A stretch of 47,211 nucleotides of DNA, from the IMG/VR virus record IMGVR_UViG_3300022902_000026, positions 1-47,211 of that record. One strand, given 5' to 3'. Shown here piece after piece: positions 1 to 47,211 of the stretch (position 1 is the first letter of the stretch; every line of letters starts with the position of its first letter). Below the pieces are notes generated by a model, which saw only the letters and a program-made list of their open reading frames with translations, was not told the DNA's origin and did no database searches. A program made the position numbers and the translations under genes. This DNA comes from a virus.

Positions 1-147
1 GGCATTGACCCGGGCGACGGGGAAAGAGGGGAGCGGAACATAAAAACCATCATGGGATATGTCCGGGAGTTGAAGAGGGTTCGGAATCGGAGTTTGGCGC
101 GGATTGAGGAAATTGAACGGGCGGTGGAGTGGAGGTTGAGGCCATGA
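1..147 (+). CDS. 3' end of a small protein gene cut by the window edge
   Basis: Frame 1 is open from the first base to TGA at 145-147 and gives 48 charged, helix-prone residues ending in RAVEWRLRP. The stop overlaps the ATG of the next gene (ATGA), the usual phage coupling. If the ends of the window join, the frame continues back to an ATG at 47197, giving a complete protein of about 53 residues. No family is recognised. A real gene is supported by the coupling and an Arg/Glu-rich helix, but it is short. Confidence 0.5.
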   Translation, partial: GIDPGDGERGERNIKTIMGYVRELKRVRNRSLARIEEIERAVEWRLRP

Positions 148-329
148 AGTGGGAATACAGAACAACGTGCGAACACCCTGGAAAGTGTATTGAAGAGGTG
201 CTTAACGAACTAGGATTGGACGGTTGGGAATTGGTGTCGGCATACCACGACCCCCATAAGACCAGTGTCGCATGGTGTTTTCTAAAGCGCCAAATTCCAA
301 CAGAACCGTCTAATGATCCCACACCATGA
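144..329 (+). CDS. small DUF4177-like protein
   Basis: The protein is about 61 residues. It begins MKWEYRT and contains LNELGLDGWELVS followed by a strand with WCFLKRQ. This matches the pattern of DUF4177-type proteins, in which a strand, a helix ending in GxxGWELV and a final strand form a small fold of unknown function. The ATG at 144 is chosen over an upstream GTG at 129 because GGAGG lies at 131-135 with 8-base spacing and the ATG overlaps the preceding stop. Phage and bacterial members have no established role. Confidence 0.6.
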   Translation: MKWEYRTTCEHPGKCIEEVLNELGLDGWELVSAYHDPHKTSVAWCFLKRQIPTEPSNDPTP

Positions 330-389
330 CCACCACCAAAACAACCCCACTCCCACCCCTGGCCTCGCTGTGCTGGTTATGAGGAAATT

Positions 390-1733
390 ATGAAATATCA
401 AGAATACATAGCGTCAAAATCAGATTCATGTCCGAGGGTTGGAATTGACCACGGCCCATTGTCTGATGTCCTTTTTGAATGGCAGGCTGAATTGGTATCG
501 CGAGCATTGAAGCGCGGTCGGTTCTGCTTGTTCACCGATACCGGGACAGGCAAGACGCTCATGCAGTTGGAATGGGCGCGTCATATCCCAGGACGGGTTC
601 TTATCCTTGCCCCGTTGGCGGTCGCAGAACAGACGGTAAGGGAAGGCGCGCTACTTGGAATCGAGCCGAAATATCTCAGGGAAGACGACCACGAGACTCA
701 GGTAGTGGTGGCCAACTATGAGATGTTGAGCCACTTCGACCCGGCAAACTTCACCGGTATTGTGCTCGATGAGAGCAGCATCCTGAAGTCGTTCACCGGC
801 AAGATCAGAACACAAATCATCGAAGAGTTCCAGGGCACCCCATACCGTCTGGCATGTACTGCAACCCCTGCTCCTAACGACCACATGGAGCTGGGCAATC
901 ACTCAGAGTTTTTGGGTGAGAAAACAAGGACGGAAATGCTGGCAGAGTACTTTGTCCATGACGGTGCCACCACTCAAGCATGGAGGCTCAAGGGCCACGC
1001 TGAGGACATCTTCTGGCGCTGGATTTGTTCATGGGCGGCGTTCATGGGCAAGCCAAGTGACATTGGCTACAGCGATGCGGAATACCAACTGCCTGAACTT
1101 CGGATGCATGAGCACGTTATCGGAGTGGATCATGTAGCGGCGCAGTCGAGCGGGATGCTGTTCGCCATGCAGGCCAGGGGATTAAGGGAGCAGCGGGCAG
1201 TTAGGCGCGGGACCATGGATCGGCGCGTGGATATGGCGTCCAAGCTCGCAAACCACGAGGGGCAAGCAATCGTGTGGTGTGAGTTGAACGACGAAAGCAA
1301 GGCAGCCGCAGACGCGATAGAAGGGTCCGTTGAAATCACCGGCAGCGATTCGCCAGACTTCAAGCGCGATGCACTTCTTGGATTTGCAAATGGCGAGTAT
1401 CGTGTTCTGGTTTCAAAGCTAAAGATCGCTGGGTTCGGGTTGAACTTTCAAAACTGCAACAAGATGGTTTTCCTCGGTGCCAGCCACTCATTTGAGCAGA
1501 CATACCAGGGTGTGAGGCGATGCTGGAGGTTCGGCCAGAAGAACCCGGTTGATGTCCACATCATCAGGGCCGAGACCGAAGATGAAGTGGTTGCGAATTA
1601 CAAGCGGAAAGAGCGGCAGTTTGCCGAGATGCGCCAGAAGATGGTTGAGCACACCCGCCACGCCTTAGAAGGTGCTCGGTGGGTTGAGTACTCGCCAAAT
1701 ACCTCAATGATTATCCCTGATTGGCTTTGCTAG
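390..1733 (+). CDS. SNF2-like DEAD/DEAH-box helicase
   Basis: This 447-residue superfamily 2 ATPase has the full motif set. Walker A TGTGKT is at residues 51-56, motif II DESS at 127-130, motif III TATP at 157-160, and motif VI QGVRRCWRFGQ at 373-383. The arrangement is that of the compact phage SNF2-like helicases that translocate on double-stranded DNA and often sit near a DNA methyltransferase gene, as here (3454-4386). No nuclease or extra DNA-binding domain is visible. The likely role is in phage replication, recombination or DNA remodelling in the cytoplasm. GAGG is placed 7 bases before the ATG. Confidence 0.9.
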   Translation: MKYQEYIASKSDSCPRVGIDHGPLSDVLFEWQAELVSRALKRGRFCLFTDTGTGKTLMQLEWARHIPGRVLILAPLAVAEQTVREGALLGIEPKYLREDDHETQVVVANYEMLSHFDPANFTGIVLDESSILKSFTGKIRTQIIEEFQGTPYRLACTATPAPNDHMELGNHSEFLGEKTRTEMLAEYFVHDGATTQAWRLKGHAEDIFWRWICSWAAFMGKPSDIGYSDAEYQLPELRMHEHVIGVDHVAAQSSGMLFAMQARGLREQRAVRRGTMDRRVDMASKLANHEGQAIVWCELNDESKAAADAIEGSVEITGSDSPDFKRDALLGFANGEYRVLVSKLKIAGFGLNFQNCNKMVFLGASHSFEQTYQGVRRCWRFGQKNPVDVHIIRAETEDEVVANYKRKERQFAEMRQKMVEHTRHALEGARWVEYSPNTSMIIPDWLC

Positions 1734-1759
1734 CGATTTATTTTCCTTTATCGTGATTT

Positions 1760-1794
1760 AGTATGTTGACTTCTAACATAGTATCGAGCATACT
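1760..1794 (+). promoter_or_regulatory. early promoter 1 with TATGTT/AACATA operator
   Basis: TTGACT at 1766-1771 and CATACT at 1789-1794 are separated by 17 bases, a sigma70-type promoter. Overlapping the -35 box is an inverted repeat TATGTT-N7-AACATA (1762-1780). AGTATG and CATACT also pair across the whole element. Nearly the same element recurs at 4436-4470. It drives the first small-gene cassette (1846-2600) and probably the genes after it. A repressor site is inferred from the symmetry; the RHH proteins at 2400 and 4895 are the best candidates to bind it. Confidence 0.65.
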
Positions 1795-1845
1795 GTATTC
1801 ATGGTTAAGGGAAACACAAACAAAGCAGCCAACGATGGAGCCAAC

Positions 1846-2010
1846 ATGGCAACTTCATACCGCATCAAAAAAGACGGCAAATACTGGACCGGATACAACT
1901 GGGCACCCACTGCGATATCCGCCGAGGAATACTGCTCCAGGTGGGAAGCGAGCGGCGAAGCCAAGAAGGTTGGCGGCGAGATTGAAAAACACTCCTACTG
2001 CAACGGATAA
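1846..2010 (+). CDS. small hypothetical early protein, 54 aa
   Basis: The protein starts MATSYRIKKDGKYW and is the first gene after early promoter 1. An in-frame ATG at 1801 falls directly after the -10 box, too close to be translated, so the ATG at 1846 with GGAG just upstream is preferred. The same MATS opening is used by the first gene of the second cassette (4521). The body contains several Trp/Tyr residues and ends KHSYCNG. No known domain is recognised. Confidence 0.55.
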   Translation: MATSYRIKKDGKYWTGYNWAPTAISAEEYCSRWEASGEAKKVGGEIEKHSYCNG

Positions 2011-2020
2011 GGAAAAGACC

Positions 2021-2197
2021 ATGGACGCAAAAATAAACAGCATGAATCCTGGCGACAGCATCATCATCAGCGAGTCAGGCGATTCCAGAGTGATTGCAGA
2101 GCGTAGCGGCGACGGGCAAACCCTGCGATTCGTTCGCGTCCATGATAACGGCTCATGGGTCACTTTCCTGACCAAGCCCTTCGCCCTGGCCCGCTAA
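2021..2197 (+). CDS. small hypothetical early protein, 58 aa
   Basis: It starts at MDAKINSMNPGD with AAGGAAAAG just upstream, the leader motif seen before several early genes here. The sequence is mostly beta (SIIISESGDSRVIAERS, then TLRFVRVHDNG) and resembles a small barrel, but no family can be named. It ends 1 base before the next ATG, so it is cotranscribed with the 65-residue gene at 2199. Confidence 0.5.
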   Translation: MDAKINSMNPGDSIIISESGDSRVIAERSGDGQTLRFVRVHDNGSWVTFLTKPFALAR

Positions 2198-2198
2198 C

Positions 2199-2396
2199 AT
2201 GACCACCGCCGAATACAACTTCCTGAAAAGCAGCGGCAACTTGGCAACCTTCCGCAACCACGACGCGGCATGGCGATGGGCATACGGAATGAAGGCCGGA
2301 ACCGTGGTTATGGGCGACGTTGGAGAGTATATGGTTTGCACGATGCGTATCGCTTCCCGGCTGATCAAGGCCGGATACGAACTGGCTCCGCGCTAG
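2199..2396 (+). CDS. cassette protein A1, 65 aa, duplicated at 4694
   Basis: The 65-residue protein reads MTTAEYNFLKSSGN, then DAAWRWAYGMKAG, GDVGEY and KAGYELAPR. A second copy at 4694-4891 differs at about 11 positions and has the same length and the same downstream partner. The DAAWRWA helix and the hydrophobic strands suggest a compact alpha/beta fold. Function is unknown. Retention of two copies at near-identical sequence suggests recent duplication and some benefit early in infection. Confidence 0.65.
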   Translation: MTTAEYNFLKSSGNLATFRNHDAAWRWAYGMKAGTVVMGDVGEYMVCTMRIASRLIKAGYELAPR

Positions 2397-2399
2397 ACC

Positions 2400-2600
2400 A
2401 TGCCCAACACCACAACAAAGCACGCTGCAAACTTCTACCTGTCCAGGGACCTAACCGACAGGATCAAGGCCATCGCTGAAACCATGAACATATCAGGGTC
2501 AAGCATCGTGGCAATGTGTCTTGACGCTGGACTTCCTACACTTGAACGGACGCCGGATGAACTGGCGAAGGATATTGAGGCAATTTTATGTCAAGAATAG
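2400..2600 (+). CDS. ribbon-helix-helix DNA-binding protein, copy A
   Basis: The 66-residue protein has the CopG/Arc pattern: a short strand (HAANFYLSRDLTDR), a helix (IKAIAETMN), a turn (ISGS) and a second helix (SIVAMCLDAGL). Such proteins bind palindromic operators as dimers through the paired strands. It is nearly identical to the protein at 4895-5086, with a block of about 70 identical bases. Both copies lie downstream of the same promoter and operator, so autoregulation is a reasonable inference. The gene overlaps the next start by 13 bases. Confidence 0.75.
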   Translation: MPNTTTKHAANFYLSRDLTDRIKAIAETMNISGSSIVAMCLDAGLPTLERTPDELAKDIEAILCQE

Positions 2601-3457
2601 CCAGAGTGTTCCCATCAAGGACAACCTATACGCCAGATGATGACCTGTGTTTTTTTGATGGACCTGGATTGTTTCCACCAGAAGTTGATGAGGTCCATGT
2701 TTCATGTACTTTCTCATGGGATAAGCCAAGAGCCGAACAATTGGCAGAAGAATGGTCAACAGTCCTTCCGGTTAAGTTGGGCGGACCTGCATACAATGAC
2801 TTCGTGCAAGAGTTTGAGCCTGGTATGTATCTTAAAAAAGGGATGACAATCACAAGCAGGGGCTGCCCTCATAAGTGCAAGTCCTGTCTTGTCCCGATTA
2901 GAGAGGGGGCGCTAAGGACAATTAAAATTAAGCAAGGTGACAGATTGCTTGACAGCAACATTCTAGCTTGCCCTGATCCTCACATTAAAGAAGTATTCAA
3001 AATGCTCGCATCCAATAAGGGGAAATTTGGGCTCCATGGCGGGTTTGATATCCGCATAATGAAAGACTGGCATGTTGGATTGCTGGCAGAACACAAAACA
3101 AAAATTGAACGCCTATATATTGCATTTGATTATGATTCAAAGCTATCACGAGAGCGGACGGTTGAAGCGATTAAGAAGATCAGGGTTGATGGCGGTCTAT
3201 CGCTAGGGCAGCTCAGGTGTTTCGTTTTGATAGGGCACGAAGGCGATACTGTTGAGGCAGCCGAGGACAGATGCCAGTTTGTTTTCGATTCAGGTGCCGT
3301 ACCATTTGCGAGTGTATATCGCGGTCCATCTGAACTTAACGTAAAAAAGAACCCAACATGGCAGGCCGTCTCATCTAGGTGGTCATGGATGCCTGGAATC
3401 TTCGGGAGAATGAAGCGCGAGGGTGTTGATATTTCAAACCAAAGGATGATGAAATGA
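2588..3457 (+). CDS. phage radical SAM protein of unknown substrate
   Basis: The 289-residue protein has CPHKCKSC (Cys93, Cys97, Cys100), the CxxxCxxC motif that holds the 4Fe-4S cluster and S-adenosylmethionine in radical SAM enzymes. It precedes a barrel-like region with LHGGFDIR, LYIAFDYD and LRCFVLIGHEGD. The first 90 residues (VHVSCTFSWD, PVKLGGPAY) look like the Rossmann-like front half of B12-type radical SAM proteins, without a clear B12-binding DxHxxG motif. It lacks features of QueE. The stop overlaps the methyltransferase start (ATGA), so a nucleic-acid substrate is possible but unproven. The gene is visibly richer in A and T than its neighbours. Confidence 0.8.
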   Translation: MSRIARVFPSRTTYTPDDDLCFFDGPGLFPPEVDEVHVSCTFSWDKPRAEQLAEEWSTVLPVKLGGPAYNDFVQEFEPGMYLKKGMTITSRGCPHKCKSCLVPIREGALRTIKIKQGDRLLDSNILACPDPHIKEVFKMLASNKGKFGLHGGFDIRIMKDWHVGLLAEHKTKIERLYIAFDYDSKLSRERTVEAIKKIRVDGGLSLGQLRCFVLIGHEGDTVEAAEDRCQFVFDSGAVPFASVYRGPSELNVKKNPTWQAVSSRWSWMPGIFGRMKREGVDISNQRMMK

Positions 3458-4386
3458 CAGATGCAATAGACCAGGTAATCACCGAAGAATATGCAATCTA
3501 TCGCGGCGACTGCGTTGAGGTAATTCAAGGTATCCCGGATGAGTCCATCGGGTATTCCATCTTCAGCCCGCCATTTGCGAGCCTATATACCTACAGCGCC
3601 AGCCCACGAGACATGGGCAATTGCTCAACTCACGACGACTTCGCGGCCCACTTCGCGCACCTTATCCCTGAGTTGTTCCGGGTTACGAAGCCGGGCAGGC
3701 TGGTCTCGTTTCATTGTATGTTGCTGCCGACGACCAAGACCAGAGACGGGTTCATTGGAATCACGGACTTCAGGGGCCAACTAATCAAGGCGTTTCAGGA
3801 TGCCGGGTTCTACTTCCATTCAGAGGTAGTCATCTGGAAGGATCCTGTTACGGCCATGCAGCGGACTAAGGCACTTGGCTTGCTTCATAAGCAGATCAAG
3901 AAAGATAGTTGTATGAGCAGACAAGGGATCCCTGATTACCTCGTGACAATGCGCAAGCCCGGCGACAACGATGAGCCAGTTGCTGGCCGGTTTCAGGATT
4001 ACGTAGGCGAAGGATATCCCGAGAAAGGCGAGGATTCCGACAGCCGCAGCATTGAGATCTGGCAGCGGTACGCATCCCCTGTCTGGTCCGATATCAACCC
4101 CAATGACACCTTGCAATACCGTAGTGCAAGGGAGCACCAGGACGAGCGCCATATCTGCCCGCTCCAGCTCCAGGTTATTCGGCGCGGTATGCAAATGTGG
4201 AGCAATCCAGGGGACACGGTTCTGAGCCCGTTCGCAGGAATCGGCAGCGAGGGATACGAATCTATCAGGGCCGGTCGGCGGTTCGTCGGGATTGAGCTTA
4301 AGGCGAGCTACTACCGGCAGATGGAACTGAACCTCGAAGCGGCCAACAAAGAGACCATGCCGCTGTTCGCTGGGGTAGATGAGTAA
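3454..4386 (+). CDS. beta-class DNA (N4/N6) methyltransferase
   Basis: The 310-residue enzyme has the catalytic SPPF motif at residues 38-41 and the SAM-binding FAGIGSEG motif at 260-267, the order of beta-class amino-methyltransferases that modify adenine N6 or cytosine N4. RDGD-like entry residues (YRGDCVEVI) and a C-terminal GRRFVGIELKASYY complete the family signature. No restriction endonuclease is adjacent, so it is an orphan enzyme, most likely protecting phage DNA or marking it. SPPF occurs in both N4-cytosine and N6-adenine enzymes, so the base cannot be decided. It is translationally coupled to the radical SAM gene. Confidence 0.9.
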   Translation: MTDAIDQVITEEYAIYRGDCVEVIQGIPDESIGYSIFSPPFASLYTYSASPRDMGNCSTHDDFAAHFAHLIPELFRVTKPGRLVSFHCMLLPTTKTRDGFIGITDFRGQLIKAFQDAGFYFHSEVVIWKDPVTAMQRTKALGLLHKQIKKDSCMSRQGIPDYLVTMRKPGDNDEPVAGRFQDYVGEGYPEKGEDSDSRSIEIWQRYASPVWSDINPNDTLQYRSAREHQDERHICPLQLQVIRRGMQMWSNPGDTVLSPFAGIGSEGYESIRAGRRFVGIELKASYYRQMELNLEAANKETMPLFAGVDE

Positions 4387-4435
4387 TTTCACGCCGTTTG
4401 ACGCTTTGCCAACTTATTTCCAAATATCGTGATTT

Positions 4436-4470
4436 AGTATGTTGACTTCTAACATGGTATCGAACATACT
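4436..4470 (+). promoter_or_regulatory. early promoter 2, copy of promoter 1
   Basis: TTGACT at 4442-4447 and CATACT at 4465-4470 have a 17-base spacer. GTATGTT (4437-4443) and AACATAC (4463-4469) form a perfect 7-bp inverted repeat, and ATGTT-N7-AACAT is also kept. The element matches the one at 1760-1794 almost base for base, including upstream TCGTGATTTA. It drives the second cassette. The leader after it contains GAACCCGAACAAGGAAAAT before the first ATG, shared with the leader at 11127-11149. Confidence 0.65.
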
Positions 4471-4520
4471 TATTTCAGTTGGAAGGGAAACAGGCAGCGA
4501 ACCCGAACAAGGAAAATACC

Positions 4521-4697
4521 ATGGCCACTTCAATCAAGCGCTTCATACCCTCAGACCTTCAAGGAAATTACAAAGTTGCACGCTACGTCAAATGCCAACT
4601 TTGCAGCAAGCATGTTGACCCGAGCGCGGCCAGCAACGAGAAGTTCTGCGGCAAGGTCGTAACGGTCTGCAACATCTGCTCCGGGGTGTCCAAGTGA
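4521..4697 (+). CDS. small zinc-ribbon protein, 58 aa
   Basis: The protein starts MATSIKRFIPSD and has two CxxC knuckles, CQLC and CNIC, with a single further Cys (KFCGK) between them, so one Zn site is likely. The ATG at 4521 has AAGGAAAA upstream. It occupies the first position in the second cassette, where the first cassette has two unrelated small genes. Its stop overlaps the GTG start of the next gene. Confidence 0.6.
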   Translation: MATSIKRFIPSDLQGNYKVARYVKCQLCSKHVDPSAASNEKFCGKVVTVCNICSGVSK

Positions 4698-4891
4698 CCA
4701 CTAAAGACTTCAACTTCCTAAAAAGCAGCGGCAACATCTCAACCTTCCACAACTTCGACGCGGCATGGCGATGGGCAGACGGAATGAAGGCCGGAATCGT
4801 GGTGATGGGCGATGTTGGCGAGTATCTGGTTTGCACGATGCGTATCGCTTCCCGGCTGGTCAAGGCCGGATACGAATTGGCCCCGCGCTAG
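4694..4891 (+). CDS. cassette protein B1, 65 aa, duplicate of 2199
   Basis: The second copy of the 65-residue family starts at GTG (GTGA overlap with the preceding stop). It keeps NFLKSSGN, DAAWRWA, VVMGDVGEY and KAGYELAPR. Differences from the first copy are mainly conservative (for example Ile for Val, Phe for Tyr). Function is unknown. Its position directly before an RHH gene is the same in both cassettes. Confidence 0.65.
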   Translation: MTTKDFNFLKSSGNISTFHNFDAAWRWADGMKAGIVVMGDVGEYLVCTMRIASRLVKAGYELAPR

Positions 4892-4894
4892 ACC

Positions 4895-5086
4895 ATGCCA
4901 AACACCACAACAAAGCACGCAGCCAACTTCTACCTGTCGCGAGACTTAACCGACAGGATCAAGGCCATCGCTGAAACCATGAACATATCAGGGTCAAGCA
5001 TCGTGGCAATGTGTCTAGTCGCTGGACTGCCCACTCTTGAGGAATTGCCCGCGAAACTTTCCGAAGACATGAATGGAAAACTATGA
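4895..5086 (+). CDS. ribbon-helix-helix DNA-binding protein, copy B
   Basis: The 63-residue RHH protein is identical to the copy at 2400 through nearly all of the strand and both helices (FYLSRDLTDRIKAIAETMN, ISGSSIVAMCL). It diverges only in the last 18 residues. The DNA-recognition strand is unchanged, so both should bind the same operator. The 3' end overlaps the MazG-like start by 4 bases. Confidence 0.75.
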   Translation: MPNTTTKHAANFYLSRDLTDRIKAIAETMNISGSSIVAMCLVAGLPTLEELPAKLSEDMNGKL

Positions 5087-5370
5087 GCCGAGCCGAATCC
5101 ATCGCGCTAGTCGTCGAGGAAATCGAGCGGGCCACCATCAAATGGAAAGGCTGGCCATCCGACCCTGTCCATGCTGCGGGCGTTGTCAGCGAAGAGGCAG
5201 GCGAGCTTATGCAGGCCGCGATGAATCATACGTACATGTGGAAGGACAAGCGAAACATGCTAACCGAGGCCATCCACACGGCTGCTATGGCGATTCGATT
5301 CATTGAAGCGTACCAGGCAGGGCACTACGATAAACGCCCGGACTCGCTACCTGAGATAGCCAAGAAATAG
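5083..5370 (+). CDS. MazG-like nucleotide pyrophosphohydrolase
   Basis: The 95-residue all-helical protein has the sequence EEAGELMQAAMNH, which fits the ExxE metal-binding helix of MazG-like enzymes, and a later helix HTAAMAIRFIEAY in place of the second metal motif. These enzymes remove pyrophosphate from (d)NTPs or from alarmone-type nucleotides, and many phages carry one to shape the nucleotide pool. It is coupled to the RHH gene by an ATGA overlap and is the last gene of the cassette operon. The exact substrate cannot be read from the sequence. Confidence 0.7.
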   Translation: MSRAESIALVVEEIERATIKWKGWPSDPVHAAGVVSEEAGELMQAAMNHTYMWKDKRNMLTEAIHTAAMAIRFIEAYQAGHYDKRPDSLPEIAKK

Positions 5371-5466
5371 AACATGAACCCCGCCGCCACCCGAACCCGT
5401 TACCACTTGTGGCTGTCCCCGTGTCAATCGCATGGAACCTCCGCAGGCGAGTATTAGAAGAGCGGG

Positions 5467-5503
5467 CCAGCCACTTTGCCCGGGAATAGTCTCGGGCGGC
5501 TGG
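5467..5503. other. stem-loop upstream of the tRNA
   Basis: CCAGCC (5467-5472) pairs with GGCTGG (5498-5503), and GCCCG (5478-5482) pairs with CGGGC (5493-5497), leaving a 5-base bulge on one side. No T-run follows, so it is a weak terminator candidate. It could also be a processing signal for the tRNA that starts 23 bases later. The surrounding stretch 5371-5525 otherwise shows only a doubtful 27-codon frame at 5374-5457. Confidence 0.35.
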
Positions 5504-5525
5504 ATCGGGGGCGGTGGGGGATTTT

Positions 5526-5599
5526 AGGGTGGTAGCTCAACTGGATAGAGCACGAGGATTTGACCCTCGCGGTTTGCGGTTCGAACCCGCATCGCCCTT
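5526..5599 (+). tRNA. tRNA-Gln(TTG)
   Basis: All four stems fold. The acceptor AGGGTGG pairs with TCGCCCT (two G-T pairs), the D stem is GCTC/GAGC, the anticodon stem is CGAGG/CCTCG, and the T stem is TGCGG/CCGCA with loop TTCGAAC. The seven-base anticodon loop at 5558-5564 reads ATTTGAC, placing anticodon TTG at 5560-5562 (glutamine, CAA/CAG). The discriminator is T and CCA is not encoded, so the 3' end must be added by the host. The T discriminator is unlike the G of Escherichia coli tRNA-Gln. Confidence 0.9.
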
Positions 5600-5628
5600 C
5601 TGATTTTAACCCACAACAGGAGCAGCAA

Positions 5629-5817
5629 ATGGAACCGAACTTGAACATCAACATCACCATCACCAGGACCGCGAACGATACCATTTACAACGTAGGGGAC
5701 TATCCCTGCAGCGGCAAGGCGCAGCTCAAGTCCAAGCTCATGGCTGAGTGCCGCGTAAAGGTCGATGAGATCGTGTCGGGACTGTACCCGGATAAGGTCG
5801 AGAAAGTTTCCGAGTAG
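5629..5817 (+). CDS. small hypothetical protein, 62 aa
   Basis: AGGAG lies 6 bases before the ATG at 5629, 29 bases after the tRNA. The protein opens with alternating strands (LNINITITRT), then DTIYNVGDYPCSGKAQLKSKL and an acidic-lysine tail. No domain is recognised. The strong ribosome binding site and clean codon use support a real gene. Confidence 0.55.
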   Translation: MEPNLNINITITRTANDTIYNVGDYPCSGKAQLKSKLMAECRVKVDEIVSGLYPDKVEKVSE

Positions 5818-5969
5818 GGGTTGACTTACCCGCCCACCCGGTCAACATCCTCCTGTACTTGAGCTTTGAGACTCACTGAAAATCGATTCCGAACCCCGGG
5901 GCAAACGGCTGTGTTTCCCTCAAAGCTCCGCAGCCGCCCGGGGGGAGGATTATCTGGAGGAAGCAGGCC

Positions 5970-6284
5970 ATGCCACAGGAACCAAAATACGCAGCACAGC
6001 CGGACGCAATCGACCGCGATAACCCGCAGCCGCAGTGGAAGCGGTGGACGTTGCCGCGACTGCTTGCGGGCCCGTGGATTGGCTGCACTGGCGCGGACCT
6101 TTCTCTGATGCATATGCCTGACGGGCTCGTCTGGTATCTCGACCACGGCACAAGGCCGGGCGACGGTGATGTTATGAAGAGGGGCAGGCGGATGCGCATT
6201 TCGGAGGAGCGGGCGTTGCTGCTGCTGGAGATGGTCGCGGCTATGCGGCGGGAAGTTGAGCAGTGGGGGGAGGTGGCAAAATGA
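5970..6284 (+). CDS. hypothetical protein, 104 aa
   Basis: GGAGG lies 8-12 bases before the ATG. The protein has a Trp/Pro-rich N-terminal half (QWKRWTLPRLLAGPWIGCTG), a strand with LVWYLDHG, and a C-terminal helix (ISEERALLLLEMVAAMRREVEQWGEV). Its stop overlaps the exonuclease start, so it belongs to the recombination operon. The 150 bases before it hold a possible GTTGAC/GTCAAC inverted repeat (5821-5846) but no clear -10 box. Function is unknown. Confidence 0.6.
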   Translation: MPQEPKYAAQPDAIDRDNPQPQWKRWTLPRLLAGPWIGCTGADLSLMHMPDGLVWYLDHGTRPGDGDVMKRGRRMRISEERALLLLEMVAAMRREVEQWGEVAK

Positions 6285-7096
6285 GCAATCCATTCAAAGA
6301 CTACTTAGACATCAAGGCAACCAACTGGAGCAGCCTCAAGCTCATGAACACGAGCCCGCTCTGCTACCGGTACTATCAGGACAACCCGATGCCGGACAAG
6401 GCAGCGTACGCGCTAGGTAGGGCAGTCCACTGTGCCGTTCTGGAGCCTAGCCGGTTCGAGTCCGACGTGGTGGTATTTGACGGACGCCGAGCCGGAAAGA
6501 AGTGGACCGAGTTCAAGGAAGCAAACGGCGACTGCGAAATTGTTAAGCCGTCTGAGATGCAGTTGATCAAGACCATGAGGGACGCGGTCCTATCCCACCC
6601 GGTGGCTAGCCTCCATTTGCAGGGCGGCATTGCAGAGACAAACCTTGAGTGGGTTGACGTTCCGACTCAACTAAAGTGCAAAGGTCGCGCGGACTACATT
6701 ACCGACCGGGTCATTGACCTGAAGACGGCGCGAGACGTGGACCCATGGAAGTTCAGCGGGGCGATTGCTTCGTATCTCTACCACGGGCAAATGGCTTTCT
6801 ATGGTGACGGCGCGGTTCTTCATGGACACGATGTTGACCTACCCCCGCTTATCGTCGCGGTCCAATCGTCTCCACCGTTTGACGTTGCCGTCTATGAGAT
6901 TGGCGCGGAGGCTTTGGAGGCGGGCAGGAACCTGTACAGGGGTCTTATTGACATGCTCAAGGGATGCATGGATGCCGACCACTGGCCAGGGTGCGCGCCG
7001 GAAGTTATTGGGGTTGAGTTGCCACAGTGGGCAGCCGGAAATGAAACCGAAACCATGCCAGCCCTAACCATGGGCGGCAAAGCGATGGAGTTTTAA
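6281..7096 (+). CDS. PD-(D/E)XK exonuclease, RecE/Cas4-like
   Basis: The 271-residue protein has the motifs of phage exodeoxyribonuclease VIII-like nucleases: GRAVHCAVLEP (His50), GRADYI (Asp138), DLKTA (Asp146, Lys148) and the QMAFY helix (about residues 170-174). Such enzymes degrade one strand from DNA ends to create single strands for annealing or recombination. The ATG at 6281 follows a GGGGGAGG and overlaps the preceding stop; an upstream GTG frame merely reads through the ribosome binding site. No RecT or Erf annealing protein is recognised next to it; the 7098 gene takes the usual partner position. Confidence 0.85.
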   Translation: MSNPFKDYLDIKATNWSSLKLMNTSPLCYRYYQDNPMPDKAAYALGRAVHCAVLEPSRFESDVVVFDGRRAGKKWTEFKEANGDCEIVKPSEMQLIKTMRDAVLSHPVASLHLQGGIAETNLEWVDVPTQLKCKGRADYITDRVIDLKTARDVDPWKFSGAIASYLYHGQMAFYGDGAVLHGHDVDLPPLIVAVQSSPPFDVAVYEIGAEALEAGRNLYRGLIDMLKGCMDADHWPGCAPEVIGVELPQWAAGNETETMPALTMGGKAMEF

Positions 7097-7097
7097 A

Positions 7098-7445
7098 ATG
7101 CATGTCGATCTTTTGTTCCCGAGTAAATATATCAAAGCCGCAGACCTGATGGATAAGCCGGAAGGTGCGCCGCTCACCATATCCAGGATAGAAAAGGAAA
7201 CCCTCAAGATGCAGGACGGCTCCGAGGAGGAAAAGTGGGTGGTTCACTTCGATGAGTGGTCAAGCCAGCCCGAGGATAAGCGCAAGCGTCTTGTTTTGAA
7301 TAAGACCAACGCCATCTCCATCGCCACCGTTCATGGCAATGAAACAGACGAGTGGAAGGGCAAAAAGATTACGCTCTACGCCACCACCTGCATGGCTTTC
7401 GGATCTCGTCAGGATTGCATCCGGATTCAGACGGCAGATAGGTAG
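7098..7445 (+). CDS. conserved phage protein next to the exonuclease, 115 aa
   Basis: The protein has SKYIKAADLMDK, LTISRIEKETL, KWVVHFDEW, LVLNKTNAISIATVHG and WKGKKITLYAT. It resembles a conserved family of small mainly-beta proteins found beside exonuclease or recombinase genes in many phages. The pattern of strands is compatible with an OB-like fold and single-stranded DNA binding, but no signature residue proves it. It starts 1 base after the exonuclease stop, so the two are made together. Confidence 0.65.
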   Translation: MHVDLLFPSKYIKAADLMDKPEGAPLTISRIEKETLKMQDGSEEEKWVVHFDEWSSQPEDKRKRLVLNKTNAISIATVHGNETDEWKGKKITLYATTCMAFGSRQDCIRIQTADR

Positions 7446-7520
7446 CCATGTACGCGACCGGCCCCAAGACCGCGCCACCGGCACCATGACGAAGAAGCAA
7501 AACAGGTAGCACCGTAGCAC

Positions 7521-7590
7521 GAGCCCTGCAGCTCAGAACATCAACCAGGTTTACCCCGATCCTCCCGCGTCCTTGTGTCTCGCAGGGCTC
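7521..7590. other. 9-bp perfect inverted repeat in a 172-base gap
   Basis: GAGCCCTGC (7521-7529) pairs exactly with GCAGGGCTC (7582-7590), enclosing 52 bases. The gap from 7446 to 7617 has no convincing reading frame. The outer stem resembles a tRNA acceptor, but there is no T loop, so it is not called a tRNA. It could be a structured leader for the gene at 7618 or a processing site. Confidence 0.35.
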
Positions 7591-7617
7591 CGAGTGGCGC
7601 GGGGGGAGAGGATTATT

Positions 7618-7824
7618 ATGAAGAGGAAGAAGAGGGAAGTCGTCGAAACCGCGTGGGAAGTACTGCGCATGGCCAATAAATTAAACCTGCCCCTCGGGTT
7701 CGACGGCAGCGGGTTCATCACATTCAACGACAGGGTTTTTGACAGACTAGAAGAGGTATACTCGTACATGGACGGCACCGCAGACGAACGCCTGAGAATA
7801 GCAAACGGTGAGCCGCAAACATGA
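7618..7824 (+). CDS. small hypothetical protein, 68 aa
   Basis: The ATG at 7618 has GAGAGG 8 bases before it. The protein opens with a basic run (MKRKKREVVE), then a helix WEVLRMANKLN, a GFDGSGFITFND hairpin and an acidic helix. The end overlaps the Lar-like gene by 4 bases. No known family. Confidence 0.55.
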   Translation: MKRKKREVVETAWEVLRMANKLNLPLGFDGSGFITFNDRVFDRLEEVYSYMDGTADERLRIANGEPQT

Positions 7825-8036
7825 CCCTAAACAGCCCATACAAGAACTGGCACTACACCGCCGCCTGCCCGAAGTGCGGCAAATCCTGCGCCCTGTGCGC
7901 GCGCGGCGACGGGTACGCCTACAACTGCTCGCACGGGCGCCGGGGATGCGACTACTGGGGGCCGGCGGCGGACACGGTCAGCGAGGCGCTGGAGGCCCAC
8001 AACGAGGCGGTGCGGTGCTGGGAGGTGGCGGCATGA
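7821..8036 (+). CDS. Lar-like restriction-alleviation zinc protein
   Basis: The 71-residue protein shows CPKCGKSCALC (Cys16, 19, 23, 26), a second pair Cys36 and Cys43, then YWGPAADTVSEALEAHNEAV. The Cys-rich knuckles followed by GP and a helix of the EAxxAxN type match Lar-family proteins, named after the Rac-prophage protein that eases type I restriction. Many phage homologues have no tested function. It sits just before the DpdA/QueD genes, so an anti-restriction theme is plausible. Confidence 0.65.
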   Translation: MTLNSPYKNWHYTAACPKCGKSCALCARGDGYAYNCSHGRRGCDYWGPAADTVSEALEAHNEAVRCWEVAA

Positions 8037-8260
8037 GTTACCAGCAAGGGAACGGCCCACGGCTCAAGACCTACGCCCGCACCATGGCAGCCCTCCGCGC
8101 GCTGAAATCAACCCTGGACGGTCGCACCTGCACGGACTACCGACCGCGCACCGGACTCGACGGGGCCACCTGCCGGACGTGTGACGGGGGATGGTGGGCA
8201 CATCTCACGCGGCTGCAGCGGGTGGCGGAGTGGTTTGGGTTTTACGTGAGGCCAAAATGA
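8033..8260 (+). CDS. small hypothetical protein with CxxC, 75 aa
   Basis: It starts ATGA-coupled to the Lar-like gene and ends ATGA-coupled to the DpdA-like gene. A basic N-terminal helix (YARTMAALRALKSTLDG) is followed by CTDY and CRTCDGGWW, then a Trp/Phe-rich helix. It could be a small zinc protein. Position between Lar-like and DpdA-like genes suggests a shared operon role, but no domain is recognised. Confidence 0.55.
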   Translation: MSYQQGNGPRLKTYARTMAALRALKSTLDGRTCTDYRPRTGLDGATCRTCDGGWWAHLTRLQRVAEWFGFYVRPK

Positions 8261-8901
8261 TGGTCATGCCGAGCAACTGGGCCGCGCTAGTGGTCGGATA
8301 TTGGGCCGGTAAATATCCAGGCAGCATGGGACACCTGTACAGCCCTGGTGGGCTCAAAAAGCAACCTTATGGAGAGTGGCTCCCGTATGCGCTGGATAAC
8401 GGGGCGTGGAGCGCCCACCTGAGTGGCAAGCCGTGGGATCCGGACGCGTGGCGGAATCATCTAATGACGGCGGCTTTGTCTGGTCAGGACCCCATATGGG
8501 CCGTGGTTCCGGATGTTGTCGGGAACATGCGGCGCACGCTTGAAATGTGGAATAATTACGCGGCAGAGGTTGCCCGCTACTCGTGGCCACTGGCATTTGC
8601 AGCCCAGGATGGAATGGAGCCGTCGGACGTTCCCGATACTGCCGCCGTGGTGTTTTTGGGTGGGTCCACAAACTGGAAGCTGGCCAACATAGATAAGTGG
8701 GGTGCATCTTTTCCGGGGCGTCTACATGTTGCTCGGGTCACCACATACAAACGGCTGAGAATATGTCAGCGCGCTGGTGCAGTGAGTTGTGATGGAACTG
8801 GATGGGGTCGCGCTCGTGGTGCTCAATATGCGGACCTTCACAGATATATAAGAGAGGAGTGGGGCAATGAAAATGAAACTCTGGATCCGCCAAGAATTTG
8901 A
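8257..8901 (+). CDS. DpdA-like 7-deazaguanine transglycosylase
   Basis: The 214-residue protein carries the pattern of phage DpdA-type members of the tRNA-guanine transglycosylase superfamily: ALDNGAW (Asp49), VVPDVVGN (Asp86), AAQDGM (Asp118), VFLGGSTNWK (about 133-141), LHVARV (156-161) and SCDGTGW (Asp179). DpdA exchanges guanine in DNA for a 7-deazaguanine base such as preQ0, which shields phage DNA from restriction. It overlaps the QueD gene by 35 bases, supporting this role over a tRNA role. The catalytic Asp pair is assigned by motif position only. The ATG at 8257 is chosen for the ATGA overlap. Confidence 0.75.
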   Translation: MMVMPSNWAALVVGYWAGKYPGSMGHLYSPGGLKKQPYGEWLPYALDNGAWSAHLSGKPWDPDAWRNHLMTAALSGQDPIWAVVPDVVGNMRRTLEMWNNYAAEVARYSWPLAFAAQDGMEPSDVPDTAAVVFLGGSTNWKLANIDKWGASFPGRLHVARVTTYKRLRICQRAGAVSCDGTGWGRARGAQYADLHRYIREEWGNENETLDPPRI

Positions 8902-9223
8902 TGCAGCTCACAACCTAAAAGGAACGTTTCCGCCGGGTCACCAGTGCTGCCGCGTACACGGTCACCGCTACGAGGCAACCATTACTCTGGCCGTGGAGGA
9001 CGACGGCGAGGATGTGATGGTTGACTATCACGATATGCACGCGGGCCTTGCGCATGAATTGAAAAGGTTTGATCACTATGACCTAAACGAAGTCATGGAC
9101 AAACCGCCGACGTGTGAAAACGTAGCGCGCCTCCTGTGGTCAAGGTTGAGTATCCGCTGGCCAGAACTGGACACGGTAGAGATCCAGGAGCAGAGCAGCA
9201 CAGGGTGTGTGCTGACAAAGTGA
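8867..9223 (+). CDS. queD: QueD, 6-carboxy-tetrahydropterin synthase
   Basis: The 118-residue enzyme has FDAAHNL (His15), then Cys27 four residues before His31-Gly-His33, the Zn triad and catalytic Cys of QueD, FDHYDLN (Asp69-His70), PTCENVARLLW (Glu84) and VEIQEQ. QueD converts 7,8-dihydroneopterin triphosphate to 6-carboxy-tetrahydropterin, the second step toward preQ0. QueE, QueC and FolE are not in this window, so the phage would lean on host enzymes and boost one step. Coupling to a DpdA-like gene points to DNA modification rather than queuosine in tRNA. AGAGAGGAG precedes the ATG. Confidence 0.9.
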   Translation: MKMKLWIRQEFDAAHNLKGTFPPGHQCCRVHGHRYEATITLAVEDDGEDVMVDYHDMHAGLAHELKRFDHYDLNEVMDKPPTCENVARLLWSRLSIRWPELDTVEIQEQSSTGCVLTK

Positions 9224-9326
9224 ACACGCCGGCCCCGGGTAGACTGCCAACGCCGTAGGGTTCTCAGGAGGATTGGTTAGGGTTTTCGAACGAGCCCGGG
9301 TGCCGGCTTTTGGAGAGGTGGATATT

Positions 9327-9575
9327 ATGGGCGAACCATACGACGGCGACGAAGAAGCTATCTACTGGGATGAACACGACTGGGCAGACGCACATGAGCC
9401 CGTAATAACCTGCCCAACATGCGGATCCACCTACAGCCCCGAGTCCCCGGACTGGGTCAAGGTCGGCGACGAGTACCGGCACATGGACTGGGGCTGGCCC
9501 GGGGTGATTGGTGAGCCGGTTGTTTGCGGGGTGGTGGTGGTGACTGAGCGAGGAGATGACGATGAAACCGAGTGA
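9327..9575 (+). CDS. small acidic zinc-ribbon-like protein, 82 aa
   Basis: GGAGAGG lies 8 bases before the ATG at 9327; an upstream TTG in the same frame sits too close to its own GGAGG. The N-terminus is strongly acidic and Trp-rich (YDGDEEAIYWDEHDW), followed by CPTCG and a single distant Cys, so a zinc knuckle is possible. Ends overlap the next gene. Function unknown. Confidence 0.5.
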   Translation: MGEPYDGDEEAIYWDEHDWADAHEPVITCPTCGSTYSPESPDWVKVGDEYRHMDWGWPGVIGEPVVCGVVVVTERGDDDETE

Positions 9576-9927
9576 GGCACTAGAAGACCTGCGCCAAATA
9601 GAAATCTGGTTCGCCATGCAGTCTATGCATGACCATGTCCCGGATTGGGTCCAGGTGAACATTGACAACATCCGGTCCCGGCTCCAGCCCAGCGGGGGCG
9701 CGGTGGAGCGGGTGCTGAAACTGGACGTGAATAAGTACCCGTTCAAAATCGAAGGAGAGCAAGCGTTCGGAACTCGGGATCCGTACACCGTCACCATCTA
9801 CACCGAGATTCCAGACACGGACCCGGTTCACGATATGGAACTGGATGACGAGCACGAGGGGTGCGGGGGCACCTTAGAGGCAGCCGCCAAAGCCGCCCTG
9901 GACGCGATGGAGGCCGACGATGAGTAG
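9562..9927 (+). CDS. hypothetical protein with PSGGAV linker, 121 aa
   Basis: The second ATG (9562) is preferred because AGGAG abuts the first one at 9556. An N-terminal helix (EALEDLRQIEIWFAM) leads to a linker LQPSGGAVE, a beta region (YPFKIEGE, YTVTIYTEIP) and an acidic Ala-rich C-terminal helix. The linker is encoded by a 27-base block that recurs in the next gene. No family is recognised. Confidence 0.5.
   Translation: MKPSEALEDLRQIEIWFAMQSMHDHVPDWVQVNIDNIRSRLQPSGGAVERVLKLDVNKYPFKIEGEQAFGTRDPYTVTIYTEIPDTDPVHDMELDDEHEGCGGTLEAAAKAALDAMEADDE
9681..9707 (+). repeat. 27-base coding repeat, copy 1
   Basis: This block matches 10171-10197 with one mismatch and is read in the same frame in both genes (LQPSGGAVE here, LKPSGGAVD there). 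The last 22 bases are identical. It behaves like a shared linker between otherwise different small proteins. Confidence 0.6.
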
Positions 9928-10402
9928 CGAGAGCGAGAGGCTGGAACTGTGCAAGGAGTGCACCCACACCTGTGTAGTGGGGACCGAATACGAAAGTGAA
10001 TCATGCGACCTTCAGAGAGGTAAATCCACGCCACCGGACGTTATCTGCTCTATGTGCAGCGAAGGCTCCGAAGAGGGCAACCCAACAGTGGGCGACCACC
10101 GCTTCGGGATCTGTCTCGACTGCCACACCAGGACCGGGCGCGTATTCGCTGCCACTTCGGACACCCAGCCGCTCAAGCCCAGCGGGGGCGCGGTGGATGC
10201 ACCCGATCCAGGCGCAATCAACCGCCGAGTCCGCTGCATCCGCGCCGCGCTCGAAACCGTTGACGAGTTCGCGCACCCGGGGGTTGTCCATGACCTTGAG
10301 GTGCTCGCGACCCTGTCCCGCCATGTGCAGGGGCAGGGGGGACACGTGGGGCCACCTTCCTGTTTTGGTCACTCCCCGGAGAGCCCCGAGCCTTCCATGT
10401 AA
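9920..10402 (+). CDS. hypothetical Cys-rich protein, 160 aa
   Basis: The protein has CKECTHTC, a Cys at about 29, CSMC and CLDC pairs in the first 70 residues, typical of zinc binding. These are followed by the LKPSGGAVD linker and a helical domain (INRRVRCIRAALETVDEF, VVHDLEVLATLSRHV). It overlaps the previous gene by 8 bases and runs tail to tail into the endolysin gene, overlapping it by 34 bases. No catalytic motif is seen. Confidence 0.55.
   Translation: MSSESERLELCKECTHTCVVGTEYESESCDLQRGKSTPPDVICSMCSEGSEEGNPTVGDHRFGICLDCHTRTGRVFAATSDTQPLKPSGGAVDAPDPGAINRRVRCIRAALETVDEFAHPGVVHDLEVLATLSRHVQGQGGHVGPPSCFGHSPESPEPSM
10171..10197 (+). repeat. 27-base coding repeat, copy 2
   Basis: Second copy of the block at 9681-9707, in frame in the 9920 gene. 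Recurrence of the DNA, not only the peptide, points to recent copying. Confidence 0.6.
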
Positions 10403-11010
10403 AGATGGACTCGCTCATCCGAAAGAATAACTGGATCAGTTTTCCCTTTCCTAATCCAGCGGTGGCACGTGTAAGACTCAAGCGACGGCACAATCTGAAC
10501 CAGCTCCCCGACCATATCCCGCCACTGTTCAATCAGCCCGGGACCTTCCCTTCCTGGCAACTCAACCCCAATCGAGAAGTAATTGACCCTGCGCCGGCCC
10601 TTGTAATTGCTCCCGCCAGCATGGGGAATGTTCATGTCCAGTTCGCCCTGCTGAGAAAAGTCCCCGTCCGCAGACCGAGCAGAGATATGAGCGCCGCCCA
10701 TGCGCCTCCACTTCCCGTCAGGGCACAGCACCAGGTGCCGCTTCTTGCCGTCTGCGCAGCGGATAGACTTGTTGATGCCCACGGGCCATCCGCCGGACCT
10801 AGCCGCCGCCATCTCTTTATCCTCGCGCCACACAGGGTTGTGCAGCCACTTGGCCGGGTTCGTCCCCTTTGCCGCGCTGTGAATAACCAGGAGCGTGGGC
10901 GGCTCCTCAAACTTGCGCCGGCCACGGAAATAAGCCGGATACCAGTCAAGGCTGTGCATCCGGGTCTCGCCTGGGGTCGGGGGGAAGGTCGCGTCTCCAT
11001 TCTCGCTCAT
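10369..11010 (-). CDS. N-acetylmuramoyl-L-alanine amidase endolysin
   Basis: The 213-residue protein has the Amidase_2 layout: LLVIHSAA (His44), GGAHISARSADGD (His108), NYFSIGVELPG (Glu150) and TCHRWIRKGKTDP (His183, Lys190, Asp192). The family cuts the bond between N-acetylmuramic acid and L-alanine in peptidoglycan. Zn would be held by His44, His183 and Asp192, as in T7-type amidases. There is no signal peptide, so export would need a holin. It is unusual in standing apart from the other minus-strand lysis-region genes, separated by the plus-strand block 11150-12387. Confidence 0.85.
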   Translation of the reverse strand: MSENGDATFPPTPGETRMHSLDWYPAYFRGRRKFEEPPTLLVIHSAAKGTNPAKWLHNPVWREDKEMAAARSGGWPVGINKSIRCADGKKRHLVLCPDGKWRRMGGAHISARSADGDFSQQGELDMNIPHAGGSNYKGRRRVNYFSIGVELPGREGPGLIEQWRDMVGELVQIVPSLESYTCHRWIRKGKTDPVILSDERVHLYMEGSGLSGE

Positions 11011-11070
11011 GCCCCCATTCTAGCAGATTTGGCACGGGAAATATTTCTGAATTTAATTCGGGTCAACCCA

Positions 11071-11098
11071 TTGACCAAGTAATAGATTCTGTTACTAT
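11071..11098 (+). promoter_or_regulatory. early promoter 3 with 17-bp operator
   Basis: TTGACC (11071-11076) and TACTAT (11093-11098) have a 16-base spacer. The spacer holds GTAATAGATTCTGTTAC (11079-11095), a 17-base near-palindrome with one asymmetric pair. The same element recurs at 11832-11859. It lies in the 139-base gap between the divergent endolysin and the small gene at 11150. Binding at this place should block RNA polymerase. Confidence 0.65.
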
Positions 11099-11149
11099 GT
11101 ATTTAGAAGTTGAGGGGAACAAAAAGCGAACCCGAACAAGGAAAATAAT

Positions 11150-11320
11150 ATGACTTACTACGAGATCATGCAAGACGCAATCCGCAGCATCCGCAGCAAT
11201 GGAAGCGTATCAGACTGGTCAATCAGGTTGGAGTGCCAGCGAGCAATGATGAGGGCTGGCCATTACCCTACCTTTCAATCCATCGCGGACATGATGAGCG
11301 CAATAAAGGAAGACCTGTAA
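11150..11320 (+). CDS. small hypothetical early protein, 56 aa
   Basis: An ATG at 11150 follows the GAACCCGAACAAGGAAAAT leader shared with 4498-4520. The frame runs to TAA at 11318-11320. The helical protein contains MTYYEIMQDAIRSIRS, SDWSIRLECQRAMMRAGHY and FQSIADMMSAIKEDL. The next start follows 1 base later. No domain is recognised; Met and Ile density suggests a small helical bundle. Confidence 0.55.
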   Translation: MTYYEIMQDAIRSIRSNGSVSDWSIRLECQRAMMRAGHYPTFQSIADMMSAIKEDL

Positions 11321-11321
11321 A

Positions 11322-11594
11322 ATGAAATTTAAAATAACATTCGGAGTTCCATGCCAATCATGTGGCTTAATAATGGCGTCAAAAAAAACAAGCGCAACCA
11401 GGGCCGTGTGCTGGTGTTCCGATCCTGAATGCAGCGAGTTTATGAAATTCTATGGGACACTAGAGGATGGGGCAGTTGATGCCGTGATGCTTTGCAGAAC
11501 ATTTCAAAGAACAGCATGTGATGTTGCCGACGCACATGACGGCTTTGTAGAGTTGGGAATAGTTCCAGAAATGGCGAGGCGCCCATGCCCCTAA
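11322..11594 (+). CDS. small Cys-rich protein, 90 aa
   Basis: The protein has CQSC, CWCSDPEC and further Cys residues, a likely zinc-binding core, with an AVMLCRTFQRTACDVADAH helix after it. Codons are richer in A and T than in the flanking genes. The 3' end overlaps the winged-helix gene by 10 bases. Function is not known. Confidence 0.55.
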   Translation: MKFKITFGVPCQSCGLIMASKKTSATRAVCWCSDPECSEFMKFYGTLEDGAVDAVMLCRTFQRTACDVADAHDGFVELGIVPEMARRPCP

Positions 11595-11827
11595 ACCCAA
11601 CCACCTACACCCCACGCAAGGGTTCCAACGCGGCCCGAGTGCTGGCTATAATGAATCATGCGCCTAAGATGCCCTGCTCCATCCGGCGACTGTCCACAGA
11701 CACCGGCCTAACCCGCGCCCAAGTCTCCAGCGCCCTGAACAACCTACGCCGCGCCGGATACGTCAAGCAATCGGGCTGGACCTTGACCGGGAAGAAGTGC
11801 GAGAAAGTTGAAAATAAATCCGGTTGA
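11585..11827 (+). CDS. winged helix-turn-helix regulator
   Basis: The 80-residue protein fits a minimal wHTH: a basic arm (TYTPRKGSN), helix 1 ARVLAIMNHAP, helix 2 SIRRLSTDTGL, recognition helix TRAQVSSALNNLRRAGY and a wing VKQSGWTLTGKK. It is transcribed from early promoter 3 and ends 5 bases before early promoter 4. Both promoters carry the same 17-bp near-palindrome, so it is the best local candidate to bind that site. It has no inducer or dimerisation domain beyond the core, similar to small phage regulators. Confidence 0.7.
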   Translation: MPLNPTTYTPRKGSNAARVLAIMNHAPKMPCSIRRLSTDTGLTRAQVSSALNNLRRAGYVKQSGWTLTGKKCEKVENKSG

Positions 11828-11831
11828 CCCC

Positions 11832-11859
11832 TTGACCTGGTAATAGATTCTGTTACTAT
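11832..11859 (+). promoter_or_regulatory. early promoter 4, copy of promoter 3
   Basis: TTGACC (11832-11837) and TACTAT (11854-11859) are 16 bases apart, with the same GTAATAGATTCTGTTAC near-palindrome (11840-11856) in the spacer. A second TTGACC lies just upstream at 11824. The following bases TATTTAG are shared with promoter 3. It drives 11910-12387. Confidence 0.65.
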
Positions 11860-11909
11860 GTATTTAGTTAGAGGGGACGAAACAGCACACACCGAACCGG
11901 GAAAAGACC

Positions 11910-12137
11910 ATGTCATACAAAACCATCGCCACCGAGAAAGAGACCGCCACCGTAACCCCGATTTACAGCGATGTTGAGGACCTGGTAGCCGGTCAGGCTT
12001 ACGAACTGGTCAAGGTCACCGAGACCATCGAGCACGAGTGCTACATGCCTTGGAATGTCTGGGAGAAAAAAACCTTCAAGTCAGTGTCCTACGAGGTCAA
12101 CGGCCAGCGCTACGGAAACGAATTCTTTCAGGCGTAG
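11910..12137 (+). CDS. small hypothetical early protein, 75 aa
   Basis: First gene after early promoter 4, with GGGAAAAG before the ATG. Mostly beta: TATVTPIYSDVEDL, QAYELVKVTETIEHECYM, FKSVSYEVNGQRYG. No known family. A GCCCGG/CCGGGC hairpin (12150-12169) lies in the gap after it, before the next ribosome binding site. Confidence 0.55.
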   Translation: MSYKTIATEKETATVTPIYSDVEDLVAGQAYELVKVTETIEHECYMPWNVWEKKTFKSVSYEVNGQRYGNEFFQA

Positions 12138-12186
12138 AACCCGACCCCAGCCCGGGGGCTAAACCGGGCACTGGAGATGGAGAGAT

Positions 12187-12387
12187 ATGCAGACCACGTT
12201 AAACGTAGACGGGGAAAAGGTCAGAATCAGAACTCAGCGGGCGACCAACCAAGGAAACCACAAGGGGTGGTATGTTTGGATCAACGGGGTGCGCCATATT
12301 CGGTACATGCTTAGCGAGGGCGCTGCGATGGATTCTGTTTATGCCAAGTGGGTCCAGTGCAGGGAATCTAGCCAAACAACAACTTAG
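12187..12387 (+). CDS. small hypothetical early protein, 66 aa
   Basis: GGAGATGGAGAGAT precedes the ATG. A beta N-terminus (TLNVDGEKVRIRTQRA) leads to GWYVWINGVRHIRYML and a helix. It overlaps tail to tail with the minus-strand gene at 12368 by 20 bases. Function unknown. Confidence 0.5.
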   Translation: MQTTLNVDGEKVRIRTQRATNQGNHKGWYVWINGVRHIRYMLSEGAAMDSVYAKWVQCRESSQTTT

Positions 12388-12742
12388 ACGCCAGCCCCAG
12401 TGCAACCCCAACCGCGACCAGCCCAGCAACCATAACCCACCACGGCAGCCCCCACTCAGTCCCGAACCTCGAAGCCCGAACCCGGTCCGACCGATACGCA
12501 TACACGCACGCACCCCGGCACGACTTCGGACACGGCCACGAAACCGGATTGGCCCCTTCCTGGTCATCGCCCGGCCCCCGGTCCAGTTTCCGCGTCCAGC
12601 CCTGTTTAATGAGCACTCCACACCTTAGTTTGATGTCCTGCCAGTGGACCTTCTCTAGCCACTTGGCGGGGTGCGGGGTGGTTCCGGGGGTGCGTGTGGC
12701 GGATGTTACTGGGGCGCGGAGGTTGAACTTGGGGAGGGTCAT
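12368..12742 (-). CDS. C-tail-anchored membrane protein, SWPCP family copy 1
   Basis: The 124-residue protein has a soluble N-terminal part with GPGDDQ, SWPCP, three spaced Cys residues and RSDRV, then a C-terminal hydrophobic segment (WWVMVAGLVAVGVALGLA). The same features, in the same order, are found in the 16339-16749 gene, so the two are paralogues. A single C-terminal anchor with a Cys-rich soluble part does not match classical holins. It lies at the distal end of the minus-strand lysis region. The role is unknown; host envelope interaction or lysis control are options. Confidence 0.65.
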   Translation of the reverse strand: MTLPKFNLRAPVTSATRTPGTTPHPAKWLEKVHWQDIKLRCGVLIKQGWTRKLDRGPGDDQEGANPVSWPCPKSCRGACVYAYRSDRVRASRFGTEWGLPWWVMVAGLVAVGVALGLASKLLFG

Positions 12743-12978
12743 TGGGTGTCCGTCGCTGCTAGTTCTGCCTCAAGACCAGGTATCCGTGCCGCTTGATTGC
12801 GAGCGTGCTCAATCTGAGCCTCCAGGCAGCACCGTTCGCACCACAGGAACATGTGTTGCGGATTCCTTGCGCACTCAAGGGCACTCATCGTGCCTGCCCA
12901 ATTATGCAGCGCGCGCTCTTTGCCGCAGTTTTGGCAGGGTCCAATCAGGGGCTCGTTGCTGGATTGGTTCGGGTCCAT
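12739..12978 (-). CDS. small zinc-finger-like protein, 79 aa
   Basis: The protein has CQNCGKERALHNW and WCERCCLEAQIEHARNQ, a two-knuckle zinc pattern, and a C-terminal helix (IPGLEAELAATDTQ). It overlaps the next gene downstream by 4 bases. Such small zinc proteins are frequent in phage accessory regions and have no assigned role here. Confidence 0.55.
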   Translation of the reverse strand: MDPNQSSNEPLIGPCQNCGKERALHNWAGTMSALECARNPQHMFLWCERCCLEAQIEHARNQAARIPGLEAELAATDTQ

Positions 12979-13179
12979 CTACTTTTCTGCGTCCTTGAAA
13001 ATGTCATCCTCTGCCGCGTCCGTCTTGGCCTTCCACGCATTAACGCGCACGAACTCGGCCTCCACAGCCGCATCAAACTCGTCCGGGTCCATGCCCGTAG
13101 CCTTTGCCGCTTCCTTGATTGCGTCGTAGGCGCTGAACAGTTGCCCGCAGATTCCGATAATAGTGGCGATGTTCATCAC
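12979..13179 (-). CDS. small hypothetical protein, 66 aa
   Basis: It begins MMNIATIIGICGQLFSAYDAIKEAAKATG and continues as an acidic amphipathic helix (DEFDAAVEAEFVRVNAWKAKTD). The first 18 residues are moderately hydrophobic. The start overlaps the lipoprotein gene stop. No family is recognised. Confidence 0.5.
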   Translation of the reverse strand: MMNIATIIGICGQLFSAYDAIKEAAKATGMDPDEFDAAVEAEFVRVNAWKAKTDAAEDDIFKDAEK

Positions 13180-13508
13180 TTGCCCTCCTTGATAATCCCA
13201 GCCGATACCATGTCGAAGTAGACCCGGTTCATTGCAGCGAGCCCGATATCAATCCCCGCCTTGGCCTGAGAATATGACGTTTTGATCTTCCGGCACTTGG
13301 TCAGAGCCTCGCACTTTAGCGGGTCCGTGATGCCGTCCGCCTTGCACTTTTTGGCCCGGTCCAGGCAAGCGGCGGCGAGCTGCGGCTCAATCACCGTGCG
13401 ACCGGCGGCGGCGATTGACTTGTGCGATTTGTCGAGCACGGCAGGGAACCCTCCACAGCCCACGGCCAAGAACATCAGCGCCACCAGGGCGACTGTGATT
13501 TTGTTCAT
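13176..13508 (-). CDS. small lipoprotein, 110 aa
   Basis: A lipoprotein signal is clear: MNKITVALVALMFLAVGCGG, with the lipobox Cys at residue 18. The mature part has four more Cys residues (ACLDRAKKC, LKCEALTKC) in a helical region. It would be anchored in the outer or inner membrane of a Gram-negative host. An outer-membrane spanin is one option given the location near lysis genes, but it lacks the usual Pro-rich or coiled-coil content. It overlaps the small membrane protein upstream (ATGA). Confidence 0.7.
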   Translation of the reverse strand: MNKITVALVALMFLAVGCGGFPAVLDKSHKSIAAAGRTVIEPQLAAACLDRAKKCKADGITDPLKCEALTKCRKIKTSYSQAKAGIDIGLAAMNRVYFDMVSAGIIKEGK

Positions 13509-13684
13509 TTGGTTTCCTCCCGCTTGATCTTCGGTGCGGTCTTGTCAACGCCCGCCTTGGCTAGCAACATCGCGAAACCAGTGGCCACGGCATCGCCTCC
13601 GATTGTGCCAGCGACTCCGAGCACCACCAATCCGATCACCATGAGGCTGGTTATGATTAAGCGCGGTTCTAGTAACTTTTCCAT
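13505..13684 (-). CDS. single-span membrane protein, holin candidate, 59 aa
   Basis: The 59-residue reading frame starts at an ATG with GGAG 6 bases upstream and ends in an ATGA overlap with the lipoprotein gene. Residues 9-30 form a hydrophobic helix (LIITSLMVIGLVVLGVAG), followed by a second weaker stretch (ATGFAMLLAKAG) and a basic tail (KIKREETK). Size, charge at the end and neighbours fit a small holin or holin-like protein, although phage membrane proteins of this size also have other roles. Confidence 0.55.
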   Translation of the reverse strand: MEKLLEPRLIITSLMVIGLVVLGVAGTIGGDAVATGFAMLLAKAGVDKTAPKIKREETK

Positions 13685-14158
13685 TTAACTATCTCCTTTT
13701 GGGGCAAGTTTAGCACACAGCCGCGTCCTATCCCCGTTGTTCAGAAATTGCCACGGGCAGACACACTCAGCATCCCGACGCGCCCCGCAAATCCGAGCGA
13801 AGTCAGCCCGGGAATCGTCCAGCAACACGGCAATCCCCCACGCAGAACCGCCGCGCCCTTTGACCATCCGCGCCAGCCGCTTGCCATCGCGCGTGGTCTT
13901 ATCCCAGACCAGAATCTGGTGAGGTCCACAGACCTGAGCCCGCCCCTTGTTCCATGGCCGGTCATAGCACCTCCGCTGGGCCCGCTCATATCGCCGGTGC
14001 CGGTCAAGGATGCCACGGGGTAGGGAGTGTTCAAGTTCCGGGGTGCGGTCAATCTGGGCTTGCGTGGGTCGTTGTGTCGTGGACTCGGCGCGACCTACCA
14101 GCAGGTACAGGAGCACGGCTGCGACTAGGGCCCCGATTTTTAGGTGGGTGCGGTTCAT
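13685..14158 (-). CDS. signal-anchored Cys-rich protein, possible lysozyme-like
   Basis: From the ATG at 14158 the protein is 157 residues and opens with an N-terminal anchor (LKIGALVAAVLLYLLVG). The outer part has QVCGPHQILVW, GSAWGIAVLLDD and CVCPWQFLNNG. This faintly resembles the GPxQIL and Asn-Gly blocks of lytic transglycosylase-type domains, with no certain catalytic Glu. An upstream in-frame ATG at 14284 would add 42 residues without a good ribosome binding site. The lysozyme idea is a guess; membrane anchoring is well supported. Confidence 0.5.
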   Translation of the reverse strand: MNRTHLKIGALVAAVLLYLLVGRAESTTQRPTQAQIDRTPELEHSLPRGILDRHRRYERAQRRCYDRPWNKGRAQVCGPHQILVWDKTTRDGKRLARMVKGRGGSAWGIAVLLDDSRADFARICGARRDAECVCPWQFLNNGDRTRLCAKLAPKGDS

Positions 14159-14323
14159 GGGGCAACTGTGGCAGACCTCGCGCCCCATGTAAAGACCCCG
14201 CGCCCGTTCCATATTCCAGAATCTAGTATGTTTCCCACCCCGGAAAACTAGCCAATTAAGGAAACAGAACGCGCACGGTAACACGGAAATTGCACGCTAA
14301 CGGGACCGATGTTAGTCGCCGCC

Positions 14324-14653
14324 CTACAGGTTATCCTCCAAAATTTGGACCAGCACCGGGGACAGGCGCAGAACGATTTCTTCTTCTAATCCCGGTCGAA
14401 ACTGATATAGAAGTGACGATATCCCGCTCGCATACATGGCCGCGTGCAGTATCTCGTGGATCAATGTCTCGGTGGCTGGCCCATCCGGCATCCCCTTAAG
14501 GACAGATATGCGATATTTTAGGGTCGAGCAGCGGCCCAAATCTTCCGGCCCGAGGTCTTGTTCCGTCGCCCGCTCCAGCGCCCATGGCTGGCCCATAATC
14601 CGGATCGTTTTACGCTTCAGGAGGTGAGCCAGTTTTGAGGATTTGCGGTTCAT
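14324..14653 (-). CDS. small HExxH zinc-peptidase-like protein
   Basis: The 109-residue protein contains ETLIHEILHA with His66, Glu67 and His70, the zinc and catalytic residues of gluzincin-type metallopeptidases. This is preceded by strands (LKYRISVLKG) and followed by a helix (EEEIVLRLSPVLVQIL). Small phage proteins of this pattern are common and resemble a stripped ImmA or SprT core, but proteolysis has rarely been shown. The start has AATGAACC context and no clear ribosome binding site. Confidence 0.6.
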   Translation of the reverse strand: MNRKSSKLAHLLKRKTIRIMGQPWALERATEQDLGPEDLGRCSTLKYRISVLKGMPDGPATETLIHEILHAAMYASGISSLLYQFRPGLEEEIVLRLSPVLVQILEDNL

Positions 14654-14702
14654 TGAATTGTCAACACTTGTTTGTATGTACCTACGTTTTGTATGGCGTC
14701 GG

Positions 14703-15494
14703 TCACAACGTTACCTGAACCGTCCGCTCGTATCCGCCTAGCCTCACACTCGGGCTCCCCATGGCGCTCGCCTTGTACATGCCCCGGATAGGATACCCGC
14801 CCCAGTTGAGCAGCGCGGACGTGTTAACGAACGTTTGCTCCACCATGTTGACTCGGTTTGTTCGCAGGTCCGGCACCCCGAACGATTCCTTGAACGCGAC
14901 CTTGCTGTGGGTGTGAGACATAAAGTAGATGTCTGCCTGAACCATGGTCGCCATCGAAGCCATGCGATTAACCTTGCCGCCCCACATGCGCCCACCACCA
15001 GCCCCGTGGATGCAGAACGCGGTGTAAATGTTCGGCCTCTGCGCGTGGCTCCGTCCTTTCCCCCGCTTCCCTTTTCCTACCTTGAGCTTGAAATACAGCG
15101 CGTCCGCATCATGGATAATGTCGAAGCGCCGGCAGAATTCCCTTAGCGGGTCCATGCCGCTGTGCTTGTGAATCCGCCGCTCATGGTTCCCCGTCACGGC
15201 ACCAATACACCTATCCGCAATCGGACTAATGAACGCCGCCGCCTCGTCAATCCCGTCCTGGAGAGTAACCCGGTTGCCGAAGATCCCGGATACGCTGGTT
15301 CGGGTCGCCACGTTAAACAGGTCGCCGCCGATGTAGAAGTATCGATTATCCGCGCCACGAATCCAGTCTATCCACCGCTCAAGTTCTGTCTGATCTGCGT
15401 GGCCATCTTCCCAATGCACGTCGGACAGTGGCAGCAACTCAACCCCTTCCGTGTGCTTGCTCCAGTCTACCTCTATGATGTCCAATCGTCGCAC
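14703..15494 (-). CDS. calcineurin-like metallophosphoesterase
   Basis: The five metal motifs are all present: SDVHW (Asp25, His27), GGDLFN (Asp58), GNHERR (Asn103, His104), CIHGAGGG (His163) and MSHTHS (His194, His196). The family includes phosphodiesterases and nucleases with two metal ions. The loop KVGKGKRGKG between motifs is strongly basic and could bind nucleic acid. The listed start is GTG; a TTG at 15485 has a better placed GGAG. The function in phage biology is open: degradation of a nucleotide signal or DNA processing are possible. Confidence 0.85.
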   Translation of the reverse strand: MRRLDIIEVDWSKHTEGVELLPLSDVHWEDGHADQTELERWIDWIRGADNRYFYIGGDLFNVATRTSVSGIFGNRVTLQDGIDEAAAFISPIADRCIGAVTGNHERRIHKHSGMDPLREFCRRFDIIHDADALYFKLKVGKGKRGKGRSHAQRPNIYTAFCIHGAGGGRMWGGKVNRMASMATMVQADIYFMSHTHSKVAFKESFGVPDLRTNRVNMVEQTFVNTSALLNWGGYPIRGMYKASAMGSPSVRLGGYERTVQVTL

Positions 15495-15667
15495 TCCATG
15501 TCTAGGTCAAGTCCATCAACCGGCTCGAACATCTCCATCTCGCACGGCTCCAGTAGCGTCCACTCCGCTATCTGCTCGCCGTTAAAACAGCACCGTGGCC
15601 AGCCTACGACCCCGCGCGATAACCGTTTGCAGTGGTGGCACGCTAGTTCGGTTCCGGGTCCGCTCAT
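15473..15667 (-). CDS. small Cys-containing protein, 64 aa
   Basis: The protein reads MSGPGTELACHHCKR, then WPRCCFNG and an acidic C-terminal half (MEMFEPVDGLDLDMECDDW). CHHC and RCC could hold zinc. The start is uncertain because no ribosome binding site precedes the ATG at 15667 or the GTG at 15685. The 3' end overlaps the metallophosphoesterase start by 22 bases. Confidence 0.45.
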   Translation of the reverse strand: MSGPGTELACHHCKRLSRGVVGWPRCCFNGEQIAEWTLLEPCEMEMFEPVDGLDLDMECDDWTS

Positions 15668-15685
15668 GGTCTGCGATATTAGCAC

Positions 15686-16013
15686 GGTATGCGGAGATGG
15701 GGACGGGGGAGGGGGATTTAGAGGCGGCGCGGGGTGGGGGTCGTCAAATGTTTCCGTTTTGGATACGGTTCAGCCCCGTCAACCCGCAAACCGCGCCAGC
15801 TCCCCGTAAAGTTTGCGGAGAGGTCCCCGCAAAGGTGGGCGCAAAGATTTCTGGGTCGAGGGTATTGCAATCCTCGCCGGCCCTGCTACCGTCACTATCG
15901 GACAGAGGATCAACCTCAACAAATTGTGTTCCTTCCTTCGTCGGTGAGCCCCTTGGGTCTCTGTCCAGCCGGTGAAGGTGGGGCGCTTTTTGGGACGGGG
16001 AGGAGATATGGGC
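15686..16013. promoter_or_regulatory. divergent intergenic region with repeated CGCAAA sites
   Basis: No convincing gene is seen in these 328 bases between divergent genes. CCGCAAA occurs at 15784-15790 and 15827-15833. TTTGCGG lies at 15812-15818 and makes a 7-bp stem with the second copy, and CGCAAA recurs at 15840-15845. Possible weak promoters are TTGCAA-16-TACCGT on the plus strand and TTGTTG-17-GATAGT on the minus strand. It probably drives the minus-strand lysis region and the plus-strand gene at 16014. Confidence 0.4.
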
Positions 16014-16295
16014 ATGACAAAAGATCAAGCGACTAAGATGGCCGGAACGGAGTGGTGGAAAGACATGGATGCCAGAGAAATCGTGGCGTTCCAACTTTAT
16101 GAGCCGCTCTTGTGTATGGACTTCGGGGATTTTCATGGTGCGGTAGAAGAAGCGCTCGGGCGCCCAGTGTGGACGCATGAGTTCGCCAACACAGACCAGA
16201 TCAAGGCTGAGTTCGAGGGGACGGCGGATCCGCTGACCCTTGTTCAGATCATGGAATTGATCCCGGAAGAGAAGCGGATTGTCATTGTGACCTAG
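16014..16295 (+). CDS. hypothetical acidic protein, 93 aa
   Basis: The ATG at 16014 lies 8 bases after GGGGAGGAG; an ATG two codons upstream is too close. It reads MTKDQATKMAGTEWWKDMDARE, AFQLYEPLLCMDFGDFH and VQIMELIPEEKRIVIVT. It is the only plus-strand gene between 12387 and the right end. A single gene on the opposite strand in a late region is typical of a moron-type insertion. No family is recognised. Confidence 0.55.
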   Translation: MTKDQATKMAGTEWWKDMDAREIVAFQLYEPLLCMDFGDFHGAVEEALGRPVWTHEFANTDQIKAEFEGTADPLTLVQIMELIPEEKRIVIVT

Positions 16296-16338
16296 GCATC
16301 CACCAATCCCCAGGCACAGAACCGGCACCCCATCCCCG

Positions 16339-16749
16339 CTACACCATCCACAAATAGCAAACCACTCCAACGACCGCCGCGATCACCACCCCAAGCCAAA
16401 TCTCCCACAGCGCCAACATGGTGCGGCCCGGTCCCGGCTGCACGTCGAGTTCTGAGTACACCCAGCCGTCGAGCAGGTTGATCTCCCGCTCCACCTCCAT
16501 CACCCGGTCGGAGCGGCCAGGCCATGTGCATGCGTGCTGGCACCGCCGCGGGCAGGGCCAAGAGAGTTGCGGCGCCTGCTTGGCGTTGTCATCCTGCGGG
16601 CCCTGGTCCAGCGACATGGCGATGACCTCCAACTCTTGGCTGCACTCCAGCACCAGGAGGCACGGGTAGACCTCCCACCCAGTGCGGTTGCTCGGTCGCG
16701 CGTCGTCGGTCTGCTCGGATTTGGCTATTGGGACTGATAGGCGGCTCAT
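16339..16749 (-). CDS. C-tail-anchored membrane protein, SWPCP family copy 2
   Basis: The 136-residue protein shares GP-DD, SWPCP, three spaced Cys residues and RSDRV with the gene at 12368, then a longer acidic linker and a C-terminal hydrophobic segment (IWLGVVIAAVVGVVCYLWMV). The ATG at 16749 has GGAGG 8 bases upstream; a TTG two codons earlier is too close. The two copies sit 3.6 kb apart at the two ends of the lysis region. Function unknown. Confidence 0.65.
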   Translation of the reverse strand: MSRLSVPIAKSEQTDDARPSNRTGWEVYPCLLVLECSQELEVIAMSLDQGPQDDNAKQAPQLSWPCPRRCQHACTWPGRSDRVMEVEREINLLDGWVYSELDVQPGPGRTMLALWEIWLGVVIAAVVGVVCYLWMV

Positions 16750-16751
16750 GT

Positions 16752-17168
16752 TCAACGCCTCCGTCGGCGGTACTTGCCGCCCCGGTCTTTTTCAACCAAG
16801 GCGTCTAACTTAGCGTTGATGTCCTGGTTGAGCAGTTCAATTGATCCCTTGATCTCGGCGTCGGCGGCGTGAAGCTTGGCCACGTCCTTTCGGTGCTCTT
16901 CCCGGGTGGTAAGGGTGTCCACGTCGTGCACTTTGTGGATGGCCGGGGCCTGGTGGGCATGCACTCCCGCAGAGACCTCGCTCTTGGCCATGGCCCGCAG
17001 AGCCTTCTCGCCGGCCAGCACCTCCTTGACCGCCCACAGGGATCCCATGACGATGAGCACGGCCAGGCCTGCGGTGATGGGGTGGCTCTTCCAGGAAGGC
17101 GGCGGGACGTTGCATGGGGACTCTGGTCGGTCGGTCGCTTGGCTGATGTCTTCCATCTCGTTCTCCAT
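16752..17168 (-). CDS. membrane protein with one span and a charged helical tail
   Basis: The 138-residue protein has a 30-residue N-terminal tail, a hydrophobic span (ITAGLAVLIVMGSLWAV), then a long charged helix (EEHRKDVAKLHAADAEIKGSIELLNQDINAKLDALVEKD) and a very basic end (KYRRRRR). The topology recalls inner-membrane spanins or holin-like anchors, without proof. GGAGG stands 4 bases before the ATG. It is the first gene downstream of the tail-fibre genes. Confidence 0.6.
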   Translation of the reverse strand: MENEMEDISQATDRPESPCNVPPPSWKSHPITAGLAVLIVMGSLWAVKEVLAGEKALRAMAKSEVSAGVHAHQAPAIHKVHDVDTLTTREEHRKDVAKLHAADAEIKGSIELLNQDINAKLDALVEKDRGGKYRRRRR

Positions 17169-17217
17169 GCGCCCTCCTGGCGCCGCCCGCTATCGTGGTT
17201 CAGGTGCGTGGGTGCCG

Positions 17218-18156
17218 TTACTGGTATCTAAACTCAAGAAGCCGAACGGTCGCAGACATTGCAGCCGACGCGAACCCTACTATCTCCAGCTGCGGCGCGA
17301 TAATTTGCTTGTCCGCTGTGGTTACGGTGCCGGCCCCAACGGATGTCCAGCCGGCTATCTCGAGGGGCCACCCGCTGTCAGTGTCATATGCCACGTTACG
17401 AAGATACAACTCTGTTCCACCAGACAGGGGGTCATAGGACCATGAGATATGCAGTTCTTCGTCCGTTCCTGCATTTGTTTGCACGATGTTGCCAGTGGCG
17501 TCATCAAGTCGGACCCACCAAACGCCTGATATTCTGGCGAGGTATCCAACGACGTATTTGGTCACCGTCGCGTCTGCCCAGCGCACCTGGAGGAAGTTGT
17601 CGTTTCCGAAGGTGGTAAACTTTATCGCGTACTTGATCTGGAACCGGCGCTTTCCTGCAGATGACAGCGTTGTGGTGATGCCGTAAAAAGCGCTATCTCC
17701 AACCGAGTCGGCAAGGACCACTCCGTTCGCGGTAGGGGTAATTGTCCGGTTCCCGGCCTCGCCTATTTTAGCCCATGACGCACCAAGCGACAGGGCGGTA
17801 AAGTCGTCCTTAAGGCCCTGATTCACAGCCCCGCCGTCGATGATTACAGAGCCACCGTCTACCGCGTATGCGGCGGCAGGGGCCTGCAGTGCCGTGGCAC
17901 CGAGCGCCGCGCCGGCCGATACCGTGGCCGCTGCTACCGCGTTGACCAGCACCGTATCTGCGGCGGTAACGCCGGTTACCGCAGAGCCGTCTCCGTTTGG
18001 CTGCAGAGCCGTAGCACCCGCCGCCGCGCCTGACTCAACCGTTGCCGCCGCCGTGCTGCCTACAGTCGCGACTCCTGGATCTGGATAGGTCCCGGACAGG
18101 TCGCCGCCCGCTGCTCCTGTTGGTGAACCTCCGCCTGTGTCTCTTCCGTATCCCAT
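17218..18156 (-). CDS. tail-fibre-like protein with Ala-rich repeats
   Basis: From the ATG at 18156 the protein is 312 residues. The N-terminal part has GGDLSGTYPDPGVATVG, a motif seen in many phage tail-fibre and collar proteins. Two imperfect repeats of about 35 residues follow (ATVESGAAAGATALQ, ATVSAGAALGATALQ), then a beta-rich C-terminal domain with many Trp and Tyr residues (FLQVRWADATVTKYVVGY, GVWWVRLDD) that could bind a glycan. The domain has a lectin- or jelly-roll-like texture. It probably forms part of the host-recognition fibre. Confidence 0.7.
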   Translation of the reverse strand: MGYGRDTGGGSPTGAAGGDLSGTYPDPGVATVGSTAAATVESGAAAGATALQPNGDGSAVTGVTAADTVLVNAVAAATVSAGAALGATALQAPAAAYAVDGGSVIIDGGAVNQGLKDDFTALSLGASWAKIGEAGNRTITPTANGVVLADSVGDSAFYGITTTLSSAGKRRFQIKYAIKFTTFGNDNFLQVRWADATVTKYVVGYLARISGVWWVRLDDATGNIVQTNAGTDEELHISWSYDPLSGGTELYLRNVAYDTDSGWPLEIAGWTSVGAGTVTTADKQIIAPQLEIVGFASAAMSATVRLLEFRYQ

Positions 18157-18157
18157 T

Positions 18158-18313
18158 TTAATCCCTTGGCAACCCATTCCATGCCGCCACGGCTTCTGCT
18201 TCCGTCGGTGCCACTAGGCTCCAGCAGCACGTCGGGGAATGAGTGCAGACAATGGTAAAGACCTTCATCTCAAACCCGTTGCTGCGCTCTTCCTCTTCTT
18301 TCTTCCAACGCAC
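18158..18313 (-). CDS. small Lar-like Cys protein, possibly frame-disrupted
   Basis: A GTG at 18313 gives 51 residues including KVFTIVCTHSPTCCWSLVAP and TEAEAVAAWNG, a C-x4-CC plus EAxAAWN pattern typical of small phage zinc proteins. The frame stays coding-like upstream (LDDCPAGHPVRWKK), but no start is found there. The only well placed ATG (18354, after GGAGGGGG) is in another frame and makes 29 residues. A single-base change or a frameshift would restore a protein of about 65 residues. Its stop is immediately before the fibre start. Confidence 0.4.
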   Translation of the reverse strand: MRWKKEEEERSNGFEMKVFTIVCTHSPTCCWSLVAPTEAEAVAAWNGLPRD

Positions 18314-18363
18314 TGGGTGTCCAGCAGGGCAATCATCAAGACTACCGGTGCCATTTCCCCCTC

Positions 18364-19083
18364 CTATCCTGCATACTCATGGATCCCGTAGTAGACATCC
18401 ATGGTTGAACCACTCGAGCCGATGCACGCGCACCTGGCCCACAACTTAGCGCCGGCCACGCATCTGCTCGCAATAACGTCGCTGATTCCACTGTCGTTGT
18501 TGTTTGTTGCGCTGACATACATGACTGCGGTGTAGTCGAACGCGGCAACCTTCGCAGCCAAATCCGCACTCTCTCCGCTAGTGACCTGTACGATGAATGG
18601 GTTCGTGCTGTTGGTGTCCGTTACTAGGTATCGGTGTGGGTCGAACTTCGCGTAACCCGCTTTGACCGGGGTGTCTCCACTGCCCAGAACCTGGACCCAT
18701 GACCCGAACGCGTTGTTCCCAGCGGTCAGAACGAACGGCTGAGTGCCGCCGTCAACCACCTCCGCACGGGTGACCTCGCCGCTCGGAGACCCGGATAGGC
18801 CAAGCCACACTTCCTCGTTGTGGAGGTGCTTTTCAATCTCATGGACGCGGTATGCGAGCGAGTTGGATGTCCCTGCGAGACCATCTGTGACGGCGCTGTC
18901 AATCTTGTCCGTCTCGGCTTGGATCGCGGTCGTGTCAACCTCGATAGCGTCGGCAGTGGCCTGTACTGCCGCAACGTCCGTAATCAGGGTAGTAGTGTCT
19001 GCCTGAATAGACGCGATGTCGGCAAGGATAGTGGCTACGTCGGTTTCACTTGCGTAGTCAGTCGGGTAGTTTCCGTACCCCAT
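18364..19083 (-). CDS. tail-fibre-like protein with N-terminal coiled coil
   Basis: The 239-residue protein starts MGYGNYPTDYASETD, then a coiled coil of 60-70 residues with regular Ile/Val spacing (ATILADIASIQADTTTLITDVAAVQATADAIEVD), then a beta-rich C-terminal domain (VQVLGSGDTPVKAGYAKFD, TAVMYVSATNNND). The opening MGYG is shared with the fibre gene at 17218, suggesting they attach to the same partner. Trimeric fibre architecture is likely. GGGTACGG-type context gives no strong ribosome binding site. Confidence 0.65.
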   Translation of the reverse strand: MGYGNYPTDYASETDVATILADIASIQADTTTLITDVAAVQATADAIEVDTTAIQAETDKIDSAVTDGLAGTSNSLAYRVHEIEKHLHNEEVWLGLSGSPSGEVTRAEVVDGGTQPFVLTAGNNAFGSWVQVLGSGDTPVKAGYAKFDPHRYLVTDTNSTNPFIVQVTSGESADLAAKVAAFDYTAVMYVSATNNNDSGISDVIASRCVAGAKLWARCACIGSSGSTMDVYYGIHEYAG

Positions 19084-19086
19084 GGC

Positions 19087-19479
19087 CTATAGCCCGCGCC
19101 ATTGCTCGCAAAGACCAATGTACGCGTTAACGGACACGTTCGCGTTCTGGTCCGTTCTGATTACCGAAAGCCGCTCGTATGCCGTAACGCCTCGAATTGG
19201 CTCGGCAAACTTCAGACTACCGGCGTCAGGCGTTGAATAGTCCTCAAGCCGGCCCCACTGCTGACCGATGGTATCGAACCCAGCCGCGACCTTGGCCGAG
19301 GTCATGCCTACGACCTTTACGGAACACGCGGCGTTGGCAGACACAAACAGGTGGCCCCACTCGTTCACCTTCCCGTTCGGGACGGAGACGCCTTCTGTGT
19401 TGGTCGTCGGTAGGGACGTGGAGTTGATGGCCGTGTTGAGGGCCAGATACCACTGTGCGGTAGGAACGTGTCGCGACAT
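19087..19479 (-). CDS. virion structural protein, probable fibre or decoration
   Basis: The ATG at 19479 has GGAGG 6 bases upstream and overlaps the end of the glycosyltransferase gene. The 130-residue protein is beta-rich (EWGHLFVSANAACSVKVVGM, SLKFAEPIRGVTAYERLSVIRT) without a catalytic motif. It resembles the small beta proteins found beside tail fibres. It is the first virion-like gene downstream of the glycosylation island and is translationally coupled to it. Confidence 0.55.
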   Translation of the reverse strand: MSRHVPTAQWYLALNTAINSTSLPTTNTEGVSVPNGKVNEWGHLFVSANAACSVKVVGMTSAKVAAGFDTIGQQWGRLEDYSTPDAGSLKFAEPIRGVTAYERLSVIRTDQNANVSVNAYIGLCEQWRGL

Positions 19480-19480
19480 C

Positions 19481-20446
19481 TCATGCCTCCAAAACAAGGG
19501 CAACGGAATTCACAAACCGCTGCCAAGTGTATCGGCTCCGGACTAGTTCGCGATTCTTTGCGGCTAAATCCTGGAGCGTTGTTTCGTCGGCCCTTTGAAG
19601 TGACGCTACCAGTTCCGCGTCTGCTTTGCAATCCCTTTGCAGCGTGTATCCGTGGAAATCTCCGTCAACGTACCCGCAACCGGTGGATAGGACCGGGATT
19701 AGGCCCCATGACATGGCTTCTAGGACTGTGGTGGGGTTCGCGTCGTTGGTCCCGGGCATGATGAGGTAATCGTAGGTGGACGCAATGGCGTGCCCTTCTT
19801 TACCGGCCAGGTCGCGAAATCCATACCCGTGAGTGCCTTCAACGTGCCCGTGCCCAAGGTGGCCAAACGCGGGAACCGAACGTTTCGAGTCCACGGACTT
19901 GATCAAGTCCTCTAGATATTTCGTCCCCTTCTGCTGAACCGTGCACCCAATGTACAGGAACCGGCGCTCACCAGGCGGGTTATAGGACGGTTTTAGGGGC
20001 GGGAAGTATTGCGGATCGATGGCCATGTCCAGGCGGGAAGAATGCACCGTCTGCGTATCCTCTGACCACGTATTAAAGCGTGGAGACTCAGGCGTGTCCC
20101 AAAACCACGGCTTTCCGCAGATAGCAAAATGATGATCAACCTTCCCCCACACATACTCCTGGTCCCGCCTATACTCCTCGCTCCCATTCCAAGGCGCGAT
20201 GCTCACCACCCTCTTCCACGGCGCGACCATGCTCGTTCTAAAGCACTTGCCTGGCTCCGGGTGCGGGTGCCCGATCAGGATATCGTCCGGGCTGTCAGGG
20301 TAGATGCACAGTTCGTCCGCCCAGTCGTAGCACCGGACTTTGTGCCCGCGCTTGCGTAGGCCGGCTGCCAGGTTGTAGCCGATGGACCATGGGGATTTGG
20401 TGCGGCGGTTTCGGTCGTGTGGGTATACTAGGTGGATGGTTGTCAT
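19481..20446 (-). CDS. GT4-like glycosyltransferase (GT-B)
   Basis: From MTTIHLVYPH (ATG at 20446) the protein is 321 residues. The N-terminal Rossmann half is followed by RRFLYIGCTVQQKGTKYLEDL and by NPTTVLEAMSWGLIPVLSTG, the E-x7-E-like signature of GT4-type retaining glycosyltransferases. These transfer a sugar from a nucleotide donor to a protein or glycan acceptor in the cytoplasm. The start is preceded by AAAGGGCCAACC, a motif repeated before other island genes. The acceptor is not known; position next to fibre genes favours virion proteins. Confidence 0.8.
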   Translation of the reverse strand: MTTIHLVYPHDRNRRTKSPWSIGYNLAAGLRKRGHKVRCYDWADELCIYPDSPDDILIGHPHPEPGKCFRTSMVAPWKRVVSIAPWNGSEEYRRDQEYVWGKVDHHFAICGKPWFWDTPESPRFNTWSEDTQTVHSSRLDMAIDPQYFPPLKPSYNPPGERRFLYIGCTVQQKGTKYLEDLIKSVDSKRSVPAFGHLGHGHVEGTHGYGFRDLAGKEGHAIASTYDYLIMPGTNDANPTTVLEAMSWGLIPVLSTGCGYVDGDFHGYTLQRDCKADAELVASLQRADETTLQDLAAKNRELVRSRYTWQRFVNSVALVLEA

Positions 20447-20459
20447 GGTTGGCCCTTTG

Positions 20460-20642
20460 CTAGTAGTGAATATTGATGAAGATTGGCCTAGACTTCGGAA
20501 CCCGCCCAAGTTTTAAGCGCAGTCTCATCCACTCCCAAAACCCAATCCGACCATCCTCCAGCATTTCGAATATGGACAGTCTCGCTCTAGCCCATTCAAT
20601 TATGCGAGGATCCACTGCCTTTCTTGCTTCGGCTCCAGTCAT
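20460..20642 (-). CDS. small hypothetical protein, 60 aa
   Basis: GGAGAAGGGCT precedes the ATG. The helical protein reads EARKAVDPRIIEWARARLS, EMLEDGRIGFWEWMRLRLKLG, and ends with a hydrophobic strand (IFINIHY). It lies between two glycosyltransferase genes. No family is recognised; it may be an adapter for one of them. Confidence 0.5.
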   Translation of the reverse strand: MTGAEARKAVDPRIIEWARARLSIFEMLEDGRIGFWEWMRLRLKLGRVPKSRPIFINIHY

Positions 20643-20656
20643 AGCCCTTCTCCTAT

Positions 20657-21511
20657 CTAAAGTGAATCGATTATTTCCTGAGCCCGGTGCCGGTACGTGT
20701 GGTGAGCCAGAACGTGGGCGCGACCTGCTGCGGCAACGCGGATGGGTGAGAATTCATCCGTCCTGGTCAAGTGGCTGAGACACACCTTCAACTTGGTCCC
20801 GGCATCAAACTCGTTCTCGTAAGTGAGCAGGTGCTTATTAGGTTCAAAATGCCGCCGCACCGATGCGCTGTCAGGACACAGAAGTACGGTTCCACAGCAC
20901 AAAGTTTCCCAATACCGCATCACCAGCAACCCGTCCCCGCCACTGTTCGTGTGATGGACATGGACCTGCAGCCCCGCCACGGCATCCGCGTACTCTTGCC
21001 CGGTCTCGGTCTGAATTACCTCCACCCCTACCGACTCCGCGAACGCCACCCGCTCCGGGAACGGTGACCCGATTATAGCAGCACCGATTTTCTTACCGGT
21101 GGTGGGCTTAAACCGGGTTTCGTCGGCGGCGTAGGGGAGGTACTTGGACCCAGCAAAAAACTTGAGCATGTCCGGGTTCGCAAGGAAGAGTTGGTCCGGT
21201 TTCATCATCTCGACCAGTTTTTTTGTCAGGTCCATGTGGATGGCCGTATCAAAATCCCACATCGCTAGCGGGACACCGGGATAGTTTTCCCTCAACTCCA
21301 GATACTGCCTCTCGCCATCGCCACACTCCATGAACACGATCAAGTCAGGCGTCCACGCCGGGTCAGGCGCGATCTGCTTCCCCGTCTGGTACGTGGTCCC
21401 GTACGGGTGCGCGGTGTGGCCCATGCGGCGTAGGGCTCTGATTAGAGCTGCTCCGGTCTCCCATCCTTTTCCGGGTCCGTTGTTCTGGCGATAGGTTACT
21501 AGGATTTTCAT
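20657..21511 (-). CDS. CgeB-like glycosyltransferase (GT-B)
   Basis: The 284-residue protein has an N-terminal Rossmann half with PDLIVFMECGDGER and LAMWDFDTAIH, then VHVHHTNSGGDGLLVMRYWETLCCGTVLLCPD in the C-terminal half. This is the layout of CgeB-like transferases, where RxxE-x4-G-x-x lies in the donor site. The ATG is preceded by AAAGGGCCAAT. Other members act on spore coats or cell-surface and phage proteins. The substrate here is unknown. Confidence 0.75.
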   Translation of the reverse strand: MKILVTYRQNNGPGKGWETGAALIRALRRMGHTAHPYGTTYQTGKQIAPDPAWTPDLIVFMECGDGERQYLELRENYPGVPLAMWDFDTAIHMDLTKKLVEMMKPDQLFLANPDMLKFFAGSKYLPYAADETRFKPTTGKKIGAAIIGSPFPERVAFAESVGVEVIQTETGQEYADAVAGLQVHVHHTNSGGDGLLVMRYWETLCCGTVLLCPDSASVRRHFEPNKHLLTYENEFDAGTKLKVCLSHLTRTDEFSPIRVAAAGRAHVLAHHTYRHRAQEIIDSL

Positions 21512-21544
21512 ATTGGCCCTTTGGTGCTTCTTGTGCTCGCCCTG

Positions 21545-22045
21545 CTACTTAACCACGACCCGGAACTCGCCCGCAAACGGAATCGGCTTGCCCATGCGAA
21601 AGTTCGGCCCCAACTGCTCCATCAGTTCCTGGACCGAGTACCGGAGCCATCCATCTTCCTCTGTCTTGCGAAATACATGTACCGGGACCGGGATGCCTCC
21701 ACGGGTGCCAGACGGCAGCCCGCTCCTGAACTGGTCGTGGGTCGCTTGCAGGATTCCGAGGCCGTCTCGGGTCGGCTGGATGTGGATGTCGTCGGTCATG
21801 GATACGGTTAGGTATTTTGGCGTGGTGGGCTCAGGGACAGTCACCTCTTCTGCAGACTCTGCCAACACTTTCGCGCAACCCTCAGATACCGTCTCCTTGG
21901 TGAGTACCCATGGCGTAATTCTTTGTTCAATATCCTTGGCCTTCTCCTTCACCGGCTCGCCAATCTGGACCGTCGCCACGACCTCCACCGCTTCCTGCTC
22001 CGGTGGCTTCTTCTGGTCCTGCTTATCTTTCTTGGGGGGTCTCAT
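21545..22045 (-). CDS. hypothetical protein in the glycosylation island, 166 aa
   Basis: The N-terminal 45 residues are Lys/Glu/Pro-rich and look disordered (KKDKQDQKKPPEQEAVE), followed by a mixed alpha/beta domain (YLTVSMTDDIHIQPTRDG, PVPVHVFRKTEEDGWLRYSV). The start overlaps the end of the glycosyltransferase gene at 22042 by 4 bases. No motif for a glycosyltransferase or methyltransferase is present. It could be an acceptor or scaffold protein of the island. Confidence 0.5.
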   Translation of the reverse strand: MRPPKKDKQDQKKPPEQEAVEVVATVQIGEPVKEKAKDIEQRITPWVLTKETVSEGCAKVLAESAEEVTVPEPTTPKYLTVSMTDDIHIQPTRDGLGILQATHDQFRSGLPSGTRGGIPVPVHVFRKTEEDGWLRYSVQELMEQLGPNFRMGKPIPFAGEFRVVVK

Positions 22046-23073
22046 GGTGTTGTCTCCTGGTTCAGAACATCAGACCACGCCGCAATTGCCCTCGCCTTCT
22101 TGGCTTTGTGCGCGGACTTCATTATGTTTGTGATTGATTCTCTGTCGTAGTTATCCAACTGGGTGCTCAAATGGTCAAGGCTGTTGAACTGCATCACTCC
22201 TGGCATGTTCCCAATGTCATACCAATCGGCAAGGTCAATCCACTCATCAGGAACGGGCCCATTTAGATTGTCGCAGAACTCAACCTCATTTAGTACATGT
22301 CGCCCTGTCTGCTTCCACTTCTTAAGCAGTGCCGGCGACGGTACAAACATCGGAATGCCCATGGCGTAGTGCTCAAACGCTGACATAATCGAGATGTTGT
22401 AAGGCAGGTGGATGATGCCTTCCATGTGGGCAAGGTCTGTCCTATCGTACCGGTTCCATACCGAAAACGAGCGGTCAATCTTAACGTGCGTGAACTCGTC
22501 TCGCAACCCGTCGTTGTTTCTATCCCACAGCACCATCTTTTCTGCGCTGCCATCGCACCGAACGCCTTCAAGATAACTGCAAATGGATGGAATGAATGTC
22601 CACTCACCACCGCAGAACGTCTCGCAGTATTTCTTGTCAAATAGGTTGTTCGCGATGAACTTGATTTGCCCTGACCTGTAGCCGGACATTAGGCGGTCAT
22701 TGAGCCACGCCAGACGCTCCGGGTTTGCCTGCTCGCCACTCCCACACGGGTAGTCATAACGGGTGCAGGCGATGGTGTAAATCGGCTTATCGAACTTCTC
22801 GAACAGGGCAGCGAACGCGGGCGGGTACGAGTGGATGAACCCGTCGTAGCCGCTCAACTCGTCCTTGTATCTGGCGTGGAACCCGTCACACATGCCCTGG
22901 TCAATGTGCAGCCAATTGCCCTGGTTAATAATATCTGTCGTGGACGGCTGCTCATTGTTGACCCAAGTGTGGCCAGACATGCAGCACGAATCCACAGTGT
23001 GCCCAATCTCTGGCAGCAGAGTTTTTAGGTCGTGGATGATGCTAATGTGCATGTCTATGTTGAAGAGCTTCAC
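22042..23073 (-). CDS. GT-B-type glycosyltransferase, divergent
   Basis: The 343-residue protein begins with GTG (KLFNIDMHISIIHD) after AGGG. It reads as two Rossmann-like halves; the second contains FSVWNRYDRTDLAHM and the signature HLPYNISIMSAFEHYAMGIPMFVPSP, close to the donor-binding region of GT-B enzymes. Conserved Cys residues (SICSYLEGVRCDG) are unusual for the class. It is translationally coupled to the gene at 21545. The sugar and acceptor are unknown. Confidence 0.65.
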   Translation of the reverse strand: MKLFNIDMHISIIHDLKTLLPEIGHTVDSCCMSGHTWVNNEQPSTTDIINQGNWLHIDQGMCDGFHARYKDELSGYDGFIHSYPPAFAALFEKFDKPIYTIACTRYDYPCGSGEQANPERLAWLNDRLMSGYRSGQIKFIANNLFDKKYCETFCGGEWTFIPSICSYLEGVRCDGSAEKMVLWDRNNDGLRDEFTHVKIDRSFSVWNRYDRTDLAHMEGIIHLPYNISIMSAFEHYAMGIPMFVPSPALLKKWKQTGRHVLNEVEFCDNLNGPVPDEWIDLADWYDIGNMPGVMQFNSLDHLSTQLDNYDRESITNIMKSAHKAKKARAIAAWSDVLNQETTP

Positions 23074-23077
23074 GCGG

Positions 23078-23821
23078 CTACCCTATCTCGTACATCCCAG
23101 CGTGCTCAGAAAAGTAACCGTTGATCGCATCAATAGCCGCAGCCGGGTCCAATTCCAGCCAGTGTCCCACGTTGGCATTCCACGGGAACCACTTCCTCCA
23201 GTCCTTGTTCCGGTAGAACAACCCGTAAGCATCGTCCGCTGAGTAAGCCTTGAGACCTGGGTTCATGTCCTTCCTGATGGCGAAAGCATTGTTATATGTC
23301 AGGTCAACGAGGTCGTACCCGAACTGGTCGAGGATGTCTTTCAGTTTTGACAGGCTCATACCAAAGAAGTGGGAGGCGTCCCATTTGTATCCTTCCGAGT
23401 ACTTAACGGCGAACCGAATCGGAGGCGGGATCTTCTCGTTAATCTCGGCCATGATTACGGTCGGGGAATACGATTTTAGAATAGCCTCCAACACGAAGTA
23501 ATCGTACCCGTCAATGTCCAGGTCAAGAAACGTCGGGTCAGTCCTGTCCGTCACGCTCTTGATCGTGTCTACGACATTGTGCGGCGTGATAGCCTTTCGG
23601 ATTAGGCTTGCAGACTGAGGAAGATGCGCATCCATCTTGTCCGCTTTGGAGTCGTCACATTCGCAGAAGATTGCAACGTCTGCACTTGATATAATGTCAA
23701 GTGGAATATTTGTCTCGTAACTGCATCCGATATCTATTACAAACCGGTCCCGGTCGAACATGCCAAGGTATGACCTAACGGCCTGATCCGTCAGTCTTGT
23801 ATTGTCTGGCATCACTTGCAT
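23078..23821 (-). CDS. FkbM-like methyltransferase
   Basis: The 247-residue protein has FVIDIGCSYETN (SAM-binding motif I), VAIFCECDDSKAD (acidic strand end) and TFLDLDIDGYDYFVLEAIL, the D-x-D-x-x-G block typical of FkbM-type methyltransferases. The family O-methylates sugars and small molecules. It overlaps the methyltransferase gene upstream by 10 bases. Two possible starts, ATG at 23821 and 23812, differ by three residues. Sugar methylation in the island is the simplest role. Confidence 0.7.
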   Translation of the reverse strand: MQVMPDNTRLTDQAVRSYLGMFDRDRFVIDIGCSYETNIPLDIISSADVAIFCECDDSKADKMDAHLPQSASLIRKAITPHNVVDTIKSVTDRTDPTFLDLDIDGYDYFVLEAILKSYSPTVIMAEINEKIPPPIRFAVKYSEGYKWDASHFFGMSLSKLKDILDQFGYDLVDLTYNNAFAIRKDMNPGLKAYSADDAYGLFYRNKDWRKWFPWNANVGHWLELDPAAAIDAINGYFSEHAGMYEIG

Positions 23822-24345
23822 AGTCCTTTGCTGAGGAAATCCATGTGGTCTTGTCTTGCCCAGATGGTGGTATGCGGGCCTCCATCTTCAGGCACATAAG
23901 TAGCAGCAGCCATTCCCATCAGGCTGGCAGCTGGATATGTTGCAGTCCAGTTGAAGGATTGTGTCTCTGTGTCATGGCATACGATAATCGGAGCAACGCA
24001 GAACCCGTACAGCATCTGAGCGTGTCGGCTGTCCCCATGACCATCAACAAACACTAGGTCATACTGTCTATTAGGGAACCGCTTTGGAAGTTCAACCATC
24101 CACCGGCACGGGCCTAAAGCGATTACCTTATCCCAGTGTGGGCAGTCTCCAACGCTCTCGGACACTCGCTCCAGCCATGCCAGGTCGTTAGACTCAACCG
24201 ATACAAGTGACTTGCACTTCTCTGCGAACAGAGGCGTGGACCCCCACCCTATCCCGAACTCTAGAACGTTGCTGATCGTGCCCGTATCAAGGATCATTTC
24301 GAGAACGGGTCTGTGGGAGTGAACGTTTTTTATGTCAAGAGACAC
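23812..24345 (-). CDS. class I SAM-dependent methyltransferase
   Basis: The 177-residue protein starts at GTG with GGAGG 9 bases upstream. It shows VLEFGIGWGSTPLFAE (motif I), LVSVESNDLAWL (acidic motif II) and YDLVFVDGHGDSRHAQML (catalytic strand), the core of a compact class I methyltransferase. The motif set resembles small O-methyltransferases of polysaccharide clusters. It overlaps genes on both sides. Confidence 0.7.
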   Translation of the reverse strand: MSLDIKNVHSHRPVLEMILDTGTISNVLEFGIGWGSTPLFAEKCKSLVSVESNDLAWLERVSESVGDCPHWDKVIALGPCRWMVELPKRFPNRQYDLVFVDGHGDSRHAQMLYGFCVAPIIVCHDTETQSFNWTATYPAASLMGMAAATYVPEDGGPHTTIWARQDHMDFLSKGLCK

Positions 24346-25162
24346 GGATTGAATCCTCCATTCTTACAAGCCAGCGATACATATATAGGCAATCGTAATC
24401 GAACCCGTTTACCTTCTCTGCGTACAACTCATCCGTGAGCATGCCGGGGTCGAAGTCCTCCCACGAATCCAGCACCACAGCCGGGAAGTATGGAAGTGAA
24501 TCCCAAAGCAGGGACCTAGTAACCACCGGCACAGAACGCAGGTAAAGCGCATCCCAAGCCCTGTGGGTGTCTATTCCGTTACCGTTGGGCGCAAGCGTGA
24601 ATCGTGACGTGGCTATGTCGCACAAGTAGGCCTCATAACTCTTCCACGGCTCAAGTTTTGACCCTGACGCGGACAGGCACGCCATTCTCTCCACCGCGTT
24701 GGTAGCCACGTTGAAGTTGGCCACCACGTTTCGCCACTTGCCAAGGTGTGCGTCCATGACTTTTCTCATGGTATAGCAGCCCTGTTTTGGCGTGCCCTCG
24801 TTCTTGATGCCTATTGGGATTGGTGTAATTCGCGGGTCTTCTTGGGTGACGTTGATCGCGAACCAGTGACTGATCGGATACCTGTCTAGCAGCGCGGCCC
24901 GTGCTTCATCTATCGGGTAGTCGCTGTTTCCTGTGACGAGAACGAATGAATCCGTAATCTCGCTTGAGTGTCTGCAAAATTTCTCTACATAGTCGGTCTT
25001 GCAGTATCTCCAATCGGTTGGCGAGTGCGGATTGTCTGTCGGTTCTCCGTAGTTTACAGACACGCCGCATATATTAGAGAACGTGTTGCACGTCAGATAT
25101 GGCCAGCCATAAGGAAATGTCCCGTGCCATGTATATGGTATGGCGTTGATTGACGGGCTCAT
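24335..25162 (-). CDS. exostosin-like glycosyltransferase (GT47-type)
   Basis: The 275-residue protein has SRFTLAPNGNGIDTHRAWDALYLRSVPVVTRS, the highly characteristic donor-site region of exostosin-like and related GT-B enzymes, with PYFPAVVLDSWEDFD behind it. The N-terminal half (DSFVLVTGNSDYPID) forms the first Rossmann domain. Related phage and bacterial proteins act in surface glycan assembly. It overlaps both neighbours by a few bases. Confidence 0.75.
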   Translation of the reverse strand: MSPSINAIPYTWHGTFPYGWPYLTCNTFSNICGVSVNYGEPTDNPHSPTDWRYCKTDYVEKFCRHSSEITDSFVLVTGNSDYPIDEARAALLDRYPISHWFAINVTQEDPRITPIPIGIKNEGTPKQGCYTMRKVMDAHLGKWRNVVANFNVATNAVERMACLSASGSKLEPWKSYEAYLCDIATSRFTLAPNGNGIDTHRAWDALYLRSVPVVTRSLLWDSLPYFPAVVLDSWEDFDPGMLTDELYAEKVNGFDYDCLYMYRWLVRMEDSIRVS

Positions 25163-25788
25163 TTTTTCTCACCAATCAGCAAAAAGTCAACGTAATAATC
25201 CCGGTCAAGTTCAACTTCATAAAGTGGATCAATGTACGTAAACTGACCTCGCATCCACTCCAGTGTAGGCATAATTGGATGCAGCCCGCTCCCGACTGTT
25301 CCAACCGGGAACGTAGGCTCGCCAAAGACCAGAATACCGCCAGGCTTCAGCGACTCGATCAAGTTAGACACGACCTTTGCCGCGTCCTGACAATGCGGAA
25401 GGACGTTGATGCAAATGGCCATGTCATACTCACCGGGCCTGATGAAGTCCTCACCACGCGCCGTGACCAGTTCCGGATCCTTGAACCATTCAACCGGCTT
25501 ATTGTATGAGCAGTACGGATGGGATAGGTACTTGTCAAGAAGCGGGTCAACTAGCGTGAACGATTCCATTTCAGTGTGCTGGGATATGATCTTGCTCTGC
25601 GTGAACGGGCCGCACCCAATCTCCAGCACCTTGTCATATTTGCGGTCTGGGATGGCTTCGTAGTTGTTGAACTCTTCCAGGTAATATTTAGAGCGGTCAT
25701 CATACGAAGATGTGTGTTTGACCATCCAGCAGTGCTCTTCCCCTGCCTGCGCTTCTTCCCATTGGGCTTGTGTGGCCAGGACCGTCAC
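25159..25788 (-). CDS. class I SAM-dependent methyltransferase
   Basis: From the GTG at 25788 the protein is 209 residues. VLEIGCGPFTQSKII (motif I), FTLVDPL (motif II), YDMAICINVLPHCQD (motif IV) and LKPGGILVFGEP (post IV) are textbook for the Methyltransf_11/25 fold. The GTG overlaps the stop of the 25788 gene by one base, and a GAGGTGG stands 8 bases upstream. The PLYEVELDRDYYVDFLLIG tail is typical of sugar or small-molecule O-methyltransferases. Confidence 0.8.
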   Translation of the reverse strand: MTVLATQAQWEEAQAGEEHCWMVKHTSSYDDRSKYYLEEFNNYEAIPDRKYDKVLEIGCGPFTQSKIISQHTEMESFTLVDPLLDKYLSHPYCSYNKPVEWFKDPELVTARGEDFIRPGEYDMAICINVLPHCQDAAKVVSNLIESLKPGGILVFGEPTFPVGTVGSGLHPIMPTLEWMRGQFTYIDPLYEVELDRDYYVDFLLIGEKK

Positions 25789-27623
25789 TACTTCACCACC
25801 TCGCCCCAAACCCCATCCGGAAAACCAGCCGCCTTCCGAGTCAAGAACAACCGCTCTCCATGCTCCCCATTGTACTGAGAATAACTACGCATCTGAGTCT
25901 CGTCCCGTTCCGCCCCCTGCCAGTCATGCTTGAACACGATGTCAGGCGCATCCACAAACACCCCGTCCAGAATCGCCTTCTGCCCCAAGTCGTCGTCACA
26001 GAACAGGGAGATATAACCCGGATACCACATCCCGCCCACCTTCTCAGCAAAGGCACGGGTCAGGATCGCGATAGTGGGCAGCCATCCCTTTTTGTCTGCG
26101 TTCACTCCCGGGGGCGTTCCATCGTTGACGTGGATCAGCGCGGGCTTGGTCACGTCCTGGATCTTGTCCAGGATAAGGAGGTCCCAATCCTGCGGGGGCG
26201 TTACGTCGTCGTGGACCTGGACTAGGACTTGGCCGGTGCTGACCCACGCGGCGCGGTTGTAGGCGTCCACGTTGCCGCGATTGTCTAGCCCAATGCGAAC
26301 CTGTGCCTGTACATTGTCAAATAGTTGGCTTGGTCTTGGCGCGGAAGTCCCTGGCCTATTTGTTGGGTCGTCATCGTCAATGCTGAAAATATACTCCAAC
26401 GTCACCTCGCCGCTAGCCATCTCAACCCACTTGTCATGAGCAGCCAACGCCATCTCTGGCCTGCCCCGGGTCGCGTGCAGCAAACTAATCTTGATCTCGC
26501 TCAAATCCACCGCTCCACCGCCATGGTCGCCCCGTGGAACAGCCGCAGGCTCCAGACCCTGCCCTGATGGCGGAACTGGTGCCGGGGCTGCTACGGGCTG
26601 CTGTGGGGCCGCGTCCTTGTCCACCTCGTACTTGTACTGTCCCCAGTGCCCCGTCTTTGGCCGCGTTGCCAAATAGGACACGTATCCAAGTCGCCGCCCA
26701 CGCTCGCAGAACGCCCAGTCCTCAGAGTTAACGATCAGGTCCCCTGGTGCATTCGGGTGCAGGGCCAGGTTAGGCATGAAGATGGGGACGTATCCAGGGG
26801 CCGGGATCCTGCCGAGGCACTCCCACTTGAGCATGGTTTCCCACACGTCCTCGACCACGTCCCGGTGGTATGCCGTCATACCGGATCCGACCACGGGAGA
26901 AGAGAACGCCCCGTCCTGCCCGATTGGAGTTGTGATGGCATCGCCGAACATGGATGCGATGCCTTGACCTATGACCTTTTTTGAAATGATGGCACCGACA
27001 GTCCCGCGCGTTTCGGCGGCAAGACGGCACAGGTGCAATGGGTCACCCTCATATCCGGTCTCATGGCTGGCGTTGACCCACTCGATATCGTGGTCAATCA
27101 TCAGGAGCACTTCATTATCCGATTCAAGGAACTGTTTCGCGACAGTGGCCCGGGTCCGGTCAATGAGCGCGTCATCTCCCGGGGTCATGGCGGTAACCGG
27201 CCACACGTTCGGGCTGAACATCTTTGAGACGTCCACGCCTTTGCCGGCCAGGTGCCGAACGGCAGCAGCTCCAGCCGCGCGCTCAGAGAAAAAGGCCATC
27301 ATCTGGTTACTGAGCGCGTGAGTCTGTTTGATAATGCCGCCGTACCCAAACAGGGCGTAGGTTGTGGCCGGTCCACCGAAGTCGCCCCACTTCGCCCGCA
27401 TCGCAGCGAAGTCTACCTTGACCGGCGCCTTGATCGGCGGCTTTGGCTCGGCCTCGTTCGGCATGATGACGATTTCTTTTGACGACGGACGGACCTTTAA
27501 ATCTTCCGCTAGTTTCTTGGCCTCTTCCACATCAGGGAACGCCCACTCTTTCGGTGACATCCACGCGCCTGTCTTCTGCAGCTTCCACACACGCCATCCC
27601 ATCGGGGCCGTTTGATCGGTCAT
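25788..27623 (-). CDS. two-domain GT-A glycosyltransferase
   Basis: The 611-residue protein joins two GT-A domains. Domain 1 (about residues 85-335) has MIDHDIEW (DxD at 177-179) and SEDWAFCERGRRLGY (300-314), as in GT2-type enzymes. A Pro/Ala-rich linker (340-370) leads to domain 2 (about 375-600) with FSIDDDDP (416-419), QVHDDVTPP (471-473) and FCDDDLGQ (543-545). A small N-terminal domain of 70 residues precedes them. Two active sites in one chain suggest a linked two-step sugar addition. It is the largest gene of the island and heads the coupled chain. Confidence 0.75.
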   Translation of the reverse strand: MTDQTAPMGWRVWKLQKTGAWMSPKEWAFPDVEEAKKLAEDLKVRPSSKEIVIMPNEAEPKPPIKAPVKVDFAAMRAKWGDFGGPATTYALFGYGGIIKQTHALSNQMMAFFSERAAGAAAVRHLAGKGVDVSKMFSPNVWPVTAMTPGDDALIDRTRATVAKQFLESDNEVLLMIDHDIEWVNASHETGYEGDPLHLCRLAAETRGTVGAIISKKVIGQGIASMFGDAITTPIGQDGAFSSPVVGSGMTAYHRDVVEDVWETMLKWECLGRIPAPGYVPIFMPNLALHPNAPGDLIVNSEDWAFCERGRRLGYVSYLATRPKTGHWGQYKYEVDKDAAPQQPVAAPAPVPPSGQGLEPAAVPRGDHGGGAVDLSEIKISLLHATRGRPEMALAAHDKWVEMASGEVTLEYIFSIDDDDPTNRPGTSAPRPSQLFDNVQAQVRIGLDNRGNVDAYNRAAWVSTGQVLVQVHDDVTPPQDWDLLILDKIQDVTKPALIHVNDGTPPGVNADKKGWLPTIAILTRAFAEKVGGMWYPGYISLFCDDDLGQKAILDGVFVDAPDIVFKHDWQGAERDETQMRSYSQYNGEHGERLFLTRKAAGFPDGVWGEVVK

Positions 27624-27937
27624 GATGCGGTAATAATCCTTTTGCTGTTGGCCTTCTTCATGTACTCGGCCTGTTTTGCCAGGGGCTTAAGTTGGGCCAA
27701 TTCCTGCTTTGCGATGTAGGCGCCGACCGCCATCATGATTCGGGTTGGGCCGTCGGAACTAGGCGGGATACCGTCGAACGTCTGCTTGATGTCGGCATAG
27801 ATGCAGAACGCTCGCAGGCCCGCGTATTCCTCTGCGTCCTTATCGGTGAGCCCGTCCCCGTTCATCGCCTTCATGTGGATGGACATGGCTTTCTCGGCAG
27901 ATTCGCGTACGCCGTCGACGTCGTCTGGTTTCTTCAT
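27620..27937 (-). CDS. hypothetical helical protein, 105 aa
   Basis: It starts at an ATG behind AAAAGGGCCAAT, the island's recurring ribosome binding motif, and overlaps the double glycosyltransferase start (ATGA). The helical sequence (ESAEKAMSIHMKAMNGDGLTDKD, AFCIYADIKQTFD, AYIAKQELAQLKPL) has no known signature. It is the first gene of the glycosylation island after the terminator. An accessory subunit of the glycosyltransferase is possible. Confidence 0.5.
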   Translation of the reverse strand: MKKPDDVDGVRESAEKAMSIHMKAMNGDGLTDKDAEEYAGLRAFCIYADIKQTFDGIPPSSDGPTRIMMAVGAYIAKQELAQLKPLAKQAEYMKKANSKRIITAS

Positions 27938-28012
27938 ATTGGCCCTTTTGCGCCGCTAGAACGCGACTAAGGAAAGGTAGCAAACAGGAACCGGCCCTGT
28001 CAAGGTTCAATC

Positions 28013-28083
28013 AAAAAAGCCCCGGTCTCCACAAGGAAAGGGCCTTAACCAGGGTGGAGGCTACCCCCACAAAGGAGACCGGG
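28013..28083 (-). terminator. rho-independent terminator after the tail-tip genes
   Basis: On the minus strand CCCGGTCTCC (28083-28074) pairs perfectly with GGAGACCGGG (28030-28021) and is followed by GC and six Ts (28018-28013). The loop is long (43 bases) and may hold a second hairpin. It lies just after the stop of the 28093 gene and before the glycosylation island, whose transcription would need read-through or its own promoter. Confidence 0.75.
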
Positions 28084-28092
28084 ACCTAAATC

Positions 28093-29298
28093 TTAAACGG
28101 CTGTTTGTGGTACCTTGGCCTTGACCGTAAACCCGTGGACGTAGAGCCCGCCAGAGTTGCAAGACCCGTAAATGTCAATCTTATTTGTGCGGGCTGCCTT
28201 CTCTGTTGCTCCGGATTCGTCTTGGGCAGAGTTGATGATAATGTCCGTGATCGCCACCCATGCTGGAATGTTTTCGGTAACCGATACGGTTGTGTTTGAC
28301 CATCCACTCTCCGCGTATAGGATACCGTTGACGTGCGCGTTCGTGGTTGATGCCAGCGCGTGAAGTTCGTAATAGACCGTGGTGCCGCCTGCCGTATCTT
28401 CCGGGCCTATTCCTTGGCGGTATCCGTGGACATAAACCCCTGGAGTGTCGGCGTTGCGAGAGGTGACGGCGTGGTCCATTAGGTTGACGCGGGTGTTTGG
28501 GCCATCTGCTGACGACTCCACAACCATGCCCAGTTGGTCTCCGGGGCTTGTACCAGCCTGGCTAAAACCTGTTGCTGTCCCCTGTGCGGCCCATGTTGCT
28601 GCCGGGGGGATAACGCTAGTACGTATTTCGTGCAGTCTTGCGCGGCAATCCTCCGCTATGTCGCTTAGCACAGGAGAAGATGGCTTCGCCTTGGCCGGGT
28701 TTACATAGCCGTGGTTTAGATCGCTGTAAAGCGTAAGGGCAGGCGCAGCGTAAACCACAACATCAACCGGTCTTGCTCCACCGTACACGCTTATTGCGGC
28801 ATGGTAGTTTGAGTTGCTTACGTTACCTCTCGGTAGAGATATCCTGTCAACTATCAAGTCATTATAGTGTGCGCCATTTGTTGCATTTGTTTCGTACTCT
28901 CTAAAAACAGAATTACCGCCGCCGAACGCGTTTGTTGATATGTACGTGTTGCTCCAGTCTGCCCAGTTCAGGCTATTGATTGGCGGCATATGAGCGACAT
29001 ACGCAACGTAGCTTGTAGCCTCTCTGTGCATGTCTGGAGTCATAAACGAATACAGCGGGGAAATTGCATTGGCTGCATCCGGGTATTTGTATGATCCTGT
29101 TGCCTGGCTAGTTGCCATCGCAAACGCAATATGCGCCGTATTGCCTAGTATGTTATTTATCTGGCTGGCAACAATTGCGGGAGCAAGAGCAGAGCATCCC
29201 ATTCTCCTGGACGCGTTTTCTACATCGCTCGTCCAGTTTTCGGTTTCTCCGGTTATGTCCGTGTTTGACCAATTTGGGTTTGTTGATGTTGACGTCAT
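28093..29298 (-). CDS. virion structural protein, tail tip or fibre
   Basis: The 401-residue protein is Ser/Thr/Asn-rich and beta-rich without catalytic motifs (NWADWSNTYISTNAF, VYYELHALASTTNAHVNG, GLYVHGFTVKAK). It is more A+T-rich than the head genes. Its position after the tail hub and before the terminator is that of a tail-tip or receptor-binding protein. The ATG overlaps the stop of the upstream gene, and AAGGGCCAATCACTG precedes it. Confidence 0.6.
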   Translation of the reverse strand: MTSTSTNPNWSNTDITGETENWTSDVENASRRMGCSALAPAIVASQINNILGNTAHIAFAMATSQATGSYKYPDAANAISPLYSFMTPDMHREATSYVAYVAHMPPINSLNWADWSNTYISTNAFGGGNSVFREYETNATNGAHYNDLIVDRISLPRGNVSNSNYHAAISVYGGARPVDVVVYAAPALTLYSDLNHGYVNPAKAKPSSPVLSDIAEDCRARLHEIRTSVIPPAATWAAQGTATGFSQAGTSPGDQLGMVVESSADGPNTRVNLMDHAVTSRNADTPGVYVHGYRQGIGPEDTAGGTTVYYELHALASTTNAHVNGILYAESGWSNTTVSVTENIPAWVAITDIIINSAQDESGATEKAARTNKIDIYGSCNSGGLYVHGFTVKAKVPQTAV

Positions 29299-29864
29299 CA
29301 GTGATTGGCCCTTATGCCAAAGTACTGCATCTCGGCCCTGCTTCCACTTGTTCCGTTTGATGCAACAACCGTTAAAAATATCTCGTTTATTGTGCTCTCT
29401 TTTGTATACACCATATCAATGTCATTTGATGCCCATTTCCACCAAGTTGACGAGGTTATTATTCCGGCAGAATTGAAGTTTGCCCATGGAAATGCCTTTG
29501 TTGAGAATGAATCAGCAAACCCATCGTATGGTTGCCTGGACGATATATACACCCTCCACGCAACGTCTGATATTGTGTCGCCGCTTTTTCTTGTGCAGGT
29601 GTCGAATGTAACCGAACTAAACCCATCTGGAATATACATTGGCCCAAGAACGGCAACAACGTGCTGTACTGTTGTACTATCTTGCGTCTCCCAATATGGA
29701 AAGCACGGCTGCCCTCGCCTTGGAGCGCCTACGAGTAACTTGTAGTTATTAATCGACGCAGCCATGTCAGAATAGACGCGCACGGACAGGGGGTCGTCTG
29801 CGCCAGTCTCAACTGTCGTAACCGGTCTATACTGATGATTTGCATATGCGTCCAAGATTGCCAT
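29298..29864 (-). CDS. virion structural protein, tail tip
   Basis: The 188-residue protein is beta-rich (VVAVLGPMYIPDGFSSVTFDTCTRK, DVAWRVYISSRQPYDG, EIFLTVVASNG) and overlaps the stop of the large tail protein and the start of the next gene by one base each. Stop-start overlaps of this type tie the three genes into one assembly unit. A jelly-roll fold is possible. No enzyme motif is seen. Confidence 0.6.
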   Translation of the reverse strand: MAILDAYANHQYRPVTTVETGADDPLSVRVYSDMAASINNYKLLVGAPRRGQPCFPYWETQDSTTVQHVVAVLGPMYIPDGFSSVTFDTCTRKSGDTISDVAWRVYISSRQPYDGFADSFSTKAFPWANFNSAGIITSSTWWKWASNDIDMVYTKESTINEIFLTVVASNGTSGSRAEMQYFGIRANH

Positions 29865-32731
29865 TACTTATACACCTGAGCGATCTTCGTTGATGCAATC
29901 AACTCGCTATCTTTGTCTGCCTGCCACGTCCCTTTTCCTTCGTTAAATTGGGACTGGTTTATCGACTGGTATCTTGAAAATGTCACAACATACTCAGTAT
30001 TGCCGCTTATGTCCCACCCGTTCATATCCGTACCTGACGGCAACTGAATATACTTGTTTGCTGAATAGTAAGCAGCGCCAGTGTTGAACGGACCAAACGT
30101 TGTTGGGTTGGTCGGGTCTGCGGCTGCCCTCTCTATTATTTTAACCGCCCAACCTGACTCTTCTGCAACTGCATTACCGTCGTGGAATAGGCTGGAGTTT
30201 GTTGCAAACGTGTAGTCTACCAGTTTCACCTGGTCTGCTGCGTTATCAAATCCACCGCCTGCGGCAGTTCTGTCAACCAGTGCAGCCGGCGACCATGCGC
30301 TTGCAAGTTTCCTGTCATGCAGAATTAGCATAACTTGGCCTATGCCAGATCCGTAATCCCATGTTGAAGACAAAACCGTTGCAAGACAATCTGTCGTTCT
30401 TGTTCCGCTTCCGTGAGGGTCCGGTATAAGCGAAGATATATACTTAACGATGTCAGCAGGGAATACTCTGTCCACATATGATGGAGCGAGTGAGCGAGTT
30501 ATGACAGGAAGCGGGAACCGTATCCATCGCTCAAGCAGGTTTGATTCAAGTACCTTTTGAGCGTTTATCTTCTGGTTCGTCCCGAAGTCAATTCCTGGGT
30601 GCTCTATTGATATTTCCTTTGTTCCCTGCGACAGTTTAGAGTCAACGTCAGTCACAATTATTAGAGCGCCGAATTTGTCCTGCCTTGCGTCATACTTCAT
30701 CTTGCATTTGTACTGGTTGACAACAGTACCGGAGCTAATTGACACAGATGGAGTTTCCAGCGGGTCTGCCATCGTCCCGTCATCTAGCGTATTGGTCCAT
30801 GTGTCTACGCCAGCGGTGTGCATTATTGACTTAACCGCAAGCTTGCCATCCCTCCAAACTAGAATGTACCCGAACAGCTTACACTCTCGCCTGATTAACT
30901 CCATCCATGTGGTTGGCTTGTCAATTATGTAGAGCTTTCTATTGCCCAGACCGCTTGTTCCGCCCATTGCAAACTTGTCAGCCTGAAGAAATGACTGCAC
31001 GTCAACAAGTTCCGACTGTATCGCCATCGATAAATCAACTGGGCATTTGTCATACTTCGCGTGATTGTATCCCTTTGTTCCACTAGACAGCAGCGGGTAA
31101 AGCAGCAACTCGAACGGACCCCTTGGAGTTCCCGTACCGTTAACGTTTGGCCTGTAGTGCGGGATGTATATCTGCTTTACTTCTGCCTTCTCCGCTCCTG
31201 TTTTTTGCCCAACATACCCATCTGCGCTTATTATGCTCTGGGGGTCCGTGGTTAACACAAGGTAGTTAGACGCAACAACTGTCTTTGTCAAAACCCTGGA
31301 ACTGTACCTGGCAAAGTACCCACCCTCTTTATCTGACAGGTTCCCAAACGGAGAAAGTATAGCATCGTCTATTCTCACGCAAGCCTGTGCGGTATTCGCA
31401 TCACCTTGATCTTTCCAGAACACATCTGCATCTTCAACGTAAAGTTTTGCCCCGTTGTATGCCTGGCTTAGTGGATGGTATGCATCGAATGTCTTATTTG
31501 GAGCTGCGGCCTCTCCTCTATAGTGAATTCCGTTCGCATCTTTTTTGGATGCATCTACGGTTAATGCCGTTCTGGAATCAAACCCGAGCGCACCAAGGCA
31601 ATGGCATGTCTCGCCGTTAACAACTGGAGTTATAACAAACTTCCCAGCCCCTTCGTTATGCCCAGTAATTCCAAAAAATGAATGCTTCGTTTTATCTATG
31701 TTTGTGGATACAAATATGATTGGGTAGTTTGATGGGACTGATACATCGACCCACCCGCCGCTTGTGTATGACACCGGCATATGGTTGTTTATTTCTATTA
31801 CTAGTTCTTTTGCCGTGTACGCACCTGCGTTTATTGTTATCGTCTTTTTTACGCGCAATGCCCCATTCGAGTCGTAATAGTCTATTTTAAAAGATAGCCC
31901 TCTTGGGCCTTGGCAGTTTAGCTTCTGCAGGTGGCTAATTGATAGCGCAGAAGGGATTTTACCAGACTCTAGTTCATCTGTTATGCTCAAACATGCAACC
32001 TTCCATGTTCCGTCGTCTTCTCCAGCATACTGGATCTCGTTTGAGATTCTACCGGTCCATACAAGTCTGCTTTGGGATTCACTGTTAAACGCGCCCGTTG
32101 CAGCGTCCCATGTTGTAATGTAGTACGCGACCCGTCTGCCGTTCATCGCAAACCCAACAGAGCCAACGTGTGGAGGTGTTCCGGGCGCGCCATCTGGCGG
32201 AGTTGAGTACGTATATCCGTATGTCCCGGACGGGTTGACGGATGGCCACAGTCCTTTGCCTACATTTAAAAGTCCGTTGGTATTTGTGTCGCCCCAGTTA
32301 ATGGATTCCCTGGTGATGAACCCATTTGAATTTGCCGACAGTGCGCCAAGTGCCTTAAGTGGGATGTATTCGGCATTTGCATCAATTTGGTCCTGGAGTC
32401 CATTTCCGTATGCCGTTCGAGCGTGTGGGTTAAATGTCCACCTGCCGGTGGCGAACAGCTTTCCAAAAAACGATGTCCCGTCTGAGTCCTTCACGTCCTC
32501 AAGGCCGAATGTCATTGCTGACACTTGAGGGGATGCGGTCCCTACGTCAATCGCGTTTGAATACTCACGAGGGGGGTTTAGGCATACCTTTGGTTCTCGG
32601 CTCCATCCGTCTCCAGTGCCAGGTGCGCCCTTGTCTGAGTACTCAAAGAAGAAGAAGTTCACGCCCTCAATTGCGATATACCCGACAACGTGTGAACGTG
32701 TGGCTGATTTAAGGTCTGAAGTAACCGTCAT
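29864..32731 (-). CDS. large tail-tip/baseplate hub protein
   Basis: The 955-residue protein is the largest of the window. It starts MTVTSDLKSATRSHVVGYIAIEG, has segments typical of tail hub proteins (LVWTGRISNEIQYAGEDDGTWKVACLSITDELESG), a middle part with VWRDGKLAVKSIMHTAG, and a C-terminal beta region (PSGTDMNGWDISGNTEYVVTFSRY). It follows the tape measure and a distal-tail-like gene, the usual place of the central tail-tip protein. No peptidase or glycanase motif is obvious. The long central segment looks beta-helical or made of modules. Confidence 0.65.
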   Translation of the reverse strand: MTVTSDLKSATRSHVVGYIAIEGVNFFFFEYSDKGAPGTGDGWSREPKVCLNPPREYSNAIDVGTASPQVSAMTFGLEDVKDSDGTSFFGKLFATGRWTFNPHARTAYGNGLQDQIDANAEYIPLKALGALSANSNGFITRESINWGDTNTNGLLNVGKGLWPSVNPSGTYGYTYSTPPDGAPGTPPHVGSVGFAMNGRRVAYYITTWDAATGAFNSESQSRLVWTGRISNEIQYAGEDDGTWKVACLSITDELESGKIPSALSISHLQKLNCQGPRGLSFKIDYYDSNGALRVKKTITINAGAYTAKELVIEINNHMPVSYTSGGWVDVSVPSNYPIIFVSTNIDKTKHSFFGITGHNEGAGKFVITPVVNGETCHCLGALGFDSRTALTVDASKKDANGIHYRGEAAAPNKTFDAYHPLSQAYNGAKLYVEDADVFWKDQGDANTAQACVRIDDAILSPFGNLSDKEGGYFARYSSRVLTKTVVASNYLVLTTDPQSIISADGYVGQKTGAEKAEVKQIYIPHYRPNVNGTGTPRGPFELLLYPLLSSGTKGYNHAKYDKCPVDLSMAIQSELVDVQSFLQADKFAMGGTSGLGNRKLYIIDKPTTWMELIRRECKLFGYILVWRDGKLAVKSIMHTAGVDTWTNTLDDGTMADPLETPSVSISSGTVVNQYKCKMKYDARQDKFGALIIVTDVDSKLSQGTKEISIEHPGIDFGTNQKINAQKVLESNLLERWIRFPLPVITRSLAPSYVDRVFPADIVKYISSLIPDPHGSGTRTTDCLATVLSSTWDYGSGIGQVMLILHDRKLASAWSPAALVDRTAAGGGFDNAADQVKLVDYTFATNSSLFHDGNAVAEESGWAVKIIERAAADPTNPTTFGPFNTGAAYYSANKYIQLPSGTDMNGWDISGNTEYVVTFSRYQSINQSQFNEGKGTWQADKDSELIASTKIAQVYK

Positions 32732-32740
32732 TACGTCACG

Positions 32741-33121
32741 TTACGAATGAGGGGCCCACCACTTGCACTCTGGTATTTTTTGGACATATTCAATAAACAG
32801 GTCTTCTTTGTCGGGAGGAATGTTATCATTCCATTCTGCTGACGTCTCAATGTACCCCCGTCCGAATTTGGCCTCGCCTGTTGAGTAATTCGACTCAAAA
32901 CATTCGCAGGTTATTTTAACGCCACCCATGTGGTGATTTATCGCACATGTTGCATTGTATCCTACCAATCCGCAATCCCAGGATCGCGACCACTCAAACA
33001 TATCAGGCTTCGATGCGCTAAGATAGGAACATCCATTTATGGTAGACGTTTGGTCATCTACGCCACCGCAGCCCCCAGCCAGAAGAGCCGCCACGCACAA
33101 AACGAGAAGAATCTTTTCCAT
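32741..33121 (-). CDS. lipoprotein encoded inside the tail module, 127 aa
   Basis: From the ATG at 33121 (GGAGGTAAGGGCC upstream), residues 1-18 form a lipoprotein signal (EKILLVLCVAALLAGGC) with Cys at the cleavage site. The mature part has six further Cys residues (DCGLVGYNATC, TCECF, ECKWW), probably in disulfides, so it acts outside the cytoplasm. Phage lipoproteins in such positions often block the receptor and stop superinfection, as shown for T5 Llp. That role is inferred from location and signal only. It sits between the distal-tail gene and the hub gene. Confidence 0.7.
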   Translation of the reverse strand: MEKILLVLCVAALLAGGCGGVDDQTSTINGCSYLSASKPDMFEWSRSWDCGLVGYNATCAINHHMGGVKITCECFESNYSTGEAKFGRGYIETSAEWNDNIPPDKEDLFIEYVQKIPECKWWAPHS

Positions 33122-33204
33122 GGCCCTTACCTCCATACCTTACAGGAATGGTGAATGGTAGAGCCTGTCAGTTCAAGGATATTGAAGGAGTCCAACATTA
33201 TCAG

Positions 33205-33981
33205 CTATGCCACGTACTTCCACAGGTTAAGCTCAAGCCTCCAATACCCGTTATAATCCCGTATGTTGCGGCCAGTGAGCGATGACATGGAACTAACCGG
33301 CTTTCCTTCCTCTGGCTGCCAGATACCGGTCTCGTAGTCCGCCGATGACGAATTGAGCGTCCTGTCCGGGAAACAGCGAATGGGGGAACCTTCGTGGATC
33401 ACGTCCTCAAAGAACGCCTCGAAACTACCCCACCACGCGCTGCCTTCCTTCCACACCTCCGCGCTGGAAAGGTGTTTGTACTCGAACCGGCCATCGTACA
33501 GGATGTTGCCCTTGCGGCTGTACGTCTGTCCGTTCGCGGATCTGTGCAACTTCGTGGTCGAGTTTGGTGCCCACCAATCGTTGATGTTTCCTGGGTAGGA
33601 GGTCAGTCCGCGCGACGGGAACCAACAGTACCGGGCCTGATGGGTTGATAGGTACTCATTTGCTCCTGAAAGGTTACCGGTAAATCCAAGCAACGTACCG
33701 AGTCCCGCGTCCGTCCATGTAACGGCAGTATTCCCTGCGTCAGGAAAACTGATTGTTACCTTACCGGTCGTTGATGACTGGGTTACTCGCGTCGAATCAT
33801 ACGGGGCACCAAGTGCCTGTATCACTGTCTGCATGTGGCCGGTGAGTTGGTCCTCCCCTACAACGCCGGACATGTAGTAGTCACCGGCAGTGAGAGACAA
33901 CGGGTTGCCTGCTACGCTAAAATCCTTGGTCGCGTCCGTGATCGAGAACAGTCCGAGATACCGCTGCAGTTCATTGCCCAT
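33205..33981 (-). CDS. distal-tail-like structural protein
   Basis: The 258-residue protein lies directly after the tape measure (2-base gap) and before the tail hub. The region SFEAFFEDVIHEGSPIRCFPDR followed by a C-terminal strand set (YWRLELNLWKYV) is typical of distal tail proteins and related tail-tip adaptors. An internal beta domain (TGKVTISFPDAGNTAVTWTDAG) fits. It could also be a minor tail protein. Confidence 0.6.
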   Translation of the reverse strand: MGNELQRYLGLFSITDATKDFSVAGNPLSLTAGDYYMSGVVGEDQLTGHMQTVIQALGAPYDSTRVTQSSTTGKVTISFPDAGNTAVTWTDAGLGTLLGFTGNLSGANEYLSTHQARYCWFPSRGLTSYPGNINDWWAPNSTTKLHRSANGQTYSRKGNILYDGRFEYKHLSSAEVWKEGSAWWGSFEAFFEDVIHEGSPIRCFPDRTLNSSSADYETGIWQPEEGKPVSSMSSLTGRNIRDYNGYWRLELNLWKYVA

Positions 33982-33983
33982 GG

Positions 33984-36083
33984 CTAACCGCTCACCGTCT
34001 GACTTCGTCCGATCGCCGTTGTAACCTGTTTCTGTCTCACAAACGAGCTGGACGGGTCAAACGGGTCATTGAAGAACACGTTGATATTGACCGGGCGCTT
34101 GTCCTCAACCGTCTGCGCAAACTGCGTAGGTTTGCTAGACGTTGACGTGGTGGCAGCCGTAGAACCGGAACTGGAAGAAGCACCTGCAGCGGCTCCGACG
34201 CCGGCTCCTGCAGCTCCAGCGGCCACTGCTACGGCGGTATACAGTCCAGCGGCTGCCAACTTAGTAACGTCCGTGAAGCCGCTAGCGGCGTATTCAGCAA
34301 GCGAGAAGATGGCCTTAATCCCGGCCTCGATTGCGAGCGCTTTCAGGGTCGAGGCCAGGGCCTTTAGAATTTCCGTCTCAATGGACTCGCCACTGGCTTC
34401 GGCGGCGTCCGCGACATTGAATAGGGCAGTAGCGAAGGATGAGAACGCGGCCTTACCCATGCCGCCGATGTCTTCCGAGGTGTCAATGATGGACTGTCGG
34501 AATGCCGTGACCTTGTTCGCGGCTCCGATTGTGGCCTGGCCAACCACGGTTAACTGTGCGGCAAGCGCCCTGTAGGCAGCTGTAGCAGTGTTTCCGCTTG
34601 CAGCCATGGCGTCCATCCGCATCTTGATACTATCAAACTGTGCCTTTGTCTGCTGCGCCCTTTGGTTCTGTTCCTCGTCCATCATGCGGATCAGCGGAAT
34701 ATTCGACACTGGCAGGGACGCGGCTGCGTTCATGGCCTTTTGAACGTTCGCGGCTAATAGGCTTGACGCCTTTTCGGCTTTGATTATGTTCGAGATGAAG
34801 TCTGGAGACGGGCCGGTGGATCCGAATGTGGATTTGTTGAATTTAATACCAGTTGCACTTGAAGCAGCGTCAGTTGGCGGCTTTTTAGGAGGCTTAATTA
34901 TTGCTGCTTTCTTTATCTGCGCCGCTTTCGCCAAGCTTATCTGCTCATTTAGACTCTTTTTAATTAGGAACAACCTCATTCCCTCTTCTTGGCTAAGAAG
35001 TGTAGTTAATTGCTTTTCAAGCCGGGCTCTCTTCTTTATGTTGTCGTTCTCTGCCCTTATGAACTGGACCCTCTTTCCAATAACAACCATTCTTGTTTTT
35101 TGATGAGTATTTAGCTTTTCAAGTTCTTCTCTGACAAACTTAATCCTCTTTTGAGTTTGCTTCATGATGTCTGCGGTTTTGTCTCCAGCCCACATTCCGC
35201 TATATGTTTTAGTCAACTTAATAATTATTCCGAGTGCTTTTATTACCAAGTTGCTCTGACTTACATTTATTGCAAGTTGGTCATTGGCGTTTTTTAGAGA
35301 TGTTTTCATTACGCGCCACTGGTCTGCGCCAGTTTTTACTGCAAGCTTTGAGTCGCCAACTACCTTATTCAGACCTGCAATTGTTGCTGCCGTAAATGCT
35401 GCCGTTTTATCTTGATCGCTAAGTGCCTTTGTCGACTTCCCTATAGATACGGCATAGTCTGCATTTATCAAATCTAGGCTTTTGAGCTGGATTCCGAGAT
35501 TGTCTAGGATTGGTTTAGATTTTCTGGCCATACCAACCATGAGATCACCCATGGCCGCGTTTACATCTCCACCAATCTTTTGTGCTGCAATGGTTGCCTT
35601 TGCCGCCAGGTTGGCAAAAGAGTCCTCTGTAAGGCCAAGGGAAAATGCCGACGACATGTTAGCCGCTTTTAAAAGGTCTGCGTCTGATACGAAACCCCTT
35701 GTCGCTTTTCTCGCGCCTTCTATGCTGATAGTCTGAGCATCGTACATCTTGCCAAGTTCTAGACCACGGTCCATCAACTTATTAATACCCGCAGCAAAAC
35801 CGACTATGGCTGCACCGGCTGCAATTGTACTTGTTTTCAGACCAGACATCTGCGACTTCATTGACCCCATGTCGCCGCTTGCTGACTTTACTTCATTGCC
35901 CGCCTTCTTAACCTTGCGCCCAAACTTATCAATCTCCCCAGCAGCACGACCAGTGGCGTGCTCAACCGCCCTGGCAACGCGCTCTTCCTTGCGCATCTCC
36001 TTTACAAAGTCCTGGATCTGTTTGGCGTTTCCCTTCATGTCGAGTTTCCACTCGGTGATCATCTGTTCTGTAGGTATCGCCAT
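33984..36083 (-). CDS. tail tape measure protein
   Basis: The 699-residue protein is mainly helical: an N-terminal coiled region (KQIQDFVKEMRKEERVARAVEH), a hydrophobic segment (TIAAGAAIVGFAAGINKLMDRG), a long helical body, and a second hydrophobic Ala/Gly-rich stretch (YTAVAVAAGAAGAGVGAAAG). By the usual ratio of about 0.15 nm per residue the tail would be near 100 nm. The central part (about 34800-35900) is distinctly richer in A and T than both ends, which suggests mosaic exchange within the gene. Confidence 0.9.
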   Translation of the reverse strand: MAIPTEQMITEWKLDMKGNAKQIQDFVKEMRKEERVARAVEHATGRAAGEIDKFGRKVKKAGNEVKSASGDMGSMKSQMSGLKTSTIAAGAAIVGFAAGINKLMDRGLELGKMYDAQTISIEGARKATRGFVSDADLLKAANMSSAFSLGLTEDSFANLAAKATIAAQKIGGDVNAAMGDLMVGMARKSKPILDNLGIQLKSLDLINADYAVSIGKSTKALSDQDKTAAFTAATIAGLNKVVGDSKLAVKTGADQWRVMKTSLKNANDQLAINVSQSNLVIKALGIIIKLTKTYSGMWAGDKTADIMKQTQKRIKFVREELEKLNTHQKTRMVVIGKRVQFIRAENDNIKKRARLEKQLTTLLSQEEGMRLFLIKKSLNEQISLAKAAQIKKAAIIKPPKKPPTDAASSATGIKFNKSTFGSTGPSPDFISNIIKAEKASSLLAANVQKAMNAAASLPVSNIPLIRMMDEEQNQRAQQTKAQFDSIKMRMDAMAASGNTATAAYRALAAQLTVVGQATIGAANKVTAFRQSIIDTSEDIGGMGKAAFSSFATALFNVADAAEASGESIETEILKALASTLKALAIEAGIKAIFSLAEYAASGFTDVTKLAAAGLYTAVAVAAGAAGAGVGAAAGASSSSGSTAATTSTSSKPTQFAQTVEDKRPVNINVFFNDPFDPSSSFVRQKQVTTAIGRSQTVSG

Positions 36084-36086
36084 TAT

Positions 36087-36656
36087 CTATCCAGATTTCG
36101 GGAGTTTTTTAACATCAACCTTGAACGCATCCCATACTTGGCCGGTATCAACTCCGTACCCGTCCTTGCGTGCGATTGATTTATCTGCGCCGGTTCTGTA
36201 GTTGTCATTACCGTGTGTTGCCCTATAAACCTTCGCTTTTGATACTCTTTCACTAACGGCACGGGCTGGTTTTCCTCCGGTAGTCTGCCCGCGCTTCATG
36301 TGCTCTTTATAGCTGTTGAGGATTTTCCTTGAAACCAACCGCGCGCCGAGCTTGATTGCTGCCGTGTTTCCTCTTCCGCGCAGTGACCTGTTTATCGCGC
36401 GCTTCCATACGTCCCGTATTTCTTGCACTTCTCTGCGAGTTGAAAATATCGGGTTTCTTCCGGTCTTGGCTAGGCCAAAGAAAATGATCTCTTTGTTGTC
36501 CCATCTGAGATCAGAGACAGTTCCGTCCTTCTTTCGGTATGGCTGGCGACCTCTATTGATCCCGACCTGAGCCGAATATCCGCCAATTCCGAGGAAGATT
36601 TTCTCCATTAACTGGATCATCTTCTTTCTTCCACGGCTCTTTATCCTGACGGCCAT
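36087..36656 (-). CDS. basic tail or neck protein, 189 aa
   Basis: The protein is very basic (KSRGRKKMIQLMEKIFLG at the start) and ends GVDTGQVWDAFKVDVKK, a pattern close to the DTG-x-x-x-x-A-F end of HK97 gp10-like neck proteins. It lies between the tail assembly chaperone and the tape measure, which is not the usual place for a neck protein. Tail completion or tape-measure-associated roles are both possible. Confidence 0.55.
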   Translation of the reverse strand: MAVRIKSRGRKKMIQLMEKIFLGIGGYSAQVGINRGRQPYRKKDGTVSDLRWDNKEIIFFGLAKTGRNPIFSTRREVQEIRDVWKRAINRSLRGRGNTAAIKLGARLVSRKILNSYKEHMKRGQTTGGKPARAVSERVSKAKVYRATHGNDNYRTGADKSIARKDGYGVDTGQVWDAFKVDVKKLPKSG

Positions 36657-37070
36657 CTAGTCTGCTTCCATCATCCGAGCCCGATAATACGCAGACCACT
36701 GGCTCTCTTGACTGTCCGCAACCCGAAGCAAGTCAAGGTGCGGCGAAGGCAATTCCCACACGTTTCCAAGTGCTCCGCGCCGGTAATCTTCAAGGTCTGA
36801 AAGCACTAGTTGGATGGGCCGTTGTTCCCAGAAGTAGTTCTCGCACGTCTTGTTATAAGGTTCATGGTCAGCTCCGCGCGTCCGGTGCAGTCCAGTTCCG
36901 GCGTACTCTTCCTTCCACCCGCACCCGAACAGTTCCCAATTATCGTCGTATCCGTTCGACAAACACTCATCGCAAGATACGTCAACACGATGGACAACCT
37001 TGGTTCCGCACTTGCCCTCTTTCGTGACTCGCCGGCCCCATATGGCTGCCTTTAGGCCCTGGATAAAGGG
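36657..37070 (-). CDS. -1 frameshift extension of the tail assembly chaperone
   Basis: This frame is open from 37131 down to the stop at 36657-36659 and is in the -1 frame of the 37052 gene. It has no good start of its own: the first is a TTG at 36962. After a slip at 37064-37070 the ribosome would read IQGLKAAIWGRRVTKEGKCG, then VSCDECLSNGYDDNW and GCGWKEEY, giving a fusion of about 303 residues, as in lambda gpGT. The added part has CDEC and several Cys residues. An internal G4 run at 37036-37039 could alternatively mark an indel. Confidence 0.65.
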   Translation of the reverse strand, partial: PFIQGLKAAIWGRRVTKEGKCGTKVVHRVDVSCDECLSNGYDDNWELFGCGWKEEYAGTGLHRTRGADHEPYNKTCENYFWEQRPIQLVLSDLEDYRRGALGNVWELPSPHLDLLRVADSQESQWSAYYRARMMEAD

Positions 37071-37567
37071 GCGCTGGCCTCGCTTATGTGCAGGACCATG
37101 GCACCGGCAGCCTGGATGAAGTATGAGGACAGGTTAACCTCGTTCATCCACCCATCAGTAACGGCGGATCCAAGAGTGCTGTACCCCTTGCGCTTAAGTG
37201 GCGCGGCAGGCTCCGGGTCGCTCCCATCTGGTTTGCAGATGATGTACCCGTCCAACTCCGTGACCCCAAACCTGAACGCCATGCGCAGTTTGTTGTTCAG
37301 GGTCATATCCTCAATGTGGTGCTTCTGCTTGGCTGTCAACGGAGCGATCATTAGCCATGTCGGCTTCTTGCTCTCGTCAATCTTCAGCTTTTCAACATCG
37401 AAGTACGACTCCTTGTACGCCTTCCAGTCGCTTCCATCAGTGCCGTGCTTTACGACGGAATCATCTGCGATCTGCATCTCTTCGATGATTCCGCCGTCTC
37501 CGGCAACATCAAACGTGCCCGCAATAACAACCCGGCGAGGTCCTACCTTGTAGTGTCCAAAACCCAT
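37052..37567 (-). CDS. tail assembly chaperone (gpG-like)
   Basis: The 171-residue acidic protein lies between the tail tube and the tape measure region, the position of the lambda gpG/gpGT chaperones. It has an alpha/beta domain (GFGHYKVGPRRVVIAGTFDVAGDG, HIEDMTLNNKLRMAFRFGV, VTDGWMNEVNLSSYFIQAAGAMVL). The start codon is preceded by AAAGGGCC. A slippery heptamer near the end allows a -1 frameshift into the downstream frame. The chaperone would hold the tape measure during tail tube growth. Confidence 0.65.
   Translation of the reverse strand: MGFGHYKVGPRRVVIAGTFDVAGDGGIIEEMQIADDSVVKHGTDGSDWKAYKESYFDVEKLKIDESKKPTWLMIAPLTAKQKHHIEDMTLNNKLRMAFRFGVTELDGYIICKPDGSDPEPAAPLKRKGYSTLGSAVTDGWMNEVNLSSYFIQAAGAMVLHISEASAPLSRA
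37064..37070 (-). promoter_or_regulatory. slippery heptamer CCCTTTA
   Basis: On the minus strand the bases read C CCT TTA in the frame of the 37052 gene, an exact X-XXY-YYZ slippery heptamer (CCC TTT A). It lies four codons before the stop. A -1 slip continues into the extension frame for 135 codons. Its strength is unknown; it is weaker in type than GGGAAAC. Confidence 0.6.
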
Positions 37568-37596
37568 GGCCCTTTAACTCCTGTGAATCTGTTGCG

Positions 37597-38841
37597 TTAG
37601 AACTGGTGGATGGCAAGCGCGGCCCGGTTCAGGTCGGTGTTGCCGGAATCGTAATCCTCGTCGGCGCGGAACTTGACCTTGACTGCGGTCAGGCCGTCGG
37701 CATCCTCACGGACGGGAAGATCGGACAGATAACAATACGGCATGGCAAAGGCAATGCAACGTGTGGCGTCATGGCCAAACTGAGCGATAACGGTCTTGGC
37801 CGTACCTGAGTTGAAGTCCTGAGCCAACCCCGGCATGTCCTGGTCATACAGGATGGACATCTCTGCCTCGGGTACGCCTCCACCCTTGACCCATCCGCCT
37901 ACTCCGTTGACGCCACCGGGGCACGGCTGGCTGATAAGTTCCAGATTCGGAGTGATGGACACATCCGCGACCTTGCGAGAGGTGCGGGCGGTCGCCTGAG
38001 CATCGCCGATGTGAATCAGGCCAATGGCGCGGTCGTGAGCAGGATCGTTGCCGCCTGCGGCTGCTGCATGGTCAAACACGGCCCGGTCATCTGAATCTTC
38101 CACGAACTGGTGGTCTGCGACGGAGGACGTGAACGCAATCATGGGCAACTCGCCGGCTGCGGTGCCTTCCACTTCAAAGATGAGCGCGCCGCCAACGGTC
38201 TGCTTTTGGTCCTGCGAGTCGTCGCCGATGACGAGCGTGTCAAGGTACTTCTGGGTCGCGTCTTCGTCCAGGTATGTGGTGGTGGAGAAAACGATAGGGT
38301 CTCCAGCCTCAACCGCCGCCTGCGCTGCCGGATAGAATGTGATCCCGTCAGTTGCGACGCTATCAATCAACTTGACCTCGCCACCGCCGCGTTTGTCTCC
38401 CTTGACGCCAATCAGCGCGGCCATGCCGGGCACGCAGTAGGTGTTGGCCGCCGTCAGGTTGAAATTCGTCGTGCTCGACCCGGCAATGGCAACCGAGCTG
38501 CGCGCGTTGGTCGGGTTCTGGATCCCGCCCACGGCAGCTTCAAGGTGCTCTCCTACGTCGCCGGCATCGATGGTCGCAGGGGCTCCGTCCGCGTACATGG
38601 TGAACTTGAAGTCACCGTTTCGCAGGCCAGGGTGATTCGCGCGCTGCTTATAAAGCCGCGTCTCAACGGTCTCGTCTTCGATGCCTTCCCATGTCAGGCC
38701 AGAGGCGTCGATAACGGTGCAGCGCAACTTGGCCGCGTTTGAGGTATTCCACTCATCCGAAGCCGCGTTGACGAACGTGTCATTGAACGTGGTCCCGATA
38801 ACGGTGCGAAGTTCTTGGAGTTTTGATAGTCCGGTGGTCAT
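37597..38841 (-). CDS. major tail tube protein
   Basis: The 414-residue protein begins with a strand-rich N-terminal domain (KLRCTVIDASGLTWEGIEDETVETRLY), then DFKFTMYADG and a mid-part with SSVADHQFVEDSDDRAVFD. It is the tube-type protein just before the chaperone and tape measure genes. It is larger than simple tube proteins and may carry an extra surface domain, which could be a glycosylation target. No catalytic motif is present. Confidence 0.65.
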   Translation of the reverse strand: MTTGLSKLQELRTVIGTTFNDTFVNAASDEWNTSNAAKLRCTVIDASGLTWEGIEDETVETRLYKQRANHPGLRNGDFKFTMYADGAPATIDAGDVGEHLEAAVGGIQNPTNARSSVAIAGSSTTNFNLTAANTYCVPGMAALIGVKGDKRGGGEVKLIDSVATDGITFYPAAQAAVEAGDPIVFSTTTYLDEDATQKYLDTLVIGDDSQDQKQTVGGALIFEVEGTAAGELPMIAFTSSVADHQFVEDSDDRAVFDHAAAAGGNDPAHDRAIGLIHIGDAQATARTSRKVADVSITPNLELISQPCPGGVNGVGGWVKGGGVPEAEMSILYDQDMPGLAQDFNSGTAKTVIAQFGHDATRCIAFAMPYCYLSDLPVREDADGLTAVKVKFRADEDYDSGNTDLNRAALAIHQF

Positions 38842-39308
38842 AGTTCATCCTCTGCGATCCTGCATCGCCATGTCTGGCGCAGAATCCTGACTGTTTCTAG
38901 GTCCCGGTCCTGCTCGTCATTTTCAAACCACCGGGCTTTTAAGTTGATGTCCGTTGCCGTGTTGTCTGCATCGAACCCGACGAACGACGCACCGTTGCGA
39001 AGGGTTGAGATTATCTGATTCCGGTCTGCAAGCATCAAGTCGTAGTGCTCGTCTAGATCGCGAGCTGCGTCATATCCAAATTCTAGAATCAAGAATATGT
39101 CGCTCCACCGCTGGTTTAAGTCGCTCAGATCCTGGACTTCATCGCCCCTGTCCCATTCGAGGGTAAATAGCCTGTCCGCCATGGACTGCTCTGCCGTCAT
39201 ATGTAGCGGGTGGTCGTTGTGTCTAAACGGCTCCAGGCTAATCGCAGACGACGGGGTAAGTGTTTCAAGCCGCCAAATTGTGTTTTTATATATTTGCAAA
39301 AGGCTCAT
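38838..39308 (-). CDS. tail terminator-like protein
   Basis: The 156-residue protein (IWRLETLTPSSAISLEPF, MTAEQSMADRLFTLEWD, IFLILEFGYD, WFENDEQDRDLETVRILRQTWRCRI) lies between the tail tube and head-completion genes and overlaps the tube start. Size and position match tail terminators that close the tail tube at the head end. Confidence 0.55.
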   Translation of the reverse strand: MSLLQIYKNTIWRLETLTPSSAISLEPFRHNDHPLHMTAEQSMADRLFTLEWDRGDEVQDLSDLNQRWSDIFLILEFGYDAARDLDEHYDLMLADRNQIISTLRNGASFVGFDADNTATDINLKARWFENDEQDRDLETVRILRQTWRCRIAEDEL

Positions 39309-40165
39309 GCGATTAGCCGGATTGTTGCTCCGCTGATGCGCTCGTCTTCTGCAATCTTCCCGTCTTGGTTTGCATCGCGCGGCATAGTCAGAACCATCTG
39401 GTCAACTTCTCGTTCAAAGTCCAGGCGGAACCTCTCGTACAGGTCTTTGTTCTCCTCTCCGCGCTGAGACATGTAATAAATCATCGCGCTTGCTAGAGCT
39501 GACGCGTGCCTGAACCCTGCAGAGCCATAGAACGTTTGGGGCCTCTGATCTGGGGCCAGGGCAGATAGGCGACTCATTACCCGATCGTGCCCAAGTTCAA
39601 GCAACTGCTCGATGTCTACCTCTGTCGGGACGCCACGGCCAAACAGAGGGATAACTGCCCTTAGATCGTCATCTGTAGGCAACACTGAAGACATCGGGGC
39701 CTTGGCACAACAAACGGCAATCTTATCAAATACGCTCCCATCGATGTTGATTTCAGCGTGCCCATCCCACCACAGCTTACTGGCCGTCGTTGCGTTGGCG
39801 GTGTAGGTGATGGTGGTGCCCTCGACCGTTGCCCCGGCCCGGTGCGGAGTCATTGCAGGCCGGCGCAATAGAACGGTGGTGCCCTCAACTACGCGCACCT
39901 TGAACTGCTCAGGGTCGTCCTGGACATAAAACACTGACCCCGACTCCATCCCTACATTGCTAACGACCTCCATGGACTGCGAACCTTTTGATACGGCTCC
40001 TTCCAGGGTGGTTGTAATCGCGCTGACGGTCGCTTCTGTGCTGCCCAGTACCTCGGTGCCACTCCCGTCCAAAATACGAATGTAGGCGGTCGTGGCGCGA
40101 GTCCTGGCCCCATTGTATGGAATCAGTCCGCCGACGTTATGGATCAAACAAATAGGAACGGGCAT
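39305..40165 (-). CDS. head-tail connector protein
   Basis: The 286-residue protein has an N-terminal beta-rich part (AYIRILDGSGTEVLGSTEATVSAITT) and a C-terminal helical part (EVDIEQLLELGHDRVMSRLSAL, DLYERFRLDFEREVDQMVL). Helical C-termini of this type resemble gp6-like adaptor proteins that dock on the portal. It overlaps the tail terminator gene by 4 bases. Function is from position and fold pattern. Confidence 0.55.
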   Translation of the reverse strand: MPVPICLIHNVGGLIPYNGARTRATTAYIRILDGSGTEVLGSTEATVSAITTTLEGAVSKGSQSMEVVSNVGMESGSVFYVQDDPEQFKVRVVEGTTVLLRRPAMTPHRAGATVEGTTITYTANATTASKLWWDGHAEINIDGSVFDKIAVCCAKAPMSSVLPTDDDLRAVIPLFGRGVPTEVDIEQLLELGHDRVMSRLSALAPDQRPQTFYGSAGFRHASALASAMIYYMSQRGEENKDLYERFRLDFEREVDQMVLTMPRDANQDGKIAEDERISGATIRLIA

Positions 40166-40177
40166 TGGCTCGCCTTG

Positions 40178-40933
40178 CTAACTCATGCCGCGCTGTAGAT
40201 GCGGCTCATTCTGCGTGTCACCATCGAACGGGGATGCCGACTTCTGAGACGGTGCCGTCTCTGGCATCACTTCCGCGTACTTCCACAGGCGCTCTTGTTT
40301 ATCCTTGCGCTTGGCGCTGACGCAGTGGGCCCCGTTCTGGTGAAGGATCTTCCACGCGGTTGGCAGCGGGAACGTCGCATCGAACACGTCCTCGCTAAAT
40401 TTCATGTAAGCATCACGGAACAGCCGGCAACGCGCGCCCTTTCCGCCACGGTCCACGGAATGGAACCCGGCAGGCTCGCGGCCAATCTTCCACGAAATGG
40501 ATTCCTTCCTGGTCTCTGTCTTGGTCTCGGAGTCCTTGCCCTCTCCGAACACGCGCTTGATGTGGCGTTCGCGGCTCAGGATACGGACCTTGTAATCCTG
40601 CAGAGACGGAGGCACGTAAGACGCGGATACCATCTCGTTGCTGGCCTCGGCAAACTCCAGACCAAGAATAATCATCCCCGCGATGGTCGGCAGGGGCATG
40701 GGCTGGTTATGCAGGTCGGTTACGGACAGCGACCCTTCATCTGCAAGCTCCACAAGACGCTCGCTCACATAGTCAAACTGGTCTGTCCTGGACTGGCGCT
40801 CGTAGAACATCCACTGCGGGAACAGGTACGGAGTCTTGCGCCCGCCCTCGGTAAGGTCTGGCCCTGATACTTTGCGCGGAACCGGTGCAGGTTTCGGCGC
40901 TTCTGACGGTGTTTGGTTCGTAGCCTTCGTCAT
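40178..40933 (-). CDS. conserved head protein, 251 aa
   Basis: The ATG at 40933 has AAAGG upstream; an in-frame ATG 111 bases earlier lies inside the terminator-like stem and overlaps the previous gene. The Lys/Arg-rich protein contains YLFPQWMFYERQSRTDQFDYVSERL, MIILGLEFAEASNEMVSAS and ISWKIGREPAGFHSVDRGGKGARCRLFRDAYMKF. It is not recognised as a known head protein. Gene position between the capsid and connector genes suggests a head role. Confidence 0.5.
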   Translation of the reverse strand: MTKATNQTPSEAPKPAPVPRKVSGPDLTEGGRKTPYLFPQWMFYERQSRTDQFDYVSERLVELADEGSLSVTDLHNQPMPLPTIAGMIILGLEFAEASNEMVSASYVPPSLQDYKVRILSRERHIKRVFGEGKDSETKTETRKESISWKIGREPAGFHSVDRGGKGARCRLFRDAYMKFSEDVFDATFPLPTAWKILHQNGAHCVSAKRKDKQERLWKYAEVMPETAPSQKSASPFDGDTQNEPHLQRGMS

Positions 40934-40953
40934 TTGATGCCTTTGTAAAAGTG

Positions 40954-40997
40954 CCCGGGACGGAGCGTCCAATGGGGGTAATTTGCCCCGCCCCGGG
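40954..40997 (-). terminator. terminator-like hairpin after the capsid genes
   Basis: On the minus strand CCCGGGGCGG (40997-40988) pairs with CCGTCCCGGG (40963-40954) over 10 positions with one G-T pair, followed closely by TTTT (40950-40947). It stands 12 bases after the stop of the 41010 gene, where many phages place an attenuator to keep capsid expression higher than that of later genes. Confidence 0.6.
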
Positions 40998-41009
40998 AGT
41001 TGATGCTGG

Positions 41010-41348
41010 TTAGTAAGGCTGCCCGGTCGCAGTGAACTTGACATTCACGCCGGAGAGGTTGGTCGCGTTTACCACCTCAACAAGGGGCCCAATGCTGGAG
41101 TTAATGTTCCCCACGGAATAGGCCATGATCAACTGGCTGTCGGCGTTGAGGTCCGGGGTCTGCTCCAGAACATAGCCGTCATTGCTTCCGAGGATAATGG
41201 TCGGCTCGGTGGACGCCTTGAAGACGTTGGCGAGGTTCAGCGAGTCGCCAGACGTCTCATAGGTGCCCATGGTGATCCAGCCACGGACTTCCTTCTCGCC
41301 GTAAAGACCACGGCTAGATTTAACTACGAGGTATGTGCAAGTACCCAT
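41010..41348 (-). CDS. capsid decoration-like protein, 112 aa
   Basis: The protein sits directly after the major capsid gene and before a terminator-like hairpin. It is beta-rich (TYLVVKSSRGLYGEKEVRGWITMG, PTIILGSNDGYVLEQ, PLVEVVNATNLSGVNVKFTATG). Size and position match decoration proteins that bind the outer capsid surface. No structural motif proves it. Confidence 0.5.
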   Translation of the reverse strand: MGTCTYLVVKSSRGLYGEKEVRGWITMGTYETSGDSLNLANVFKASTEPTIILGSNDGYVLEQTPDLNADSQLIMAYSVGNINSSIGPLVEVVNATNLSGVNVKFTATGQPY

Positions 41349-41360
41349 CTTGATTCTCCT

Positions 41361-42260
41361 TTACGCGGTCACGCCGGTAAGCTTGCCCTGCATCTTCGGG
41401 TTCTTGCAGACGAGCTTGAAAAGGTAAGTAATGAGGAACAGATCCGCATCAGCGCTGCGGCCCTGGTCGTAAACGGTAATCGGCTGGTGCTCAACCATCT
41501 CAAAGTTTCCGGGAGTGAGGTCAAGCAGCATGATCACGGTGTCGGTCTGGCGCGGCACGGGGACCACGGGGATCCTGGCGAACGTCTGGCCGAAGTAGCC
41601 CGGGACCTTGTCCTTGTCGTCGATCATCTGAGCAGCGGGGCCGCCCGTCAGATTGTACATGTTGGTGTACTGGTTCCACGGCATGAGCCAGACCATGTTG
41701 TTGATGTTCGCGCCACGGTCGTTGTCGGCCATGGTCTCGATCAGGTCCAGGCCGTCGGTCGTGGCGAGCAGCCCGTTAACGGCGGTCTCTGCGGACTCGA
41801 AGTAAGTAGCCGCTCCGCGAGTAATTCCGGCGTAGGTAGCGGTGGAGTCAACGGCGGTTTCAAGGCCATTGGTGCCACTCTGGACGGTGCGGGCTACCAG
41901 GTCAATCAGATCCTGGTTGCCGAGCATGAACTCCTCACTGATGCCATCCACCCAATTGGAGCGGAGAGCGGCGCGGGCGTGGCCGGTAACCTCAACCTCA
42001 TACCGAACGGCAAGGTACGGGTCAGCGGCGGACACCCACCCCTGGTTGCCGGCACCGTCAAGCGCCTGGCCCTCGGAATAGGTGGTGGTGGAAGTGTTGC
42101 CGGTGCTGTTGATCTTCCAGCGCCGGGCAGTGTCACCGAACGGGCCAACCGGGGCACCGAACAGAGGGATGGGCGACTCATCGCGATAGACGCCCTTTAC
42201 AAAACCGGGTGCAACCGCTTCGCGGATGATCTCGGCCTGGGTGGTGGTAGTGGTAGCCAT
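41361..42260 (-). CDS. major capsid protein (HK97 fold)
   Basis: The 299-residue protein begins with a short helix-prone arm (TTTTTQAEIIREAVAPGFVKGVYRDESPIPLFG), then has WVSAADPYLAVRYEVEVTGHARAALRSNWVDG, GANINNMVWLMPWNQYTN and IPVVPVPRQTDTVIMLLDL, consistent with the P- and A-domains of HK97-type capsid proteins. It lacks the long N-terminal delta domain, which fits a separate scaffold gene upstream (42273-43097). It is the most abundant virion protein expected. Confidence 0.8.
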   Translation of the reverse strand: MATTTTTQAEIIREAVAPGFVKGVYRDESPIPLFGAPVGPFGDTARRWKINSTGNTSTTTYSEGQALDGAGNQGWVSAADPYLAVRYEVEVTGHARAALRSNWVDGISEEFMLGNQDLIDLVARTVQSGTNGLETAVDSTATYAGITRGAATYFESAETAVNGLLATTDGLDLIETMADNDRGANINNMVWLMPWNQYTNMYNLTGGPAAQMIDDKDKVPGYFGQTFARIPVVPVPRQTDTVIMLLDLTPGNFEMVEHQPITVYDQGRSADADLFLITYLFKLVCKNPKMQGKLTGVTA

Positions 42261-42272
42261 TAGGCTGCCTCC

Positions 42273-43097
42273 TTATTTTGATCCGCCGGCGAGGTTCGCC
42301 CGCAGGTACGCGGCAGCACCTTGAGGTGTTTCAAGGTTGTTGTCGGGTACAACAGCAGGTGGCGCGGCGGTCCTTCCGGGCTGGCTCCCGCTCCCCTTCG
42401 ATCCATTAGGAACGGCAAGGTACGGGGCACTCGTAAGGATGTCTTGAATTAGGCCTGGGAGGTGTTCTGCTACCTCTGCGGCGGTGTCTGCCAGAATTTC
42501 TCCAGACGCATCACGCAAGACAGGATTAAGACCATCATCTGAAACGCTCATCTGTCCCTTGAGCCTGAGCCAGATATCTTGTGGATCGCGGGCTTTGCCG
42601 GCAGCTTCCTTGAACACCGCATCACGCGAAACAACGCCCTCAAGCGCACCACGTAATTTGCTGTTCTCTTCCGCCAGCCTAGCATTCTCCGCTTCCACCT
42701 TCCCGCGCTTGGACTTCTCCGCGCGTAGGTTGCGCTCCACTTCTGGCTGCTGAGGAAGTGACGCAAGGGTCTTGTCATCCAACCCGTGCTCTTCCATGAA
42801 CGCCTGTACCGCCGCAGTGCTTGCTTCTTCAACTGCCGTGGTTCGGGCCTGCTCTGCAGCCGCCTGTGTTTTAGATGTGGCCTTTGCTACTTCCCGCTTG
42901 ATGTGTCCGTTTAACTCATCCTGGCTAAACGTCTTTTCGGTGCCAGTCCCATTGCCCTGATCTAGTTGCGGCTCAGGTTCCGCATCCGGGCTCGCACCCC
43001 CGGTGGTGTCCCCGCTTCCATCTTCAACCGAGCACGCGGACGTGAAGTCGCGCGCGTCAAGCATCATGATGTTATCGGTAAAGTTCTTAGGAAACAT
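42273..43097 (-). CDS. scaffolding protein
   Basis: The 274-residue protein has an acidic Pro/Gly-rich start, FSQDELNGHIKREVAKATSKTQAAAEQA, and a long coiled coil (EVERNLRAEKSKRGKVEAENARLAEENSKLRGALEG), then a Gly/Pro-rich tail with TPQGAAAYLRANLAGGSK. The DEL-x-x-x-I-x-x-E block and the coiled coil are typical of phage scaffolds. It lies just before the capsid gene. AAAAGGGCAAAC precedes the ATG. Confidence 0.75.
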   Translation of the reverse strand: MFPKNFTDNIMMLDARDFTSACSVEDGSGDTTGGASPDAEPEPQLDQGNGTGTEKTFSQDELNGHIKREVAKATSKTQAAAEQARTTAVEEASTAAVQAFMEEHGLDDKTLASLPQQPEVERNLRAEKSKRGKVEAENARLAEENSKLRGALEGVVSRDAVFKEAAGKARDPQDIWLRLKGQMSVSDDGLNPVLRDASGEILADTAAEVAEHLPGLIQDILTSAPYLAVPNGSKGSGSQPGRTAAPPAVVPDNNLETPQGAAAYLRANLAGGSK

Positions 43098-43118
43098 GTT
43101 TGCCCTTTTGGTTTTGTG

Positions 43119-43505
43119 TTATCCGCGTTTCTTGTCTATTTCATGGTGAGCGCGGTCAATTCTATCCTTGCGCGACTCTTCAGAATAGCGAGGGTTTTTG
43201 TCCATGTCCTGGCCTGTCTGTGTATCAACAACCGGCTCTGTTGATCCGTCCTCGTTTATGACATCGGCCTTAAAGTTTCGCGTCTTGATCCCCTCCCGAT
43301 AATCTTTCGGGTTTGTCGAGAAGTCCTGGAATCTATACCGCTTGTTCGCGCCGCCTGTATTTGTTCCTGAGTCGTGGTGCAGCGTGTCAACGGTGCATTT
43401 TTGGCAGGGGTGAAGAACTGGAAGGGTAAAACCTGTCACCATTTGGTTGAGCGATTCGGTTCCACACGCAGTGCAAACGAGGTCCCTGTAAATATATTTA
43501 GGCAA
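43119..43505 (-). CDS. small zinc-ribbon-containing head-region protein, 128 aa
   Basis: TTG at 43505 is preferred (AGGAGG 9 bases upstream); the upstream ATG at 43553 would read through the portal gene end. It has CTACG and CQKC pairs, a 4-Cys zinc ribbon, followed by a charged tail (NPRYSEESRKDRIDRAHHEIDKKRG). It lies between portal and scaffold genes. Not recognised as a named family. Confidence 0.55.
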   Translation of the reverse strand: MPKYIYRDLVCTACGTESLNQMVTGFTLPVLHPCQKCTVDTLHHDSGTNTGGANKRYRFQDFSTNPKDYREGIKTRNFKADVINEDGSTEPVVDTQTGQDMDKNPRYSEESRKDRIDRAHHEIDKKRG

Positions 43506-45138
43506 CGTCCTCAACCTCCTGCTCTTCTGCGGTGTCCTCTTCTTGTGCCTCAAAGACCGGAGTGCTTGGCATGTCCGGCTTGGTCTCTGCGAACGATTTC
43601 ATTATCTTTTGGACTGCGCCGATCTCTTCGTCTCCAGCGCCGCTCTCCCGCATGAACCGCTCCACTGATGTGGTGGCCATCTTCACGCCAACCTCATGCG
43701 GGATGATCCCCGCTTTGGAACTAACGATGGCGACAAGGTCCTGAATTTGCGCGGTGAGCGACTTGATATCGAAGTTGTCCGGGTAGACAACAACAGGCAT
43801 CGTGTCATCTGACTGATTCCCGCTCCATGCTGCGGCGTCCTGATACAGGCCGTTCTCAAATTCCTGCTCGGCTGCGGCCCACAGACTCATTTGATTGCGC
43901 TTATCTTCCGTCTCGATGTTCAGGGCCTCACCGCTGCGCTCTTCTTTCGAGAACTCAGCCAGGCCGCGACCGGCTCCGAGATACTGCTTGATGCTCCACA
44001 ACTTCGCAACGATGCGCTCCCACTTGCTGTTGGCCAACTCGGAAGGCGGGGATATATACTGCGGCGCATTCGTTACGTCCTCGCCTCCGATGGCGCGGAA
44101 AGGTCCGATGTCGATAGGGCCCCGGCGCTGACCTGGAACGAATAGAATCGCGAATGCCTGGGCCCGCTCCATCTCGTCCAGTTCTGATAGGGCGTTGAGG
44201 ATGTACCTGTCCATATCCAATGCTTCGGACAATGGCGACTCGCACGCCATCCCGTAGCGGATGCCTTCCCTGGACAGGTTGAGGGTGCAAAGGGGTACAT
44301 GGCCGACCGGGTGCGGACCTTCGCCCGCCAACTCGTATTCCTGACCGCCATCCGCCTTTTTGCCGATAACCGGCTGGTACAACTCCCAATGGTCGCGATA
44401 CCAGATCCGATACTGCGTCATGTTGGCGTTCGGAAGTGCGGAAGGGTCGCGCGGTACGATGTACGGCTCTGCGATGCGCACCCACTCGAACTTTCCGGCC
44501 AGGTCTGTCTCCCAGTCCACCAGGTCCAGCGGACTCACCAGGTACGAATAAGGGCGCTCTCCGCGTTCTTGCTGCTCGGCTAGACTCTCCGCGTCAGTGT
44601 CAAACGACGGGCGGTCTGTAATTGCATGGTATCGGCCATATGTCTGTGCCCCGTGCATGGCCAAACGCCTAAACGCAGGCATGCCGGTTCCGCACAGGTC
44701 AACGTCTGTCGTGTAGTCCAGCCATCCGCCGGTCGGGATCCCGTTCTCGTAGCGGGGCGGCTTGCGAAGGATACCAGCCGAGAAGATGTTTATCATGCTC
44801 AGGAACAGCGGGATATGGATGGCCCGCTCCCCTCGCTCGTCAAACTCATCTTTGGTCTCGCGGCGATGCTTCCACAGGAACGAGTTGAAGGACGTGCTGT
44901 TCCACTTGTACCGGCTCTCGTCTCGACCAAGGTCAGCGGGCAAGGAATCGCCGCCAGCCGCTGGGTCTGCATCTGAAGACTGAGCGAGCGGGATTGACTC
45001 AGCGGACCACCCGACCGTAGCGGCATAATCCGGCTGCAGTACATGGATGCCACCACGGGAAAAGCTGCGGGCCATCATCCACCGCAGTTGCATCCTAACG
45101 TAGTCAGGGTGTCTGATTTCGTCAAATTTTGGCATCAA
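43498..45138 (-). CDS. portal protein
   Basis: The 546-residue protein directly follows the large terminase. Features include SFNSFLWKHRRETKDEFDERGERAIHIPLFLSMINIFSAGILRKPPRY, PYSYLVSPLDLVDWETD, a long stem helix region, and IKQYLGAGRGLAEFSKEERSGEALNIETEDKRNQM. This fits portal proteins of the SPP1/HK97-like type. The acidic C-terminal tail (EAQEEDTAEEQEVEDV) is typical. It would form the 12-mer ring through which DNA is packaged. Confidence 0.8.
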   Translation of the reverse strand: MMPKFDEIRHPDYVRMQLRWMMARSFSRGGIHVLQPDYAATVGWSAESIPLAQSSDADPAAGGDSLPADLGRDESRYKWNSTSFNSFLWKHRRETKDEFDERGERAIHIPLFLSMINIFSAGILRKPPRYENGIPTGGWLDYTTDVDLCGTGMPAFRRLAMHGAQTYGRYHAITDRPSFDTDAESLAEQQERGERPYSYLVSPLDLVDWETDLAGKFEWVRIAEPYIVPRDPSALPNANMTQYRIWYRDHWELYQPVIGKKADGGQEYELAGEGPHPVGHVPLCTLNLSREGIRYGMACESPLSEALDMDRYILNALSELDEMERAQAFAILFVPGQRRGPIDIGPFRAIGGEDVTNAPQYISPPSELANSKWERIVAKLWSIKQYLGAGRGLAEFSKEERSGEALNIETEDKRNQMSLWAAAEQEFENGLYQDAAAWSGNQSDDTMPVVVYPDNFDIKSLTAQIQDLVAIVSSKAGIIPHEVGVKMATTSVERFMRESGAGDEEIGAVQKIMKSFAETKPDMPSTPVFEAQEEDTAEEQEVEDVA

Positions 45139-46698
45139 TTAAGCCGTCTCGGCCCACATGTTTTCGCGCTTATCCACCGGGGCGAAGTAACTCACCGGGT
45201 AGCGCATCGAGTCAACCGGGTCAGGCCGTGGTGTGCGGTTGAACCGCGTCCCGTCCGCGTTCCACTCAACTCCCATGATGTTCTCAATTAGGGCCTGGGT
45301 CTTGTCCCGTACCACGATGAACCAGCCAAGAGACCTATCCCCGACAGGGTCCATCTTCGTGATCACGTCATCCACGGACTGGCGTACGTGCGGGTTCCGG
45401 TTTCCACGGTCGGACTTCATGAGAAGGACGTTGAACCCTTCCTTCTTCATGAGCTTATAACTGGCCTTCTCGCTGTTCAGTTTGTTGTACCGCCCGCTCG
45501 CATCCATCACGATGACGGTGTCCGCCGGGTGATATCCGACCTTTTTCAGGGACCGCGCCAATTGCTCGCACGAACCGTTGCGCTCCAGGTAATCCACCAC
45601 CACCCACCTGTCCGGGTCTCCGCTGCGGAGTCCAGAATAAACCTTGTAGATGGTACAGCTGTTCGGCGCGTGGTAATTCGGGTCAACACCGGCAATGTAG
45701 CGGATCTTGTTTCCGCCCTTGCGCCCGGTTACTGACTTTAAAACCTTCGCGGTGATGTCAAAGCGAGCCCACTCTGGACCCATTAGGTCTTCGAGGTTAA
45801 GCCCGTGGACTTCTGGCGAGAACCAAGAGAATACCTTTGTGAGCCTGCCTTGGTCTTCAATCTTGCGGACGGTCTCCCAGTCTGCCTCTACCTCAACCTT
45901 GTAGGTATCGGGGTGCATTGACTTTCTCATCACATCCATAGCCCGGTGGCTCATGAATGGATTTGAATACCCGCTGAATGAGAAAACCTTAACCTCTTTA
46001 TCTTTAATATTGTCATCGTGTCGCTGTAGAGCTTCCCCGCCGGCAGGTGTAAGCGTCCTGAGCATCTTCGGCGTGTCCGTGTGCCGCAAACACAACCATG
46101 CGACCTCGCCAGCATACGTGCTCGATTTTTGGTCCTCGTCGCTTAGTATCCAAGAGCCATCCCATCCCCTGAGCCCGTCTGGATCTTTTGTGCTTCTAAA
46201 CTGGACATTATGCCCTGTCCATAGAGTGAATTCCGGGTACGGCCTCGATAGAATGCTCTTTTGAATCAGCCACTTGTACGGGATAAACTCCATCAATTTG
46301 TTTCTTGCTGTCCATACGTGCTGATATGTCGGAGCGATTATGCGGCCATAACCCATTGGAGACTCGACCATTTGTTTCAATGACCACAAACCGCCTCCCT
46401 TTGTTTTACCTCCGCCTCTTCCGCCTCCGCCTTCGATCCTCTCCGAATCGCATGTTACAAGTTCAAACTGAGTGTGTGAGCATTTAAGAGTAAGAATCTT
46501 GCGAGGTTCGCCGGCCCATTCAAGTATGTGCTTATCCCACCTGCCGCCAAACACTTCGGACTTCTGCCCAGTGCTTACAAGCTTTCCTCTTATGTCTCGG
46601 TCGTATATCTCAAGTTCAAACGCAATGTCTATGTATCGGTTATCTGGGGATAACTCAGACTCCAGCCTCCCTAAACGATCCTTCCACCCCAGCGCCAT
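45139..46698 (-). CDS. terL: terminase large subunit
   Basis: The 519-residue enzyme has Walker A GGGGRGGGKT at residues 90-99, Walker B with catalytic acid WILSDED at 183-189, and the RNaseH-like nuclease acids at Asp339 (IAGVDPNYHA), Asp399 (VIVMDASG) and Asp493/496 (DPVDSMRY). It pumps DNA into the prohead and cuts the concatemer. GAGG lies 4 bases before the ATG. It overlaps the preceding gene by 44 bases. Part of the gene around 46000-46500 is richer in A and T than the 3' half. Confidence 0.9.
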   Translation of the reverse strand: MALGWKDRLGRLESELSPDNRYIDIAFELEIYDRDIRGKLVSTGQKSEVFGGRWDKHILEWAGEPRKILTLKCSHTQFELVTCDSERIEGGGGRGGGKTKGGGLWSLKQMVESPMGYGRIIAPTYQHVWTARNKLMEFIPYKWLIQKSILSRPYPEFTLWTGHNVQFRSTKDPDGLRGWDGSWILSDEDQKSSTYAGEVAWLCLRHTDTPKMLRTLTPAGGEALQRHDDNIKDKEVKVFSFSGYSNPFMSHRAMDVMRKSMHPDTYKVEVEADWETVRKIEDQGRLTKVFSWFSPEVHGLNLEDLMGPEWARFDITAKVLKSVTGRKGGNKIRYIAGVDPNYHAPNSCTIYKVYSGLRSGDPDRWVVVDYLERNGSCEQLARSLKKVGYHPADTVIVMDASGRYNKLNSEKASYKLMKKEGFNVLLMKSDRGNRNPHVRQSVDDVITKMDPVGDRSLGWFIVVRDKTQALIENIMGVEWNADGTRFNRTPRPDPVDSMRYPVSYFAPVDKRENMWAETA

Positions 46699-47134
46699 TT
46701 TGCCTCTTTGCTCTGATCCCCGCCATATCTTCCTCCATCAGCGCGACTCTCTTCTCTATCTCGCTCATGTCGATAAGACTCTTAACGGCCTTGCTGCCAT
46801 TTGAGATTGCGGCGATATCTTTTCTCAATTCGTCTTTCTCGCCGATGTCTGCGGCGGTAACTATTCTGTAGGCAAGCTCTGAGAGTAGGTCCGTCCACCA
46901 GATCGTTGTTCCATCTGGGGTTCTAAACTCAATCGATGCGTCTGTTTCTACTGCGCGCTGCTCAATAATTGACCGGCATCCATTTGCCCAGTCCTGAGCC
47001 GCTATATCTGTCTTGAATGTTCTTGAGTGCTTGGCTCCAGCAAGGTCCATCCATGGTACTTGCCATGAATTATTCCTTTTACGTCCTGGATTGCCAACCC
47101 ATCGAACATCTGAAGGTATTCTACTGTCTGGCAC
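46655..47134 (-). CDS. putative terminase small subunit
   Basis: The 159-residue protein (GTG start) lies directly upstream of the large terminase. The N-terminal part is beta/basic (WVGNPGRKRNNSWQVPWMDL), the middle has RTPDGTTIWWTDLLSELAYRIV, and the end has a coiled coil (SEIEKRVALMEEDMAGIRAKRQNGAG), as in the oligomerising segments of small terminases. No helix-turn-helix motif can be named with certainty. The start is weak: no clear ribosome binding site. Confidence 0.55.
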   Translation of the reverse strand: MPDSRIPSDVRWVGNPGRKRNNSWQVPWMDLAGAKHSRTFKTDIAAQDWANGCRSIIEQRAVETDASIEFRTPDGTTIWWTDLLSELAYRIVTAADIGEKDELRKDIAAISNGSKAVKSLIDMSEIEKRVALMEEDMAGIRAKRQNGAGVEGSFREAGV

Positions 47135-47211
47135 TATTCAGTGAGTCGGATTGATGTGATAGCAACCGCATAAGACCCCCCGGGAAACGTTTTCCGATGG
47201 AGATTGGGACC
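47135..47211. other. right-end intergenic region, possible packaging or divergent control site
   Basis: The stretch holds an imperfect 16-base palindrome, CGGGAAACGTTTTCCG (47181-47196), directly after a C6 run. An ATG at 47197 opens a frame that runs off the end and matches frame 1 at the left end. If the ends are joined, this region separates the minus-strand packaging genes from the plus-strand early genes, a usual place for a cos or pac site or a divergent promoter. Confidence 0.4.

Follow-up and report, generated by a model that had tools for sequence, protein, structure and literature searches.

A short TGT-fold protein encoded with QueD in a viral sequence, a putative 7-deazaguanine transglycosylase of a family linked to preQ0 genes

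The IMG/VR virus sequence IMGVR_UViG_3300022902_000026 (47,211 bases, possibly incomplete, and analysed at its full length as the window) carries a queD gene overlapped by the gene of a short protein that a preliminary description had called a DpdA-type transglycosylase. The locus raises the question of whether a phage that makes one enzyme of preQ0 synthesis also encodes an enzyme that exchanges guanine for a 7-deazaguanine, and in which nucleic acid it would do so. The 214-aa protein is named T here, and the genes and signals of the locus are as follows.

8033..8260, plus strand: small ORF upstream of T, 75 aa, without a Pfam family
8248..8251, plus strand: Shine-Dalgarno sequence GAGG for the T gene
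8257..8901, plus strand: T, short protein with the tRNA-guanine transglycosylase (TGT) fold, phrog_15826 family; putative 7-deazaguanine transglycosylase
8855..8859, plus strand: Shine-Dalgarno sequence AGGAG for queD, within the T gene
8867..9223, plus strand: QueD (6-carboxytetrahydropterin synthase), 118 aa, complete active site

The ORF of T runs from an ATG at 8257 to a stop at 8901, this start being favoured over the mechanical ORF start at 8191 because relatives share the N-terminus M-x-V-M-P-S-N. The stop of the 75-aa ORF overlaps the start of T in an ATGA, the two lying probably in one operon, and the T and queD ORFs are both present as had been described, with an overlap of 35 bases and a good Shine-Dalgarno sequence before each start. 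The pairing of T with queD is not due to chance, since T and queD stand side by side in numerous viral contigs that are unrelated. The QueD protein matches Pfam PTPS (E = 1.4e-21) and NCBIfam QueD (E = 1.3e-17; 64 bits, below the model's 89-bit cut-off), and when it is aligned to E. coli QueD, Cys27, the zinc histidines H15/H31/H33, D69, H70 and E108 are all kept, so that the Cys, three zinc His, Asp-His and Glu of the PTPS/QueD family are present and the intact active site first claimed for it is borne out. Pfam models gave no match to QueC, QueF, TGT, Vut_1 or FolE in this 47-kb and possibly incomplete record, and local HMMs gave none to QueC, QueE, FolE, DpdA or a transporter, the search for QueE being made with a small local HMM only. 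The reported absence of FolE, QueE and QueC therefore agrees with these searches (Pfam for FolE and QueC; local HMMs for all three).

Direct searches of T against Pfam and NCBIfam gave no match, a profile search found no TGT among PDB sequences, and when hhalign was given E. coli TGT alone, just an irrelevant stretch was paired with the T family, so the assignment of T to the TGTs draws on structure, PHROG and the DpdA1 profile. An AlphaFold model of T (pLDDT 93.1, pTM 0.90), based on a family alignment of 51 sequences, retrieved TGTs as 50 of its 50 best entries in VIA-align, with Z up to 14.9 and 200 residues aligned, and the top TGT entries have preQ1 or preQ0 bound. Foldseek likewise gave a TGT as the best match (E 6.7e-6), other TIM barrels ranking close behind, and in BFVD it matched the model to phage queuine transglycosylases and to the DpdA2 of phage nt-1 (R9TGF0, E 9.6e-5). 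T matched phrog_15826 ('unknown function') with E 6e-30 and phrog_887 ('queuine tRNA-ribosyltransferase') with E 0.3; phrog_15826 was matched by 51/51 family members when scanned singly, and phrog_887 by 24/51 (best E 1.4e-7). Alignment of the T family to 31 DpdA1 proteins by hhalign gave P = 3.3e-5 and paired LDNG with LDSG, PDVVGN with LDVIGD and SCDGTGW with STDSSSW; when a T-family HMM was run over all collected ORFs, every borderline match (E 0.003-0.09) was a DpdA1. T is thus, as modelled, a compact single-domain protein of the TGT superfamily, in line with the transglycosylase identity originally proposed for it. Domains resembling T also occur inside longer ORFs or proteins (L003, at about 7959-8690; BFVD A0A0F7L9Z1 and A0A6J5LU57), the BFVD proteins having 499 and 877 aa and one of them bearing an ART-PolyVal name, which suggests that fused forms exist.

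The motifs ALDNGAW, VVPDVV and CDGTGW, to which the preliminary description had pointed, were all found in T, and comparison of the family members gives the following putative active-site positions.

8395..8397, plus strand: Asp47 codon (ALDNGAW), invariant in 51/51; probable equivalent of Z. mobilis TGT Asp102
8512..8514, plus strand: Asp86 codon (VPDVVGN), invariant in 51/51; probable equivalent of TGT Asp156 (base recognition)
8605..8607, plus strand: Gln117 codon (AAQDGM), invariant in 51/51; probable equivalent of TGT Gln203; His (HxG) in DpdA1
8659..8664, plus strand: Gly135-Gly136 codons (FLGGST), invariant; probable equivalent of TGT AVGGL (Gly230 region)
8791..8793, plus strand: Asp179 codon (SCDGTGW), in all members; probable nucleophile, TGT Asp280

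The order of these motifs is that of D102, D156, Q203, G230 and D280 in Z. mobilis TGT, and the residue equivalences between T and TGT are probable in view of this order, of the fold and of the profile alignment with DpdA1. The conservation of Asp179 in 51/51 members counts L003 after correction of a one-residue misalignment. The motifs LDxG, D-V-hydrophobic-G, GG and CD/SD..W are shared by DpdA1 and the T family, whereas the DpdA1 alignment has a conserved HxG at the motif that corresponds to Gln117 (QDG) in T; a conserved histidine has been reported at position 196 of 9g DpdA (PMC6884629).

Whether T should be called a DpdA is a separate matter. Phage DpdA1 (9g/CAjan/Rosebush type; PHROG 887) belongs, like T, to the TGT superfamily and occurs with preQ0 genes in phages, but it has 282-319 aa in the set compared, against 196-244 aa (median 212) in the T family, its sequence match to T is only at the edge of significance, and it is found together with a T-family protein in five loci. 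The DpdA2 of Vibrio phage nt-1 (YP_008125322), also a TGT-superfamily protein of a phage, encoded beside preQ0 genes and matched by Foldseek in BFVD, has 464 aa, and hhalign gave no sequence match between it and the T family. T is one third shorter than DpdA1 and less than half as long as DpdA2, and the proposal that the T family is DpdA2 was ruled out by length (about 212 vs 464 aa) and by the absent sequence match. Bacterial Tgt (Z. mobilis / E. coli) shares with T the (beta/alpha)8 fold, with 200 residues aligned at Z 14.9, and the order of the putative motifs, but has 375 aa, a zinc site and extra elements that are missing from T, and 11% identity. Neither hallmark of a canonical tRNA TGT (PF01702 match, zinc motif CxCxxC) was found in T, and the zinc motif is missing from the T family and from the DpdA1 set alike.

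In a tree that compared the T family with DpdA1, nt-1 DpdA2 and E. coli TGT, and whose deeper order is unsafe on account of long branches, the T proteins formed one clade of their own (support 100/99) on a long branch, and HMMs of the T family and DpdA1 matched each other with E 0.003 at best. Judged by sequence, T lies outside DpdA1 and DpdA2, the two DpdA groups compared. DpdA3 and DpdA4, from phages and archaeal viruses, are further subfamilies said to have been described by Cui et al. in 2023. The preliminary description had made the DpdA name depend on phylogeny against the DpdA subfamilies, and by its own rule the label would be dropped; the 'DpdA-type' claim is not supported as it was worded, but the TGT fold, the invariant residues and the gene neighbourhood still point to 7-deazaguanine base exchange by T. 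The resemblance to TGT and DpdA has already been noticed in existing actinophage annotation, as the GenBank name 'DpdA-like tRNA-guanine transglycosylase' is carried by Arthrobacter and Mycobacterium phage members, and the proteins so named in Aoka (gp40), Sonali (gp81) and GreaseLightnin (gp55) belong to the T family and are 30-33% identical to T. They differ in company, the Aoka and GreaseLightnin homologues lying beside a Vut_1/YhhQ-type transporter and that of Sonali with a complete preQ0 set and DpdA, whereas T has QueD alone. No experiment behind the 'DpdA-like' naming was found, nor, in the literature examined, an earlier description of a distinct compact family strongly linked to preQ0 genes.

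At least 561 relatives of T are present in IMG/VR. Eighty IMG/VR loci were retained and, after removal of near-duplicates, 51 (50 plus this record) were profiled for QueD, QueC, QueE, FolE, a Vut_1-type transporter and DpdA. Within 2 kb of T there were 42 such genes, in 31/51 loci, compared to none in the 535 kb farther out, which upholds the coupling to preQ0 synthesis that had been proposed; no recognised 7-deazaguanine gene lay within 2 kb of T in 20/51 loci. The que and transporter genes near T are all on its strand and mostly overlap it by a few bases, and they are found both upstream and downstream of T in varying sets, which points to repeated independent coupling. Pfam confirmed QueD in 20/48 T-bearing records and QueC in 8/48, and a search of 30 T-bearing records gave no FolE, so that the pathways are as a rule partial. 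Among isolate phages the family is carried by 24/50,697 records and is therefore mostly one of uncultured viruses. Relatives of T also lie on contigs binned as Acidobacteria, Armatimonadetes, cyanobacteria, Flavobacteriales and Deltaproteobacteria (L175-L182), possibly hosts or prophages, and two of them adjoin QueC or QueE.

A Vut_1 transporter gene stands immediately upstream of T in three actinophages (ReqiPine5, Aoka and GreaseLightnin), and the two transporters tested (Aoka and GreaseLightnin) match the queuosine-precursor-transporter model below its cut-off. The Vut_1 (queuosine-precursor-type) genes that adjoin T are:

L009, 5430-5987
L010, 5086-5613
L011, 5291-5824
L092, 8487-8966

Transporter and T may possibly form an import-and-insert pair. 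In Rhodococcus phage ReqiPine5 (L011 6535-7452) a gene of the PAPS-reductase family lies directly downstream of T.

Our data make it rather likely that T exchanges guanine for a 7-deazaguanine, most likely in phage DNA, with host preQ0 boosted by the phage QueD. Asp179 would attack C1' of the target guanosine, guanine would leave, and its place would be taken by preQ0 or another 7-deazaguanine derived from it, held by Asp86, Gln117 and the GG loop; the substrate would most likely be phage DNA, giving a modified genome that may resist host restriction. No sequence feature distinguishes DNA from tRNA as the substrate of T, and DNA is the one that we infer. Since the phage makes QueD alone, preQ0 would come from the host queuosine pathway, of which QueD would boost one step, and relatives would instead supply different single steps (QueC, QueE, FolE) or an importer of the queuosine-precursor type. 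Such host supply with one step boosted had been suggested at the outset, and published precedents lend it support by analogy: E. coli expressing 9g dpdA alone had dPreQ0 in plasmid DNA (PMC6884629), Salmonella phage 7-11, with DpdA only, had a little dADG in its DNA (PMC6884629), and phage MED16, which has DpdA without reported preQ0 genes, had dADG (PMC8306585). Mycobacteria possess none of the queuosine genes (PMC6884629), and for this reason import and insertion are plausible for mycobacteriophages. YhhQ was reported to show no correlation with any phage group (PMC6884629), and the YhhQ-type transporter adjoining T is a new lead.

T could instead be a transglycosylase of tRNA or another RNA that, together with QueD, increases or changes the queuosine-type modification of tRNA, whether of the host or of the phage, in the course of infection. 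Its nearest solved folds are tRNA TGTs, its putative base pocket has Gln117 as in TGT where DpdA1 has His, and the record encodes a tRNA-Gln (anticodon ttg, 5526-5600), the sole tRNA called in it by ARAGORN; tRNA-Gln, however, is not a queuosine tRNA, most members' hosts probably have a TGT already, and T has neither the CxCxxC zinc motif nor the extra length of TGT. A tRNA role has been proposed for phages with preQ0 genes but without DpdA (PMC6884629), which counts in favour of RNA as the target, but mycobacteriophages pair T with a transporter although mycobacteria are without queuosine genes (PMC6884629), and we consider this explanation unlikely.

The five loci in which T and a canonical DpdA occur together (SHIN8, Sonali, R29Z, L064 and L130) bear on two further explanations. 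In SHIN8, Sonali and R29Z both stand with a complete or near-complete preQ0 set, and in L130 the T gene comes immediately after DpdA1, while in R29Z the two genes are close to each other. A search through the whole of 48 T-bearing records gave a DpdA1 match in one (L130) and missed the divergent DpdA of L064, which was picked up in the ORF HMM scan. T is usually the sole TGT-like gene found and in a minority acts beside DpdA. The five loci with both speak against T as a general replacement of DpdA, and a separate role of T is therefore possible. One would be that of a hydrolase or salvage enzyme that frees 7-deazaguanine (or guanine) from nucleic acid or nucleosides for the base pool, with no insertion, as the presence of T beside preQ0 sets and canonical DpdA in the five loci suggests and as the transporter-linked cases would also allow. 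The residues expected for base exchange are kept across the T family, however, and in most loci T is the sole TGT-like gene found by the preQ0 genes, which would serve no purpose if no enzyme inserted their product; salvage as its function is, in our estimation, improbable.

T might also have no catalysis of its own and serve a transglycosylase, be it a phage DpdA or the TGT of the host, as its partner or specificity subunit, in the way that QTRT2 serves QTRT1. The position of T next to DpdA in L130 and close to it in R29Z and the working of TGTs as dimers would favour this. The putative catalytic Asp179 and Asp47 are nevertheless present in 51/51 members, unlike in a dead subunit, and most T-bearing records show no DpdA, so that we regard such a role as very unlikely. 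That T is a TIM-barrel enzyme with no part in base exchange, placed beside queD by coincidence, is hardly credible, for even though the barrel is a common fold, with aldolases, epimerases and TrpA barrels just behind TGT in Foldseek and 20/51 loci without a nearby que gene, the confinement of que genes to within 2 kb of T, the matches of members to phage queuine transglycosylases and the TGT identity of all top VIA entries have largely refuted it already.

Base exchange in phage DNA by T would have consequences beyond this record. A PHROG listed as unknown, present on at least 561 contigs of mostly uncultured viruses, gains a concrete and testable putative function, and viruses of the T family probably protect their DNA by a 7-deazaguanine swap. 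If true, 7-deazaguanine DNA modification would extend to many phages whose sets, of one or two pathway genes, seem incomplete, and it may account for some phages with a stray queD, queC or queE. The TGT-like barrel of about 200 aa would in addition be a simple scaffold on which to study the choice of DNA over tRNA by base-exchange enzymes. More tentatively, and with some doubt on our part, phrog_15826 could be a separate class of minimal nucleic-acid guanine transglycosylases of about 200 aa outside the described DpdA subfamilies, able to act beside DpdA in the same phage on another target motif or with another base, and forming in actinophages a two-gene import-and-insert system in hosts without a queuosine pathway.

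Several minor observations concern the family and the window. In Escherichia phages SHIN8 and phiG7 (L004 11938-12530) the T gene is broken into two reading frames that overlap ('hypothetical proteins'), beside DNA polymerase, which would be a pseudogene or a frameshift. A conserved gene of 80 aa lies directly or closely behind T in six loci (L058 10606-10848, L078 10594-10836, L085 10697-10939, L088, L084 and L067); its reading as a miniature QueF (spacing CPNG..D, E, YQE) was given up, as Pfam and PDB profiles gave no confirmation. Within the window, an N6/N4 DNA methylase at 3454-4386 (Pfam E 2e-16) is a second possible DNA-modification gene of the same phage, and the region of early genes encodes a DUF3799 PDDEXK-like nuclease at 6281-7096 (Pfam E 1.3e-28). 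On the minus strand, a series of glycosyltransferase-like and methyltransferase-like genes at 19481-25809, amid structural genes, perhaps serves capsid or tail glycosylation.

Follow-up and report, generated by a model that had tools for sequence, protein, structure and literature searches.

A glycosyltransferase and methyltransferase gene island within the tail-gene block of an uncultivated phage

Virion glycosylation has been described for Che8, Corndog, and Myrna (Freeman et al. 2023, as cited in PMC12363180 and PMC12619734), and the products of such mycobacteriophage modules are reported to put glycans on the capsid and the tail tube. In Corndog, gp35-38 comprise an O-methyltransferase plus glycosyltransferases (GTs) and are encoded between the portal and the protease (PMC4351075). 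Che8 gp108 reads as a fusion of a GT-A domain and a methyltransferase (MT). Within the literature that was searched, virion glycosylation by phage enzymes has been shown experimentally only in a few mycobacteriophages. In PBCV-1, A075L, which belongs to family GT114, is a xylosyltransferase that helps build the glycan of the major capsid protein VP54 (PMC11571054). A075L belongs to the chlorovirus capsid glycan enzymes together with A064R, which has two GT domains and an MT, and the MT A061L; A064R and A061L methylate a terminal sugar.

Here we describe an island of ten tightly packed late genes within the tail-gene block of an uncultivated phage, in a window of 47,211 nucleotides, by which we mean the whole stretch of DNA that was analyzed. 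Like the Che8 and Corndog modules the island encodes soluble phage GTs with MTs, like that of Corndog it is in the virion operon, and Che8 gp108, which reads as a GT-A joined to an MT, resembles close relatives of the GT-A encoded here. The island, however, is larger, with six GT domains and three MTs, it has a GT114 enzyme, a CgeB-type GT-B and a tandem GT-A, and it lies between tail and fibre genes unlike either module. When it was compared with Che8 gp108-110 in a three-sequence search no significant similarity was found (best E = 0.004). PBCV-1 and the island each pair a protein of two GT domains with MTs, but PBCV-1 is a virus of a eukaryotic alga, unlike this phage, and A064R carries its MT in the same protein whereas the tandem GT-A has its MT as a separate gene; a search of the tandem GT-A protein against the PDB gave no sequence match to A064R.

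The coordinates are given in Table 1.

Table 1. Genes and signals of the island
Feature	Length (aa)	Positions	Strand	Basis or remark
Intrinsic terminator		28011-28087	(-)	RNA fold; between tail gene 28093-29298 and island
Leader AAAGGGCCAA		27939-27948	(-)	Before ATG of first island gene
First island gene, no family match	105	27620-27937	(-)	Leader AAAGGGCCAA before ATG
Tandem GT-A protein	611	25788-27623	(-)	phrog_14945, invariant residues, AlphaFold/Foldseek, L009 orthologue
Class I SAM methyltransferase (Methyltransf_23)	216	25159-25809	(-)	Pfam PF13489
GT114 (A075L-like, exostosin-like) GT-B, predicted inverting	275	24335-25162	(-)	phmmer, catalytic residues
Probable class I SAM methyltransferase (weak)	177	23812-24345	(-)	Pfam, motifs by eye
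FkbM-like methyltransferase (weak)	247	23078-23821	(-)	Pfam PF05050, S-SM2 relative
Putative divergent GT-B	343	22042-23073	(-)	Motif SAFEHYAMGIPMFVPS, by eye only
No family match, K/P/E-rich N terminus	166	21545-22045	(-)	Pfam and PHROG searched
Leader AAAGGGCCAA		21513-21522	(-)	Before CgeB-type gene
CgeB-type GT-B	284	20657-21511	(-)	Pfam PF13524, L009 orthologue
Leader AAAGGGCCAA		20449-20458	(-)	Before GT4-like gene
GT4-like GT-B	321	19481-20446	(-)	Weak Pfam, NDANPTT-LEA motif, L009 orthologue

The island holds five GT proteins (six GT domains, counting the putative GT-B), three MTs and two proteins of no assigned family, all ten on the minus strand, and the ORFs, strand, and gene order given in the first-pass annotation matched on re-examination. 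On one side it is bounded by the strong terminator that follows tail gene 28093-29298, on the other by the fibre genes (17218-19479). That the island follows a terminator, as had been claimed, was borne out by a hairpin with a 14-bp stem and then U6 (-38.5 kcal/mol, z -3.2). The core junctions are -4, +4, -10, -11, -4, -22, and -4 bases, with the overlap of 4 bases between the first gene and the next and that of 22 bases between the tandem GT-A and Methyltransf_23 genes, and these start/stop codon overlaps show a co-translated unit. Bigger gaps are those of 33 bases (21511/21545), 210 bases (20446/20657), and 155 bases ahead of the first gene. The window has exactly three copies of the leader, all of them directly upstream of an island gene. 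The GC content of the genes in the centre is 0.505-0.523 compared to 0.574-0.594 in the three GT genes that are conserved in a related phage (see below). None of the island proteins has a membrane segment (maximum 19-residue hydropathy 1.28), and by the same measure the island has no membrane proteins as in a serotype-converting gtr operon, neither a GtrA flippase nor a membrane GT or other GtrA/GtrB-like partner. Nucleotide-sugar biosynthesis genes were not found.

In the tandem GT-A protein, domain 1 spans about residues 70-335 and domain 2 about 373-600. In the DxD, xED, and C-terminal His of domain 1 (D177-H-D179, S300-E-D302, H326), the residues D177, D179, S300, E301, D302, and H326 do not vary among 32 sequences; in domain 2, which matched the glycosyltransferase family phrog_14945 at 2.5e-7, HDD (471-473), CDD (542-544), and H566 are conserved in two sequences. 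Structure prediction, which the first-pass annotation had proposed for each GT, gave a confident fold for domain 1 (AlphaFold, mostly pLDDT 80-97) but not for domain 2 (only about 30-66) or for the putative divergent GT-B (31, single-sequence model). The best Foldseek matches of the tandem model were COLGALT1, mimivirus R699, K4CP, and LARGE1 (5e-11 to 1e-5), enzymes that likewise have two GT-A domains per chain, but the identity is only 8-13% and the TM-scores are about 0.2, which are low since neither domain 2 nor the way the domains are arranged is well predicted. The likeness suggested by the model is taken as one of fold only and homology is not claimed. Five other, unrelated phages encode close relatives of domain 1 as fusions with SAM-MTs, several of them in terminase, portal, and capsid neighbourhoods, and another phage has capsid genes alongside an MT, a GT-A, a sulfotransferase, and an APS kinase. 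The idea that the whole GT-A family is confined to virion blocks was rejected: pooled scans of the neighbours in the wider family gave head proteins but also four DNA primases, and a distant relative has a single GT-A copy in the early region.

The gene called an exostosin-like GT in the first-pass annotation encodes a GT-B glycosyltransferase, and its label can be refined to a homologue of A075L. It matched the structures 8q8i, 8avq, and 8asa by phmmer (5e-20) over residues 71-264, which is most of the GT-B fold, with 30% identity to A075L in 189 aligned residues. The catalytic base Asp73 and the donor-binding Asn148, Arg158, and Arg208 of A075L are present as D81, N149, R159, and R201, all unchanged in three more homologues from phages, and E171, N195, and G196 correspond to E177, N202, and G203. 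The acceptor-pocket residues Thr112 and His122, however, are replaced by K120 and Y130, so the acceptor sugar likely differs from that of A075L. The rest of the island gene set was absent from 59 other distinct viral GT114 loci, and GT114 alone was therefore rejected as a marker of such islands.

The CgeB-type protein matched PF13524 at 6.4e-19 (68.8 bits, cut-off 25). It had no tblastn match in phage records, and its profile found nothing in the PDB and no relatives in genome contigs, where neither a bacterial source nor a host was found. The GT4-like protein matched PF00534 at 0.02 (14.8 bits, under the cut-off) and PF13692 at 0.05, its profile gave only E > 0.3 against the PDB, and it has the conserved NDANPTT-LEA motif with E-x7-E present as D-x7-E both here and in the related phage. 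Its start had been called at TTG 20509, but ATG 20446 is more likely because the homologue in the related phage starts there and the ATG has the leader. Among the three MTs of the first-pass annotation, Methyltransf_23 is above the Pfam cut-off (2.1e-8, 34.5 bits against 27) and the other two are weak. The 177-residue protein matched Methyltransf_16 at E = 0.23, showed LEFGIGWGST and later LVFVDGH by eye, and had no PDB match. The name FkbM for the third did not hold up well, with E = 0.022 and 15.3 bits for PF05050 under the cut-off of 22.7 and no BLAST match to the FkbM domain of L002, one of the five phages with MT-fused GT-A; it is 31.5% identical to a protein within a glycan-biosynthesis cluster of cyanophage S-SM2. 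The divergent GT-B was called on its motif, and we found for it no Pfam or PHROG family, no PDB match, no homologue in phages (tblastn), plasmids, or genome contigs, and no usable model. GT or MT families could be given for most members, but not for the two proteins of 105 and 166 residues, which matched nothing in Pfam or PHROG. Overall, four assignments are strongly supported, namely the tandem GT-A protein, the exostosin-like GT, the CgeB-type GT, and one MT; the evidence for the other GT and MT assignments is moderate to weak, and for the divergent GT-B there is none.

A search for the same island in related phages, also proposed in the first-pass annotation, found one in IMGVR_UViG_3300037137_002282 (L009), in the same place between a tail gene and the fibre genes. 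The tandem GT-A (L009:9959-11482, 39.5% over 549 aa), CgeB-type (L009:13982-14809, 39.8%), and GT4-like (L009:14806-15729, 37%) genes are at the ends of both islands, in the same order and position and with motifs intact, and these orthologues show that the island is not a chance assembly. The centre is replaced: L009 has an unknown 190-aa gene, a Methyltransf_24, a WbqC (PF08889, 2.6e-25), and another unknown, and lacks the GT114, the putative GT-B, the FkbM-like gene, and the two other MTs. A NodB-like deacetylase reading of L009:11461-12033 was dropped as it had no Pfam support. No phage record matched the island by Megablast, and four of the five GT proteins had at most weak, partial relatives in 50,697 phage records. 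Together with the GT114 loci that lack the rest of the set, this makes it fair to call the combination of genes distinctive, as had been said, but systems of this kind are already known.

How, then, is the island to be read? Probably it encodes a late, soluble pathway in which sugar nucleotides of the host are used to assemble a methylated oligosaccharide on virion proteins of the phage itself. What argues for this is the late-operon position kept in L009, the MT-fused GT-A relatives in head blocks, the capsid glycan made with A075L, and the Che8 and Corndog precedents; catalytic motifs are intact in most of the GTs and MTs, which are soluble and encoded in or next to virion genes. It is unlikely that the LPS, O-antigen, or capsule of the host is altered instead, as in serotype conversion or superinfection exclusion. 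Phage GTs are generally known to do so (see the 2004 review of Markine-Goriaynoff, as cited in PMC12619734), and WbqC in L009 and the S-SM2 polysaccharide cluster tie such genes to polysaccharides, but the island proteins are all soluble and have no GtrA/GtrB-like membrane partner, their place beside the tail genes is kept between relatives, and Corndog gp35-38 and the MT-fused relatives are found among head genes. Lysogenic conversion is also unlikely since no integrase was found among the ORFs scanned.

Somewhat harder to uphold is the suggestion that these are horizontally acquired sugar genes exchanged between phages, with no single target and acting on any host glycan. The centre that differs in L009 and in GC, and the GT114 homologues scattered over the 59 loci without companion genes, would fit such cargo, which we nevertheless consider quite unlikely: the three GT genes keep their order, position, motifs, and 37-40% identity between two phages whose portal proteins share only about 40%, and the overlapping codons show co-translation. 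Sugar transfer to modified bases of the phage DNA, an alternative in the first-pass annotation, has lost ground and appears very improbable. In T-even phages, among others, phage GTs do attach sugars to hydroxylated bases (Pyle 2024, as cited in PMC12619734), and the phage described here has DNA-modifying genes of its own, DpdA-like (8191-8901), QueD (8867-9223), and an N6/N4 methylase (3454-4386). These, however, are early genes on the opposite strand, 7-deazaguanine modification requires no sugar transfer, a single base would not need as many as six GT domains and three MTs, and A075L, the known case for GT114, works on a protein-linked glycan. No dCMP/dUMP hydroxymethylase, thymidylate-synthase homologue, or TET/JBP was seen in the early ORFs scanned, very short ones excepted, and it is this, with the separate DpdA/QueD pair, that makes DNA glycosylation unlikely.

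The methylated virion glycan put forward in the first-pass annotation is accordingly the best-supported reading, its conjectural parts being the acceptor and the glycan. The soluble enzymes, expressed late, would draw nucleotide sugars and SAM from the host and would decorate tail and/or capsid proteins, a virion protein being the presumed acceptor. A core chain shared by both phages may be made by the conserved GTs at the ends (tandem GT-A, CgeB-type, and GT4-like), with outer sugars and methyl caps added by the lower-GC centre that can be exchanged, here GT114, the putative GT-B, and three MTs; the L009 centre, with WbqC, another MT, and unknowns, could have the same role, so that different centres would give different terminal structures on related phages.

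More tentatively, it is possible that the virion operons of tailed phages include modular assembly lines for glycans, each with this conserved core and an exchangeable outer cassette. If so, the cassette would hold GT114, several MTs, or WbqC and elsewhere a sulfotransferase with an APS kinase, related phages would show different methylated or sulfated termini on their particles, and the system would be a phage counterpart of the chlorovirus capsid-glycan system with which it shares the GT114 family. The GT114 gene offers an enzyme that can be assayed and that has a relative of solved structure. The core-plus-cassette island and the MT-fused GT-A relatives in head blocks suggest that particle glycans may be far commoner and more elaborate, and such glycans bear on phage adsorption, decoy and receptor interactions, stability, and immune recognition.

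In the window, which at 47,211 bases is the full IMG/VR record (a record length that does not imply genome completeness), the early genes lie on the plus strand and a long late operon lies on the minus strand. Ten late-operon genes between the strong terminator and position 19481 form the island, with tail genes on one side and fibre-type genes on the other, so that its earlier placement inside the virion block and after a terminator holds with corrections. The first-pass annotation had most genes linked by overlaps of 1-10 bases; the core is tightly packed, its junctions being overlaps of 4 to 22 bases or a gap of 4 bases, and the last three genes are set apart by gaps of 33 and 210 bases. 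AAAGGGCCAA was found exactly three times in the window, always just ahead of an island-gene ATG (27937, 21511 and 20446), and because it precedes the ATG at 20446 the last glycosyltransferase (GT) gene was started there, in agreement with its homologue in the related phage L009. Elsewhere, the sole tRNA found was tRNA-Gln (TTG; 5526-5600, plus strand). Two pairs of small near-identical ORFs (2199-2600 and 4694-5086, plus strand) enclose a radical-SAM gene (2588-3457, phrog_9298) and an N6/N4 DNA methylase gene (3454-4386), apparently a duplication. Two small minus-strand proteins have a lipoprotein-like signal and Cys, one amid the tail genes (32741-33136, LLAGGCGG) and one at 13176-13508 (FLAVGCGG).

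Features of the window and of viral contig L034
Contig	Feature	Position	Strand	Evidence
Window	Terminase	45139-46698	-	
Window	Portal	43498-45138	-	
Window	Tape-measure-like protein	33984-36083	-	protein of distantly related phage LS06, 38% over 246 aa
Window	Tail-tip protein	29864-32731	-	
Window	Tail genes	29298-29864, 28093-29298	-	
Window	Intrinsic terminator	28011-28087	-	-38.5 kcal/mol, z -3.2
Window	Island genes, no assigned family	27620-27937, 21545-22045	-	
Window	Tandem GT-A	25788-27623	-	
Window	Class I methyltransferase	25159-25809	-	PF13489, 2e-8
Window	Exostosin-like GT	24335-25162	-	A075L, E=5e-20
Window	Methyltransferase-like	23812-24345, 23078-23821	-	weak
Window	CgeB-type GT	20657-21511	-	PF13524, 6e-19
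Window	GT4-like	19481-20446	-	below cut-off
Window	Fibre-type genes	19087-19479, 18364-19083, 17218-18177	-	
Window	DpdA-like	8191-8901	+	30-37% to phage proteins, several annotated DpdA-like
Window	QueD/PTPS	8867-9223	+	1.4e-21
L034	Capsid	5190-6257		PF13252, 4e-52
L034	Methyltransferase	8197-8742		
L034	GT-A	8712-9464		
L034	Sulfotransferase	9454-9996		PF13469, 7e-7
L034	Sulfotransferase-like	10115-10780		by eye; no Pfam match
L034	APS kinase	10725-11282		PF01583, 6e-16

The protein said to have two GT-A domains has them in tandem, the second as a probable GT-A domain. A large phage family includes domain 1, and D177, D179, S300, E301, D302 and H326, which in GT-A enzymes correspond to the DxD motif, the xED motif and the C-terminal His, are invariant in 32 of its members. 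For domain 2 there is a match to a glycosyltransferase family of PHROG (2.5e-7). The AlphaFold model (31 rows) was good for domain 1, most blocks having pLDDT 80-97, and poor for domain 2. The top solved Foldseek matches, COLGALT1, mimivirus R699, K4 chondroitin polymerase and LARGE1 (E 5e-11 to 1e-5), all carry two GT-A domains per chain, but with TM-scores of about 0.2 they back the fold class only. The exostosin-like gene matched three PDB entries of PBCV-1 A075L, the beta-xylosyltransferase that helps make the N-glycan core of the major capsid protein VP54 and that founded family GT114 (PMC11571054). Mapping of the published A075L residues showed that Asp73, the catalytic base, is retained together with Asn148, Glu177, Arg158 and Arg208, which bind the donor, and with Asn202 and Gly203, and that the acceptor contacts Thr112 and His122 are altered; from this pattern the enzyme should be an inverting UDP-sugar GT, predicted to be active on an acceptor other than that of A075L. 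GT114 homologues are common in IMG/VR, with 200 confirmed places (80 loci kept, L070-L149, 59 distinct). These places in uncultivated viral contigs outnumber the 178 family homologues counted in PMC11571054. As for the other claimed enzymes, the CgeB-type member of the GT4/CgeB-like pair and one of three methyltransferases have Pfam matches, the remaining three genes show weaker likeness, and no family assignment was reached for the supposed divergent GT-B (22042-23073).

Judged by its genes, L009 (IMGVR_UViG_3300037137_002282, 45.3 kb) is a phage related to that of the window, with identical gene order and about 40%, 33% and 34% identity in portal, terminase and tail tip. The proposed search of related phages found its island at the same place, with the core conserved (tandem GT-A 39.5% over 549 aa, CgeB 39.8%, GT4 37% identity) and the centre replaced by an unknown gene, Methyltransf_24, a WbqC protein (2.6e-25) and a second unknown gene. 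In the window the GC of the non-conserved centre (22042-25809) is 0.505-0.523 against 0.574-0.594 in the three conserved GT genes; since it ranges from 0.467 to 0.612 across other measured genes, the low value counts as supportive only. The distant relatives LS06 and L058 have no GT at the island position, and a third, L059, has one small GT-A-like gene behind a tail gene and no island of this type. The L009 tail-tip protein (4545-8246) has near its N terminus about 270 extra aa, LamG-like by reading (WHHFAVTWDGTTIILYLDG), absent from the window protein.

The domain-1 family is fused to a methyltransferase in five other viral contigs (L002, L010, L013, L015 and L016). The L002 fusion, with an FkbM methyltransferase, lies between terminase and portal, and those of L010 and L016 come after the capsid gene, directly so in L010. 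In L018 and L034 a separate methyltransferase adjoins the family gene close to capsid genes. The sulfotransferase and APS kinase of L034 also adjoin capsid and small virion-type genes, and this row (5190-11282) may possibly serve a sulfated virion glycan. Surroundings in the wider GT-A family are mixed, four neighbours being DNA primases, and the LS06 copy lies in the early region.

That the enzymes modify the host surface is possible, but the island has no membrane component and lies late, on the tail side. Glycosylation of phage DNA is unlikely because the scanned early ORFs yielded no base-hydroxylating enzyme and because a probable 7-deazaguanine DNA-modification pair is present separately, namely the overlapping DpdA-like DNA transglycosylase and QueD genes (8191-9223). 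A cargo locus without function does not fit, as conservation is ordered and motifs are intact. The closest demonstrated systems are those of mycobacteriophages: the virions of Che8, Corndog and Myrna carry glycans (Freeman 2023, as cited in PMC12363180 and PMC12619734), and in Corndog the genes for portal and protease have three GT genes and an O-methyltransferase gene lying between them (PMC4351075). Che8 gp108 has, by eye, a GT-A followed by a SAM-methyltransferase domain, a pairing also seen in L010 and L015, but Che8 gp108-110 have no significant sequence homology to the island proteins. The capsid-glycan enzymes of PBCV-1 are a further parallel, A064R having two GT domains and a methyltransferase and A061L being a second sugar methyltransferase (PMC9614988).

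The best reading is that the island is a late soluble pathway making a methylated oligosaccharide on virion proteins, and the earlier proposal of such a function is thereby supported in part. Its glycan machinery is well supported by enzyme families and motifs, operon position, and a core conserved while the centre is exchanged; virion proteins are the putative target. Host nucleotide sugars would supply the chain built by the island enzymes, with sugar identities and reaction order that we infer, virion proteins would be the acceptor, and the exchangeable cassette may vary the outer sugars.
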